A stretch of DNA of 42,116 bases from a virus. The notes beneath the pieces were generated by a model. It searched no databases. It had not been told where the DNA came from and saw nothing but the letters and a program-made list of their open reading frames with translations. Position 1 is the first letter of the stretch. Every line of letters begins with the position of its first letter. Of this stretch, positions 1 through 42,116 are shown piece by piece. The stretch covers positions 1-42,116 of the IMG/VR virus record IMGVR_UViG_3300048592_000613; one strand, 5' to 3'. The translations under genes were made by a program, and so were the position numbers.

Positions 1-344
1 TACCCAAAAATATCGACAAGATAGAAACCTCTCTTTCAGAGAATTTGCCAGCGAGGTCAACGCCGAATTGATCAACACTGGCTTTTCTTACAGCACGGCT
101 TATAGGTTGGAAACCAAGAACTATGAGCCTGAACTCTCACTCTTAATTGAATGCATCGTGACGTACCGCAATACCTCTCGGCATTGGATTGCGCAATGGG
201 CGGTCGAAATGTTCAGCGCCATGTATCCAGACCTTATTCAAAGTGGGGTAGTCACGTTTCGCCTCAACCATAAAGAAACTATACAGCCATAAGGCGAATT
301 TGTCAGAAAGTGGAAGGTCAAAAATGGCGAAATTTTGGCTCGGT
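1..344. repeat. Left copy of terminal redundancy
   Basis: This block matches 41773-42116 over its full 344 bases without gaps. I count nine substitutions (positions 73, 82, 100, 103, 115, 160, 166, 176 and 217), and the last 127 bases are identical. Within the coding part only one change alters the protein (Ser to Pro); the others are silent. This fits a circular or circularly permuted genome assembled from closely related variants. True divergent terminal repeats are the alternative. Confidence 0.9.
2..292 (+). CDS. Early Cro-like regulator, 3' part (duplicate copy of 41756-42064)
   Basis: This is the continuation, across the contig junction, of the small gene annotated complete at 41756-42064. 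The start codon and first residues lie only in the right-hand copy. The product carries a segment (FASEV...SYSTAYRLE) that looks like a helix-turn-helix with its recognition helix, followed by an aromatic-rich region. It is the first gene of the rightward early operon, opposite the XRE repressor, so a Cro-like role is inferred from position. The only protein difference between copies is Ser here for Pro there. Confidence 0.6.
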   Translation, partial: TQKYRQDRNLSFREFASEVNAELINTGFSYSTAYRLETKNYEPELSLLIECIVTYRNTSRHWIAQWAVEMFSAMYPDLIQSGVVTFRLNHKETIQP

Positions 345-398
345 CTGATCCTTTTCTGTTCAATACTGCTCATCATTTTGGTGGTGATATGGAAGTAA
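324..398 (+). CDS. Small single-span membrane peptide (24 aa)
   Basis: A short ORF begins MAKFWLGLILF and is almost entirely one hydrophobic helix ending in WK. It starts 31 bases after the previous gene, with GGAAGG upstream as a ribosome site, and overlaps the next gene's ATG by ten bases. Its beginning is also present at the end of the window (42096-42116). Its function is unknown; tiny membrane peptides in early phage operons often act on host envelope processes, but nothing here proves that. Confidence 0.45.
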   Translation: MAKFWLGLILFCSILLIILVVIWK

Positions 399-688
399 TC
401 GTCATCGTACTTCTCATCCTCGTGATCGCTCTCTCTGCGGTAATGCTCTACCGCGAATTTCAGGGTGTCAGTCAGCGCATGGGAAAACTCGAAGAACGTG
501 TAAACAAACTTGAGACAGCCAACCGGAAACGAATGCCTTGGGCTGCGGTCGATAAATTACTCAATGCCCGCGCTGCTCTCAACCGTGAAAAAGAAGAACG
601 CCAGCTTGGGATTAGTTTCATCGAAAATGCCGAAGCCTGGCTCGATCAAGTAATGGCGGAAGGCACAAAACGCGATGAACAAAAATAG
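389..688 (+). CDS. Membrane-anchored coiled-coil protein (99 aa)
   Basis: The chosen ATG gives an N-terminal hydrophobic helix (about residues 2-20), then a heptad-like coiled coil (about 24-48) and a charged C-terminal half. A longer reading from 335 would add a non-hydrophobic extension that overlaps the upstream peptide, so it was not preferred. The gene overlaps the 24-aa membrane peptide and is followed after three bases by the next gene, so they are co-transcribed. No family is recognised. Confidence 0.6.
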   Translation: MEVIVIVLLILVIALSAVMLYREFQGVSQRMGKLEERVNKLETANRKRMPWAAVDKLLNARAALNREKEERQLGISFIENAEAWLDQVMAEGTKRDEQK

Positions 689-691
689 CCT

Positions 692-991
692 ATGCAAACC
701 GACTTCCGCATTGAATGGGTCCCGCTCCCCGCAGAACGCGAAGGCGAGTGGCGGCACGCCATCGAATTGATCGCCCAAATTATCAAGGAGTATGCCATGA
801 CCATTTCCACCACCAACACATACCGCTTCGCCTGGATTGACCCAAACAAACAGGGGACGCAATACGGCGCGTTTCTGTTCAACAGTCCCGCCGAGGCGAA
901 AGAGCCGATGAAGATCATGAAGAAGTTATTCCGCGATTTCGTCATCTGGCTGGAAGATCGAGAACACAATCGGGTGGAGATACCGAAGTGA
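692..991 (+). CDS. Hypothetical protein (99 aa)
   Basis: A soluble, mixed alpha/beta protein with no motif I recognise. It starts three bases after the preceding stop and its TGA overlaps the GTG start of the next small gene (GTGA), which argues for a translated operon. An internal Met near residue 36 is a possible alternative start. The role is unknown; the position just after the immunity region suggests an early, host-directed function. Confidence 0.55.
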   Translation: MQTDFRIEWVPLPAEREGEWRHAIELIAQIIKEYAMTISTTNTYRFAWIDPNKQGTQYGAFLFNSPAEAKEPMKIMKKLFRDFVIWLEDREHNRVEIPK

Positions 992-1113
992 TCATCCTTC
1001 TCATGGCGATCTTGCTTGGCAGTCATGCGCCCGCTCGAAGCTATTACCTCGCAGGCATTGAGACCTTGCTTGAAGCATTCATGATCGCGGTATTGATCGG
1101 CATCATGCAATAA
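988..1113 (+). CDS. Small membrane protein (41 aa)
   Basis: A GTG start overlaps the upstream stop by four bases (GTGA). The product has two short hydrophobic stretches, one at the N-terminus (IILLMAILLG) and one near the C-terminus (MIAVLIGIM), separated by a polar turn. It is compatible with a two-span membrane miniprotein. Function unknown. Support rests on the start-stop overlap and composition. Confidence 0.4.
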   Translation: MIILLMAILLGSHAPARSYYLAGIETLLEAFMIAVLIGIMQ

Positions 1114-1324
1114 AAGACGGACTGGACGGCGCAAGTGAGAAGGTTCGAACCCTTCACAGTCTCATAGGCGGCTTGGTACCCCGCCGAAAGAGAGCAGGCA
1201 CTTCGTTCTCTCCTCCTTTGGTAATGGTGACATCCTGGTTGGCTTGGCTCGATCAGGGTGTCACCACCCAAGGGAAACCAGTAATCAGTGAGCAGTGAGC
1301 AAGTCAAACCAAAAGGAGAACCTA
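1114..1324 (+). ncRNA. Structured leader with four successive hairpins
   Basis: No gene is visible in this gap. It folds into a row of stems: 1135-1157 (tRNA T-arm-like, loop TTCGAAC), 1167-1185 (GGCGG/CCGCC), 1189-1211 (AGAGAGC/GTTCTCT with one G-U pair) and 1226-1265 (GGTGACA/TGTCACC enclosing a second inner stem). A short host-type repeat follows at 1278-1300, and the ribosome site AAAGGAG for the ATPase gene lies just after. It may be a structured 5' leader or small RNA. No promoter or terminator was recognised. Confidence 0.35.
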
Positions 1325-2005
1325 ATGAATACGGAATATCGAGAATTAACCCAAGAAACACACGAAGCGTTGAAAGCATATATCCACAAATATGCACAGT
1401 TGCCTGAAATCGATGAAAGCCGCGCAGCTGCCTATGCCATGATGACCTGGATTTATCCTGAATTTGACCGGCTTTCCTATCTGTTGTTGGTAGGTGAATC
1501 AGCAACGGGGAAAACGACTTGTTCAAGAGTAATTGGTCATATTTGCTATAAGCCCATGTTCATTAACGGGCGCAGAAATGCCAAATCAATATTAGTGGAA
1601 ATGAATTTAATTAGAGGGACTGCCATCATCGAGGAGTTCGTCTTTTCAGAAGATGATGAAGCTTTAGTGAAGAAGGTTTTAGGAGTTGGTCGCGATAAAT
1701 CAGCAATGATTATGAAGACCGAACCCGATAATAAATCGGTCGTTGCATATTCCGTCTTTGGACCCAAAATCATTACATCCAGATTTCGACCAGAAGCATC
1801 GATTGTTTCAAGAAGCACTGTAATAAAACTTAAAGCGCAAAAAACATTGCGCCCCGGATTGACGCTTCTAAATCACGTTCAACTTGAAAAAGAAGCGGAG
1901 AAACTTGCTCCGAAAATCAAAGAATGGGTCGAAATGACCGTTCATAATGAGCATCCTCATAGTTTCACTGCCATGTTGAATTGGATTAGTGGGGAAGAAC
2001 AATGA
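1325..2005 (+). CDS. P-loop ATPase, helicase-like (226 aa)
   Basis: Walker A is clear at about residues 59-67 (GESATGKTT), and an acidic Walker B-like stretch (TAIIEEF) follows about 40 residues later. The layout, with a short helical N-terminus and a sensor-like segment ending in SRST, resembles the ATPase cores of SF3-like phage helicases rather than ABC proteins. It starts at the ATG with an AAAGGAG site; a longer in-frame GTG start is less likely. The stop overlaps the start of the recombinase gene (ATGA), so the two are coupled. A role in replication or DNA remodelling is inferred. Confidence 0.65.
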   Translation: MNTEYRELTQETHEALKAYIHKYAQLPEIDESRAAAYAMMTWIYPEFDRLSYLLLVGESATGKTTCSRVIGHICYKPMFINGRRNAKSILVEMNLIRGTAIIEEFVFSEDDEALVKKVLGVGRDKSAMIMKTEPDNKSVVAYSVFGPKIITSRFRPEASIVSRSTVIKLKAQKTLRPGLTLLNHVQLEKEAEKLAPKIKEWVEMTVHNEHPHSFTAMLNWISGEEQ

Positions 2006-2976
2006 TCACCGAATTGCAAATCGTCCATCGTCCATCGTCAATCGTCCTCGCCCCTTCCTGGCAGGACCAATTCAAAGCCTACCTTGAAGTTGATCATCGC
2101 AAGGTCACGCGCCGCCAGCTAAGTGATAGTTCCATCCAAACCGCAATGCAGCGCGTGCGAGAATTTTCTCTGTGGTACGAAGCCGAAATCAAACAAATCT
2201 TCAACCCCTTTGAACTGGTCAACTACCACTTCACCACATTCCGCAAACACTCACTCAACGAAGCCAAGGTCAAAGCGCGCACATGGAATTCCCGCCTGTG
2301 GGCATTGACCTTGCTATGCCAGTGGATGGGAAAACCCGAACTACTCGAAGGCGTGAACGGCAAAAAACACAACCAGCTTTCCGAGAAATATCGCTCCCTT
2401 ACAAAAAAAGAACGTCACGATCTGCACATCAACTACCAAAAAGACATAGATGGCGCAGTCACCCAGTTTGACCACTACTGCGCCGTGCGCGATTACGCCA
2501 TGTTCACTTTGATGCTCGAAGCAGGTCTGCGCGTATCAGAATGCGAAGCCCTCGAAATTCAAGACATCTCCATTGGCGAACGCTCAGGCTCTGTACTGGT
2601 GCGTGATGGAAAAGGCGAAAAAGAACGCCTCGTCCCCCTACCAGGTGGAGATGAACACCACGTCCGCAAAGCCCTGAAAAAATGGATCACCGTCCGCGGC
2701 ACGCCTCAAACCTCCGCCCTCTGGCTGGGCAAAGAAACCCAGCAACTCAGCGCCCGATCCATGGAGCGCATCGTCAAAGTCGTCTCCACCCGCATCGGCT
2801 CACCCGATATCACCCCGCACTGCCTGCGCTACGAATTCGCCAAAAACCTCCAGCGTAAAGGTATGGACGTGATCGACATATCCCGCCTGCTGGGTCACAA
2901 CTCCATCGAAGTTACCAAACGCTATCTGCGCTCCTCGATGGATGATCTGCTCACCCAAATGCAAGGAAGCGAATGA
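2002..2976 (+). CDS. XerC/D-like tyrosine recombinase (324 aa)
   Basis: This is a site-specific tyrosine recombinase with a SAM-like N-terminal domain and a catalytic domain. The catalytic residues visible are Arg177 (GLRVSE), His273 and Arg276 (PHCLRY), His299 (LLGH) and the nucleophile Tyr308 (KRYLRS). Length and motifs fit Xer/phage integrases; it lacks the integron-specific insertion. The first ten or so codons run through a tandem ATCGTCC repeat of host type, so the N-terminus is probably recent or non-essential. Possible jobs are dimer resolution of a circular episome or integration; the serine recombinase at 38698 is the stronger integrase candidate. Confidence 0.85.
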   Translation: MITELQIVHRPSSIVLAPSWQDQFKAYLEVDHRKVTRRQLSDSSIQTAMQRVREFSLWYEAEIKQIFNPFELVNYHFTTFRKHSLNEAKVKARTWNSRLWALTLLCQWMGKPELLEGVNGKKHNQLSEKYRSLTKKERHDLHINYQKDIDGAVTQFDHYCAVRDYAMFTLMLEAGLRVSECEALEIQDISIGERSGSVLVRDGKGEKERLVPLPGGDEHHVRKALKKWITVRGTPQTSALWLGKETQQLSARSMERIVKVVSTRIGSPDITPHCLRYEFAKNLQRKGMDVIDISRLLGHNSIEVTKRYLRSSMDDLLTQMQGSE

Positions 2977-3254
2977 TGGAAACATTAGTTGTCAAGTTCA
3001 ATCTAAAAATGTTTGAAACCATAGATATTGTCAACGCAATTTGTATGCTCGGTTATCACCGAACAAACAATAAGTTTAGCGTTGAGTTCAATGGCTCAGA
3101 TGTGTGTCACTTCGACCGGCAGCCATCATGCGCTTGTCTCGGCTGGGTCCTTCCTCTCGTATTACTACGGCACATCACAGGCTTCCGGCATGGCAGATCC
3201 CATTCGCACCATGAGAGGCGTAGATCATGCCGCCCTGGTCCAAGCCTTGGATAG
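2973..3254 (+). CDS. Doubtful ORF at methyltransferase remnant (93 aa)
   Basis: The ORF starts by ATGA overlap with the recombinase stop. Its first 50 residues look like plausible protein, but beyond about 3115 it runs out of frame across the methyltransferase remnant and becomes Arg/His-rich nonsense. The likely story is a small gene whose 3' end was replaced when a methyltransferase fragment was joined to it. Treat it as a broken or very short gene. Confidence 0.25.
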   Translation: MMETLVVKFNLKMFETIDIVNAICMLGYHRTNNKFSVEFNGSDVCHFDRQPSCACLGWVLPLVLLRHITGFRHGRSHSHHERRRSCRPGPSLG

Positions 3255-3438
3255 TCTGCGGGTCGAAGATCTGTACTTCCGCATGTTGCAGCACCACGAG
3301 ATCGGCAGGGCAATGGCATTCCCTGAAACCTATAAGGTGCTTGGCACGATCCGCGAGAAGACCAAACAATACGGCAACGCCGTCACACCGCCAGCCATGG
3401 AAATGCTGATCGAACGATGCCGGGCAAGTTTGATGTGA
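3028..3438 (+). pseudogene. C-terminal remnant of a C5 cytosine DNA methyltransferase
   Basis: From about 3091 the frame encodes the C-terminal part of a Dcm-type enzyme: an SYYYGT segment, a PIRT segment, an FRML...AMAFP segment and the motif X signature GNAVTPPAM. The SAM-binding motif I and the catalytic Pro-Cys motif IV are absent, and upstream sequence encodes nothing like them. The remnant therefore cannot methylate DNA alone. It is either decay after loss of the N-terminal half or one half of a split enzyme whose partner is outside this window. Confidence 0.7.
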
Positions 3439-3809
3439 GGATGCCGCGATATTAGCCGTCAACATCGCCACATCCCTGCCCGCGTCCGCCAGCCGCGCGT
3501 TCACTTTGAAACAGTAGAAGAAAGAATCTCAATGTTCACCAAATACATAGGCGCAGCGGTCTGCGGGCAAGGGCAGTCCCAGAAAAGCGCGGCGATGTCA
3601 GTAATAAGCATTATGCGACATAAAGGCATGGTTGGCAGGTGATTTTGGCGGTTGGAATGGCATGTAAGGCTTTCTTTTTTTGTCGCATATGGCGAGCGGG
3701 CAGGGGGGTGGGGGTCTTCGGGGATTTCGTTTTGGTTGTGCGGATAGGCTTGGGGCGGGCAGGCTCGAATGGTGAGAAAAATTTTGAGAAAACGCTGGAG
3801 AAACGGTTA
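3439..3809. other. Gap between methyltransferase remnant and primase gene
   Basis: No convincing gene is seen here. A 36-aa ORF at 3532-3642 has no ribosome site of note and no recognisable motif. The primase frame is open upstream to 3639, but that extension is Arg/Gly/Phe-rich and unlike a primase N-terminus. The segment 3660-3790 changes to a G/T-rich composition. Confidence 0.4.
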
Positions 3810-6800
3810 ATGGAGAACTTCAAAGATTTCATCGAGAATGTGAGAGACGCAAACCCAATCGAGGATGTGATTCAGAGCGGCGAGTTTGGCGGCGTGAAGT
3901 TGACACGCGGGGCGCACACGCTGAAGGGGGTTGAGCATGACAGCCTGCATGTGAGCGTGGACTGGCAGAACTATTACTGGTACTCGATGGAGAGCAAGAC
4001 CAAGTTCTGGAAGGGCGATGTGTATTCGTGGGTGCAGATGCAAAAGGGCTGCGACTTCATGGAGGCGCTGCGGATCCTGGCGGAGCGGGCTCGGCTGGAA
4101 CTGCCAAAGTTCAGCGAAGAGGATAAGACCCACCTGGCGGCTGTGCGCATGACGCAGGATGCCTATGATATCGCAGCGGGAATATTTGCGGAGTGGTTGT
4201 GGAAAGATAAACAAGCGCTGGCTTATGCGCGCTCACGCGGATGGATGAATAAGACCATTCGTGAGGCTAGATTGGGATTTACTGGACGTGGAACGCCCGC
4301 AGAATATGAACAGATGAAGAACGCGCTTGCTGCTGCTATCGATATTCATTCACCGGCTGCGGTTGCCTTGCTTGGGCTACACGGCGGGGTGAGGGCTTGG
4401 GGCGAGGCGCGGAATTTGGAATTGAAAAGCAACTGGATCGAGGATGACCGCATCCCTTCGATGCTGGGGTGGGGGAAAATCTTTGGGTTGATCTACCCGT
4501 TCTATGAGCGGGGAAGATGTGTTTATTTCACGCGCCGCCATTTGTCTTTAAACGAACAGGGTGAGATGGCGGGGCACGATAACCCGAAGAGCTATAACCT
4601 ACCGAAGGAACTGGTGGGTGAGCGGCATTTGTATCGGAATGCGGTGTGGTCACGCGGTACCGAGCGGGGAATCTTTGTGGAGGGTCCGGCTTGCGCGGTT
4701 ACGTTTTTGCAATGGGAATTGGAAAGACGGATACTTTTGAAGAGATATTTAAAGCGTAAGAAAACTCCCCCTGCCTGGATGGAGACAATGCCGGATATGT
4801 CTGCGACGGCGATCAACGGCAAGGAATGGCACAGCCTGGCGGATGTAATTGCAAGGGATACGACCGGCGAGAATGCGCATGATGCGAGTTTCATCGGGCA
4901 GGACAACGATGCGGCGGGGAAGAAGTCGATCAAGGGGGAGAAGGGCGCGGAGTTTGCGATCACCGAGAAGATCGGGGCGATGACGCGGCTGTTGGAGTTC
5001 CCGGAGAAGGATGCGAACGACTGGTTGAAGTGGATGGTGAAGAGCGGGGTTTCGGTGGAAGATCAATTGGAACTGGTAAATCAGCAATTGGGAAATGCCA
5101 AGCCGATTGCGGTCCATGCGGCGCGCTGGATGGGGAGTCTGCGAAGCGAAGACCAGGTGAAGAAGGCTTCGGAGCGGGTGGCGCGGATCCTGAATTCGCT
5201 GCCTGCTACTACTGTGCAATTTTATAACAAGGATTTATTGAAGGCGCTGGCACCGCTGGCGAGCGATGACGGGCAAAAACTGTATGCGACGAAACGCGAT
5301 ATTGATGCGTGGCTTGGCAAGGTGAAGAAGGAAGACAAGGGGAGCGGCAAGGATGACGATAGCGTTGTATGGAGCTTCGGCGGCAAATTTGGGAAGTGGC
5401 TGCTGCTCTACTGCTACAACGAGGAGACGAAGAAGGCGCATTGGGCGTACCGCGACCCGGACGGGAAGGTGGATGAGGCTGAGGAGGTGTTGATCGACGG
5501 GGTGAAGCACCGACCCAATAACCCGCTGCATAACAAGATGATATCGAAGGGGGCGGTGCTGTTCCCTTCGGGGCTGGCGCGGAATTCAGATGGGAGCATC
5601 GAGCGGCTTTCGACGAAACAATTGGTAGTGAAGACTGCGGCTGAGTTTCGGAAGGATTATTTATTTGCCGATGCGAAGTGGGCGATGCTATGCGCTTATT
5701 GGGTGGGCGGGACGTGGGTTTTCGATAACTTTCACGAACTGGTTTACCTGCGCATGGTGGGGGATGCGGGGGCGGGGAAATCGGCGCTGCTGAACCTGCT
5801 GATGCACACGTCATATATGGCGATCAAGATGTCCGGCGCGGACAGCGACGCGACGTTCTTCCGCATTACGGATGAATATAACGGCTCGATGTTCTTCGAG
5901 GAGGCGGATTTCGACGAGAAGACGGGACCCGAGAACCCGAAGGTAAAGTACATCAACCTGGGGGCGTTCGATGGCAACTATATCTACCGGTTGGAAGAAG
6001 TGATCAAGCCGGATGGGACGAAGGGCTGGGCTTCCGCTCCTCATGCGACTTTCTGCCCGAAGGCGTTTGCGATGCGCGGAGATTTTATGGATAACGCGGT
6101 GGCGCAGAGATCAATCACCATCGAGTTGACGGCGGCTGAGACTTCGACGATGAAGGAAAGCGGCATCCCGTGGAGGATGACGGAGGACATGAAACGAAGA
6201 CTCTTACGGCTGCGGAATTTGTGGGCGACGTGGCGGATGTTCGAGTATTCGTTCGAGGAGAGGGAGCTGGGGTGGGACTTGATTGATATCGAAATCCCGA
6301 TGCGGTTGAACCAGGTCTCTGCGCCGTTGAAATCACTGGCGCGGAACGTGGACGGCTCGGTGGATGTGGACTTCCTGAACCAGATGGAGGTGCTGCTGAG
6401 GGAGCATTACCAGGACTTGATCGGGGATGCGGCGATCTCGCTGCAAGCGCGGGTGGCTGAGGCGATGTGGAAGATCTACACCTACTCGGACCTTCAGGAG
6501 CGGATCGACATTGCGGATGACGGGTCGTTGTTGATCAAGGTGGGGGAGATCACGGCGATTGCGAACAACATCATGAACGAGATGAACGATGAGGGCAGCG
6601 ACCTGCGCGAGGAAAAGCCGCAATTCAAGACGATCAAGAAAGACGACGGCACCGAAGAGCAGGTGGAGGTTACGAAATTCAAGAAGAATACGGAGATCGG
6701 GGCGCAGAAGATCGGGAGGATTTTGCGGAAGGATTTCCAGCTTGAGTTTCCGCCGAGGAGCGGGAAGGGGTATCGGGTGGTCTGGAACGAGGCGAAGATG

Positions 6801-7001
6801 CTGGCGATTGGGAAAAAGTACGGGTGTTTGCCCCAGGCTGAGGCGTTGGAAGAGGCGCGGCAGAGGATGGAGGGGAGGCTGGCTGGGAAGAGAAAGGCGG
6901 AGGCTCCGAAAATTCCCGAACCGGTGCAATCCACCTTCGAAGACACTGAGGAGAGCGAGTTTTATGTGGATGAGGACGGGGTAGCGTGGAGAAAGGAGTG
7001 A
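3810..7001 (+). CDS. TOPRIM primase-helicase replication protein (1063 aa)
   Basis: This is probably the phage replication initiator that primes and unwinds DNA. The N-terminus (residues 1-110) has the length and the GDVYSWVQ...EALRILAE pattern of a DnaG zinc-binding domain, but the Cys/His ligands are missing. A TOPRIM core follows, with VEGPAC near residue 290 and the acidic QDNDAAG near 364. A P-loop ATPase lies further on: Walker A GDAGAGKS near 651 and Walker B-like SMFFEEADF near 692. I start at the ATG preceded by CTGGAG, because this aligns with the zinc-domain start. The stop codon lies inside the first iteron of the origin-like block, linking gene and origin. Confidence 0.8.
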   Translation: MENFKDFIENVRDANPIEDVIQSGEFGGVKLTRGAHTLKGVEHDSLHVSVDWQNYYWYSMESKTKFWKGDVYSWVQMQKGCDFMEALRILAERARLELPKFSEEDKTHLAAVRMTQDAYDIAAGIFAEWLWKDKQALAYARSRGWMNKTIREARLGFTGRGTPAEYEQMKNALAAAIDIHSPAAVALLGLHGGVRAWGEARNLELKSNWIEDDRIPSMLGWGKIFGLIYPFYERGRCVYFTRRHLSLNEQGEMAGHDNPKSYNLPKELVGERHLYRNAVWSRGTERGIFVEGPACAVTFLQWELERRILLKRYLKRKKTPPAWMETMPDMSATAINGKEWHSLADVIARDTTGENAHDASFIGQDNDAAGKKSIKGEKGAEFAITEKIGAMTRLLEFPEKDANDWLKWMVKSGVSVEDQLELVNQQLGNAKPIAVHAARWMGSLRSEDQVKKASERVARILNSLPATTVQFYNKDLLKALAPLASDDGQKLYATKRDIDAWLGKVKKEDKGSGKDDDSVVWSFGGKFGKWLLLYCYNEETKKAHWAYRDPDGKVDEAEEVLIDGVKHRPNNPLHNKMISKGAVLFPSGLARNSDGSIERLSTKQLVVKTAAEFRKDYLFADAKWAMLCAYWVGGTWVFDNFHELVYLRMVGDAGAGKSALLNLLMHTSYMAIKMSGADSDATFFRITDEYNGSMFFEEADFDEKTGPENPKVKYINLGAFDGNYIYRLEEVIKPDGTKGWASAPHATFCPKAFAMRGDFMDNAVAQRSITIELTAAETSTMKESGIPWRMTEDMKRRLLRLRNLWATWRMFEYSFEERELGWDLIDIEIPMRLNQVSAPLKSLARNVDGSVDVDFLNQMEVLLREHYQDLIGDAAISLQARVAEAMWKIYTYSDLQERIDIADDGSLLIKVGEITAIANNIMNEMNDEGSDLREEKPQFKTIKKDDGTEEQVEVTKFKKNTEIGAQKIGRILRKDFQLEFPPRSGKGYRVVWNEAKMLAIGKKYGCLPQAEALEEARQRMEGRLAGKRKAEAPKIPEPVQSTFEDTEESEFYVDEDGVAWRKE

Positions 7002-7280
7002 ACAAGTGAACAGTTATAGTCCGCTGGCGACAAAAACAATTTTGTTTTGTCGCGGGACGGAAAAAGTGTTCACTTGTTCACTTTGGAGGTTTTTTGGCGG
7101 TTTTCGGGCGTTTTTTGGTTATTTCGACGCAAAAAGTATGGTTTTGTTCGACGGTTTGGTAGTGAAGAAGTGAATATATATGAATGAGTATGTAGTAGTA
7201 TGCGCGATTTTGCATTGTTTCGAGTGAACAAGTGAACAGTTGATTTATGAGATGTTCACTTGTACGGCTAAAGTGTTCAT
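6998..7280. repeat. Origin-like block of GTGAACA repeats with nested cruciform
   Basis: The 18-mer GTGAACAAGTGAACAGTT occurs at 6998-7015 and 7224-7241. Inverted copies lie at 7067-7081 (TGTTCACTTGTTCAC) and 7253-7265, with a shorter one near 7274. Between the first pair is a nested hairpin, GCGACAAAA/TTTTGTCGC (7027-7053), flanked by GTCC/GGAC, so 6998-7081 forms one long dyad. An AT-rich stretch follows (7085-7220). Iterons, dyad, AT-rich DNA and position right after the primase-helicase suggest a replication origin. An operator or partition site is possible. Confidence 0.6.
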
Positions 7281-7345
7281 TGTCTGACAAATTTTCCGGT
7301 TACTTTGCCCCCTACTAGCGGTAGGGCGCTGATTTGGAGAGAATT

Positions 7346-7624
7346 ATGAGTGACGAAACGAAAGTTACGAGTACGACGAGTTTGGCGGTGCGGCAGTTCT
7401 GCGACCTGGCGTTTGGCTGGGTGCCGGTGCATCGACCCTCTACTCCTTTCAAGGTGGAGGCGGTGATGACTGAACAGCGGTATTGCCTGGGGTGCTGCGG
7501 GGTGCGGTGGTTCGATGTGGTGCGTGGGACCCCTCCCCTAGCCCCTCCCCAAATGGGAGAGAGCAATTTGGAGATGGGAAAGTACCAGGCGACGTTCTGC
7601 CGGTGCTGCGGGATGGAGGTATGA
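7346..7624 (+). CDS. Small zinc-ribbon-like protein (92 aa)
   Basis: Two cysteine clusters (CLGCCG and CRCCG) could bind one zinc ion. Between them is a Pro-rich, low-complexity insert (7528-7565) that copies the cccctcccc-type repeat found elsewhere in this genome, so the repeat seems to have been inserted in frame. The start with GGAGAG upstream is preferred to a TTG twelve bases earlier. The stop overlaps the next ATG (ATGA). Function unknown. Confidence 0.55.
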   Translation: MSDETKVTSTTSLAVRQFCDLAFGWVPVHRPSTPFKVEAVMTEQRYCLGCCGVRWFDVVRGTPPLAPPQMGESNLEMGKYQATFCRCCGMEV

Positions 7625-7953
7625 CGATGTTGGAAATTGTTTTGCGTTGGGCATTGGGTACCCTATTGACGGCTATCGTCACGGCGATCTTGACCATGTT
7701 GTTACGGCATGGGCGCCGATGGTTTCGACCTGTGCGCAGGTTTATTCGCACGGGGCGATGGCAAACTACCGGGAGAGGCATGAGACGAGATCACGCTGCC
7801 GCCGCGCGCCCCAACCAGGTCGCGAAAGAGCCGAAGATGACGGCGGCGCGGGTATTGACTTTGTTGGCGCAGTTGGCAGGGCGGAAAGCGCCGCCCCCAG
7901 CCTCCCCCCATCCAATCAATGACGAGTCTGAACGGTTGGATCTGAAATTCTAG
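7621..7953 (+). CDS. Single-span membrane protein with basic tail (110 aa)
   Basis: One hydrophobic helix (about residues 5-28) is followed by a strongly basic stretch (RRWFRPVRRFIR), so the positive-inside rule puts the C-terminal part in the cytoplasm. It is coupled to the upstream zinc-ribbon gene by ATGA overlap and lies directly upstream of a lipoprotein and an FtsK/HerA ATPase. It may be part of a membrane-bound DNA-handling assembly, but that is inference from neighbours only. Confidence 0.5.
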   Translation: MTMLEIVLRWALGTLLTAIVTAILTMLLRHGRRWFRPVRRFIRTGRWQTTGRGMRRDHAAAARPNQVAKEPKMTAARVLTLLAQLAGRKAPPPASPHPINDESERLDLKF

Positions 7954-7961
7954 GAGACACC

Positions 7962-8978
7962 ATGAAACGAACAATTATTCTTTTTATCTGGGTAATACTG
8001 ACGGTCGGGTTGGCGGCGATTGGATGCGCACCGACTCCCGAACCGCAAAACCCCGCTGAAATTGGCATGACGATGGCGGCGCAGGCGATGGACGCCCAGG
8101 CGACGAAGATGCGAATTGACATTCAATACACGGCGACGGCGCAGATCATTGCGGCGACCCAAAACGTGCAGAACACACAGGCGGCGGCGGCTGTGACCGA
8201 GCAATATCGAATGGATGCCATTGCAACCGACCAGCAAAACAGGCGGGACGCGGCGGCGACCGCGCAACGCATTCGAGACGACGCGGCGACGCAACAGGCG
8301 CGGCTGGATACGGAAGCGACCGCGGAGCAGGGGCGGCGGGACGCAGAAGCGACTGCCGAGCAGGGGCGCGTGGATACAATCAATACGCAATCGGCGGACG
8401 CAACAGCGACGTGGGTGCCAATGACATTGACTGCCGCGCCTACGAGTGATTGGCTGACACAACAAAATGCCATGCTTGAACTCGAAGAAAAACAAAACAA
8501 TGTTGATTTGAGCGACCTAGAGGTGGAGCAACAGCAGGAAAAAAATACGCTGGAATGGTTGATCCCCTTCCTGATCTCTCTCGCGTTGACCGCATTGATA
8601 TCGGTTGTGGCGGTTCGCCGCTCGCGCGTGCGCGAGGTGCGCAACGATGAGACGGGCGTGATCGAGGCGTTGATATTGGACAACGCGGAGGTATTACGTC
8701 CGCAACTGATGCCGGGACCCGTCCTGAATTTGAGCGGCGGTTCTGCGACCGCTCCACAGGTAACGGACAAGGAAACCCAGAACGAGGTGACGCGCAGGGC
8801 GCAGGCAATCGAAGCGCTGCGGGCAATGCCCACGCAAGCGCCGAATGCGAATGCGGCGCTGATGGCGAACAATGTCTTCGGCGAGGCGCGAAAGCCTGTG
8901 GTTGAGATTGTGGATGCCGAGGCGGTGAGCGGCTGGCTTGAGGATGTAACCCGACAAGCGGACGAGATGGAGGCATGA
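7962..8978 (+). CDS. Coiled-coil lipoprotein with Ala/Thr/Gln repeats (338 aa)
   Basis: A signal peptide ends in a lipobox (AAIGC, Cys near residue 23), so export and lipid anchoring are predicted. Residues 35-150 consist of imperfect repeats such as ATAEQGRRDAE that should form a long coiled coil. A second hydrophobic helix (about 198-218) follows, then a basic segment and a cytoplasm-like C-terminal region. Lipoproteins rich in ATATAQ-like words are typical of Anaerolineae, which is one basis for the host guess. The gene has GGAG upstream and is followed one base later by the FtsK-like gene. It might be a surface-exclusion factor or a membrane anchor; neither is shown. Confidence 0.7.
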   Translation: MKRTIILFIWVILTVGLAAIGCAPTPEPQNPAEIGMTMAAQAMDAQATKMRIDIQYTATAQIIAATQNVQNTQAAAAVTEQYRMDAIATDQQNRRDAAATAQRIRDDAATQQARLDTEATAEQGRRDAEATAEQGRVDTINTQSADATATWVPMTLTAAPTSDWLTQQNAMLELEEKQNNVDLSDLEVEQQQEKNTLEWLIPFLISLALTALISVVAVRRSRVREVRNDETGVIEALILDNAEVLRPQLMPGPVLNLSGGSATAPQVTDKETQNEVTRRAQAIEALRAMPTQAPNANAALMANNVFGEARKPVVEIVDAEAVSGWLEDVTRQADEMEA

Positions 8979-8979
8979 G

Positions 8980-10302
8980 ATGAATATGACGATGAAAATA
9001 TCGAATCGTTATGTGCCAGCGGCGCAGACTGCGGCAGGGATCATGCAGACGGTGCTGGGGTCGCTGCGCGGGACGGACCCGGCGTTGATCCGCCAGTTTG
9101 TTTTGACCGAGACGCGGGAGGGGGACGCCTGGCTATTCGCGGTAGTGGATGACCTGCGGATACAAAGTTATCAGCCGTGGGTGAATGCGCTCCATGCGCT
9201 CAGCACCAGCCTGCGCGGGCGACCGGTGTTCGTGAGCAACACAACGGGATTTCGATATGCGATCCTGCTTTCGGATCGTCCCACGCTGCCGAAAGAGGTC
9301 CCGTTTCCGGGGATGCGTCCGGGGACGGCGCAGATCGGGATGAGGGCGAACGGGCGACCGATGGATATAACGTGGGATGAATTGGGTCATGTGCTGGCGG
9401 CGGGGCAGACGCGGTATGGAAAAAGCAATTTCCTGCGCTCGTTGACGATGCAGGCGCGGGCGGATGGGTTTCGGTTTTTGCTTGCCGACCTGGACGGGCG
9501 CACATTCAGCGCGATGAAGGGCGACTCGAGTTTGATCCTGCCGATTGCCAACACACGGGAAGGGTTCGAGCAGGTTGTGAATATGGCGCTGATGGAATTG
9601 TCGAACCGAGTGCGATTGTTCGACGCGACGGAGGGCGCGCCGGATAACCTCGATGAATACAACCAGAAAGCGACCGAACCATTGCCGCCGATCATGCTGA
9701 TGCTCGATGAATTTTCCAGCGTGGTGCTGGGGATGGGCGGTCCGAAGAGCGATTTTGCAAAACTCGCGACGGAGATCGCCTGGCGCGGGTTGAAGTTCGG
9801 CATCCACGTAGTTCTGGCGGGGCAGGATTTCGGGAAGGATATTGTGGGTCCGATCCGCGAACAGATGCGGACGAGGTTGTGCTTCCGCGTGGCGACTGCG
9901 GATGTTTCGGATGTGGTGATCGGGCGGAGAGGAGCGGAGCGCATCCGCCAGCCGGGGCGGGCGATGATGCCGTCGGGGATGGTGCAGACATATCTGATTT
10001 TGAAGGAAGCGCTGGGGCGCGGTGCTCAGGGTGCGCAGGTGAGCGAGGCGGAAAGGCAGCTGTTGATTCGGCTCGTGAACGAGGCGGAGGGGAGGGCGGA
10101 TCTGGAAAAGATCATGGAATTCGGCGGGATCGCTGAGCGGCAGGCGCGCAGGCTGCGGGAGGATTGGGCGGCTCGCGGATTGATCGAGAAGCGGGCGGAA
10201 CGCAATAATGCCTGGTTTGTCGTCCAAACGCTCAGGGCGTCCGAACCCGTCCAAACCACGTCCGAACGTCCGAGCGGTGTCCAAGCCGGGCAGAATATTT
10301 AA
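8980..10302 (+). CDS. FtsK/HerA-type DNA translocase ATPase (440 aa)
   Basis: The Walker A motif GQTRYGKS is at residues 142-149 and the Walker B (IMLMLDEF) at 238-245. The spacing and the phrase HVLAAGQTRYGKSNFLR are characteristic of FtsK/SpoIIIE-HerA motors. A winged-helix-like region follows (about 375-420). There are no N-terminal membrane spans, so any membrane link would come from the two upstream membrane proteins. Likely roles are DNA segregation or transfer. The last 25 codons overlap a row of CGTCCRAAC repeats next to the parM operon. Confidence 0.8.
   Translation: MNMTMKISNRYVPAAQTAAGIMQTVLGSLRGTDPALIRQFVLTETREGDAWLFAVVDDLRIQSYQPWVNALHALSTSLRGRPVFVSNTTGFRYAILLSDRPTLPKEVPFPGMRPGTAQIGMRANGRPMDITWDELGHVLAAGQTRYGKSNFLRSLTMQARADGFRFLLADLDGRTFSAMKGDSSLILPIANTREGFEQVVNMALMELSNRVRLFDATEGAPDNLDEYNQKATEPLPPIMLMLDEFSSVVLGMGGPKSDFAKLATEIAWRGLKFGIHVVLAGQDFGKDIVGPIREQMRTRLCFRVATADVSDVVIGRRGAERIRQPGRAMMPSGMVQTYLILKEALGRGAQGAQVSEAERQLLIRLVNEAEGRADLEKIMEFGGIAERQARRLREDWAARGLIEKRAERNNAWFVVQTLRASEPVQTTSERPSGVQAGQNI
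10221..10286. repeat. Six CGTCCRAAC-type direct repeats
   Basis: Copies start at 10221, 10238, 10248, 10259, 10267 and 10278. The first four are CGTCCAAAC or CGTCCGAAC; the last two are degenerate. They lie in the 3' end of the FtsK-like gene, just upstream of the ParM operon. Direct repeats upstream of an actin-type partition operon are what a centromere-like (parC) site looks like, so I propose that role. Accidental repetition in a low-complexity C-terminus is the alternative. Confidence 0.45.
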
Positions 10303-10339
10303 CCGTCAAAAACGAGGCGGAATATTTAACCGCCAAAAA
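10293..10339. repeat. Two 20-bp direct repeats upstream of the parM operon
   Basis: GAATATTTAACCGTCAAAAA (10293-10312) is repeated with one change at 10320-10339, a 27-bp period. The pair fills the gap before the gene at 10356, so it could be an operator or part of a centromere for the segregation genes. Confidence 0.6.
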
Positions 10340-10355
10340 TAAAAAGGAGATAAAG

Positions 10356-10652
10356 ATGTACAAGTTCGAGGTCAAACTTCCACAAGGGCATGTATTGAGG
10401 ATTGTTGTCGAGAAAAATGATGGGACGATGGCAACCAGGATTGCTGACTTTGTTTCTTATACCTTCAAAGAAGAACCGAAGGCAAAGGGCATTCAGATTT
10501 CTGTGATTGCAGATCATTTCAAGAAAAAGGGCATTCCCGTCACTGCGAAAATCGTTGCCTGTAGATTACGGGAGACTGGATACAAAATCCAGCGCGGTCC
10601 TTCAGGCAGGTATTTGGTCGTCAATCCTGAATATTCAAAAGGAGAAAAATAA
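10356..10652 (+). CDS. Small winged-helix-like protein of the parM operon (98 aa)
   Basis: The N-terminal half is a beta-rich segment; residues 45-90 (ISVIADHFKKKGI...RLRETGYKI...GRYLVV) have the helix-turn-helix plus wing pattern of a DNA-binding protein. A good ribosome site (AAAAAGGAG) precedes it and its TAA overlaps the ATG of the actin gene (TAATG). Position suggests a regulator or centromere-binding partner of the actin; this is inference. Confidence 0.55.
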   Translation: MYKFEVKLPQGHVLRIVVEKNDGTMATRIADFVSYTFKEEPKAKGIQISVIADHFKKKGIPVTAKIVACRLRETGYKIQRGPSGRYLVVNPEYSKGEK

Positions 10653-11641
10653 TGTTTACGCTTGGTTGTGATCTTGGTCAGAGTTCGTTGAAGTTGGTTG
10701 GCGCGAAAGGCTCATTGCAATTCGCTTCGACGGCGGCGATCTTTTCGGGCATGGTGTCGGATTTCGGGTTCGGGAAGCGGCGGCGCAAGCCCGTCATCAT
10801 CGAGGGGGATCACGGGAAGTTGTGGGTCGGGACGGACGCACATTCGTTCGGGAGCGCCATCGAGAACATTGATTTCGAGCGGCTGACGGGGACGACGGAG
10901 ATGCGCTATATCTGGTACGGGGCGTTGAGCGAGTATATGCGCCAGTTCGGTTCGATTGACGAGCCGGTGCGCTTGATCGCGGGGCTGCCCTTCCAGATGT
11001 TGCAGGGCGACGATGCGGCGGTGGCGAAGTTCCGCAAGGACGTGACGGCATGGATGAGCGGAAGCCATACCTGGGAGGCGGACGGCACGCCGAGGCATGT
11101 GGAGATCGCGGACGTGCGCCTTTATCCGCAAGCTCTGGGCGCGCCGGTGGACTATGCGATGACGATGGACGGCAAGCCGGTGGATGCGGAACGCCAGAAG
11201 ATTTTGACTTACGAAAACGGGACAATCAACGTTGGGTCGAGCACGGTGGAGACGCTGGTGATCGACGGGAATAAGAACCAGCACGTTTTCAACGGCGGGA
11301 AGCGGATCGGCGTGTACCAATTGTGGAAACGGGTGGACCCGCGCCAGGCGTATTCGTTCGGCGAGTTCGAGGCGAAACTGAGAAGCGGGTCATTGCCGGA
11401 AGATATGGCGGTCGAGCCGCATTTGGAGAGCTGGTACAGCGAGGTGAACGGTTTCGTCAATTCAAAATGGGCGGAGAGCTGGAGGCGTTTCCATAAGATT
11501 TTCCTGGTGGGGGGCGGATCGATCCTGCTGGAGAAATTCTTCCGCAACCGATTCAACGGCAAGACTGTGACGATGGACGACCCGGTGATGAGCGTGTCGC
11601 GCGGGTTGTATAAATTAGGTTTTGGGATCAAGGAGAAATAA
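10652..11641 (+). CDS. ParM/Alp-like actin segregation ATPase (329 aa)
   Basis: An actin-fold ATPase that would form filaments to move DNA. Phosphate-1 motif DLGQSSLK is at residues 7-14, phosphate-2 INVGSSTVE at 192-200 and the adenosine motif FLVGGGS at 284-290. Length matches plasmid ParM and Alp proteins. It sits in a three-gene operon with a possible DNA-binding protein upstream and a small acidic protein downstream, next to two sets of direct repeats. Such operons maintain plasmids; in a temperate phage this points to an episomal prophage stage or to positioning of phage DNA in the cell. Confidence 0.85.
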   Translation: MFTLGCDLGQSSLKLVGAKGSLQFASTAAIFSGMVSDFGFGKRRRKPVIIEGDHGKLWVGTDAHSFGSAIENIDFERLTGTTEMRYIWYGALSEYMRQFGSIDEPVRLIAGLPFQMLQGDDAAVAKFRKDVTAWMSGSHTWEADGTPRHVEIADVRLYPQALGAPVDYAMTMDGKPVDAERQKILTYENGTINVGSSTVETLVIDGNKNQHVFNGGKRIGVYQLWKRVDPRQAYSFGEFEAKLRSGSLPEDMAVEPHLESWYSEVNGFVNSKWAESWRRFHKIFLVGGGSILLEKFFRNRFNGKTVTMDDPVMSVSRGLYKLGFGIKEK

Positions 11642-11642
11642 G

Positions 11643-11903
11643 ATGCCGAGACGGAAAGATGCCGTTCCCAGCGTGCGTATTCGCTGGGACGGCAACCGGA
11701 AGCGCGGCGTTTCGGAGCGGGACGATCGCGTGTTCGGGTGGAACGATGCGAACATGGATAACGACCGATTCGGGATGGTGTGGGAGTTGGTGGCTTCGGC
11801 GCTGGCGGGGGAACTGGGTCCGCAGGTGCAAGCGGCTGTGGAGCAGGGCGACGATGAGGCGGCGCGGGATGCGCTGGCGGACCTGCTGGATGCCTTCGGA
11901 TAA
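11643..11903 (+). CDS. Small acidic protein after parM, possible ParR-like adaptor (86 aa)
   Basis: It starts two bases after the actin stop, with GGAG upstream. The N-terminus is basic (MPRRKD, RIRWDGNRKRG), as in ribbon-helix-helix adaptors, and the C-terminal half is acidic and helical. Position is that of parR in type II partition operons, but sequence alone does not show the fold. The upstream in-frame start at 11622 lies inside parM and was not used. Confidence 0.5.
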   Translation: MPRRKDAVPSVRIRWDGNRKRGVSERDDRVFGWNDANMDNDRFGMVWELVASALAGELGPQVQAAVEQGDDEAARDALADLLDAFG

Positions 11904-11914
11904 GGACTAGCGAT

Positions 11915-12370
11915 ATGCGGAAGATGACTGTGAATGAACTATCTCATGATGGGATGCGAAGATTGAAGATCGTGGGGGATGCGGAGATCGAGGCGGAGCG
12001 GTATCTGGCGCTGGCGCCTGAACGGGCGCGAGGGATGGCGACGCTAAAGCCCGGGAGGGACGATCTGCTTGGGCTTTTTTCGCTGGAGTTGACGTACCCG
12101 ATCTTCGAGCCGTATGAGATCATGATCCACAGCCGGATGAAGTTCCGCAGGTTGTTCTTCGCGCATTATTCGTATGGCAGCCGGGTGAGCGAGTGCATTG
12201 CTTTGGCGCGGAGTGAGTTTTTACGGTTGACTGGGTTCGCGCCGATGTTTGTGTTTGCTCCGGGTGTGCCGGATGATCTGTTTGGATCGGTTCGGGAAGG
12301 CTGTGTTTTGATCCAGGCGGAATGGATGCCCGCGCGTTGCGTGGCGGTTGGAGGTTGCGATGTCGGATAA
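11915..12370 (+). CDS. Hypothetical protein (151 aa)
   Basis: A soluble protein without recognisable motif; the central part is aromatic-rich (YPIFEPYEIMIHSRM). It overlaps the next gene by eleven bases. A terminator-like hairpin (AAAGCCC, 12046-12052, with GGGCTTTTTT at 12071-12080) lies inside the coding sequence. Member of the early operon leading to intI. Function unknown. Confidence 0.55.
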   Translation: MRKMTVNELSHDGMRRLKIVGDAEIEAERYLALAPERARGMATLKPGRDDLLGLFSLELTYPIFEPYEIMIHSRMKFRRLFFAHYSYGSRVSECIALARSEFLRLTGFAPMFVFAPGVPDDLFGSVREGCVLIQAEWMPARCVAVGGCDVG

Positions 12371-12701
12371 AAAGCCAATGAAGCCGTGGAAGTGCAGGCG
12401 CGGTCATATCCTGGGTTTCATCCGCTGGAATGGGAACGACTTGCCGCAGTTGATGGTGCTGCGGGAGGCGTTGGATATGCAGGCGGAATATCCCGACGAG
12501 GTGGATCTGCTGGGTCCGCTGGATGGACGGATGCCGATCCGCTGTTCGGTGGAGGACTGCGATGACGTGAAGGTATGGGAGATCAACGCAATGAGTTTGG
12601 TGTCTTTGTTCATCCAGTTGGATGATGCAGAGATGTTCAAATTTTCCCAGACGTTGCTGGAGCTGAATAGGAAGAGCAGTGAGGCGCGTGATGATGTATA
12701 A
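12360..12701 (+). CDS. Hypothetical protein with possible metal site (113 aa)
   Basis: The N-terminus has CRRGH and later RCSVEDCDD, four Cys/His positions that could make a zinc site. The C-terminal half is helical. The start ATG has GGAGG seven bases upstream and overlaps the previous gene. Its end overlaps the PolX-like gene, so translation is coupled. Unknown function. Confidence 0.55.
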   Translation: MSDKKPMKPWKCRRGHILGFIRWNGNDLPQLMVLREALDMQAEYPDEVDLLGPLDGRMPIRCSVEDCDDVKVWEINAMSLVSLFIQLDDAEMFKFSQTLLELNRKSSEARDDV

Positions 12702-13278
12702 CGATGCTCTTTATATCGCTGAATGGCTGCGGGACGAGATGAAGCCTGCGTGCGCACGGATCGAGATCGGAGGCGGGGTGAGGCGCGGCAAGGCGGATGT
12801 GCATGACATCGAGATCATCGCTGTGCCGTTGTTCATTCCGACGCGCGATCTATTCGGCACGGTCATTTCGAATGAAAATCAGTTGGACGCCATTTTGTGC
12901 GAGTTGGAAGGATTGGCAGCGTTGAAGCGGGTCAAGGGCGGGGAGAAATTCAAGCAGTTCGAGATCGGGCGCTGGGAAGAGTTTGCGATTCAACGTCCCG
13001 ATCAGTCGTTCAAGCTGGACCTATTTCTGGTTACACCTCCCGCTTCATGGGGCGCGCAGTTTGTAATCCGCACGGGTCCCGCCGAATTCAGCCAGTGGAT
13101 GGTGACGAAAAAGATGCTGGGCGGAGCATTGCCGGATCATTGTTACGTCAAAGGCGGCGCAATCTGGGATGGCAGGGACGGGAGCAAGATCGAAATGCCG
13201 GAGGAGACGGATTTTTTCCGCTTGTGCGGGTTGGATTGGATCGAGCCGGGTCAACGCGCGGCGAGGTGGAAGCGATGA
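12691..13278 (+). CDS. PolX-like nucleotidyltransferase (195 aa)
   Basis: The palm signature GGGVRRGKADVHDIEI (from residue 27) contains the Gly-Gly/Arg element of DNA polymerase beta and an acidic pair (Asp39, Glu41). A third acidic residue is in KLDLFLV (Asp110). The following FVIRTGPAEFSQWM corresponds to the PolX FxxxTGS...fN region that binds nucleotide. It is shorter than bacterial PolX and lacks the 8-kDa and PHP domains, so it is a minimal polymerase-like or nucleotide-transfer enzyme. Its stop overlaps the intI start (ATGA), which ties it to the integron. Confidence 0.7.
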   Translation: MMYNDALYIAEWLRDEMKPACARIEIGGGVRRGKADVHDIEIIAVPLFIPTRDLFGTVISNENQLDAILCELEGLAALKRVKGGEKFKQFEIGRWEEFAIQRPDQSFKLDLFLVTPPASWGAQFVIRTGPAEFSQWMVTKKMLGGALPDHCYVKGGAIWDGRDGSKIEMPEETDFFRLCGLDWIEPGQRAARWKR

Positions 13279-14270
13279 AGATGAACTCTACAGAAGCCAG
13301 AGAGCAATTTGCCAAATGGCTTGAGGCGAAGTTTTACAGCAAAGGGACAGTCGATTCTTATGTGCCGTCAGTTCCCAGCTTCTTCAAGTTTCTTGGGTCT
13401 CACCCTGATGTTGTGGGACTGTCGCACTCGAAGCGCGTGGAGGCATATCTATCGAGCAGGGTGGTCGAGGATGACATAGCCGCATCCACCCAGAATGTGG
13501 AACTGACGGCGTTGGTGCAATTTCACCGTATGTTGGGTATCGAGTTGACGGGCATCAACGCCTTGCGCGCAAAGCGCCGCGACCGCATTCCGCCCATCAT
13601 GTCCAAAGAGCAAGTGAAGATTCTGATCGAAAACTTTCCGCATGAATTCAGGCTGGTTCCGATGATCCTTTACGGCTGCGCCATGCGGATCAATGAATGC
13701 CTTCGGCTCAGGATAAAGGACGTGGATTTATCCCTGAAGAAATTCGTCATCCACGAAGCGAAAGGAGACAAGGAGCGCGTTGTATCCATCCCAAACAGTC
13801 TTATCCCTTACGTTAAAATTCAGTATGACAAAGCCGTTGCCATGTGGGAGATCGATAAATACCACACGTTCAACGGTGTCAATTGCAGAGGCGTGGAGAA
13901 GAAATACCCGTCCTATCCGATGTCGAGAGATTGGTATTGGTTTCTCCCTGCCGCCTCATATTCAACAGATCCAAAGTCGCATACGCCGATGATGAGGCAT
14001 CACACGATGGACTGGACGATACAGCGGATGTTTGAAGATGTCCGTGGTCGTTTCCATCTCCCGGTCTATGCGACGCCGCACATCCTGCGCCATGCCTGCC
14101 TCACCCATATGACGGAGGACCTGATCGGGAAAGGATTTACAGAAACGATGATCAAAGCAGAATTAAAGAAGTTGAGCGGGCATGTCATGGACGAAACCTT
14201 GGAAGGGTATATCCACCTGGCGACTCCCAAGAATGTTCATATTGTTTCTCCCATCGAAGGACTTGTATAG
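13275..14270 (+). CDS. intI: Integron integrase (331 aa)
   Basis: A tyrosine recombinase with Arg138 (AMRIN), His269 and Arg272 (PHILRH), His303 (LSGH) and nucleophile Tyr312 (EGYIHL). Between the first Arg and the HxxR box it carries the extra domain that separates IntI from Xer and phage integrases: VEKKYPSYP, then W-Y-W-F-LP, STDPKS and RHH (about residues 207-250), which correspond closely to the same landmarks in IntI1. Length is that of IntI proteins. It is coupled to the PolX-like gene and transcribed toward the cassettes, the reverse of classical integrons. It would excise and insert cassettes at attI and attC. Confidence 0.93.
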   Translation: MKMNSTEAREQFAKWLEAKFYSKGTVDSYVPSVPSFFKFLGSHPDVVGLSHSKRVEAYLSSRVVEDDIAASTQNVELTALVQFHRMLGIELTGINALRAKRRDRIPPIMSKEQVKILIENFPHEFRLVPMILYGCAMRINECLRLRIKDVDLSLKKFVIHEAKGDKERVVSIPNSLIPYVKIQYDKAVAMWEIDKYHTFNGVNCRGVEKKYPSYPMSRDWYWFLPAASYSTDPKSHTPMMRHHTMDWTIQRMFEDVRGRFHLPVYATPHILRHACLTHMTEDLIGKGFTETMIKAELKKLSGHVMDETLEGYIHLATPKNVHIVSPIEGLV

Positions 14271-14310
14271 ATGGGTTATTCTGATATTGTCGGTAAATGA
14301 ATTGTTAGCC
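14271..14310 (+). other. Putative attI insertion site
   Basis: Forty bases separate the intI stop from the first cassette. The core box GTTAGCC (14304-14310) gives the crossover G/TT at 14304/14305. No gene fits here and no clear promoter is visible, so cassettes are probably read from the upstream operon. Assignment rests on position between intI and the first cassette. Confidence 0.7.
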
Positions 14311-14336
14311 AGCCCATTACGGGCAAGGAGAATCGC

Positions 14337-14606
14337 ATGGCAAAAACAATAGAACTCGAAGATGATGAAATCGACGTAGTTGAAGAATATCGCGCCAAAC
14401 GTGAGGCGCAGAAGAAGCAAAGCAATTTGCAGTTTGAGATTTTAGAGCAGGCATACGAATATGAAAAGTGGTTGCGCGAAAATGGCGCAGGTTCATCGTA
14501 TTCAACATTCTGCGATCAATATGGTTATCCTGCTATGGAAAACCGCAAATTTATTTATGAATGTGTCGAAGCAATTAGACGGTCTGCATGGATGCAGGCT
14601 GGCTAA
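14337..14606 (+). CDS. Cassette 1 protein, unknown (89 aa)
   Basis: A strongly charged helical N-terminus (acidic, then Lys/Arg-rich) is followed by a Tyr-rich helical region. CAAGGAGAAT upstream is a strong ribosome site, of the type shared with cassettes 2 and 3. The TAA stop is part of the attC left box GGCTAAC, so the gene fills its cassette exactly. No family recognised. Confidence 0.6.
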   Translation: MAKTIELEDDEIDVVEEYRAKREAQKKQSNLQFEILEQAYEYEKWLRENGAGSSYSTFCDQYGYPAMENRKFIYECVEAIRRSAWMQAG

Positions 14607-14730
14607 CAAAGCGTGCACCTGACGCTGGGGATTCTGCGGCAATCTCAAGCAGTTTCCTACGCCTGAGCCTTTTTCTGGCTGGACGGCTTCGCCGTCCCCG
14701 CCCCAGCGCAGGTAACGCAATCCGTTGGGC
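14601..14730 (+). repeat. attC site of cassette 1
   Basis: Left box GGCTAAC (14601-14607) and right box GTTGGGC (14724-14730). The arms AGCGTGCACCTGACGCTGGGG and CCCCAGCGCAGGTAACG pair, leaving one unpaired A in the left arm (ACCTG-A-CGC). The apical part holds a second hairpin (14681-14697, GGACGGC/GCCGTCC). About 130 bases, in the range of long VCR-like attC sites. Confidence 0.92.
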
Positions 14731-14758
14731 GGCTCTCGCTCAACAAGGAGAATTGCAA

Positions 14759-14983
14759 ATGGAATATATGCAAATGAAGTATTATCCAAAAGAAGTTTAT
14801 TACGAAAATCGTGGTGGTGTAAATTACATCATTCTGGATTACGGTGACAATAAAGTTGAGCATGTCATAGCCGCCCAACAAAGCGTGCACCTGACTTTGC
14901 TAGAGTCGGAGCAAATTTGGTCGTCGTATTGCAGTTGTGCCACTTGCAAGCAGAGATCCGCAGTTATACCGCAAAGCAGGTAA
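14759..14983 (+). CDS. Cassette 2 protein, unknown (74 aa)
   Basis: AACAAGGAG precedes the ATG. Only the first 38 codons lie before the attC; the remaining residues are encoded by the attC itself and include QQSVHLTL. The Tyr-rich N-terminal half looks like a small beta-strand protein. A longer frame from 14588 would cross the previous attC and is rejected. The true product is uncertain. Confidence 0.45.
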   Translation: MEYMQMKYYPKEVYYENRGGVNYIILDYGDNKVEHVIAAQQSVHLTLLESEQIWSSYCSCATCKQRSAVIPQSR

Positions 14984-14998
14984 CGCAATCCGTTCGGC
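14873..14998 (+). repeat. attC site of cassette 2
   Basis: Left box GCCCAAC (14873-14879) matches the cassette start TTGGGC; right box is GTTCGGC (14992-14998). Arms CACCTGACTTTGC and GCAAAGCAGGTAACG pair with the same single unpaired A. The pairing bases differ from attC1 on both sides, so the stem is preserved by compensating changes. Confidence 0.92.
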
Positions 14999-15014
14999 GG
15001 ACAAGGAGAAAAAT

Positions 15015-15266
15015 ATGTCAGTAATAAATTGTAGGTGTGGCAAGCCTTTGAAAAGTGGAATGGAAGTTGAACACTCTGCATGGTTGAATGAATTTTTTTG
15101 CTCACCATCTTGCGCTCAAGATAGATATTTTGAATACATGGAAAGCACGCCTGTTGATTTTGAAAACAAATTGCCTGATGGTGCTGCAATCAATGACGAT
15201 GGTTTTTTGGTGGATGACGCCGAACAAAGCGTGCACCTGACGCTGGGGGATTCGGCGGCAAATTAG
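15015..15266 (+). CDS. Cassette 3 protein with Cys-rich motif (83 aa)
   Basis: Residues 6-8 (CRC) and a later FFCSPSCAQ provide four cysteines, suggesting a small zinc finger. ACAAGGAGAA is the ribosome site. The last 15 residues are read from the attC, with AEQSVHLTL resembling the tail of the cassette 2 product. Unknown function. Confidence 0.55.
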   Translation: MSVINCRCGKPLKSGMEVEHSAWLNEFFCSPSCAQDRYFEYMESTPVDFENKLPDGAAINDDGFLVDDAEQSVHLTLGDSAAN

Positions 15267-15348
15267 GCTTTATCTACGCTGTGGGCTGGTTCTGCTTTGA
15301 CGGCTTCGCCGTCACTAGCCCCAGCGCAGGTAACGCAAACCGTTAGCC
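15219..15348 (+). repeat. attC site of cassette 3
   Basis: Left box GCCGAAC (15219-15225) is complementary to the cassette start TTCGGC; right box is GTTAGCC (15342-15348). The left arm AACAAAGCGTGCACCTGAC is identical to those of attC1 and attC2. An apical GACGGC/GCCGTC hairpin is again present. About 130 bases. Confidence 0.92.
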
Positions 15349-15372
15349 ACCTATCTTAAAAAGGAAATCAGT

Positions 15373-15612
15373 ATGAAAACTCCAAAAGAAAAATATATGA
15401 ATGACCCCGAGTACAATCATCTTGTCAAAACGCTTGAAATGATGATTGAGCAGGCGCGTTTCACTCCGTCCGAACTTCGGGAAGCCGTAATACTGGCTTG
15501 TATCAATTACGAAATGCGCCATGTCCGCGAAATGCAAATTGACCCGCGCACCGATGAAGCATTGAGAGTGCTTGAAAACTTTGTCAATAGTCCCCGCAAG
15601 CGCGGTGGCTAA
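15373..15612 (+). CDS. Cassette 4 protein, unknown helical (79 aa)
   Basis: A predominantly helical, charged protein (LVKTLEMMIEQARF, SELREAVILACINYEMRH). AAAAAGGAA precedes the ATG. The TAA stop is inside the attC left box, as in cassette 1. It has the size and helicity of small regulatory or antitoxin-like proteins, but no specific resemblance is claimed. Confidence 0.6.
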   Translation: MKTPKEKYMNDPEYNHLVKTLEMMIEQARFTPSELREAVILACINYEMRHVREMQIDPRTDEALRVLENFVNSPRKRGG

Positions 15613-15696
15613 CATAGCGTGCACCTGACGCGGGTGGGCGGTGGTCACAATCGGACAGGTTATGACCACCCGCGCAGGTAACGCAATCCGTTAGGC
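15607..15696 (+). repeat. attC site of cassette 4
   Basis: Left box GGCTAAC (15607-15613), extended pairing with the cassette start TTAGCCAC; right box GTTAGGC (15690-15696). The arms CACCTGACGCGGGTGG and CCACCCGCGCAGGTAAC pair around one unpaired A. At about 90 bases it is shorter than attC1 to attC3. Confidence 0.92.
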
Positions 15697-15705
15697 ATCT
15701 AAGCA

Positions 15706-16209
15706 ATGTTGAATTTACAGCCCATTACATACCCCGAAGCGTGCAAGTTCATTGAACTTGTCCATCGCCACCACCTACCGCCGCAAGGCTGGAAGTTTGG
15801 TATCGCCGTGAATGATGGTGAGAAAGTTGTAGGCGTTATCACAGTAGGGCGTCCTGTTGCTCGAATGTTGGATGATGGCTGGACACTTGAAGTCACCCGA
15901 TGCGCTACCGATGGCACAAAGAACGCCCCTAGCATGTTGTATGGAGCTGCGAAGCGTGCCGCCTTTGCAATGGGCTATAAGCGAATTATCACATACACAT
16001 TGCAGAGCGAGCCTGGCACGTCTCTTGTATCTGCTGGCTGGCGTTCTCTTGGTGAAGCTGGCGGCGGTACGTGGAGTAGATCATCAAGACCCCGTGTTGA
16101 TTTGCATCCGATTGAGCAAAAGACTTTATGGGAAGTAGTCTCTACGATGCCTAACAATGCGTGCACCCGACAGGGGCGGGCTGTGGCAGATGATGAAGTA
16201 TCTGAATAA
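15706..16209 (+). CDS. Cassette 5 XF1762-like acetyltransferase-fold protein (167 aa)
   Basis: Recognisable as the XF1762 family by the sequence of landmarks HRHHLPPQGWKFGI, VGRPVARMLDDG, LEVTRCATDG, NAPSMLYGAA, YTLQSEPGTSL and GGGTWSR. This family is GNAT-like and common in phages; its substrate is unknown. No strong ribosome site is seen: the ATG lies 15 bases into the cassette. The last 19 residues are encoded by the attC. It is the only cassette gene with a family I can name firmly. Confidence 0.8.
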   Translation: MLNLQPITYPEACKFIELVHRHHLPPQGWKFGIAVNDGEKVVGVITVGRPVARMLDDGWTLEVTRCATDGTKNAPSMLYGAAKRAAFAMGYKRIITYTLQSEPGTSLVSAGWRSLGEAGGGTWSRSSRPRVDLHPIEQKTLWEVVSTMPNNACTRQGRAVADDEVSE

Positions 16210-16258
16210 CTTTGTAGGCTGGCGTTCTCGCCCCTGCGGGTAACGCAATCCGTTCGGC
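16149..16258 (+). repeat. attC site of cassette 5
   Basis: Left box GCCTAAC (16149-16155), whose extension GATGCCTAAC exactly complements the cassette start TTAGGCATC; right box GTTCGGC (16252-16258). Arms CACCCGACAGGGGCG and CGCCCCTGCGGGTAACG pair around one unpaired A. About 110 bases. Confidence 0.92.
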
Positions 16259-16266
16259 GGCATCTG

Positions 16267-16434
16267 ATGAATAATAGTTTCGATAAATGGGTTCACGCAA
16301 AAAGAATACGCGACGCGATAAACATGTATCATTTTGCAAAGGCTCGCGGAATATCGTCGCTTGCTCTTGCGGCTTTACGGCAAGCATTGTTTTTGAAGGT
16401 CTTGGAAAAACATACGAAGGAGAAAAAAATATGA
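16267..16434 (+). CDS. Cassette 6 first ORF, unknown (55 aa)
   Basis: The ATG follows the cassette start by 14 bases. The product is basic and helical (MNNSFDKWVHAKRIR...). Its TGA overlaps the ATG of the next ORF (ATGA), the typical sign of coupling. There is no strong ribosome site of its own. An overlapping longer frame from 16287 competes with it, so this gene is plausible but unproven. Confidence 0.4.
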   Translation: MNNSFDKWVHAKRIRDAINMYHFAKARGISSLALAALRQALFLKVLEKHTKEKKI

Positions 16435-16661
16435 TGATTTCACTAAGAGTCCGCGGTGGAGACACCTATTATTTGAATGTAGATTTGATTGAATCGATAA
16501 TTGAACGGGAAGGAAACACGTCAGAAATTCGCCTTACCAATGGGAAGGTTTATTCGTCAATTGAATCTCCAGGACAATTAGCAAACCGCGTTACACGCGC
16601 TCAAATGTCTTCCGAATTAGCAAAACCAAAAGAAGGAATATATGCCAATTCTTTACGATAA
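16431..16661 (+). CDS. Cassette 6 FlbD-like small protein (76 aa)
   Basis: GAAGGAGAAA precedes the ATG. The sequence MMISLRVRGGDTYYLNVDL, then IESIIE and RLTNGKVY, follows the pattern of FlbD-like proteins (I-x-L-T/R, hydrophobic-N-x-D/E-LIE-xIE, TNGKK-hydrophobic-V). Such proteins are small beta-hairpin proteins linked to flagellar genes. The likeness is short and could be convergent. Confidence 0.5.
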   Translation: MMISLRVRGGDTYYLNVDLIESIIEREGNTSEIRLTNGKVYSSIESPGQLANRVTRAQMSSELAKPKEGIYANSLR

Positions 16662-16860
16662 TTATTTGATAGTTCCGCACAAAGATTTACATGGCGTCTT
16701 TGACGCTAGTGCAAAAAAGAAACCCGTAGCAATGAGGCACGCGCTTGATCTTGCTAAAAAAACTAACAAGGTAATTGTGATAGTGCGCGTCATCGAAATC
16801 ATAACTCCACAGCAAGCCGCCGAACACAGCGTGGAGCAGACGGGTGAACAGTCGGGCTAA
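16642..16860 (+). CDS. Cassette 6 third ORF, unknown (72 aa)
   Basis: It overlaps the previous gene by 20 bases and has AGAAGGAAT upstream. The protein has beta-strand-rich ends and a Lys-rich middle. The last 14 residues (AEHSVEQTGEQSG) come from the attC, in the same frame used in cassettes 2 and 3. Unknown function. Confidence 0.5.
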   Translation: MPILYDNYLIVPHKDLHGVFDASAKKKPVAMRHALDLAKKTNKVIVIVRVIEIITPQQAAEHSVEQTGEQSG

Positions 16861-16926
16861 ATTTTATGGTCTTGCGTGGCGGCGGCTCTGGCGCAATCCA
16901 CCCGCTGCTCACGCAAACCGTTCGGC
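16819..16926 (+). repeat. attC site of cassette 6
   Basis: Left box GCCGAAC (16819-16825) complements the cassette start TTCGGCGGC; right box GTTCGGC (16920-16926). Arms GGAGCAGACGGGTG and CACCCGCTGCTCACGC pair with the same unpaired A although the arm sequence differs from other sites. About 108 bases. Confidence 0.88.
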
Positions 16927-16959
16927 GGCTACCTTGCTGTCCGAAGAAAGGTAAAAATT

Positions 16960-17286
16960 ATGTCACTCGAAGAATGGGCTGATTTGCATGGCGAAGATTA
17001 TCCGAAAGGCAAGTATTTTAGTGCGCTAGATTATGGGCGCGGCGATGGAACTTGTATAACGATATATTGCGAATATTGCGAACAGCCTTTTGAAATCAAT
17101 GAAGGCGAGATTGATGACTGGCTTGTTATTGATCCAGTGAGCGGCGATAGGGTTGTAATGTGTGGCGAATGTGAGAGTAAGAGTAAGTATTGTAACTGCC
17201 CTCCAAGTGTTCCACGCTATGATGCAGGCAATGGTTGGAAATGCCACTGGTGCAAAAAGCCTCGGCGTCCTGTGGAGAGTGAATAA
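16960..17286 (+). CDS. Cassette 7 protein with two zinc-ribbon motifs (108 aa)
   Basis: Cysteine pairs CEYC and CGEC, then CNC and CHWC, can form two zinc ribbons. The first half is acidic. GAAGAAAGG lies upstream of the chosen ATG; the longer frame from 16876 starts within the previous attC and is rejected. The stop overlaps the next gene by one base (TAATG). Confidence 0.6.
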   Translation: MSLEEWADLHGEDYPKGKYFSALDYGRGDGTCITIYCEYCEQPFEINEGEIDDWLVIDPVSGDRVVMCGECESKSKYCNCPPSVPRYDAGNGWKCHWCKKPRRPVESE

Positions 17287-17498
17287 TGAATGTTGATTGG
17301 GATAAAATCTGTGATTTTGTGTTTGATACCTTCGGTGACGATAACGCAGAAATGGCGCGTTACACCATTACAGAATTTGGAATAGACCCTGATACACATC
17401 GTCCGTTTCTCGATGCAGACAAATGTTGGGGATGCGGCGAAAGTAATGGAAATCATGAAGAGTGGTGTCTAAACAATGACCCGTTGAGTGATATATGA
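17286..17498 (+). CDS. Cassette 7 second ORF, acidic protein (70 aa)
   Basis: An acidic, aromatic-rich N-terminus is followed by CWGCGESNGNHEEWC, a likely single metal site. Start and stop overlap the upstream gene by one base, so both are made from one message. It ends 11 bases before the attC. Function unknown. Confidence 0.55.
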   Translation: MNVDWDKICDFVFDTFGDDNAEMARYTITEFGIDPDTHRPFLDADKCWGCGESNGNHEEWCLNNDPLSDI

Positions 17499-17509
17499 GC
17501 AGCGACGCC

Positions 17510-17583
17510 GCCGAACAAGGCTTGCACCTGACTGTCGGGAGTCTGCGCTAAAGGCTTCGCGCAGGTTACGCAAGCCGTTGCCA
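17510..17583 (+). repeat. attC site of cassette 7, short and degenerate
   Basis: Left box GCCGAAC (17510-17516) complements the cassette start TTCGGC; the right box GTTGCCA (17577-17583) departs from consensus. Arms CTTGCACCTG and CAGGTTACGCAAG pair, and an inner CTGCGC/GCGCAG stem is present. About 74 bases. As the outermost, oldest site it is expected to be least preserved. Confidence 0.8.
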
Positions 17584-17644
17584 AAATACTCGGCGGTGAA
17601 TTCGCAACGGTGGTTTGATGCGACAGGTGTACTGCCGGTGTTGC

Positions 17645-17672
17645 TTGACAATTTATAAAAAGATTCTATAAT
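17645..17672 (+). promoter_or_regulatory. Sigma70-type promoter before the late region
   Basis: TTGACA (17645-17650), a 16-base spacer and TATAAT (17667-17672): both hexamers match the consensus. Transcription would start near 17679, just where a stable hairpin begins. It lies between the last attC and the late genes. Confidence 0.8.
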
Positions 17673-17678
17673 CTATCT

Positions 17679-17880
17679 ATTGACCGCTTGGGTGCCCCCC
17701 TTACCCCGGCGGTCAATGCTTTAAGAAAGATTAGAATCTCTGTTCTGACTCTTGTTAAATTATTTAATTTGTGTTAAAAATTAGGTACAACTTAATGTTT
17801 TTGCACCGCCCGCCCAATGTGGCAGGCACGTTTCGGAGATAAGCGCCCGATGACCATCAACGGTCATCGGGCGCTTTTTT
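17679..17880 (+). ncRNA. Putative 200-nt structured RNA or leader
   Basis: A transcript from the promoter would begin with a stem TTGACCGC/GCGGTCAA (17680-17716) that encloses a GGGT/ACCC stem, continue through AT-rich DNA, and end at a strong terminator. No ORF is present, and the ribosome site of the next gene lies beyond the terminator. The arrangement fits a stand-alone small RNA, or a leader controlled by antitermination. No known family was recognised. Confidence 0.5.
17842..17880 (+). terminator. Strong rho-independent terminator
   Basis: A 14-bp perfect stem, AGCGCCCGATGACC (17842-17855) with GGTCATCGGGCGCT (17862-17875), six-base loop, followed by a run of T. A second short palindrome CCCCACATTGTGGGG lies at 17885-17899, before the holin-like gene. 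Confidence 0.9.
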
Positions 17881-17920
17881 ATTTCCCCACATTGTGGGGC
17901 ATCAAAAAAGGAGATTTCGC

Positions 17921-18304
17921 ATGAAAAAGTTCTTCCAAGTTTTGTTCGTTGTTGTGGCGCTTGCCGCTGTATTCGCGGCGCCGGTTTTTGCGCAGGGTGA
18001 GAACCCGCCTGTTCCCACCAGCCCGGTGGAGTTGCCGGTCGAGTTGCAGGCGTTGCTTGCGGCTGGCATTGGCTACCTCGTGACGCAGGGTCTCAAGTCG
18101 CTCTCGCAGTTGCTCAAATCAGATCTGAGCGGATGGGGCGCGGCGATCACTGCCTCAGTTGTTACGACTGTCATTTATTTCTTCAACGCGATCCTTTCGG
18201 CAGTGCCTGCCTCAGCTCAACCTTCGGTTGCGATTGGTCTGATGCTTGTCGTTTCGATCCTGGGCGCGTTTGGCGTGCATGCCACGGTCAAAGGCAAGAA
18301 GTAA
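17921..18304 (+). CDS. Exported three-helix membrane protein, holin candidate (127 aa)
   Basis: A hydrophobic N-terminus with the AxA site VFAQG (about residues 2-26) looks like a signal peptide or signal-arrest helix. Three further hydrophobic segments follow (about 45-65, 75-95, 102-122), and the C-terminus is basic (KGKK). AAAAGGAG precedes the ATG. It is the first gene after the late promoter and terminator. Size and topology fit a holin, but no holin family motif is visible. Confidence 0.55.
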   Translation: MKKFFQVLFVVVALAAVFAAPVFAQGENPPVPTSPVELPVELQALLAAGIGYLVTQGLKSLSQLLKSDLSGWGAAITASVVTTVIYFFNAILSAVPASAQPSVAIGLMLVVSILGAFGVHATVKGKK

Positions 18305-18319
18305 CCGATAGAAAAGGTG

Positions 18320-18347
18320 GATGGGATGGATGCATATCCATCCCATC
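18320..18347. promoter_or_regulatory. 28-bp perfect palindrome at a start codon
   Basis: GATGGGATGGAT (18320-18331), GCAT, then ATCCATCCCATC (18336-18347). It covers the likely ATG of the next gene at 18326, so the folded RNA would hide that start. No T run follows, so it is not a typical terminator. Confidence 0.55.
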
Positions 18348-18631
18348 TCTTGATGCTTATGGATTCATCTACGTTGAACCTCTTATTGCAAATACCACTT
18401 GCCGGTGTAGTGGTGTTTGTCGTTGTTGTGTTCCTGAAACATTTGCGCGAGACCCAAACGCAGATGATCACTTTCATGAGCCAGCAAGCAGAAACGAACC
18501 GGCAATTTCTTGCCACTCAGCGAGAGCAGATGAATGCCGCAATTGCTCGCATGGCTGAGGAACTAAAACTGATGCGCGAAAACTTCGCGGAATATCGCGG
18601 CGTAACCCGCAAACGCAATAGGAACGTGTGA
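18326..18631 (+). CDS. Membrane-anchored coiled-coil protein, lysis-associated candidate (101 aa)
   Basis: One hydrophobic helix (about residues 20-38) is followed by a long polar coiled coil (QTQMITFMSQQAETNRQF onward) and a basic C-terminus. The ATG at 18326 has AAAAGG eight bases upstream but sits in a palindrome; ATG 18353 or 18359 are alternatives. TM-plus-coiled-coil proteins beside holins are common in phages. Role inferred. Confidence 0.55.
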   Translation: MDAYPSHLLMLMDSSTLNLLLQIPLAGVVVFVVVVFLKHLRETQTQMITFMSQQAETNRQFLATQREQMNAAIARMAEELKLMRENFAEYRGVTRKRNRNV

Positions 18632-18632
18632 A

Positions 18633-19352
18633 ATGACTAACGGACGATTGGACCAGCCAGTTTATCAACTCCCCATGCCGCTTCAGGGCGTGGATGATGC
18701 GATTCAGGGCGAAGTTCTATCTCCTCGTGAAGCTGCGTTTGCAGCTCTTTCTGTTTTGCGTGTGAAGGAACCCATCACCGATAAGGTTCGTGAGCGGGAT
18801 GATAAATCTGGGAAGACTGTCGAGCGAGATGTAGTGATCGGTCAGCGCGAGATTGCGCCGCGCTGGATGGAACTTTTCCAAAAATTGCTCGAAGGCGGCT
18901 GGCGCTGGGAGATCGCTGTTTATATTGCCTGGCGTGCCATGCCGAGAAAGTACCGCTTCCCTGAAACGCAAGATGAACTTGCGAAGCAATGCCTGGGGTT
19001 GTCTTCAGACCGCGCGATTGCAACATGGCGCAAGCGCAATCCGTTTATCGATGAATACATCACGATCTTGCAGGGTGAGCTTGTGTTCGATGCTGTGCCG
19101 GATGTGCTGAATGCGGCTGTGGAAGTTGCATCTACTCCAGACTACAAAGGCAATGCAGATCGAAAGTTGGTGCTCGAAATGGCAGGACGTTATACACCGT
19201 CCTCGAAGATCACGACAGAAATGGCGAAGAAGCTGGTCAACAGCAAGCCGGATGATCTGGAAGACCTGAGCGATGATGAATTGCGAAGGATCGAAGAGAC
19301 TGTGGCGGTTGCCCGCAAGAATAAGCAGGATGAGGAACCGAGCGAAGCATGA
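18633..19352 (+). CDS. Terminase small subunit candidate (239 aa)
   Basis: The middle part (residues 75-145) has a helix-turn-helix-like pattern: PRKYRFPETQDELAKQCLG, then a recognition-like helix with TWRKRNPFI. This resembles homeodomain-like small terminase subunits. The C-terminus is acidic and Lys-rich (DDLEDLSDDELRRIEETV). Its stop overlaps the large subunit start (ATGA). The assignment rests mainly on this position. Confidence 0.7.
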   Translation: MTNGRLDQPVYQLPMPLQGVDDAIQGEVLSPREAAFAALSVLRVKEPITDKVRERDDKSGKTVERDVVIGQREIAPRWMELFQKLLEGGWRWEIAVYIAWRAMPRKYRFPETQDELAKQCLGLSSDRAIATWRKRNPFIDEYITILQGELVFDAVPDVLNAAVEVASTPDYKGNADRKLVLEMAGRYTPSSKITTEMAKKLVNSKPDDLEDLSDDELRRIEETVAVARKNKQDEEPSEA

Positions 19353-20956
19353 ATTCGGCAGCCTTACTTACGCGTGATCCGTTATTAGCCAAAGCCGAGC
19401 GTGCCAGGCGTGAATTGGCGCGGCGGCATTTGATCAATTTCAACGCGTATATTTCCCCGGACTATAACTGGACTTTGCCGCATCTGAATTTGCTTGCCAA
19501 AAAATTGGAAGAGGTTGAACTTTTCATCCGCACCAAGGGCGAGCAGGGCTGCGGGCGGTTGATCGTGATGATGCCGCCCCAGCATGGCAAGACAGAAACC
19601 ATTACGAAGCATTTTTCCGCGTGGCTCTTGGGACGCAACCCAAACACGCGCATTATTTTGGGATCGTATAACGATGAGACCGCAACTGAGAACAGTCAGC
19701 GGGTGCGTAATATGGTCATGGATGATGAGTTTGCAAAAATATTCGGACGAAAAAGCCGATATGCAACCATTGACCGCGATGTGCAGGTCTCGGAAGATTC
19801 AAAGGCGAAAAAGAATTGGGATATCGCCGGTTTTCGCGGCGGCTGCCGTTCGGCAGGTGTAGGCGGCGGTATTACAGGCAAGCCTGCGGATGTGATTGTC
19901 ATTGACGACCCGCATAAAGACCGCGACGATGTGACGTTTACAAGCATCCAGCGCGTGATCCGCTGGTGGAATTCTCAGGTGGTTTCCCGTATCCGCAAAC
20001 GGACTGCGGTCATCATTGTGCATACACGTTGGGACCCGGATGATCTGATTGGCTCGCGTTTGAAGCTAATGGTTAGCGGCAAGAAACATGCCGATCAGTG
20101 GGATGTGCTTTGCCTTCCGGCTGTGGCAATGGAACCGAAGGAATATGCACCGAACGAGAAGGTGCAGCGCGAAAAGCTCGAACAAGGAATCTGGCTGGAT
20201 CTGTTTGATCCACTCGGACGGAAGCCCGGCGAGCCGCTTTGGGCTGACGAGCATCCCCTGGAGTTGTTGGAATCGAAGCGGGCGAACGATGAGTTCGAAT
20301 GGTGGGCGATGTATATGCAGCAGCCACGCCCATTGACCGGCGGATTTTTCGAGCGGGATGATTTCGAGATCGTTGACCGGCAGGATGTACCGGAAGGGAT
20401 TCAGTGGTTCCGCTACGTTGACCTGGCACTGTCTGAAAGTTCCACCGCCGATTACAACGCCACCGTTGCGGTTGGTATGGACCCGAAGAATGGCGATGTG
20501 TACTTGCGGGATATGCTGCGCTTGCGTGGTTGGATGAACTTCCGACCGCTGTTGATCGAATCGATGCTGTCGGACAAGGAACACGGCACGGTCTGGGGCA
20601 TCGAGACGGTTTCGTTTCAGGCTCTGGCGTTTCAGGAATTGGTTCGTGACCCGCGCCTGGCAAAAATACCGATGCTGGACATCAAGCCGGAAGCCAGCAA
20701 GGGACAACGAGCACAACCGTTGCGGTTGCGCGGGAAGAACGGTCAGTTGAAGTTGGTGAGGGGAGCATGGAATTCCGCATTTATTGATGAGGCTGTTTTA
20801 TTCAAGCCGGATGGAAGCAAGCGCGACGATCAAATCGACACGGGCAGCGGCGGCTTGCAGATGATCGCTGATTTGAGTTATGGCACTCAGAAGACTGCCA
20901 GCAGCGAAGCGACGGTTGTGCAGATCGAAAGCATGTTCACAGGCAGTTATCAGTAG
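19349..20956 (+). CDS. terL: Terminase large subunit (535 aa)
   Basis: The DNA packaging motor. Walker A is MPPQHGKT (residues 75-82) and Walker B VIVIDDP (182-188), preceded by the GGGITGKPAD segment usual in this family. The C-terminal RNase H-like nuclease shows its first Asp in RYVDLALSES (near residue 356). Length is normal for TerL. It would bind the portal (26187) and cut the packaged genome. Confidence 0.93.
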   Translation: MNSAALLTRDPLLAKAERARRELARRHLINFNAYISPDYNWTLPHLNLLAKKLEEVELFIRTKGEQGCGRLIVMMPPQHGKTETITKHFSAWLLGRNPNTRIILGSYNDETATENSQRVRNMVMDDEFAKIFGRKSRYATIDRDVQVSEDSKAKKNWDIAGFRGGCRSAGVGGGITGKPADVIVIDDPHKDRDDVTFTSIQRVIRWWNSQVVSRIRKRTAVIIVHTRWDPDDLIGSRLKLMVSGKKHADQWDVLCLPAVAMEPKEYAPNEKVQREKLEQGIWLDLFDPLGRKPGEPLWADEHPLELLESKRANDEFEWWAMYMQQPRPLTGGFFERDDFEIVDRQDVPEGIQWFRYVDLALSESSTADYNATVAVGMDPKNGDVYLRDMLRLRGWMNFRPLLIESMLSDKEHGTVWGIETVSFQALAFQELVRDPRLAKIPMLDIKPEASKGQRAQPLRLRGKNGQLKLVRGAWNSAFIDEAVLFKPDGSKRDDQIDTGSGGLQMIADLSYGTQKTASSEATVVQIESMFTGSYQ

Positions 20957-21010
20957 CAATGAGATTGCTTCGCCGCATAGACCAAATGCGCGGCTCGCAA
21001 TGACATAAGG
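20957..21010. repeat. Host-type intergenic repeat
   Basis: The spacer reads CAATGAGATTGCTTCGCCGC ... GGCTCGCAATGACA, an inverted-ended word (GATTGC/GCAAT) that I recognise as an interspersed repeat type in bacterial genomes. Here it fills the gap between terL and the capsid gene, ending at the ribosome site AAGGAGAG. Confidence 0.5.
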
Positions 21011-21021
21011 AGAGTGATGCA

Positions 21022-23637
21022 ATGAAAAAGAAAATCGGCAAAGGAAAAGTGATCGAGGAGCTGGTAAAGGGCAGCCTGGATTACACCGTGCAGAGCATCC
21101 GTGATGCGTTTTGGAAACAGTTCAGCGACGCTTCGGGCAGTTTTTATATTGCGGAGATGTTCGCAGATTATGTGATCGTGAGCGGCTGGGGCGAGAAGTG
21201 GACGTTGAAGGCGGATGAGTATTACCGCGTGCCGTACACCCGCGATGGCGAAAGCATCACCTTTGCAGCTCGTGATGCATGGGAGATCGTGGAGCTGACT
21301 TATCAGCCGCAGACGGTGATCACCGAAAGCAAGAAGAAAAGCGGGACTCGCTTCGAGGAGGCTATCCAGCCTGGGCAGATTGAACTGCTGGAGGCGAAGG
21401 ATGAAGCGAAGGGGACGCGCCGCATCCGTATCAATAATTTGGTTGTGGCGAATGTTGTCAATGGTAATAAACGTTTCTATGAACCTGAGATCATTGAAGC
21501 GATGATTGCGGACTGGCAATCTCATCTTCACGAGAGCGCAGGGCAGGGACGTTTGAAGATACTGACGGGTGAGGCAGATCATCCAACCGACAAGGGCAGA
21601 AAACGTTCGGAGTTTCTTGAGACAGTGGTCCGTTGGGACAAACTGGATTGGGATGGTAAGCGGCTCGATATTGAGGGCGATCTTATCTTGACCAGCAAGG
21701 GACGCGACGTTGAGATCCTGATGGAGGCTGGCGTAACGCCTGGCGGCAGTATTCGTGGTGTGGGCGAATCGAAACTTGAATCGATGAACGGTCAGAAGGT
21801 TCAGAAAGTTTTATGGCTTTCGATGACTGGGGTCGATCTGGTTGGCGATCCGTCGTTCAAAAATTCTGCTGAATTGCAGGAATCTATTACACAAACAGGA
21901 GATGAGGCAATGAACCTCGAAGAGCTTTTGAAACTTTTGCGTGAGCACCCGGATGCATTTGCCGGTATCACGGAAGCCCAGATCAAGAAGATGGGCGATG
22001 AGCAGTTGAAGAAACTGGAAGAAAGCCTGCGCTCGAAGCTGGGCATTGGCGCGGATGCCGATATTGCCAAGGCTCTCGATGAGAGCATGGATAAGGCTCG
22101 CAAGTTCGATGAAAGCCAGAAGAAGGCGGAAGTCGAAACCGCGATCACCGAGGCGACCAAGGACCTGCAGTTTGGTAAGGAACTTAACGAAGCGTTCACC
22201 GAGTCCATCAAGGATGGCAAGTTCGAAAGCGCCGAAGAGGTGAAGACCTTTGCGGAGAGCCAGCGCAAGGTGTTTGGCAAGCTGGCTGCGAGCGCCAAGT
22301 TGAAGGGCATGGGCTTCAAGCCCGGTTCCGGCATTCAAATGATCGGTGATGTGCTGGAGAATGAAACCGGCACGCCCGAATTTGCGCGTGTGGCTTTCGA
22401 GTTGAGCGAATCGGTTCGCAAGCATGAGAAACGCGCCAAGCGCACGTTGGTTCTACGCGCTGAAAGCCCCGCTGCTGTTTTAACCGAAATGTTGTTGGAG
22501 AAATTCGACAAGCAGTTCCAACGCCAGTTGATCGCCGAGGCAAAGGCGTTTCAAGAGGCAGAGAGCACTTCCGATCTGAATCTGCCTTACAGCGTGAGCC
22601 GCACAGTGATCGCAGAAGCATACCCGAACCTGGTAGCTGCCAATGTGTTTGACTTTGGCATTATGGATCAATCGCCGATGAATATCTTTTACGAGACCTT
22701 CACCGGTGAAACGGGCTTCACCGTGGCGATCACTGATGAGGTGGAAGCCTTGGGTGCAGAAGATACCTGGTATGACCTCGCGCAAAAGAACATCGTGCCT
22801 GGCACCGTTGTTGTGACCAGCAACCCCGCGGGCACCACCTACGTGGAAGGTACTGATTACGTGATCGATTACGAACTCGGCAAGATCCGCGGGATTGCGG
22901 CAGGCGCCATCGATGCCAACGATGTGTTGGTTGACTATTCGTACCATGCCACCCGCAAGGGTGAGGATACCGAAATCGAACGTGCCAAGACCACGCTCGT
23001 CTACCAGACCATCACCGCAGCTGCTGACCGCCTCTCTGACTACATCACCAACGAGGCGATTGTCTTCAGCCGCTCACAGATCGGTTGGGATGCGGTTGGT
23101 CGCACGATGGCGAATATCATCCGCGAAATGCGCCGCGATAAAGATCGCCGCTTGATCGAGAAGGCGTTGGCGGCTGCACTTTCGGTCGCGAACAACAAAA
23201 CCGCCGCATGGGATATCAGTGATGCTGTTTATCTGGATCTGGTGAAGCGCATCGGCGAAGCGAAGGTGAAAGTGATTAACCGCTTCTATACCCCAACCTC
23301 CCTGCTGATGAGCGCGACCAACTCGGATTACCTGAGCAATTGGGACGGTTTCACTCGTGACGGTTTCCCGAACGCAATGCTGAATGCCGCTGGTTTCGTT
23401 GGCAGAGTGAAGGGTTTGGATGTCTTTGAAACCCCGGAAATGCGTGATGCGTTCAACCTGGTACTGAACCGCGAACTTGTGATGCACCGTATTTTCTCGC
23501 CGATGACCGTTAAAGGTCCCTTCCATACAACCAGCAATGGCAAGTTGGTTGCTGCCGAACAGTATTACGCGGAAGAATATAACGCTTCCCTCGCGCCGAT
23601 TGGCGGCAAGGGCAGTGTTGTACCGACACAGGCGTAA
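21022..23637 (+). CDS. Fused prohead protease, scaffold and major capsid protein (871 aa)
   Basis: Three head functions lie in one frame. Residues 130-290 look like a T4 gp21-type serine protease: His187 in GEADHP, Ser243 in GGSIRG, and Asp in VDLVGDPSF. Residues 297-475 are charged, helical and coiled-coil-like, as in scaffolds. Residues 480-871 resemble a capsid protein (LPYSVSRTVIAEAYPNLVAANVF; TGETGFTVAI; SQIGWDAVGRTMANIIREM). A strong ribosome site with in-frame ATG at 21910 (Met297) would yield a scaffold-capsid product without protease, like the Nu3 start in lambda gene C. The protease presumably cuts capsid from scaffold. Residues 1-130 are unassigned. Confidence 0.85.
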   Translation: MKKKIGKGKVIEELVKGSLDYTVQSIRDAFWKQFSDASGSFYIAEMFADYVIVSGWGEKWTLKADEYYRVPYTRDGESITFAARDAWEIVELTYQPQTVITESKKKSGTRFEEAIQPGQIELLEAKDEAKGTRRIRINNLVVANVVNGNKRFYEPEIIEAMIADWQSHLHESAGQGRLKILTGEADHPTDKGRKRSEFLETVVRWDKLDWDGKRLDIEGDLILTSKGRDVEILMEAGVTPGGSIRGVGESKLESMNGQKVQKVLWLSMTGVDLVGDPSFKNSAELQESITQTGDEAMNLEELLKLLREHPDAFAGITEAQIKKMGDEQLKKLEESLRSKLGIGADADIAKALDESMDKARKFDESQKKAEVETAITEATKDLQFGKELNEAFTESIKDGKFESAEEVKTFAESQRKVFGKLAASAKLKGMGFKPGSGIQMIGDVLENETGTPEFARVAFELSESVRKHEKRAKRTLVLRAESPAAVLTEMLLEKFDKQFQRQLIAEAKAFQEAESTSDLNLPYSVSRTVIAEAYPNLVAANVFDFGIMDQSPMNIFYETFTGETGFTVAITDEVEALGAEDTWYDLAQKNIVPGTVVVTSNPAGTTYVEGTDYVIDYELGKIRGIAAGAIDANDVLVDYSYHATRKGEDTEIERAKTTLVYQTITAAADRLSDYITNEAIVFSRSQIGWDAVGRTMANIIREMRRDKDRRLIEKALAAALSVANNKTAAWDISDAVYLDLVKRIGEAKVKVINRFYTPTSLLMSATNSDYLSNWDGFTRDGFPNAMLNAAGFVGRVKGLDVFETPEMRDAFNLVLNRELVMHRIFSPMTVKGPFHTTSNGKLVAAEQYYAEEYNASLAPIGGKGSVVPTQA
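21897..21912 (+). promoter_or_regulatory. Internal ribosome site and start within the capsid gene
   Basis: AGGAG (21897-21901) lies eight bases before an in-frame ATG (21910-21912), which begins MNLEELLKLL at the protease-scaffold junction. Translation from here gives a 575-aa scaffold-capsid protein. Confidence 0.75.
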
Positions 23638-23650
23638 CCTCACCCCCCTG

Positions 23651-23680
23651 CCCCCCTCTCCTGAAAAGAGGAGAGGGGGG
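23651..23680. repeat. Hairpin repeat, C/T-rich, before connector gene
   Basis: CCCCCCTCTCCT (23651-23662) pairs with AGGAGAGGGGGG (23669-23680). It lies between the capsid stop and the next ribosome site (CTGAGGAAACATG). A related hairpin stands before the gene at 30054. It may limit read-through from capsid to later genes, or be an inserted host repeat. Confidence 0.6.
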
Positions 23681-23692
23681 TTCTGAGGAAAC

Positions 23693-24331
23693 ATGACCAC
23701 TCTTGCAAATCTCTTATCTCAATTGCAATCAGAAGTTCCGGCGGTGAATAGCGTTCCGACGACGACGCAGTACACGCAGGCGATCAAGGATGCGGCGGCG
23801 GAGTTTTCGCGCCGCTGCGGGTTGACGAAGTTTGCGGAGTTGTCCATCGTCTCAGGCACTGCGGCGTATGACCTGCCCGCGGATTTTTTGAAACTGGTGA
23901 TGCTGGAAAACCTCGCCGGGGCGGATGGGGTGATCCTCTCGGATGCGGGCATCATTCCGATTGCCGCGGATTGGGAAGAGACGTATCAGATCGTGAACAA
24001 GGTCATCAAGTTTTCGCCCACCCCGACCTACACGTTGACGCGCGATTACCGCTACAAGGCGGCGTGGATCCTGACGGGCGGCTCGGGCAGTGAGACCTAT
24101 GCGGACATGGGCGACGATGAGGCGCAGGTGGTGATGTTGAAAGCGCGTCAACTGGCAACGGAGAAACTTTCGAATGCGCTGGCATCGAGCGGGGGGCAGT
24201 ATTCCTTCGGCGCGGTATCTGTGAACAAGGGCAGCGGGATGGACTCGCTGGTCAAGCAGGTCTATTCGTTGCAGGGTCAGTTCATCGAGGCGTGCGAGCA
24301 CTACAACGGCGCGAGATTGGAGATTTCGTGA
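23693..24331 (+). CDS. Head-tail connector (adaptor) candidate (212 aa)
   Basis: An N-terminal helical part (YTQAIKDAAAEFSRR), a central part with YDLPADFLKLVML, and a C-terminal helix fit the architecture of gp6/gp15-like adaptors; PADF after a beta strand is common in these proteins. It follows the capsid gene, the usual place for connectors. Its TGA overlaps the next ATG by one base. Confidence 0.6.
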   Translation: MTTLANLLSQLQSEVPAVNSVPTTTQYTQAIKDAAAEFSRRCGLTKFAELSIVSGTAAYDLPADFLKLVMLENLAGADGVILSDAGIIPIAADWEETYQIVNKVIKFSPTPTYTLTRDYRYKAAWILTGGSGSETYADMGDDEAQVVMLKARQLATEKLSNALASSGGQYSFGAVSVNKGSGMDSLVKQVYSLQGQFIEACEHYNGARLEIS

Positions 24332-25146
24332 TGGATATGCCCAAGCGTTTTTGGTGTGTGGCTGATGGTGTGCCAGTGCGCGAGGAGCCGGGCAGGGCCG
24401 TCAAGTTCATGACGCTTGCGAAGTATTCCATTGTCGAAATGCTTGAGATGACGTTATCTGGTTCGCCCCCGTCCGGTTTTTATAAAATCCGCTTTGTTCA
24501 TAGCGAAAAAAATCTCACCGAGGGCTGGGCGTATGCCGGTTATTTCGAGCCTTACCGGGATGCTTTTAGAACCAATGTGCTACATATTCACAATGCGACC
24601 CGAAGCCTGCATGATGCGGAGCAATACCTGGTCTGGCGCGGAAAGGTGCAGTACAACCTGTGCGGTTTTTTCTGCGCGGCATATTGCGCGGACTGGGATG
24701 CGGACATTGAAGACATGCTGGAGATACTGGTTGACAAGAAACCCGCGCTGATGCAGAGGGTCTTCCCCGGCTGGCAGGGCAGGGGGACATCGGACTATGA
24801 CCTGGATATGATGCTCTCTGCGCTCGATTTCGAAGCGCCTACGGTCAAGATCGGCGCGGCATTATACGACCGTTTGGCAGGGCGTACCATGCTGACGCCT
24901 GGTCGAATGCAAACCATTCTGGAATCGCATCGCGTGATCTATTCGGTGAAGATCGATAAGCGCAGCGGTAGGCTGGCACGTTCCGGTGTGCTGCATTGGG
25001 TGGCATTGAACGATATTGTGCCCAATGAATTTGGCGGTGTGGTGGAACTCTATAACCCGTTTGGGAACAAGCTCGAAGGGTATGAGTGGGAGCAGTTGGT
25101 GGAAAGCGGCGGCGTCCCTTATGGCGTGCTGGTGCCGAGGAGATAG
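24331..25146 (+). CDS. SH3b-cysteine peptidase, endolysin or virion peptidase (271 aa)
   Basis: Residues 5-75 form an SH3b-like wall-binding domain (VPVREEPG ... YKIRFV ... GWAYAGYFEPY). Residues 100-270 match a papain/C39-like fold: Cys111 in NLCGFFC, His222 in VLHWVALND and Asn242 in ELYNPFGN. Together they suggest cleavage of peptidoglycan cross-links or of a protein. No signal peptide is visible. It sits among connector genes rather than lysis genes, so it may act in the virion during entry instead of as a classical endolysin. No other endolysin was recognised in the window. Confidence 0.7.
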   Translation: MDMPKRFWCVADGVPVREEPGRAVKFMTLAKYSIVEMLEMTLSGSPPSGFYKIRFVHSEKNLTEGWAYAGYFEPYRDAFRTNVLHIHNATRSLHDAEQYLVWRGKVQYNLCGFFCAAYCADWDADIEDMLEILVDKKPALMQRVFPGWQGRGTSDYDLDMMLSALDFEAPTVKIGAALYDRLAGRTMLTPGRMQTILESHRVIYSVKIDKRSGRLARSGVLHWVALNDIVPNEFGGVVELYNPFGNKLEGYEWEQLVESGGVPYGVLVPRR

Positions 25147-25148
25147 AA

Positions 25149-25463
25149 ATGTTTGACTGGACCATGAGCGCTGAGGATATGCGGGCGATCCGCAAGGACA
25201 ATGAAGTTTCGCTGGCGATTCGGCGGAATGAAACGATCTTGTCTGCGCAGTTGATGCGGATCGAGATTGTAGGTTCACGCGCAATGATGGCAATGAGTGA
25301 TGCGGCGCGACAGGCAAAGCAAGCAGCATTTATTTTGGGTGAGCCGAACATGGACGTTGCGATTGATGATCGGCTCACCTATAACGGCATATTGCTTCAA
25401 GTCGTTTTTGTGCAACCCAACCGCCTGGCGGCGACCATCGCCGAGGCTATGGTGGTTGAATAA
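25149..25463 (+). CDS. Head completion/stopper candidate (104 aa)
   Basis: Start chosen at the ATG two bases after the previous stop; the longer frame overlaps the peptidase. The C-terminal part, with DVAIDDRLTYNGILLQVV and a closing strand, resembles small head-closure proteins that carry a beta-barrel. Position between adaptor and HK97 gp10-like gene supports this. Family not confirmed. Confidence 0.5.
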   Translation: MFDWTMSAEDMRAIRKDNEVSLAIRRNETILSAQLMRIEIVGSRAMMAMSDAARQAKQAAFILGEPNMDVAIDDRLTYNGILLQVVFVQPNRLAATIAEAMVVE

Positions 25464-25472
25464 GGATGAAGG

Positions 25473-25748
25473 ATGAAACATTTATTACCCGATCCTAAAG
25501 TAGAAAAAGAAATTGGGAATGGCTTTACCGTTTTTTCATGCCAGTTCGATAGTGGAGAACGCGCAAATGGAAATACGGCGACCATCCGCCTTGGAGAAGA
25601 TGGAAAGGTCATGCTTTTTTTGTGCCAGTCATGTATCGAACAGTTGAACGGGCAGGTTCTTGCTCCGCTATTTGTAGAGGCGATGAAGCATCGCAGAGAA
25701 CGCCCCGAATATGTTCTGAATATCAAGAAACCAGATTTTGGAGAATAA
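25473..25748 (+). CDS. Hypothetical protein (91 aa)
   Basis: It has a beta-rich N-terminal half and a CQSC pair that recalls a zinc knuckle with the earlier Cys23. AAGGATGAAGG gives the ribosome site. The stop abuts the next ATG directly. Unusual within a head-tail block; function unknown. Confidence 0.5.
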   Translation: MKHLLPDPKVEKEIGNGFTVFSCQFDSGERANGNTATIRLGEDGKVMLFLCQSCIEQLNGQVLAPLFVEAMKHRRERPEYVLNIKKPDFGE

Positions 25749-26183
25749 ATGACAAGCGGATTTCAATGGGTTGTTTCTCCGCAAGTGATCGCCAAGGGCA
25801 TCGAGGATTATGGCGAGAAAGCCCTGGTCGCGGCGCAGGCGGCGGCTACGTATTGGGGGCAGAGCATTCAGGATCAGGCGCGCGAAAACGCGATCTGGGA
25901 AGACCGCACAGGCAACGCAAGAGGCGGTTTGTTTTTCGCGGTGGATGGGTTTGGAATGCCCGCCATCACCGGCGAGGTAACGCCCGAAGCCAAAAGTGAA
26001 ATGAGCGACGTAGCAGTAGAAAGCGGCGATAAAAACACTCTGCTTGTGACGTTGGGGCATACCGTTTATTACGGCAAATACCTTGAAACTTCCAATGGTG
26101 AAACATACGCCATTGTTATGAGCACAATCGAAACAAATCTTGCGGGTCTTGAGCGAATGATTCAGGACATTTTCAGAGGCTAA
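25749..26183 (+). CDS. HK97 gp10-like tail completion protein (144 aa)
   Basis: Helical N-terminus (IAKGIEDYGEKALVAAQAAA), a DRTGNARGGL segment and the hallmark VYYGKYLETSNGETYAIV followed by a C-terminal helix. These are landmarks of the HK97 gp10 family, which connects head and tail. Good match to size. Confidence 0.75.
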   Translation: MTSGFQWVVSPQVIAKGIEDYGEKALVAAQAAATYWGQSIQDQARENAIWEDRTGNARGGLFFAVDGFGMPAITGEVTPEAKSEMSDVAVESGDKNTLLVTLGHTVYYGKYLETSNGETYAIVMSTIETNLAGLERMIQDIFRG

Positions 26184-26186
26184 AGC

Positions 26187-27467
26187 ATGGTCACATTACG
26201 AGATCGCATCAACGGATTTTTGAAACCGCCCAAGCCGCAGGAGACGACGGCGGAGGTGAAAGCCACGCCGGGCGGGGATGCGACGGTTGCCGTGTACGAA
26301 AAAATGAAGGCGGATCGGGACCGCGCTGCGATCATCAAGACCTGCCGCTCCATGTACGAGACCGATCCGCGTGTGAAGAAGGCGTTGCGGACGTACGCCA
26401 CAGATGTGGTGCGCTCCGGTTATTTTGTGAAGACGGCGGATGCGCAGGCGTTGGAGATCGCGCAGGCATTGCAGAAGCGGCTGGGGTTGAATAAAAAATT
26501 GCAGGATGTGACGCGCCTTTCTGGGCGTGATGGCGATTCATTCTACGAAGTGGTGGTGGATGACGATATGAATATCGTCAAACTTTCTCGCAAGCCCACT
26601 TTGCAGATGCGACGCGCCAGCAATAATTACGATGAGTTCGATAACCCGCAAAAGGCGTTTTGGCTGGCTCCTGAAACGCAGTACAGCCCGGAGCCGGGGA
26701 AGGATGCGATCTGGTTTGCGAAGTGGCAGATCATCCACCTGCGGTTTGACCATGACGAGGAGAAACGTTATGGCACGCCGATGTGGGCATCCGCGACCGG
26801 CGCATTCAAGAGGGTGAGTGAGGGCGAGATTGACATCTCTGTGCGGCGCAAGGTTCGCGCGGGGATGATCCTGCATCATGTCGTGGAGGGGTCGCCATCG
26901 GATATTGACGCATACAAGGAAAAGAACGCGGCGGCGGAGAATAATCCGTTTGCGGCGGTGCGAAATTATTACACCAATAAGCCTGGCTCGATCAGCGCGA
27001 TTCAGGGCGACGCGCACCTTAATGAGATTGCCGATATTGTGCATCACATCGAGACGATGTTCACAGCGAGCGACATTCCGATGGAGCTGGTGGCTTACGG
27101 CGGGGACCTGAACCGGGATGTCCTCGGAGAGAAGAAGGAAGAGTACGACGAAACGCTCGATGACGGGCGCGAATGGCTGAGTGAAGAATTCCTGAAACCC
27201 CTGCATGAATTGCAGTGGATGTTGAAGGGCATTTATCCGCAGGACCTTGATTACAAATTTATCTGGCGCAAGGCGAAGAGCCTGACGCCTGTGATGCTGA
27301 GGGACCTGGCGGATGCGTTGATGCGGATACGGGTGCTGGGCGCGAAAGAGGAGTTGATCCAGTCGCTTCTGGCGCAGTTCGTGCCGGGTGTGGATTTGGA
27401 TATTTTGCAGGGCGACGGTTTGGACAGCACGGCGTTTGCGAATAATTTGAAAGGGCTATCGATTTAG
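26187..27467 (+). CDS. Portal protein (426 aa)
   Basis: The portal forms the dodecameric DNA channel at one head vertex. Supporting features are the GDSFYEVVVD strand near residue 112, the KWQIIHLRFDHD segment before a YGTPMWASATGAFKR helix, and the helical C-terminus with DRGRE-like stem residues (TLDDGREWLSEEF). Length fits. It comes after the capsid and connector genes and just before a MuF-like gene, instead of directly after terL. Confidence 0.82.
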   Translation: MVTLRDRINGFLKPPKPQETTAEVKATPGGDATVAVYEKMKADRDRAAIIKTCRSMYETDPRVKKALRTYATDVVRSGYFVKTADAQALEIAQALQKRLGLNKKLQDVTRLSGRDGDSFYEVVVDDDMNIVKLSRKPTLQMRRASNNYDEFDNPQKAFWLAPETQYSPEPGKDAIWFAKWQIIHLRFDHDEEKRYGTPMWASATGAFKRVSEGEIDISVRRKVRAGMILHHVVEGSPSDIDAYKEKNAAAENNPFAAVRNYYTNKPGSISAIQGDAHLNEIADIVHHIETMFTASDIPMELVAYGGDLNRDVLGEKKEEYDETLDDGREWLSEEFLKPLHELQWMLKGIYPQDLDYKFIWRKAKSLTPVMLRDLADALMRIRVLGAKEELIQSLLAQFVPGVDLDILQGDGLDSTAFANNLKGLSI

Positions 27468-27496
27468 CGATTTACGATTTGCGATTGACGATTATG
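27461..27496. repeat. Tandem GATTTGCGATT-type host repeat at a gene junction
   Basis: The stretch is built of imperfect GATTTxCGATT words between the portal stop and the MuF ATG, which it overlaps. A related block is at 40344-40375. It replaces the ribosome site expected before the MuF gene. Confidence 0.7.
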
Positions 27497-28654
27497 AAAA
27501 ACAAAAAACTGTTATCCCGTTTGGATGAAGTGGCTTTGGGGTCGCTGGATAAGGCGGCGTTCAAGGCGCTCTTGCGTTTGCAGGTGTTTTTTACCGGCAG
27601 GACGCATGAACTGTTTTTGCAATTTGGGAAACAGGCGGCGGCGATCCTGATGAAGCACAGCGACGCGGACGGGAAGCTGGACGGTCTGCATGGCTATCGG
27701 GCGCAGAGTGATTTGGTCCAGGCATGGAGCGATACGTTTGCGACCTGGCAGGCTGAGTTTTTGGCGGCGCGGCGGGAGGCGGTCAGTCTGCCGTATGGGG
27801 TTCTGGCGGTGAGGCATGAAAGGCTCATTGTCGAAGGTCAAAGGTCGAAGGTCGAAAGTCGAAGAGCAGTGACCAGTGACCAGTTATCAGTGGTCAGTGA
27901 AGCCATCGAAGATGGGGTGTTCAAACCGCAGATCGATGTGTTGTTGAAGGTCGCTGAGGAATATTTGTATGGCGATGGTTTGACCTTGGATAACCGCATT
28001 TGGCGCATCGATGCGGCGGGGCGTGAGGCGATCAATAACGTCATCATGCAGGGGATCGCCGATGGTGATTCGGCGTGGAACATGGCAAAGAAATTGGAGC
28101 AGTTCCTGGGTGCGGGTGAAGGCTGTCCGCGTTGGACTTCGACGCGGTTGTATGGTCGCTCTGCCAGCGATAAGGCGGTGGGCGATACAACGGGTCTCTT
28201 GTCTGGCAATGACTGTGACGGGCGGGGCGTGGCATATAAAGCGCTGCGCCTGGCGCGGACGGAGATCCAAAAGATTCATGCACTGGCAACGGATCGGCTT
28301 ATGGCGCAGCAGCCGTGGGTCGAGATGGAGCAATGTCATCTGTCTGCAGCACATCCCGAAGCGGATGAATGTGATGATGTTATTTCGGGTGGGGAGGATG
28401 GGAAGGGGATTTACCCAGTTGGGACGATTCAGTATCCATTGCACCCTGGTTGTTTTTGCTATAAGACCGCCGTGCTGATGAATGAAAAAGAATTCACTGG
28501 CAAACTCAACAAATGGTTGAACGGCGAAACATGGAGCGAGATGGATGAGTATAGCGGCATGATCGGCGGAGATATGTCCGCTTCGCTGATGCCGGATGCA
28601 GTCAGCTTGGCGGTTTGGTTGTTTGGTGAGGAGTTTGAGGATATTTTGAAATGA
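27494..28654 (+). CDS. MuF-like minor head protein (386 aa)
   Basis: The C-terminal part has the Mu gpF/SPP1 gp7 landmarks: LARTEIQKIHALATDRL, VEMEQCHLSAAHPEADECD and PLHPGCFCYKT. These proteins sit beside the portal and help DNA delivery. Around residues 112-136 a repeat-derived insert (see 27831-27900) interrupts the N-terminal helical domain in frame. No ribosome site is visible before ATG 27494. Its stop overlaps the next start (ATGA). Confidence 0.82.
   Translation: MKNKKLLSRLDEVALGSLDKAAFKALLRLQVFFTGRTHELFLQFGKQAAAILMKHSDADGKLDGLHGYRAQSDLVQAWSDTFATWQAEFLAARREAVSLPYGVLAVRHERLIVEGQRSKVESRRAVTSDQLSVVSEAIEDGVFKPQIDVLLKVAEEYLYGDGLTLDNRIWRIDAAGREAINNVIMQGIADGDSAWNMAKKLEQFLGAGEGCPRWTSTRLYGRSASDKAVGDTTGLLSGNDCDGRGVAYKALRLARTEIQKIHALATDRLMAQQPWVEMEQCHLSAAHPEADECDDVISGGEDGKGIYPVGTIQYPLHPGCFCYKTAVLMNEKEFTGKLNKWLNGETWSEMDEYSGMIGGDMSASLMPDAVSLAVWLFGEEFEDILK
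27831..27900. repeat. Host-type tandem repeat inserted within the MuF gene
   Basis: Two kinds of short words lie in tandem: GGTCGAAGGTCGAAAGTCGA and then CAGTGACCAGTGACCAG with variants. The reading frame stays open. The same words occur near 1278-1300 and resemble tandem repeats of bacterial intergenic regions. Confidence 0.7.
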
Positions 28655-29082
28655 AGACGATTGCCGATGACTTCAAAACTGTTTTGGACGCGGATACGAC
28701 GCTGATGAATCTGTTGACGGGTAGGGTCTGGACCGGCGTGAAGGAAATCCAGCGGAATGCGACGGCGGCAGCGTTTGACGCGAACAAAGAGCTGTTGCCG
28801 TGCGCGTTAATCAAGATGGGTCCAGAGATACCACGCGGACCGTACAGGACTTCGACGCAGGTTGTTGTGTATGTCTATTTTTATCAACGTGCTGGGAACT
28901 CCATCATTGAGAGCGCGATGGATAGGGCATATACCCTGCTACACGATAAAAAAATCGGTTCTGGGACGTTTCGGATCGAGCATGACCAGACGATACACAC
29001 ATATGAGTTGATTGAGCGCGAGGATAATGCGCTGGACGCGCAGATGGGGGTGCAACGCTATGTGCAGGTGAAACTACGTTGA
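28651..29082 (+). CDS. Tail terminator/completion candidate (143 aa)
   Basis: N-terminal helix (IADDFKTVLDADTTLMNLL), a GRVW strand, IKMGPEIPRG, and strand-rich VVVYVYFYQR followed by a helix and HTYELIERED. This order is that of gpU/DUF3168-like tail terminators, which cap the tail tube. It directly precedes the tail tube gene. Confidence 0.65.
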   Translation: MKTIADDFKTVLDADTTLMNLLTGRVWTGVKEIQRNATAAAFDANKELLPCALIKMGPEIPRGPYRTSTQVVVYVYFYQRAGNSIIESAMDRAYTLLHDKKIGSGTFRIEHDQTIHTYELIEREDNALDAQMGVQRYVQVKLR

Positions 29083-29123
29083 TCCAACTACCTCGGTAGT
29101 CAATAAAAAAGGAGAGTATAGAT

Positions 29124-29924
29124 ATGAGCAAGCCTTACGGAATCAATCAGATCAAGATCAAAAAGGGGACGCAGGTGGTGCAGTTGCCTGTGGCGCAGTC
29201 GCTCGAATTTGAGGAGCGCATTGTCTCTGGCGAATTGCCAGGCGACGATGGGTTGCAGGCGGTCGCCTCGCATACCAACGGCGTGACGTGGAAAATCAAA
29301 GCAGGTGGAATTTCGCTGGATGCATACGCGCTGATGACCGACCGCACCGTGAGCGAAACGGGCAGCACGCCGAACGTGGTGCGCACGCTCGAAAGCGGCG
29401 GCGTTGGCAAGCGTATGCCGTATTTCGAGATCTACGGCAAATCGCTTGGCGATGGGGATGATGATGCATGGATCCATATCATCGACGCCAAAATCACCGA
29501 GGGTATCAAAGGCACGATGGGCGATAAAGAATTTTTCGTCAGTGAGATCGGCGGCATGGCTCTCGATTGGGAAAAGGTCGAGCACGAGACTGCCGCCTCC
29601 CTGCCCACCGGCGGAACCCCGCCCGCGTTCACACTTACACCTTCGCCTGCCGATGGCGCCAGTGGTGTGGCTGTTGGTGCGGATGTGGTGCTTACATTCA
29701 GCAATGCCCTGGCATACGGTGCGGAAGATGCGATCATCCTCACCACAGCGGCGGGCGTGCCTGTTGCCGTTGCCCGCACGATCAACGCGGCGCGGACAAT
29801 TGTGACGCTCAACCCGTCCAGCAACCTGGGCGCGGCGACCGATTATTTGGTGATCGTCCCGAACGTTCACGACAAATACGATCAGGCGCTTGCCGATACC
29901 GTGATCAATTTCACCACGGCGTAA
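29124..29924 (+). CDS. Major tail tube protein with C-terminal Ig-like domain (266 aa)
   Basis: Residues 1-160 form a strand-rich tube domain containing a conserved-looking GISLDAYALMTDRTV segment. A linker with SLPTGGTPPAF leads to an Ig-like domain of the Big_5 type (SPADGASGVAVGADVVLTFS ... VINFTTA, residues 165-266). Such domains decorate the outside of phage tails and may bind carbohydrate. AAAAAGGAGAG lies upstream. Hairpins follow the gene (29930-29951 and 29997-30038). Confidence 0.82.
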   Translation: MSKPYGINQIKIKKGTQVVQLPVAQSLEFEERIVSGELPGDDGLQAVASHTNGVTWKIKAGGISLDAYALMTDRTVSETGSTPNVVRTLESGGVGKRMPYFEIYGKSLGDGDDDAWIHIIDAKITEGIKGTMGDKEFFVSEIGGMALDWEKVEHETAASLPTGGTPPAFTLTPSPADGASGVAVGADVVLTFSNALAYGAEDAIILTTAAGVPVAVARTINAARTIVTLNPSSNLGAATDYLVIVPNVHDKYDQALADTVINFTTA

Positions 29925-29929
29925 TAACC

Positions 29930-30038
29930 GTCAGCATCTCGTGATGCTGACACGGGCGATGGCGGCATGACGCCGCCTCGCCCAGCCCACCCCTAACCCC
30001 TCCCCTAAAATCCTCTAAAGAGGACAAGAGGGGAGGGG
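29930..30038. repeat. Two hairpins between tail tube and tail chaperone genes
   Basis: GTCAGCATC/GATGCTGAC (29930-29951, loop TCGT) is followed by CCCCTCCCCT (29997-30006) pairing with AGGGGAGGGG (30029-30038), with an inner TCCTCT/AGAGGA stem. The second is a relative of the hairpin at 23651. Both could lower expression after the abundant tube protein. Confidence 0.6.
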
Positions 30039-30053
30039 AATATCAGAGGAAAT

Positions 30054-30590
30054 ATGACAGACGATTTCAAAAACAGGCTTGAACGCGCCAAGGCGATGCG
30101 GCGCGAGACGATTGCAAAGTTTCGCTATGAGCAGGTGAAAGAGATGCCCGACCCCTTGCCCGACAGCGGGTTGAAAGTGTTCCTGCGCGAAGCCAGCATG
30201 ATGGACTTGGTGTTCAGCGGTAAACTGCCCGAACCGCTGGTGGATGCGATTCAATCTGCAAGCAAGGACAAGCAGGATGTTGACCTCAAAAGCCTTGCCC
30301 GCAACGGCGCGGAATTTTCCAAGATGGTCGAAGGCTTGATTCTGATGACCGTGGTGGAGCCGCCGATTGCTGAAAAAGCGGACGACGACCACATTGGCAT
30401 TGCCGAGCTTTCCGCCAACGACCGCATGGCGATCTTCAACTGGTTGAACAGGGAGAAGAATTCTTTAGACTCCTTTCGCGGCGGACAAGATGAACTTGTT
30501 CCGCCTGCACAACCTGGCAGCGGCATACAACCAGAGACCGAGCCAGGTCTTGGGGTTGGAAACGGAAATGGCAGCCTGGGCGCTGGATGA
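30054..30590 (+). CDS. Tail assembly chaperone, gpG-like (178 aa)
   Basis: Between the tail tube and tape measure genes, where lambda has G and GT. The product is charged, with LKVFLREASMMDLVFSGKLPEPL, and ends in a Pro/Gly-rich tail (GLGVGNGNGSLGAG) that looks like the non-shifted end of a frameshifted gene. A second ORF overlaps in the +1 frame. CAGAGGAAA is the ribosome site. Confidence 0.72.
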   Translation: MTDDFKNRLERAKAMRRETIAKFRYEQVKEMPDPLPDSGLKVFLREASMMDLVFSGKLPEPLVDAIQSASKDKQDVDLKSLARNGAEFSKMVEGLILMTVVEPPIAEKADDDHIGIAELSANDRMAIFNWLNREKNSLDSFRGGQDELVPPAQPGSGIQPETEPGLGVGNGNGSLGAG

Positions 30591-30747
30591 AGCCTGCCTG
30601 ATGGTGGGCAGGCGCGTGGAGAATAACCTCGCGCAGGATAAACCGCCCTTCGACGGCTTTGAGTTGCCCGCAGAAAAAATGGCGAACGGGTACAAAAGCA
30701 CAGGGCATAAGCCTGTGAAGAAAGCCCAACTGGATTTTTTGAAGTGA
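30469..30747 (+). CDS. gpT-like extension in the +1 frame
   Basis: The frame opens after a TAG at 30466-30468 and contains LFRLHNLAAAYNQRPSQVLG, then MAAWALDEACLMVGRR, a compact helical segment typical of the second tail chaperone. Its only ATG (30490) has no good ribosome site, so a +1 shift near TCC-TTT-CGC (30471-30479) is likely, making a G-T fusion. Independent start at 30490 is the alternative. Confidence 0.6.
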   Translation, partial: TPFAADKMNLFRLHNLAAAYNQRPSQVLGLETEMAAWALDEACLMVGRRVENNLAQDKPPFDGFELPAEKMANGYKSTGHKPVKKAQLDFLK

Positions 30748-30754
30748 CAAAAAT

Positions 30755-33310
30755 ATGGCGATCAATTTAGGTTCAGCATACGGAAAGATCAGCATTGACT
30801 CTTCGGGGGTGACGCGAGGAGTTAATGCGGGCGTGGCAAGCCTGAACTCGTTAAACAGCAAGGCGCAGGAATTGGGCATGACCCTAAAACGTAATGGCGC
30901 GGCAATGACGGCGGCTTTTACGCTACCGGTGCTAGCAGCTGGGCGAAGTGCGATAAACACCTTCAAGGATTACGAGAAGGCGATGAATGTGCTGGGAGCA
31001 GTGACAGACGCAACGGCGAGCCAGATGGAGGAACTGAGCGCGCTGGCGAAGGATTTGGGGGCGGATATTTCACTGCCCGGCACGAGCGCGGCAGACGCGG
31101 CTGAAGCGATGGCTGAACTGGCGAAGGCGGGCTTGAATATCAATGAGGTGATGGCAGCTGCGAAGGGCGTTTTGCAAATGTCTGCGGCGGGACAATTGGG
31201 AAATGCGGAAGCGGCGGAGATCACGGCGAATGCGCTTAACGTTTTCAATCTGCAAGGCAGTGAGGCGGTGCGAGTGGCTGACCTGCTGGCAGCGGCGGCG
31301 AATTCCTCGAGCGGTGAAGTGAGAGACATGGCGGATGCTCTACAAATGAGCGCCTCGGTATTTGCGACGGCGGATATGGAGATCGAGGAGTTGGTGGCGG
31401 CGATTAGTTTGATGTCGAATGCGGGGATTCAGGGGAGCGATGCGGGCACGTCGCTGAAACAGATGCTCTTGAGCTTGCAAGCGCCCAGCAAAAAGGCGAA
31501 GGAGTTGATGCAGGAATTGGGAATCAACATCTATGACGCAAACGGGAATATGCTTGACATGCGCAGCATCATCGATATTTTTTCGACACAGATGAGCAGT
31601 TTGACGCAGGAGCAACGGAATCTCGCGCTGGCAACTATTTTTGGAAGTGATGCTGTGCGGGCGGCAAACATTGTGTTGATGGGCGGCGTGGAGGCATACG
31701 ACGCAATGTTGGGTAAAGTAACGGAAGTAGGGGCGGCTTCAAAGCTAGCAAGCGCATTGATGGAGGGGCTGACCGGCTCGATGGAGAATTTAAAGAGCGC
31801 TTTTGAGACAGCGGCAATTGCAGCCATCGAGCCATTAAAGGATGATTTAAAGGTGCTGATTGATTTTGCGGTGAAGTTATTGAATGCATTTGCAGACCTA
31901 CCCGCGCCGGTGCGAGAAGGGATTGTGAAGTTTATTTTGTTCTTGGCAGTGTTGGGACCGATCTTAATCGTGCTGGGGTCGCTGTTGCCGCTGTTGGGCG
32001 GTTTGACGAAATCATTGAACCCGTTCAACGGCGGAATCCTTGGATTGATTGGGACGTTCTTGAAATTGCTTTCCTTTGCGGCGATTGTGGTGAAGGTGCT
32101 GGGCGCGTTTGGGATTTCAACTGGGGTGGTGGGAGTGAAGATATTGGCATTGCAGGCGGCGGTTGCTGGCGTTGGGACATCCTTACTTGCTTTACTCGCA
32201 CCATTTGCGCTTGTCATTGCAACCATTACGCTCATTTATCTGTTATGGAAAAATTGGGATACTCTGGGAGTGACCATCAAACAACTTGGCTTTATCATTT
32301 CCTTTGTATTCAAGCAAGTTTATGTTAGTGTAAGTAACACCCTGAAGCAACTATGGTTCATTATCAAATTTGGTTTTGGGCAAATGTGGGCGACGCTTAA
32401 AGCTGGCTCAGCAGAGGCATTACAAAACCTGCTGAACGCATGGAATACCTGGATCGAGCAGAACAAAGCCAAATTCAACGGATGGGTGATGTGGATACAA
32501 ACTGCCTGGCAGAACATCTTGAAATTTTTCGCCAAAGCGCGTGATTACATCGTACAAACCTTCCAGAAAATGGACTGGTCTATGTTAGGCAGATATGTCA
32601 TGCTAGGGCTTGCGAATGGCATTTTGGGCGGGATACCATTAATCATTGCCGCAGGAACGAAAGCAGGGCAAGCAGCGCTTACGGCATTGCGCCGCGCATT
32701 AGATTCGCACTCGCCCAGCAAAAAAGCCGAACAAGAAGGCGAAAATTTAAGCCAGGGCTTTGCGAATGGAATTCAAAACAGCATGGCGCTATTGGAAAAG
32801 AATAGCCCGTACCAACGGCTGCTTGATTTGATGAATGCCAACACAAAAATAGCCATTGCGATGAGTAAAAATTCCATCGACATGTATTATGAAGCCATTG
32901 GTGATTCGACTGACGCCGCATATAAACGACAGATGGAAATGCTTACGTTGTACCTCGACAATTTAAGAAAATATTATCAATCCATCTCAAAGATGGGGGG
33001 GAATACATATAAAAATGCATTTCGTTCTTTGTCGTCTACAGCAAGCAGTCCTGCAGCAGGCGCTATAGCTGGCATAAATGTTGGGTCTGGAAATATTCCT
33101 AATTGGTATCCTGGCATGGAAATACCAAGACCAATACCTGTTGAACAACCTAACCTTGGAAGTATCCCAGTTGAACAGGCTCGATCTGTTAATGTTGAAA
33201 TTGTTCAAAACTTTTCTAGCGGCTTGACGACCAAGCAAGCAGAAAAAATGGTCACAGATAATTTAGATAGCATGTTTGGGCGGCTTTCCGAACGATTGGC
33301 AGGCACATAA
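30755..33310 (+). CDS. Tail tape measure protein (851 aa)
   Basis: Residues 70-330 carry the TP901-type tape measure core: ALAKDLGADISLPGTSAADA, AKAGLNINEVMAAAKG, LMSNAGIQGSDAGTSLKQML and IFGSDAVRAANIV. Several hydrophobic segments follow (about 385-510), then helices and a C-terminal coil ending in KMVTDNLDSMF. It sets tail length; 851 residues suggest a tail of roughly 120-130 nm by the usual 0.15 nm per residue rule. The final third shows lower GC than its neighbours. Confidence 0.92.
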   Translation: MAINLGSAYGKISIDSSGVTRGVNAGVASLNSLNSKAQELGMTLKRNGAAMTAAFTLPVLAAGRSAINTFKDYEKAMNVLGAVTDATASQMEELSALAKDLGADISLPGTSAADAAEAMAELAKAGLNINEVMAAAKGVLQMSAAGQLGNAEAAEITANALNVFNLQGSEAVRVADLLAAAANSSSGEVRDMADALQMSASVFATADMEIEELVAAISLMSNAGIQGSDAGTSLKQMLLSLQAPSKKAKELMQELGINIYDANGNMLDMRSIIDIFSTQMSSLTQEQRNLALATIFGSDAVRAANIVLMGGVEAYDAMLGKVTEVGAASKLASALMEGLTGSMENLKSAFETAAIAAIEPLKDDLKVLIDFAVKLLNAFADLPAPVREGIVKFILFLAVLGPILIVLGSLLPLLGGLTKSLNPFNGGILGLIGTFLKLLSFAAIVVKVLGAFGISTGVVGVKILALQAAVAGVGTSLLALLAPFALVIATITLIYLLWKNWDTLGVTIKQLGFIISFVFKQVYVSVSNTLKQLWFIIKFGFGQMWATLKAGSAEALQNLLNAWNTWIEQNKAKFNGWVMWIQTAWQNILKFFAKARDYIVQTFQKMDWSMLGRYVMLGLANGILGGIPLIIAAGTKAGQAALTALRRALDSHSPSKKAEQEGENLSQGFANGIQNSMALLEKNSPYQRLLDLMNANTKIAIAMSKNSIDMYYEAIGDSTDAAYKRQMEMLTLYLDNLRKYYQSISKMGGNTYKNAFRSLSSTASSPAAGAIAGINVGSGNIPNWYPGMEIPRPIPVEQPNLGSIPVEQARSVNVEIVQNFSSGLTTKQAEKMVTDNLDSMFGRLSERLAGT

Positions 33311-33681
33311 TGTATTTTGGCATTGGAACATCCTCCGGCACGATCACCGACCTGCAAAGTCTGGCAACTCCGCTTGTTTACCCTAAATCCACCTACCTGC
33401 CAACCGCCGTCACCAAAAAGACTGGTGCGAACACCAAGCGTGGGTTTGGTCTGCCCGTGGCGTATTGGACGTTTGCTCTGATGACTCTCGAAGAGCGCAA
33501 TCAGTTGAAATCATTCTGCGCGGGCTATTCGGCGACCGTCTACATCCGCACGAAAAAAGACGATGATACCTACGCAAATTTTCAATGCACAATGAACTGG
33601 GTGGATGACGATACCTCTGGCAGGTGGTTCGGCGACCGCAAAGAGATCGTGATCGAATTCGTGAACCTGGTGGAGGTGTAA
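33310..33681 (+). CDS. Minor tail protein (123 aa)
   Basis: Start overlaps the tape measure stop (TAATG). A strand-rich protein with FALMTLEERNQLKSFCAGY in the middle and a C-terminal strand EIVIEFVNLVEV, the layout of small proteins at the tail tip. Family not certain. The next gene starts immediately after the stop. Confidence 0.55.
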   Translation: MYFGIGTSSGTITDLQSLATPLVYPKSTYLPTAVTKKTGANTKRGFGLPVAYWTFALMTLEERNQLKSFCAGYSATVYIRTKKDDDTYANFQCTMNWVDDDTSGRWFGDRKEIVIEFVNLVEV

Positions 33682-36600
33682 ATGCCGCGCGCATTGACAT
33701 CGGGTGAGTTAACTTCCCTGCGCAGCGACCAGGCATCCATTCTGTGGTTGGATGTGGATGTCCCTCCGGTTGTGTTTGCCTGCCGGGTGAATCAGACCTT
33801 TGCCACTCTGGATAAAGTCATCGAGGTCACATACGATACGGTCACGACCGGCGCATACACCGACGTGCTTGGCGGACAAACGCTTCTGGTCGGGACCTCA
33901 GCCGGTCTCGCCGATTTGGGCATGTGCCGCATCCGAAAATCCGCAACCTCGACCAAACTATACCTCGGCGAAAACGCGGACATCAAGTGGGCGGATAACG
34001 CCTACCTGACCGTGATTGACGATTGGAATCTGTGGGACAAGGAAAAGCGCACGCTCTCGGATGGCACGCAATATATGGATTATGAGATCGCCTACAGCGA
34101 TCAGCACAGCGCGTTTTATCCCATCGTCAACGCCGGTCCCATGCGGCGGGTGGCAAAACTCACCGGCTCGTATGTGGATCTGCAATACGATCTGACCGGC
34201 TCATGGGTGTTGGATTCCACGCTCTCGACCTATTCGGTATCCGCGCCCGGCTCGGTCTCGGTGACAGGCGGGACGACCGCTACACCAACGATCCGTTATG
34301 ACACGGCGGGCAGGTATCGTGTGGCTTTTACAGTCACGGCGGCAAACGGCAAAAGCACAACCGTCTATCGCACCGTCCGCGTATGGTCGGACGCCTCGCC
34401 GTTGATCAAGGTCTTCACACTCGATTCCTGCCGGGGGTCATATGACAACGGCGGCTGGGAATTTTCGATCACCATTCAGGGGACGGAGGCGAACATCCGC
34501 GACCGGGCGTTGGTCACAATCGTGGCGCAGGATTTTTATGGCGGCGTGGAGACCAGTATCGGCGACCTCGCTGGCTATGAAAACATCGCCGCCATCGGCT
34601 GGGTAGACGGTGAATCCATCGAATATGATCCCAACGGAGGCACGGTCAAGTTTACGGTCAAGGGTCCGCACTGGTGGCTGAATCAACTGGCAGGGTCGGA
34701 TGCGGCGTTGACCAACGTCGGCACGACACCCGCCCAATGGAGCGAAATGTTCGGCTTGACGGTGGACAAGGCTTTATATCATCTCGCATACTGGCGTTCG
34801 ACCGCCGCCGCCATCATGGACGTTTACAAAAGCGGCGACGCGCGTCTCTCGCCGAATTTCACCGAGCCGGTCAACTCATTCTGGCAAAAACTTGCCAGCG
34901 TTGCCGACAAAATTCTGGCGCGTCCATGCTGTGACCGCTATGGGCGTCTGTTTGTGGCGATTGATCCGCAGTTGATTCCGCCCGCAGACCGCGACGGCAT
35001 TACGGTCATGACCTTGCAAAAAGGCGACTGGCTCGATAACGGCATGGACATCAAACGCCGCCTGGTCTCGCGCGACGCGCGGATTGACCTGACCACCTGG
35101 CTGGTACAGGGCGGCGCGGAACCGGTCACGCTTTACAGCCTTGCGCCGGGTCATAACTTCAAGCGCTGGGGGCAGAACGTGCCGCTCGATAATTATCTTG
35201 CAGGCAGTCAAACGCAAAGCAACGAAATGGCGGGCTTGATCCTCGGCGCGAACAACCGTGAATTCGATTTCGATATTTCCCTGGCGATGAATAACCGCAT
35301 GGTGGATATTGTCCCGGCTCAGTACGTGGCGGTGGATGTTGCCGCAGAAGACACCCTGCGCGGCATCGCCTACAGCGGTAATGTGGTTGTGCGAAGCGTT
35401 GAATTCGCGCAGGACAAACGCGGCTTCCTGCTTACGAGTTGGGATGCGGAACAGGAGAGCGTGCCTGAGAATTCGACCAATGGCGACATCCCGGATGGAG
35501 CAGGCGGCTTCGTTGATCCGCCCGATATGCCGCCGTTGGATTTTTCCATGCCAGCGCTGCCGTCCATCCCTGTGCCGCCCACCACTAGCCCAGAGTTAAT
35601 AAAAACTGTTGTCGTGCTTATTAAAAACAAAGGCATATTTTACACAAAAGATTTCGATGTCGAAATGCCGCATTGGTTCGCTATGAATAACGGATTGCCC
35701 GACACTTTAGATATGGTGAATCTGGAGATTTCTGCCACCGGAAAAATGTATCTACAGAAAGGGGGCGAAGCGATCTATTATGCGCCTTCGCTTGGCGCGG
35801 CATGGACATCCATTTTTGACACAACAATGATCGACAACCCGGAAAGTTATCCATATCCGCGCGACGAGGCGATCATGGGATTTGGCATCAACCGCAATGG
35901 CGACGATCAGATATTGATTATTGCCGGGTTGATCGTGACTATTTTTACCACATGCATTGTTTACCCTTGGTACGGATCGCACTCGTCGCTGACGCGCACC
36001 GTCGGCGCATATTTGATGTCTCCGTCATCTTCGAGCCGTCGCGGCTTCCTTGGGTACGTTGGCGGCAAATGGATATTGTCATATTACAACGCCGCGAATC
36101 GTGTAGAGGTGGCTACTCTCAGCGGCAACGGCTCAGTCATTGACGACATCACCGAACTATCTGTTGGCGGCAAGCCTACTCTTGGGCAGTCCCGCTTCGG
36201 GGCGCAGGTGGCTCTGGTGCGCTCCGAGTATGCGCGGCTTACCCAGGACGGCGGTGCTTCGTGGACGGAATTAACTGCTGCTCCAAATTCGTATGATGGA
36301 TACGAGGATTATTACCAGGCGATTGCCCCCAACGCTGATGGGTCTAAGATTGTCATTGGCGTCAACGATGTTTTGGGCTTTAAGCGCTCATCTGATTCTG
36401 GCGCGACCTGGGACGCTCCCAGTCTGGCGCAGGCGGTCACGGCGGTTTGGCATGTCGGCAAGGATTCGTGGATATTCGCAGGCGCGAACCAGATTCAAAT
36501 TACATATGACTTCGGAGAATCTGTCATACAAAAAACCGGCGACTTGCAATCGTGGGCGACCGCATTTTTCGACGTTCTGGCGATCCGGCATCTTCCGTGA
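33682..36600 (+). CDS. Large tail-tip protein with Ig-like and Asp-box regions (972 aa)
   Basis: Residues 1-170 and 250-590 form the tail-tip body. Residues about 178-250 are a PKD-like Ig domain (SYVDLQYDLTGSWVLDS ... YRVAFTVTAANGKSTTVYRTV). A Pro-rich linker (about 620-640) leads to a C-terminal part with Asp-box motifs SDSGATW and TQDGGASW, as in beta-propellers. The C-terminal region may bind cell-surface sugars. GGAGG precedes the ATG. Confidence 0.7.
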   Translation: MPRALTSGELTSLRSDQASILWLDVDVPPVVFACRVNQTFATLDKVIEVTYDTVTTGAYTDVLGGQTLLVGTSAGLADLGMCRIRKSATSTKLYLGENADIKWADNAYLTVIDDWNLWDKEKRTLSDGTQYMDYEIAYSDQHSAFYPIVNAGPMRRVAKLTGSYVDLQYDLTGSWVLDSTLSTYSVSAPGSVSVTGGTTATPTIRYDTAGRYRVAFTVTAANGKSTTVYRTVRVWSDASPLIKVFTLDSCRGSYDNGGWEFSITIQGTEANIRDRALVTIVAQDFYGGVETSIGDLAGYENIAAIGWVDGESIEYDPNGGTVKFTVKGPHWWLNQLAGSDAALTNVGTTPAQWSEMFGLTVDKALYHLAYWRSTAAAIMDVYKSGDARLSPNFTEPVNSFWQKLASVADKILARPCCDRYGRLFVAIDPQLIPPADRDGITVMTLQKGDWLDNGMDIKRRLVSRDARIDLTTWLVQGGAEPVTLYSLAPGHNFKRWGQNVPLDNYLAGSQTQSNEMAGLILGANNREFDFDISLAMNNRMVDIVPAQYVAVDVAAEDTLRGIAYSGNVVVRSVEFAQDKRGFLLTSWDAEQESVPENSTNGDIPDGAGGFVDPPDMPPLDFSMPALPSIPVPPTTSPELIKTVVVLIKNKGIFYTKDFDVEMPHWFAMNNGLPDTLDMVNLEISATGKMYLQKGGEAIYYAPSLGAAWTSIFDTTMIDNPESYPYPRDEAIMGFGINRNGDDQILIIAGLIVTIFTTCIVYPWYGSHSSLTRTVGAYLMSPSSSSRRGFLGYVGGKWILSYYNAANRVEVATLSGNGSVIDDITELSVGGKPTLGQSRFGAQVALVRSEYARLTQDGGASWTELTAAPNSYDGYEDYYQAIAPNADGSKIVIGVNDVLGFKRSSDSGATWDAPSLAQAVTAVWHVGKDSWIFAGANQIQITYDFGESVIQKTGDLQSWATAFFDVLAIRHLP

Positions 36601-36606
36601 GGTATC

Positions 36607-37620
36607 ATGAAACGAGCAGAAAAGACTTTCTTCGAAACGCTTACCGATAAGCTCAAACGCTACCAGACGCGCTCCGTTACCTATTCGGGTTTCCTCGGGA
36701 AGAGCGACGGCACTGTCGAAGTACCCGGATTGAGTGGCTACGTTTATATCCGCATGGTCAACGGAGAGGTTCTGACCGCTTTCAACCAGCGTGTTCCGAA
36801 TATTTTCGACTTGCCCGTCTATTTTGGATATGACCCAGCGGCACCGAAATTATTCCAGGTGTTGTCCATTCGCCCGGTGTTCGTGACGCAGCCGAATCAG
36901 GATACGTCCCTGCCCGAAATCCCCGACCATGACCATACATGGCCCGCCAGGCTGACTACCTGGGTAAGAGGTGAACAGTTCTTGCCTGGTCTTGTTCAGG
37001 CAAAGGGAGGGATGATCGTTTGCGTCTATCCGTTTTATTTGCGGAAGCTGGACGGGACGCATATCTATGTGCCGTACACCGAATTGGATTTAACGAGTTA
37101 CATCCCATTGGATGGGTCAGTAGCTGTTTTGGTCGCTGTGGATGATGATGGCGATTTCGTTATTACATCGAGCGCGTCAGTTGCGAGTGTTGAGGCAGTG
37201 GACGAAAGCATAATCCCAATTTCTGAGGATTATTCCCTGGCTGGCGTGCGTTTGTCTTTTGGCGTTTCGTCCATTAGGCAGGAGGAGTTTTACAACGACA
37301 TCTTCGATTTGCGCTTTGGACGGCATGTGATCGGCGGCGCGACGTGGGGGAAGATATCGGGGAATATTGCGGATCAGATCGATCTATTTGTGTTTTCTGG
37401 AGGTCATACGCACGGAGGATATCGTTGGGCGGCAGATGGAGTAAAAACGATATTTGAATTAGCGGATGTTTTGGAAGTTCTGTTGGCTGTTTATGACAAT
37501 TCTCTTCGCCTCGATCCGCTGGATGTTGAATTATCTGCCGATGGGACACAGATCATCTTCGCATCTACACCCACAGCCGGAAATATTATTATCGCTGATG
37601 GAATTATGAGGAGCATATAA
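36607..37620 (+). CDS. Tail protein, possible fibre or baseplate part (337 aa)
   Basis: Helical N-terminus followed by strand-rich repeats; PEIPDHDHTW could bind metal. The C-terminal region has an SGGHTHGGYRW segment. GAGG lies just upstream. The TAA overlaps the next ATG by one base. Position between tail-tip and fibre genes supports a structural role; no family recognised. Confidence 0.55.
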   Translation: MKRAEKTFFETLTDKLKRYQTRSVTYSGFLGKSDGTVEVPGLSGYVYIRMVNGEVLTAFNQRVPNIFDLPVYFGYDPAAPKLFQVLSIRPVFVTQPNQDTSLPEIPDHDHTWPARLTTWVRGEQFLPGLVQAKGGMIVCVYPFYLRKLDGTHIYVPYTELDLTSYIPLDGSVAVLVAVDDDGDFVITSSASVASVEAVDESIIPISEDYSLAGVRLSFGVSSIRQEEFYNDIFDLRFGRHVIGGATWGKISGNIADQIDLFVFSGGHTHGGYRWAADGVKTIFELADVLEVLLAVYDNSLRLDPLDVELSADGTQIIFASTPTAGNIIIADGIMRSI

Positions 37621-38651
37621 TGGCTATTAACCTTGGAAGATTGATAGGAAATTACTACACCAATAAATCTGGCGCAACTGTTAATTACGGCGATTTTGTC
37701 ATCGTTGATAGTGCAACAGCCCAGGCATTCAAGACCACGAATATTGAAGGCGACGTGAGTGGCGAACCTGGGGTCGTCATGGAACCAAATGGGATTGCCA
37801 ATAATGGGAGGGGATTCATTGCAACTGGCGGCGATGTGCCCCAATTGAATCTCGATACTGCCTCCGCATTATTGGATTATGTACGCTCGTCAACCACTGT
37901 TGGCAAGGGAAAACCGCATTCCAGCCCGAAGGTTGCAGGCGATTTCGCGCAAGTGCTCGGAACTGGCACGACACCGCCTGCGCGACTATTTGGCGGTGTC
38001 GTGCCAGGAATAGTCTACGCACCGCTAGGGTTGCCTGGCGCTACTCAAGCAAGCCGATATGTTGGTGCGACTGCTTCAGGGGCGCCTGTCTCTGGTACGT
38101 TTTCCATTGGGGATTTTGTAATTGCGCAGAATGGAGCTATATGGATATGTACGGTGGCAGGATCTCCGGGTACCTGGGCAAGTTTCAGCGGAGGTAAGGG
38201 AATAACCGGCGTTACAAAAGTGCGAAAAACAGCAGTGCAAAATATAGCGACCGGAGCGTGGAGAACTATTACATGGGATGTAGAAGATTACGACAATTTG
38301 GGCGCGTTCGATTCTGGGGTAAGCAATGTAAATATCACAGTTCCGACGGGGATTACCCTTGCAAAGGTTTCGCTTTTTGTGTCTTGGGCTAACAACAGCG
38401 CAAGCGGGAGATATATAAACTTAAAAAACAACGCAAACGAAAAGTCTCTGCTTTTCGACATCCGCAACGCACTTAATGAGACAGGAACTGCGCTTTCTGC
38501 TGGCTGGATACCTGTTACAGCCGGGGATGTCTATAGTTTAAAAGTCAACAGCGGCAGTCAAACATTGAATTTCGGAGATGCTACATTTCCAGCCACTTAT
38601 CCGCAAATGACGATTGAATGGCTTGATAGCTTTGCGAATCTACATTTGTAA
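37620..38651 (+). CDS. Putative tail fibre/receptor-binding protein (343 aa)
   Basis: Last gene of the late operon. The N-terminal half has Gly/Ser/Thr-rich strands (YYTNKSGATVNYGDFVIVD); the middle has GDFVIAQNGAIWICT, often seen in fibre proteins; residues 215-343 form a jelly-roll-like strand domain ending in MTIEWLDSF. Receptor binding is inferred from position and composition. Confidence 0.6.
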   Translation: MAINLGRLIGNYYTNKSGATVNYGDFVIVDSATAQAFKTTNIEGDVSGEPGVVMEPNGIANNGRGFIATGGDVPQLNLDTASALLDYVRSSTTVGKGKPHSSPKVAGDFAQVLGTGTTPPARLFGGVVPGIVYAPLGLPGATQASRYVGATASGAPVSGTFSIGDFVIAQNGAIWICTVAGSPGTWASFSGGKGITGVTKVRKTAVQNIATGAWRTITWDVEDYDNLGAFDSGVSNVNITVPTGITLAKVSLFVSWANNSASGRYINLKNNANEKSLLFDIRNALNETGTALSAGWIPVTAGDVYSLKVNSGSQTLNFGDATFPATYPQMTIEWLDSFANLHL

Positions 38652-38664
38652 AGGGAGTAGATGA

Positions 38665-38704
38665 CCAATAAAAGAACCGCCCATGAGGGCGGTTCTTTTA
38701 TTGG
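38665..38704. terminator. Bidirectional terminator between tail operon and integrase
   Basis: An 18-bp perfect stem (CCAATAAAAGAACCGCCC, 38665-38682, with its complement at 38687-38704), loop ATGA. A-rich and T-rich flanks let it stop transcription from both sides. It overlaps the stop codon of the serine recombinase on the minus strand. Confidence 0.92.
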
Positions 38705-40338
38705 TGGGAAGGATGTTTCGTCCGTACGTGAAACTCCACCTTGAGAATGTGCCTATATAAAGGCGGTCCCGACGGGGTTAGGAATATAGACACATCATCC
38801 TCCCAGCCGGGACCGTGGGCTTTTGGGAGCGGTACCGGGGGATAGTAGTAATAAATTACGCCATAGAGCATTTTATCTTCGCGGCGGACTTCTACGTGGT
38901 CTACGACCAGGCGCAGGAGCAGACGCTGTGTGTCGAGGTCTGCGGCGGCGAAGGCTCTGGCAAAATTGACGGCGATGTAGGCGAGGATGTCTGGGGGAAT
39001 TGCGGGGATGGGTTCGATGGCGGAAGCGTCCAGATCGGCGAGCTGGCTTTCGAGATCGGTTTCGTCCATCTCGAGTTCTTTGAGGCGTTTGGCGGGGGCT
39101 TTGGCGTCTCTGCCGAGATCTTCGAGGAGCGACATCAGATTGGTGATCTTCTTTCGGACGGTAGCAAGCCGGGTCTTGAGGTCGAGCCGTTTTTCCGTCT
39201 GTTCGACAAGGATTTTGGCAGAATCAGATTTCAGTTGTTCGTAGGCGGCGAGGAGATTTTCCGGTTTGAGGGCTACGCTGGTGAGGGTGGTCACGACCGC
39301 ATTTTCGACCGTCTCGCGTGGGATGCGGCTCTTGGTGCAGTCGCGTTTGCGATAGGCACGGGTGCAGAAGTAGCTGTCGTAGGTCTTGCCGCTCTTTTGC
39401 GGTGAGCTGCGACCGAAGAGGGGCGAGCCGCAGAGGGCGCAGCGACCGATGCCGCTGAGCAGGAAGCGCGATTTGGCGCGGCGGGGATGGTCCATGGAGT
39501 CAGTGGCGACGTGCTTGCGGCGGGCGTAGTGGTTTTGGACGATCTGGACTTGATCCCACAGCTCGGGGGTGACGATGGGTTCGCAATAATTTTCGAAGAC
39601 CATCTCTCCAAATGTGAGGGTGCCTTTGTAGATGGTGTTGGCGAAGAAGGTGGAATAGGAGTTGATGCCGCTGTATAGTTTTGTTTCTTTGTGGATATCG
39701 CCCAGGGAGATGCGACGCGCTCGCATTTCGAAGGCTCGCCTGACGCGGGGGATAAAATCTGGATCTGGAAGCCATTTGTGGGCGATGTGAGGCGTGCCGT
39801 CGCGCCGCAGACCGATGGTGACAGGTTCGCGCATAAATCCGCGCGGATGACTGCCGGGCACGCATCCATAGCGTTCGACAAGGTTTTGTAAGCCGCGTTT
39901 GACATCGAGGGAGAGGTCGGTGAGATATTGTTCATCCTTGAAATCAATGGCGGCTTCGAAGAGGCGACCCATGGGACCGTCGGGCACTTTGTCGTTCATG
40001 GAGTGGAAGATGTAGCCGAGGGTGCGGATTTCGGCGCGGAAGAATTGGGCGTTATCGACGGAGCGGGCGAAGCGGTTGTACTTCCAGACGACGACGCCGC
40101 GCTCGCTGCACTCGTGGCGGAAGGCGTACATCATGGCTTGCAGCTCGTCACGTTTGATGACGCTGGAGCCGCGCTTGGCTTCGTCTTTGTAGATGTGGGT
40201 GATGACGAGGTTATGTTCGGCTGCCCATTTACGCAGGGAGGCTTCCTGCTGTTCGATGGACAGTTCCTGGTCTTCGTGACCACTGTCGCGCAGATAGCCG
40301 AAGATGCGGTCGCCGGGGGAGAAGGGGATTTTGGTCAT
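38698..40338 (-). CDS. Large serine recombinase, probable phage integrase (546 aa)
   Basis: The catalytic domain (residues 1-150) has the nucleophile in GYLRDSG (Ser19), EQQ nearby, and Arg residues in KYNRFARS (the family normally has DRxxR). A recombinase domain follows, then a zinc ribbon (CALCG ... CTRAYRKRDC, about residues 300-335) and a coiled coil (about 370-440), the order typical of large serine integrases. It is in the lysogeny module and divergent from the late genes, so it is the best candidate for integration and excision. No attP core could be identified. Confidence 0.9.
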   Translation of the reverse strand: MTKIPFSPGDRIFGYLRDSGHEDQELSIEQQEASLRKWAAEHNLVITHIYKDEAKRGSSVIKRDELQAMMYAFRHECSERGVVVWKYNRFARSVDNAQFFRAEIRTLGYIFHSMNDKVPDGPMGRLFEAAIDFKDEQYLTDLSLDVKRGLQNLVERYGCVPGSHPRGFMREPVTIGLRRDGTPHIAHKWLPDPDFIPRVRRAFEMRARRISLGDIHKETKLYSGINSYSTFFANTIYKGTLTFGEMVFENYCEPIVTPELWDQVQIVQNHYARRKHVATDSMDHPRRAKSRFLLSGIGRCALCGSPLFGRSSPQKSGKTYDSYFCTRAYRKRDCTKSRIPRETVENAVVTTLTSVALKPENLLAAYEQLKSDSAKILVEQTEKRLDLKTRLATVRKKITNLMSLLEDLGRDAKAPAKRLKELEMDETDLESQLADLDASAIEPIPAIPPDILAYIAVNFARAFAAADLDTQRLLLRLVVDHVEVRREDKMLYGVIYYYYPPVPLPKAHGPGWEDDVSIFLTPSGPPLYRHILKVEFHVRTKHPSHQ

Positions 40339-40343
40339 TGGGG

Positions 40344-40375
40344 GATTTTAGATTTACGATTTGCGATTGGTGATT
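40344..40375. repeat. GATTTACGATTTGCGATT host-type repeat
   Basis: Degenerate tandem words fill the gap between the serine recombinase start and the Excalibur gene end. The core GATTTACGATTTGCGATTG is shared with 27472-27490. A role as attP is possible by position but the repeat nature makes this doubtful. Confidence 0.6.
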
Positions 40376-41108
40376 AGGGCAGGTTTTCGCAAGCGATTCC
40401 ATCATTGTCATTTCCGTCAAGTTTATGAATGTCCCCATATCCTAACGACCTGCAATAATCAAAACATGCCTGCGCTTGCGCGTGGGTCTGAAAATCTTCG
40501 ACCCTGCAATTATATAAATCTCCAGCGCATGAACATGTGCTGCCCGTTGACGGCTGGGTTGCCAAAACAAAAGGCGTGTCGGTCTGAAAAATATAGATCG
40601 TAGGTTGCGCAATCTGGGTTTGTAATACAAAAATAAATATTGTGTTGGTTGGTTCGACGGGGATGATCGCCGGGGCAAGCGTGACAGTAGACAGCGGCTT
40701 AGGCGGTTGCGCCGCCCGCGTTTGTTCCTGCGCGGCATGGGCAGTATTGGCGATGATCTGCTCGATGGGCATGGATTGGACTTCATAGCATCCGATTTCT
40801 CTCATGCGGTCATCGGACGCTTTCATGTATCCCAACCCCCAACTATATTCTGGCGTGCCGGGTTCTTGGAGCGTCAGGTTTTCTTCCGCCTGGTCGAATT
40901 CGTTTTGCAGTGTGGCGCAATCTGTGGAAGAAAGAATTCTGGCATACACATCCGGGTTCCCGCCGTATTCGTCCATGTAATCGGATGCGCTCTTTTTGCT
41001 TTGCGTGGTCTCGCTGGCTTGTATGGCGAGCGCCGCCACTCCGCAGACAATGCAGCAACTGCTGACGACGGACAGAATGATGAAAATAAACTTATTGCCT
41101 TTCATCAT
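40374..41108 (-). CDS. Membrane-anchored Excalibur-domain protein (244 aa)
   Basis: The start is set at MMKGNK because the upstream gene's TGA overlaps this ATG. A hydrophobic helix (about residues 5-30) anchors or exports the protein. A Thr/Pro/Gln-rich region (about 135-190) leads to a Cys-rich C-terminus ending in LDGNDNDGIACE, the calcium-binding Excalibur signature. Residence among repressor and integrase genes suggests expression in the lysogen, so it may alter the cell surface. This is inference; no enzymatic motif is seen. Confidence 0.72.
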   Translation of the reverse strand: MMKGNKFIFIILSVVSSCCIVCGVAALAIQASETTQSKKSASDYMDEYGGNPDVYARILSSTDCATLQNEFDQAEENLTLQEPGTPEYSWGLGYMKASDDRMREIGCYEVQSMPIEQIIANTAHAAQEQTRAAQPPKPLSTVTLAPAIIPVEPTNTIFIFVLQTQIAQPTIYIFQTDTPFVLATQPSTGSTCSCAGDLYNCRVEDFQTHAQAQACFDYCRSLGYGDIHKLDGNDNDGIACENLP

Positions 41109-41332
41109 CTCACCCAATGCGCCGGATAAAGACGCGGCTCGAGCCAGCGCAGATAAAAAAATTGAATGTGTTCGATGATTTGCGGGAGTGTGGGGGAGGA
41201 GTGCCAGAGGATGAGCAGGGTGAAACGCAGTTGTTGAAGCGGTGGAAGGTATTTCCAATCCCGCTCAACATTAGCCCGTCTTTCCTCGCTTAGGAATTTG
41301 TCGAACCCCGTCAATACTTTTCTTCGCTTCAT
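41105..41332 (-). CDS. Hypothetical small protein (75 aa)
   Basis: The ORF overlaps the end of the repressor gene by 62 bases and the start of the Excalibur gene by four (ATGA). The product is basic, Trp/Leu-rich and partly hydrophobic in the middle (LRFTLLILWHSS). Overlaps favour real translation. No family recognised. Confidence 0.45.
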   Translation of the reverse strand: MKRRKVLTGFDKFLSEERRANVERDWKYLPPLQQLRFTLLILWHSSPTLPQIIEHIQFFYLRWLEPRLYPAHWVR

Positions 41333-41669
41333 ACTTGGCAGCCTCCTCTGCAATCATGCCTGATATTTGTTTCTGTTTTTCTTCACTCATAAACTCCCAA
41401 TTTTTCACTGCGGTTTGCAAGTATGGATTTGGGCGAGGGAGATCGAGCGCATCATAAACTTCATCCCCAAATATTTCTACTAATAATCTTATGTTATCAA
41501 CGCCAGGTCTTCTCTTTCCGCTCATCCACATGGAAAGAATCGGCTGACTGACACCAAGATATGCGGCAAATTGGATGATTGTCTTCCTCCCTACATCTTT
41601 CAATTGCCATTCGAGATACTTCTTTTCAAGGAATTCAGGGAAGGTCATTTCGAGCATTATAGCATTCAT
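41271..41669 (-). CDS. XRE-family repressor, CI-like (132 aa)
   Basis: A helix-turn-helix (about residues 28-62: IIQFAAYLGVSQPILSMWMSGKRRP) of the Cro/CI type is followed by a short helical C-terminal part. AAGGGTGAA precedes the start on the minus strand. It lacks the long C-terminal peptidase of LexA/CI proteins, so induction is probably not by self-cleavage. It faces the early gene at 41756 across an operator-like region. Confidence 0.82.
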   Translation of the reverse strand: MNAIMLEMTFPEFLEKKYLEWQLKDVGRKTIIQFAAYLGVSQPILSMWMSGKRRPGVDNIRLLVEIFGDEVYDALDLPRPNPYLQTAVKNWEFMSEEKQKQISGMIAEEAAKYEAKKSIDGVRQIPKRGKTG

Positions 41670-41678
41670 GTTTCACCC

Positions 41679-41707
41679 TTGACACAATTTATAACCAGGG
41701 TTATATT
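41679..41707 (+). promoter_or_regulatory. Rightward early promoter
   Basis: TTGACA (41679-41684), a 17-base spacer, and TATATT (41702-41707). It reads into 41756 and across the circle junction into the early operon. A weaker leftward promoter for the repressor may use TATAAA on the minus strand in the same gap. Confidence 0.75.
41691..41704. promoter_or_regulatory. Operator candidate ATAACCAGGGTTAT
   Basis: A 14-bp perfect dyad (ATAACC/GGTTAT) lies between the -35 and -10 boxes of the early promoter and reaches the -10. A half-site ATAACC recurs at 41726-41731. Repressor bound here would block the promoter. Confidence 0.6.
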
Positions 41708-41755
41708 CGTTTCACGCAGTAAACAATAACCTAAGAAATAGAACAGGTGTGCATA

Positions 41756-42064
41756 ATGGAAACAAGAGAAATTACCCAAAAATATCGACAAGATAGAAAC
41801 CTCTCTTTCAGAGAATTTGCCAGCGAGGTCAACGCCGAATTGATAAACACTGGATTTTCTTACAGCACGGCGTACAGGTTGGAAACTAAGAACTATGAGC
41901 CTGAACTCTCACTCTTAATTGAATGCATCGTAACGTATCGCAATACCCCTCGGCATTGGATTGCGCAATGGGCGGTCGAAATGTTCAGTGCCATGTATCC
42001 AGACCTTATTCAAAGTGGGGTAGTCACGTTTCGCCTCAACCATAAAGAAACTATACAGCCATAA
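41756..42064 (+). CDS. Early Cro-like regulator, complete copy (102 aa)
   Basis: The first rightward gene opposite the repressor. The ATG has CAGG eight bases upstream; a GTG nine bases earlier is less likely. A possible helix-turn-helix (residues 16-45: LSFREFASEV ... YSTAYRLETKN) is followed by an aromatic helical region. The position is that of cro, but the motif is weak. Its 3' part is repeated at 2-292. Confidence 0.65.
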   Translation: METREITQKYRQDRNLSFREFASEVNAELINTGFSYSTAYRLETKNYEPELSLLIECIVTYRNTPRHWIAQWAVEMFSAMYPDLIQSGVVTFRLNHKETIQP

Positions 42065-42116
42065 GGCGAATTTGTCAGAAAGTGGAAGGTCAAAAATGGC
42101 GAAATTTTGGCTCGGT
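41773..42116. repeat. Right copy of terminal redundancy
   Basis: Matches 1-344 over its whole length with nine substitutions. It ends 21 bases into the 24-aa membrane peptide gene, which is complete at 324-398. Joining the ends gives a circle of about 41,772 bases. Confidence 0.9.

Follow-up and report, generated by a model that had tools for sequence, protein, structure and literature searches.

The window, by which we mean the entire stretch of 42,116 nucleotides that was analysed (IMG/VR virus record IMGVR_UViG_3300048592_000613), carries a complete integron on its plus strand between positions 13275 and 17583. It displays an integron integrase gene (intI, 13275–14270, encoding 331 aa), an attI-like region (14271–14310) lying directly after it as in related phages, and seven cassettes with seven attC sites. 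An earlier note on this DNA had claimed a complete integron with these limits and this number of cassettes on a phage genome, and both coordinates and count proved right, as did its account of the surrounding genes. The PHROGs families identified the large terminase, a protease/capsid fusion, portal, major tail protein, tape measure, a repressor or repressor-like gene and a ParM-like partition gene, together with a phage integrase of the large serine type; an Xer-like recombinase is encoded as well. The two contig ends overlap (41773–42116 against bases 1–344; 344 bp, 97.4% identical, the last 127 exact), so that the genome is circular and essentially complete at about 41.8 kb (about 41,772 bp), and the array and the late genes therefore sit on one circle. 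Terminase, portal, capsid and tail genes are all found on this circle, which places it among the tailed phages (Caudoviricetes), and the window phage is a tailed temperate phage. Its host is probably a member of the Anaerolineales (Chloroflexota), an assignment for which the entire basis is the major capsid protein, 72–76% identical to contigs of Anaerolineales metagenome-assembled genomes (MAGs), and the host type of the attC sites.

The integron is embedded in a run of phage genes on the same strand. To its left lie the ParM-like gene (10652–11641, phrog_691), which marks the left flank of the locus in relatives, and an early/middle phage gene (12679–13278) whose stop overlaps the start of intI by 4 bp and whose homologue adjoins an array-free site in the relative L095. 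To its right, the late promoter that the earlier note had placed beyond the array is indeed present (17645–17672, 12/12 consensus positions); it is followed by a strong terminator hairpin (17841–17876), and the small and large terminase subunits (18633–20956) mark the right flank of the locus in relatives. Scanning the intI/attI region for a Pc promoter returned weak consensus matches that were no commoner than in shuffled sequences. With no evident promoter at attI, the array is likely to be read through from the phage operon.

The best NCBIfam family of the window IntI is TIGR02249, the integron integrases (204.6 bits, E 2.3e-60, residues 11–329), while the Xer families score lower (XerA 92.8 bits, XerC 66.1 bits). 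The score nevertheless falls under 265 bits, NCBI's curated cut-off for this family, which is an operational threshold and is passed by the IntI found at the same locus in the phages G002 (404.7 bits), Rctr41k (383 bits) and G035 (380.7 bits); the profile thus upholds the identification as IntI by best family, not by cut-off. The catalytic set is intact, with R138, K163, H269, R272, H303 and Y312 invariant in the alignment, and the IntI-specific extra domain lies between the second and third catalytic patches, where its landmarks (KYP within KKYP, STDPKS and RHH, the three already pointed out in the note) align with those of the Vibrio integron integrase 2a3v. This is also the closest solved structure by sequence (118 bits, against 58 bits for XerA) and the top fold match of the predicted IntI structure (13 sequences in; mean pLDDT 79, pTM 0.61). 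A single-sequence pattern scan of IMG/VR found no close relative. The integrase of the window is an outlier, divergent but with its catalytic set intact, and recombination activity of the integron is a prediction.

The attI consists of a lone half-site, G/TTAGCC (the slash marks the crossover, between 14304 and 14305), located 33 bp past the intI stop by the crossover rule. According to this rule, a cassette inserted at G/TTRRRY must carry at its left end a box whose reverse complement is the R'' of the attC belonging to that cassette. All the cassettes conform (7/7, permutation p 0.0024), the 7-base box and R'' being exact reverse complements of each other, as is also seen between the left end of cassette 1 and attC1 R''. 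By comparison, R'' agrees with the R' of the attC in which it lies in only one case out of seven. The test uses no information from the attC arms and is the strongest of the attC tests. The R' of attC7 reads GTTGCCA and would correspond to the right half that attI had originally.

All seven attC sites obey the crossover rule and are recovered by a covariance model. For attC1 (14601–14730), attC3 (15219–15348), attC4 (15607–15696) and attC5 (16149–16258) folding and covariation add to these two tests; attC6 (16819–16926) folds well and shows compensatory stem changes, while attC2 (14873–14998) and attC7 (17510–17583) have covariation. Folding energy, for which the earlier note had proposed shuffled sequence as the yardstick, was clearly better than in shuffles for five of the seven sites (z −2.8 to −4.7), with no clear gain for attC2 (z −0.3) and attC7 (z −1.5). 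The aligned attC stem is 95.8% paired and contains 12 double-change cells compared to 3.8 in shuffles, none of 500 being as high. Repeat analysis of the array picked up a pair of conserved arms in six to seven copies, and a detector that relied on box motifs plus complementarity of the arms, with the consensus sequence left out, returned exactly seven sites in the array and two or three per strand over the remaining 38 kb. The covariance model built from the seven sites matches these alone in the window (E 8e-26 to 5e-11), and the same model detects dozens of sites in other viral arrays, including phages on which it was not trained; it finds none in IntI-less relatives such as L101, L107, L108, L109, L125, L132 and L133. 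Rfam gave no match within the window. Structurally the locus has these features of a complete integron: an intI adjoining attI, at least two attC sites with R'', L'', L' and R', and G/TT boundaries at 7/7.

The cassettes carry mostly small genes. Cassette 1 encodes an 89-aa protein (14337–14606) of a phage family of unknown function (phrog_18280, E 1.8e-9), cassette 2 a short ORF (14759–14983) that runs into attC2 and whose coding status is uncertain, cassette 3 a cysteine-rich protein of 83 aa (15015–15266) that runs into attC3, and cassette 4 a 79-aa protein with no family match (15373–15612). The product of cassette 5 (15706–16209) is a Mom-like DNA modification protein of the XF1762 family (phrog_1384, E 4.6e-32; NF045478, 195.7 bits with a cut-off of 50). 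Cassette 6 (16287–16860) holds a gene for an FlbD-like domain protein (16287–16661; PF06289, 26.4 bits) and a 72-aa ORF (16642–16860), and has a 66% homologue in the IntI-less relative L109. Cassette 7 (16960–17498) encodes cysteine-rich proteins of 108 and 70 aa; cassettes of other viral contigs encode homologues, at 84% over 74 residues in G004 and at 45% over 38 residues in G438, and a search of 396 Anaerolineae genomes did not find cassette 7. Arrays of the relatives contain MT-A70 and N6/N4 methyltransferases, plus many small proteins without known function, and a search of the cassettes for defence-system families gave one weak match and nothing more. Predicted DNA modification, by Mom-like proteins and methyltransferases, is the only clear theme of the cargo. 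Given the known role of Mom and of phage methyltransferases, it may serve to counter host restriction.

In order to place the window among related phages, we gathered relatives from IMG/VR by an attC motif scan (13 contigs), by an IntI-alignment scan (56 contigs with IntI relatives) and by a capsid-protein search (about 33 clear relatives). In related phages, which the note had proposed to search, an integron with different cassettes recurs: intI and attC sites occupy one and the same locus in nine phages, namely the window phage, G002, "Virus Rctr41k", G035, G437, G438, G442, G443 and G444, which come mostly from independent samples. Gene-by-gene comparison showed a common order on one strand, in which an early block (the ParM-like gene and small genes) is followed by intI, the cassettes and the terminase; the ParM-like gene went undetected in G035 and G442, and in G444 it falls beyond the stretch that was retrieved. 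The covariance model detects attC sites in 9/9 of these phages, and the cassette sets differ in every phage compared. Between the window phage and G002 the IntI proteins are 28% identical while several flanking genes are 70–89% identical, which indicates that integrase and array are exchanged, or evolve very fast, within a stable frame. Since related viruses keep an integron in one genomic spot with differing genes, it seems that the phages have a gene-swapping device of their own and not an accidental acquisition. IntI is missing in most of the relatives found by capsid protein. Among these, L095 has a single attC (E 2e-13) and no IntI, L104 lacks IntI but has an array of seven attC sites, and L109 has methyltransferase-type genes and the cassette 6 homologue with no attC; these are intermediate states that would fit either order of gain and loss.

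Some contig ends also bear on cassette movement. The G002 contig ends in attI joined to a cassette and starts with the same cassette preceded by CC, as after an attC, with 127 bp common to both ends; in the circular contig G005 the cut falls on an attC crossover, and the G035 contig stops at attI. Breaks of this kind would be expected if arrays in the population were mixed. They are indirect signs, they occur in these three contigs only and other contigs do not generally end at crossovers, so that we take them as suggestive. Pairs of contigs with near-identical IntI were mostly identical in sequence and carried little information on cassette changes.

In a quick tree with SH-aLRT support, 14 viral IntI group together with SH-aLRT 100. 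No chromosomal IntI falls inside this clade, and none did so once the chromosomal IntI retrieved with the G002 IntI as query had been added. A phrog_38 terminase, the only family used on the 14 contigs, is present on nine of them. The best chromosomal match to the G002 IntI among the 396 Anaerolineae genomes is 61% identical, compared to about 80% inside the viral clade. The IntI of Rctr41k falls in a group with further viral IntI and a single MAG IntI. The window IntI sits on a very long branch and its placing is uncertain, its sequence being too divergent for a position inside the virus-only clade to be assigned. On the host side, 91 of the 396 Anaerolineae genomes contain an IntI relative (28–35% identical to the window IntI and up to 61% to that of G002), and their chromosomal attC are of the same type, matching the phage attC model with up to 78 bits. 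The layout is different: in the 11 of 11 chromosomal loci with detectable attC the sites lie upstream of a divergent intI, the classic arrangement, whereas in the phage arrays they lie downstream of intI and co-directional with it, although neither set of counts is independent by descent. Within the virus clade the sequence past the intI stop is conserved up to GTT, reading AAT(A/C)ATGA immediately before it with small departures, and is specific to the first cassette from there on.

How the integron came to be in the phage, and what it does there, can be read in several ways. The phage is temperate and IntI is a tyrosine recombinase, yet to take it for the phage's own integrase and the repeats for attachment sites is very improbable, since a large serine integrase and an Xer-like recombinase are already present and seven attC-type sites obeying the crossover rule would be useless for lysogeny. 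Hardly more credible is a chimera in which the assembly joined a phage to a bacterial integron; the contig is metagenomic and such arrays are repeat-rich, but it closes on itself, and identical junctions were seen again in assemblies made independently, one of them a GenBank record of enrichment-culture origin. On the grounds of circularity and synteny we rejected it.

A more serious contender is that a prophage caught a piece of a host chromosomal integron by chance and makes no use of it, as in Vibrio anguillarum phages (PMC9892861). Such complete phage integrons are published, the host class is rich in integrons, phage and host integrons have an attC type in common, and the grouping of the Rctr41k-type IntI with a MAG sequence also speaks for capture. 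Against it stand the recurrence of the locus in nine phages, internally rather than at genome ends, a layout opposite to that of the host integrons, the lack of a close chromosomal IntI, and the virus-only clade; we disfavour chance capture and hold it to be improbable. The integron might also be a relic, once active in the lineage, with a window IntI that has decayed in function and cassettes that are now ordinary phage genes. The long branch and sub-threshold score of the window IntI fit this, as do the IntI-less array of L104 and the single attC of L095, but the ORF is full-length with its catalytic set and IntI-specific domain complete, and the seven cassettes are clean with intact boundaries, and we hold decay to be unlikely.

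We consider it likely that the complete integron of the window is a resident of a whole lineage of tailed temperate phages, which probably infect Anaerolineales, and that it works as an exchangeable cassette bay. IntI would be translated together with the early/middle operon, the last gene of which overlaps the intI start, would insert circular cassettes into attI at G/TT by recombining their folded bottom strands, and would excise cassettes at the attC sites, while the cassettes would be expressed through read-through of the phage operon. Such a locus could be an exchangeable bay for small accessory genes, DNA modification being their clearest class, and by exchanging cassettes the phage might change its genes for counter-restriction or for interaction with the host, and cassettes might pass between it and those chromosomal integrons of the host that use the same attC type. 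By a narrow balance we also favour a wider proposal, that the integron has been domesticated in phages, with a fixed site, a co-directional layout inside the phage transcription programme, and integrases diversified in viruses, and that it serves both as an exchangeable place for counter-defence genes and as a means of carrying cassettes back and forth between phages and the chromosomal integrons of their hosts.

Integrons are usually regarded as chromosomal or plasmid/transposon systems, and those published as complete in phages count as captured fragments. If the proposal is true, phages would be owners and distributors of cassettes, with a mechanism for fast change of anti-restriction genes and a route by which the cassettes of sedentary integrons pass between bacteria; the use of integrons by phages during infection becomes a testable question.

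Integrons in phages are already known. In a survey of 10,705 phage genomes, three complete integrons, one In0 and 17 CALINs were reported (Qi et al. 2023, PMC9892861), so that the kind had been published before, a point on which the earlier note needs correction. The complete ones comprise fragments from the chromosomal integrons of Vibrio, class 1 integrons carried by P1, and a cryptic prophage of Shewanella; methyltransferase cassettes occur in the phage CALINs, and recombination of phage attC with IntI1 was demonstrated (PMC9892861). These systems resemble ours in having intI, attC and cassettes on phage genomes, methyltransferase cassettes included. What differs here is the fixed internal position in several related phages and the virus-only IntI clade; that survey left out records marked as partial, a label that Rctr41k bears. 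The open-licence literature searched yielded no paper describing an integron lineage resident in phages, and prior work in other journals or preprints is possible. What looks new is residency at a fixed locus in related phages, and beside it the placing of many of these integrases in a virus-only clade and the co-directional layout, features that lay beyond what the earlier note could see. The layout has a counterpart in the chromosomal integrons of Treponema, in which intI is transcribed towards attI in the same direction as the cassettes (PMC3607928); the likeness is one of layout, and those integrons reside in a bacterial chromosome, not in a phage. Finally, Vibrio cholerae IntIA (PDB 2a3v) is the best solved relative of the window IntI in both sequence and fold, with 24% identity over the structural alignment, and serves a long superintegron in Vibrio where the phage has seven cassettes.

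In several phages the reading frames of cassette proteins run on through the attC site and stop inside the conserved AGGTAACGC box. Such read-through proteins are encoded in the related phage Virus Rctr41k (L003:8553-8798 and L003:9751-10086) and in two further viral contigs (L021:16401-16685 and L219:10060-10530). Common to them is a tail with TKRA(P/L)D or a close variant of it, after which comes a CxxC...CxxC stretch resembling a zinc ribbon and encoded within attC; attC may have a second role as a coding module for the C-terminal tail.

In the GenBank record of Rctr41k (KX853513.1, L003 4680-10101), intI is labelled as xerD integrase-like and the attC array is absent from the annotation. 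An alignment scan of IMG/VR placed IntI relatives on more than 50 viral contigs (L037-L092), falling in several IntI groups, with attC and phage genes checked on part of these contigs; viral integrons therefore look commoner than published. A single attC is also found in a phage relative without IntI (L095:3022-3114), behind an 89-aa ORF and just upstream of terminase, and it would be either a remnant or a cassette that entered with no integrase of the phage at work.

Besides IntI, the window encodes two recombinases, a Xer-like tyrosine recombinase (2002-2976) and a large serine integrase (38698-40338), the latter with an 87% identical counterpart in the IntI-carrying contig G002. Adjoining the integrase and a repressor-like gene, the minus-strand gene at 40374-41258 is a candidate lysogenic gene; its product is membrane-anchored or lipoprotein-like, and its C-terminus is rich in cysteine. 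The 871-aa protein used as family marker for relatives (21022-23637) matches a head maturation protease towards the N-terminus and structural families beyond that, which suggests a protease/capsid fusion. Nine mismatches separate the terminal overlap (1-344 versus 41773-42116), and the two ends of the window thus come from different strains, reflecting population microdiversity.

Between the array and the late genes (17645-17880) lie a perfect promoter, a hairpin and a strong terminator; GAATCTCTGTTCTGACTCTTGTTAA is identical to the letter in G438, with its integron at the same locus, and in the IntI-less relative L109 (positions listed: L207:18818, L109:6700). By analogy, this order of promoter, hairpin and terminator resembles the lambda late leader with its antitermination.

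Follow-up and report, generated by a model that had tools for sequence, protein, structure and literature searches.

We identified, in a virus contig of 42116 bases (IMG/VR record IMGVR_UViG_3300048592_000613; this whole stretch is referred to here as the window), an open reading frame at 21022-23637 that, by sequence matches and predicted folds, joins a protease of T4 type with a scaffold-like part and a capsid protein in one gene. At the border between the protease and the scaffold-like part the frame holds a second start codon, Met297, preceded by a Shine-Dalgarno sequence, and the conservation of this start in sequence comparisons indicates that it is more than a chance occurrence. We infer, with a probability of about 0.8, that the gene would give two nested products, one comprising protease, scaffold and capsid and the other scaffold and capsid, which would co-assemble and both be cut to the same mature subunit.

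Organization of the fused gene

The 871-aa frame begins with ATG on the plus strand. Its upstream neighbor is the terminase large subunit gene (19349-20956), and downstream lie an SU10-type adaptor (23693-24331), a portal-like protein (26187-27467) and tail genes. Relatives were located on other virus contigs and on seven assembled-genome contigs, five of which were labelled Anaerolineales or Anaerolineae. The features of the gene are as follows.

21007..21012, plus strand: Shine-Dalgarno sequence AAGGAG of the upstream start, read from the sequence, 9 nt from the ATG at 21022, pairing -13.5 kcal/mol
21022..23637, plus strand: whole ORF, predicted protease-scaffold-capsid polyprotein, 871 aa
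21022..21318, plus strand: optional N-terminal domain, residues 1-99, with a weak NTF2-like resemblance in the model; absent from 15 of 85 loci
21337..21879, plus strand: T4 gp21-type prohead protease, residues 106-286, assigned by Pfam, PDB profile match and fold comparison
21580..21582, plus strand: codon of H187 (GEADHP), predicted catalytic His, invariant and aligned to the His of PS2 gp21
21748..21750, plus strand: codon of S243 (GGSIRG), predicted catalytic Ser, invariant and aligned to the Ser of PS2 gp21
21880..21885, plus strand: E287-S288, predicted self-release site of the protease; hydrophobic-x-E-[ASGT] in 88% of 67 sequences (gp21 motif as given in the available text of PMC9026906)
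21897..21901, plus strand: internal Shine-Dalgarno sequence AGGAG, 8 nt from the ATG at 21910
21910..21912, plus strand: internal start ATG, Met297, supported by conservation across orthologues and by column scans
21910..23637, plus strand: nested ORF, predicted short scaffold-capsid product, 575 aa, from sequence and model
21910..22557, plus strand: helical scaffold-like part of the model, residues 297-512, rich in L/I-x-E (4.36 motifs per 100 aa against 1.98 expected)
22555..22560, plus strand: E512-A513, predicted scaffold-capsid cleavage site; E in 67 of 67 sequences, fitting neighbors in 93%
22558..23634, plus strand: predicted HK97-fold major capsid protein of T4 gp23/gp24 type, residues 513-871, by fold comparison of the model

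Elsewhere on the contig, a tail assembly chaperone-like gene (30054-30590; phrog_4336, phrog_6280) is overlapped by an ORF at 30490-30747 that lies in another frame and stays open beyond the end of the gene, an arrangement known from the programmed frameshifts of tail assembly chaperone genes. The virus also encodes two recombinases, one a tyrosine recombinase (12897-14270, plus strand) and the other a large serine recombinase with a zinc ribbon (38698-40338, minus strand).

Protease, scaffold-like and capsid parts

The initial annotation had proposed that three parts share one frame, and had taken GEADHP and GGSIRG as marks of a T4 gp21-like protease; Pfam and the predicted folds agree with both proposals. 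Residues 140-281 matched Peptidase_S77 with 34.4 bits against a cut-off of 27, and two relatives scored 48.0 bits (L219) and 41.3 bits (L227). When residues 1-300 were searched against PDB profiles, T4 gp21 (5jbl, E 5e-12) was the sole match up to an E value of 1. The predicted model of these residues (pLDDT 80.6) aligned with the T4 gp21 fold (5jbl_B) at Z 15.6 over 152 residues with an rmsd of 3.1, the next matches being herpesvirus proteases at Z 5-6. H187 and S243 were invariant in 66 sequences. In Serratia phage PS2 gp21 they align with GELNHP and PGVSSRG, and in the 5jbl chain each falls opposite an Ala. We take these two to be the catalytic residues of a gp21-type protease.

It had been asked whether residues 1-296 might be unrelated in relatives. 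Every relative whose sequence reached far enough upstream had the protease part. Residues 1 to about 108, however, form an optional module of their own: no match to residues 1-99 was found at 15 of 85 loci, some of which are fragments. In the fold comparison the NTF2-like resemblance of this N-terminal domain reached a Z of up to 5.0. GP15 of Geobacillus virus E3, encoded two genes past the terminase, is similar to residues 22-95 of the fused protein; its own best PHROG match is a family of unknown function.

Structure prediction, suggested earlier as a check on the parts, gave a capsid fold of HK97 type in addition to the gp21 protease fold. The model of residues 297-871 consists of a helical part followed by an HK97-fold shell protein, with moderate scores (pLDDT 77.2, pTM 0.58). 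The closest capsid fold was T4 gp24 (7vrt_he; Z 19.3, 243 aligned, rmsd 2.8), and HK97 itself (2gp1_A) gave Z 16.9. The capsid part had no Pfam capsid match and no capsid protein among its PDB profile matches, and its assignment is made through the predicted fold only. No sequence link was found between the scaffold part and T4 gp22. Within the capsid part, residues 569-645 (22726-22956) match phage tail tube or major tail proteins (phrog_807, Rhodobacter phages); they also match NF052337, below its cut-off, and SprA. By sequence this stretch is perhaps an inserted beta domain common to capsid and tail proteins.

Whether relatives split the gene had also been raised. Scans that used either the whole-gene alignment or the capsid sequences of divergent relatives turned up no cleanly split gene among close relatives. 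One locus (L211:2262-4448) has the protease motif and the capsid part in one frame and the middle piece in another; we read it as an assembly error or a broken copy and left it uncounted.

Conservation of the internal start

The claim of a strong AGGAG with an in-frame ATG at Met297 was confirmed and extended to relatives. A start codon with a Shine-Dalgarno sequence was present at the border in all 83 orthologues of the first set, 81 times as ATG and twice as GTG, the two GTG loci (L048 and L058) each having AAGGAG at the site. The number is 83 because a fragment (L019) and a locus in two frames (L075) were left out before counting. Outside the discovery set, the internal start was found in seven of seven loci on assembled-genome contigs (one of these, L087, seems to duplicate the contig of L061 in the first set) and in 27 of 27 further relatives from the capsid-part scan. 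That scan yielded 35 new loci, out of which 27 were scored, seven were cut at the 5' end (L225, L230, L240, L245, L253, L255 and L270) and one, L211, was frame-broken. Each viral-contig scan retained 80 of its confirmed relatives, from 151 with the whole-gene alignment, 147 with divergent capsid sequences and 169 in another scan, so the counts cover the retained relatives only.

We also scanned the alignment columns of 66 non-redundant orthologues having residues at Met297. In 98% of them a start codon with a Shine-Dalgarno sequence occurred no more than 3 columns from Met297 (residues 295-298), while other positions averaged 3.1% with a maximum of 37%. Under a second definition the internal start again reached 98%, and the highest other inner value was 42%. 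In the terminase of the same phages, which served as a control gene, inner positions averaged 4.4% with a maximum of 42%. The codon aligned to Met297 was ATG in 62 out of 67 sequences, GTG in 2 and CTG in 1, with gaps in 2. Predicted pairing with the anti-Shine-Dalgarno sequence averaged -9.3 kcal/mol for the best ATG of the border stretch in the 83 orthologues, compared with -3.3 kcal/mol for the other in-frame ATGs of the same genes (n=1373), and a 4-base Shine-Dalgarno match preceded 99% of the former and 31% of the latter.

These counts bear on the idea that only the long form is made, as a single polyprotein whose self-cutting frees protease and scaffold, leaving protease and capsid at 1:1 and the internal start idle. 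The frame is indeed open throughout, the upstream Shine-Dalgarno sequence is strong (-13.5 kcal/mol), and cut-like motifs lie at the domain borders. This explanation does not, however, account for a start and Shine-Dalgarno sequence kept in 83/83 and 27/27 relatives and steadier in the column scan than the annotated start itself (98% versus 86%), and we regard it as improbable.

At the nucleotide level, the Shine-Dalgarno core falls in either of two codon phases, read as Gly or as X-Glu (50 and 32 of 82 loci). The rate at which the same residue is encoded by the same codon was highest at residues 293-294 (0.747; mean 0.511, sd 0.058). The window's mRNA has little structure near either start: folding energies are -4.0 and -4.4 kcal/mol there, compared with -10.8 (sd 3.3) on average. 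Randomization of synonymous codons in single sequences gave a median p of 0.32, with 1 of 66 sequences below 0.05 and 27 of 66 below 0.2; such single-sequence tests are weak because Gly-Asp and Glu-Asp codons easily yield a Shine-Dalgarno sequence, and we kept this one out of the main evidence. Its automatic assignment apparently took an upstream GTG for L017 and L081, and missed L082.

One could suppose that the start is inherited from ancestors with separate protease and capsid genes, such as T4 has, and that today it is hardly used, or not at all. The gene order, which matches T4 genes 21-22-23 and the separate genes of PS2, would fit such a history. A remnant of this kind sits poorly with a start that even relatives of only about 43% identity retain, as either GTG or ATG and with its Shine-Dalgarno sequence in either of two codon phases, and with codon conservation that peaks at the internal start region; we think it very unlikely. 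Less plausible still is that the Shine-Dalgarno-like stretch initiates nothing and acts by slowing elongating ribosomes, giving the protease time to fold ahead of the scaffold. The stretch does follow closely on the protease domain, but a pause requires no start codon at a fixed spacing, and 64/67 sequences have ATG or GTG at the aligned codon; in a second family of fused genes (the Circum/1706 type, described below) ATG, GTG or TTG stands at the border in 72/72. We therefore favor initiation at Met297, with two nested products.

Proposed nested products and their maturation

Initiation at the ATG at 21022 would give the protease-scaffold-capsid polyprotein of 871 aa (about 96 kDa), and initiation at the ATG at 21910 would give scaffold-capsid alone, 575 aa and about 63 kDa. 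Since the long and short forms have their scaffold and capsid parts in common, they would be expected to co-assemble, the protease being carried inside the procapsid. During maturation the gp21-like protease would release itself near E287 and cut the scaffold off near E512. Both forms would then end as an identical mature capsid subunit of about residues 513-871, and the protease-bearing form would be cleared along with the scaffold.

T4 gp21 cleaves after L/I-x-E, according to the available text of PMC9026906. The density of such motifs per 100 aa is about double the expected value in the parts predicted to be removed (scaffold 4.36, protease 3.09, N-terminal domain 2.17); in the mature capsid part there is no enrichment (0.70 per 100 aa, 0.78 expected). 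Conserved Glu residues with a fitting neighborhood lie at 124, 287, 463 and 506/512, mostly at or near domain borders. Two more stand at 102 and 412, and three (171, 200 and 532) are within folds. The motif by itself does not prove cutting, because the conserved L/I-x-E-like motifs at 171, 200 and 532 sit inside folds, and the cuts near E287 and E512 are predictions from sequence.

The initial annotation had further proposed that the internal start would give much scaffold-capsid and little protease, and here the data lent no support. In the window the predicted pairing is stronger at the upstream start than at the internal one (-13.5 versus -8.7 kcal/mol), and the family medians are close (-8.8 kcal/mol, n=42, for the upstream start and -9.3, n=65, for the internal start). 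A plain protease-capsid fusion would give protease and capsid protein at 1:1. The HK97 procapsid is described as having about 60 proteases per 415 capsid proteins (available text of PMC12749128), and that of T4 about 100 per 960 (available text of PMC5694885).

Border starts in other protease-capsid fusions

A second family comprises the fused S78 protease-capsid genes of Circum, Gordon, Streptomyces phages and Lactococcus phage 1706. Its 87 loci reduce to 72 non-redundant members, and in 69 of these a start with a Shine-Dalgarno sequence lay at Circum residue 239-242, just before a MSRNVFEQ-type sequence; the gene mean was 4% and the next-best place reached 33%. Stricter Shine-Dalgarno motifs lowered the value to 86%. 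All 72 carried a start codon at the site, 69 of them ATG, 2 GTG and 1 TTG. Circum gp12 has another strong internal AAGGAG-ATG at residue 165 (L093:3529-3531), nearer the protease end, which was not conserved in the family scan.

In a third family, that of the small phages Maggie and RRH1, 15 genes were scored and 13 had residues at the border place. Nine of these 13 had a border start, located at Maggie residue 158-162; the background averaged 2% and did not exceed 13%. EpicDab, Emperor and L188 had no clear start there, Berka had a weak one only, and Schiebs and PensacolaC28 have start candidates elsewhere.

Neither of these SEA-PHAGES fusion families (phrog_3270, phrog_2263) showed detectable sequence similarity to the window gene (hhalign E 0.58 and 0.055); by blastp the best E value of the window against Circum was about 5, and Maggie was not among the matches listed. 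The two families have a related S78 protease (hhalign E 4.8e-6), so they are perhaps not two independent fusions, and we count at least one, perhaps two, further origins. phrog_94 and phrog_4523 may be further fusions; neither had a match within the window's own record.

Probably a border internal start has evolved repeatedly and is a general trait of the fused protease-capsid genes of tailed phages, giving a pair that would function like retroviral Gag and Gag-Pro, in which a minor, protease-bearing form co-assembles with the plain form. If this is true, several hundred deposited genes annotated as major capsid and protease fusions hide a second, more abundant product, and the annotation of a well-populated phage gene class would change; for Circum gp12 there are 244 matching phage records, and for Maggie gp7 there are 82. 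The conserved internal start would also offer a direct, testable answer to the question of the protease:capsid ratio in fused phages.

Comparison with known systems

The fused gene has in common with T4 genes 21-22-23 the protease type, the protease-scaffold-capsid order, the predicted gp23/gp24 capsid fold and L/I-x-E-like motifs. In the T4-like Serratia phage PS2, genes 21, 22 and 23 stand in the same order but are separate, whereas the window gene is a single frame. T4 gp21 has an internal start of its own, Met45, which gives a shorter gp21 (available text of PMC9026906); that start lies within the protease gene, unlike Met297 at the protease-scaffold border.

HK97 has its protease, gp4, in a separate gene, whereas that of the window is fused in frame. 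The delta domain of HK97 gp5 is a scaffold fused to the capsid N-terminus and removed by the protease (available text of PMC12749128), as we propose for the scaffold part here. A P2-type fusion joins protease and scaffold, with the capsid gene separate (available text of PMC10612066).

A 2017 paper (PMC5513430) described the fusion of protease and capsid protein in Arthrobacter clusters AM, AU and AN and in Rhodococcus RRH1; its available text mentions no internal start. These fusions resemble the window gene in having protease and capsid in one frame, and a border internal start was found there too; they differ in being of Peptidase_S78 rather than S77 type and are without detectable sequence similarity to it. 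For EpicDab, an ATG before the protease is discussed in the available text of PMC9671378, a different place from the border start. Gene 30 of virus Rctr41k (KX853513) is a direct homologue (54.6% identity over 98%) and carries an internal AAGGAG-ATG; it is annotated as 'putative phage capsid protein and protease', with one product only. The available text of Gambelli 2016 reports a prohead protease in one phage genome and does not name Rctr41k. The protease-capsid fusion is thus already in print; in the open-access literature we found no report of a conserved start at the protease-capsid border, and within that literature this start is the new part.

The nearest precedents for nested products are lambda C/Nu3 and herpesvirus UL26/UL26.5, in which a protease-scaffold protein and the scaffold alone are made in the same frame, the herpesvirus short form from its own transcript. 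The initial annotation had extended the lambda idea to the capsid protein itself. The window gene has the lambda-like trait of a same-frame internal start with a ribosome-binding site at a domain border, its short product being predicted. In lambda and the herpesviruses the part shared by the two products is the scaffold only, whereas in the window gene it includes the capsid protein.
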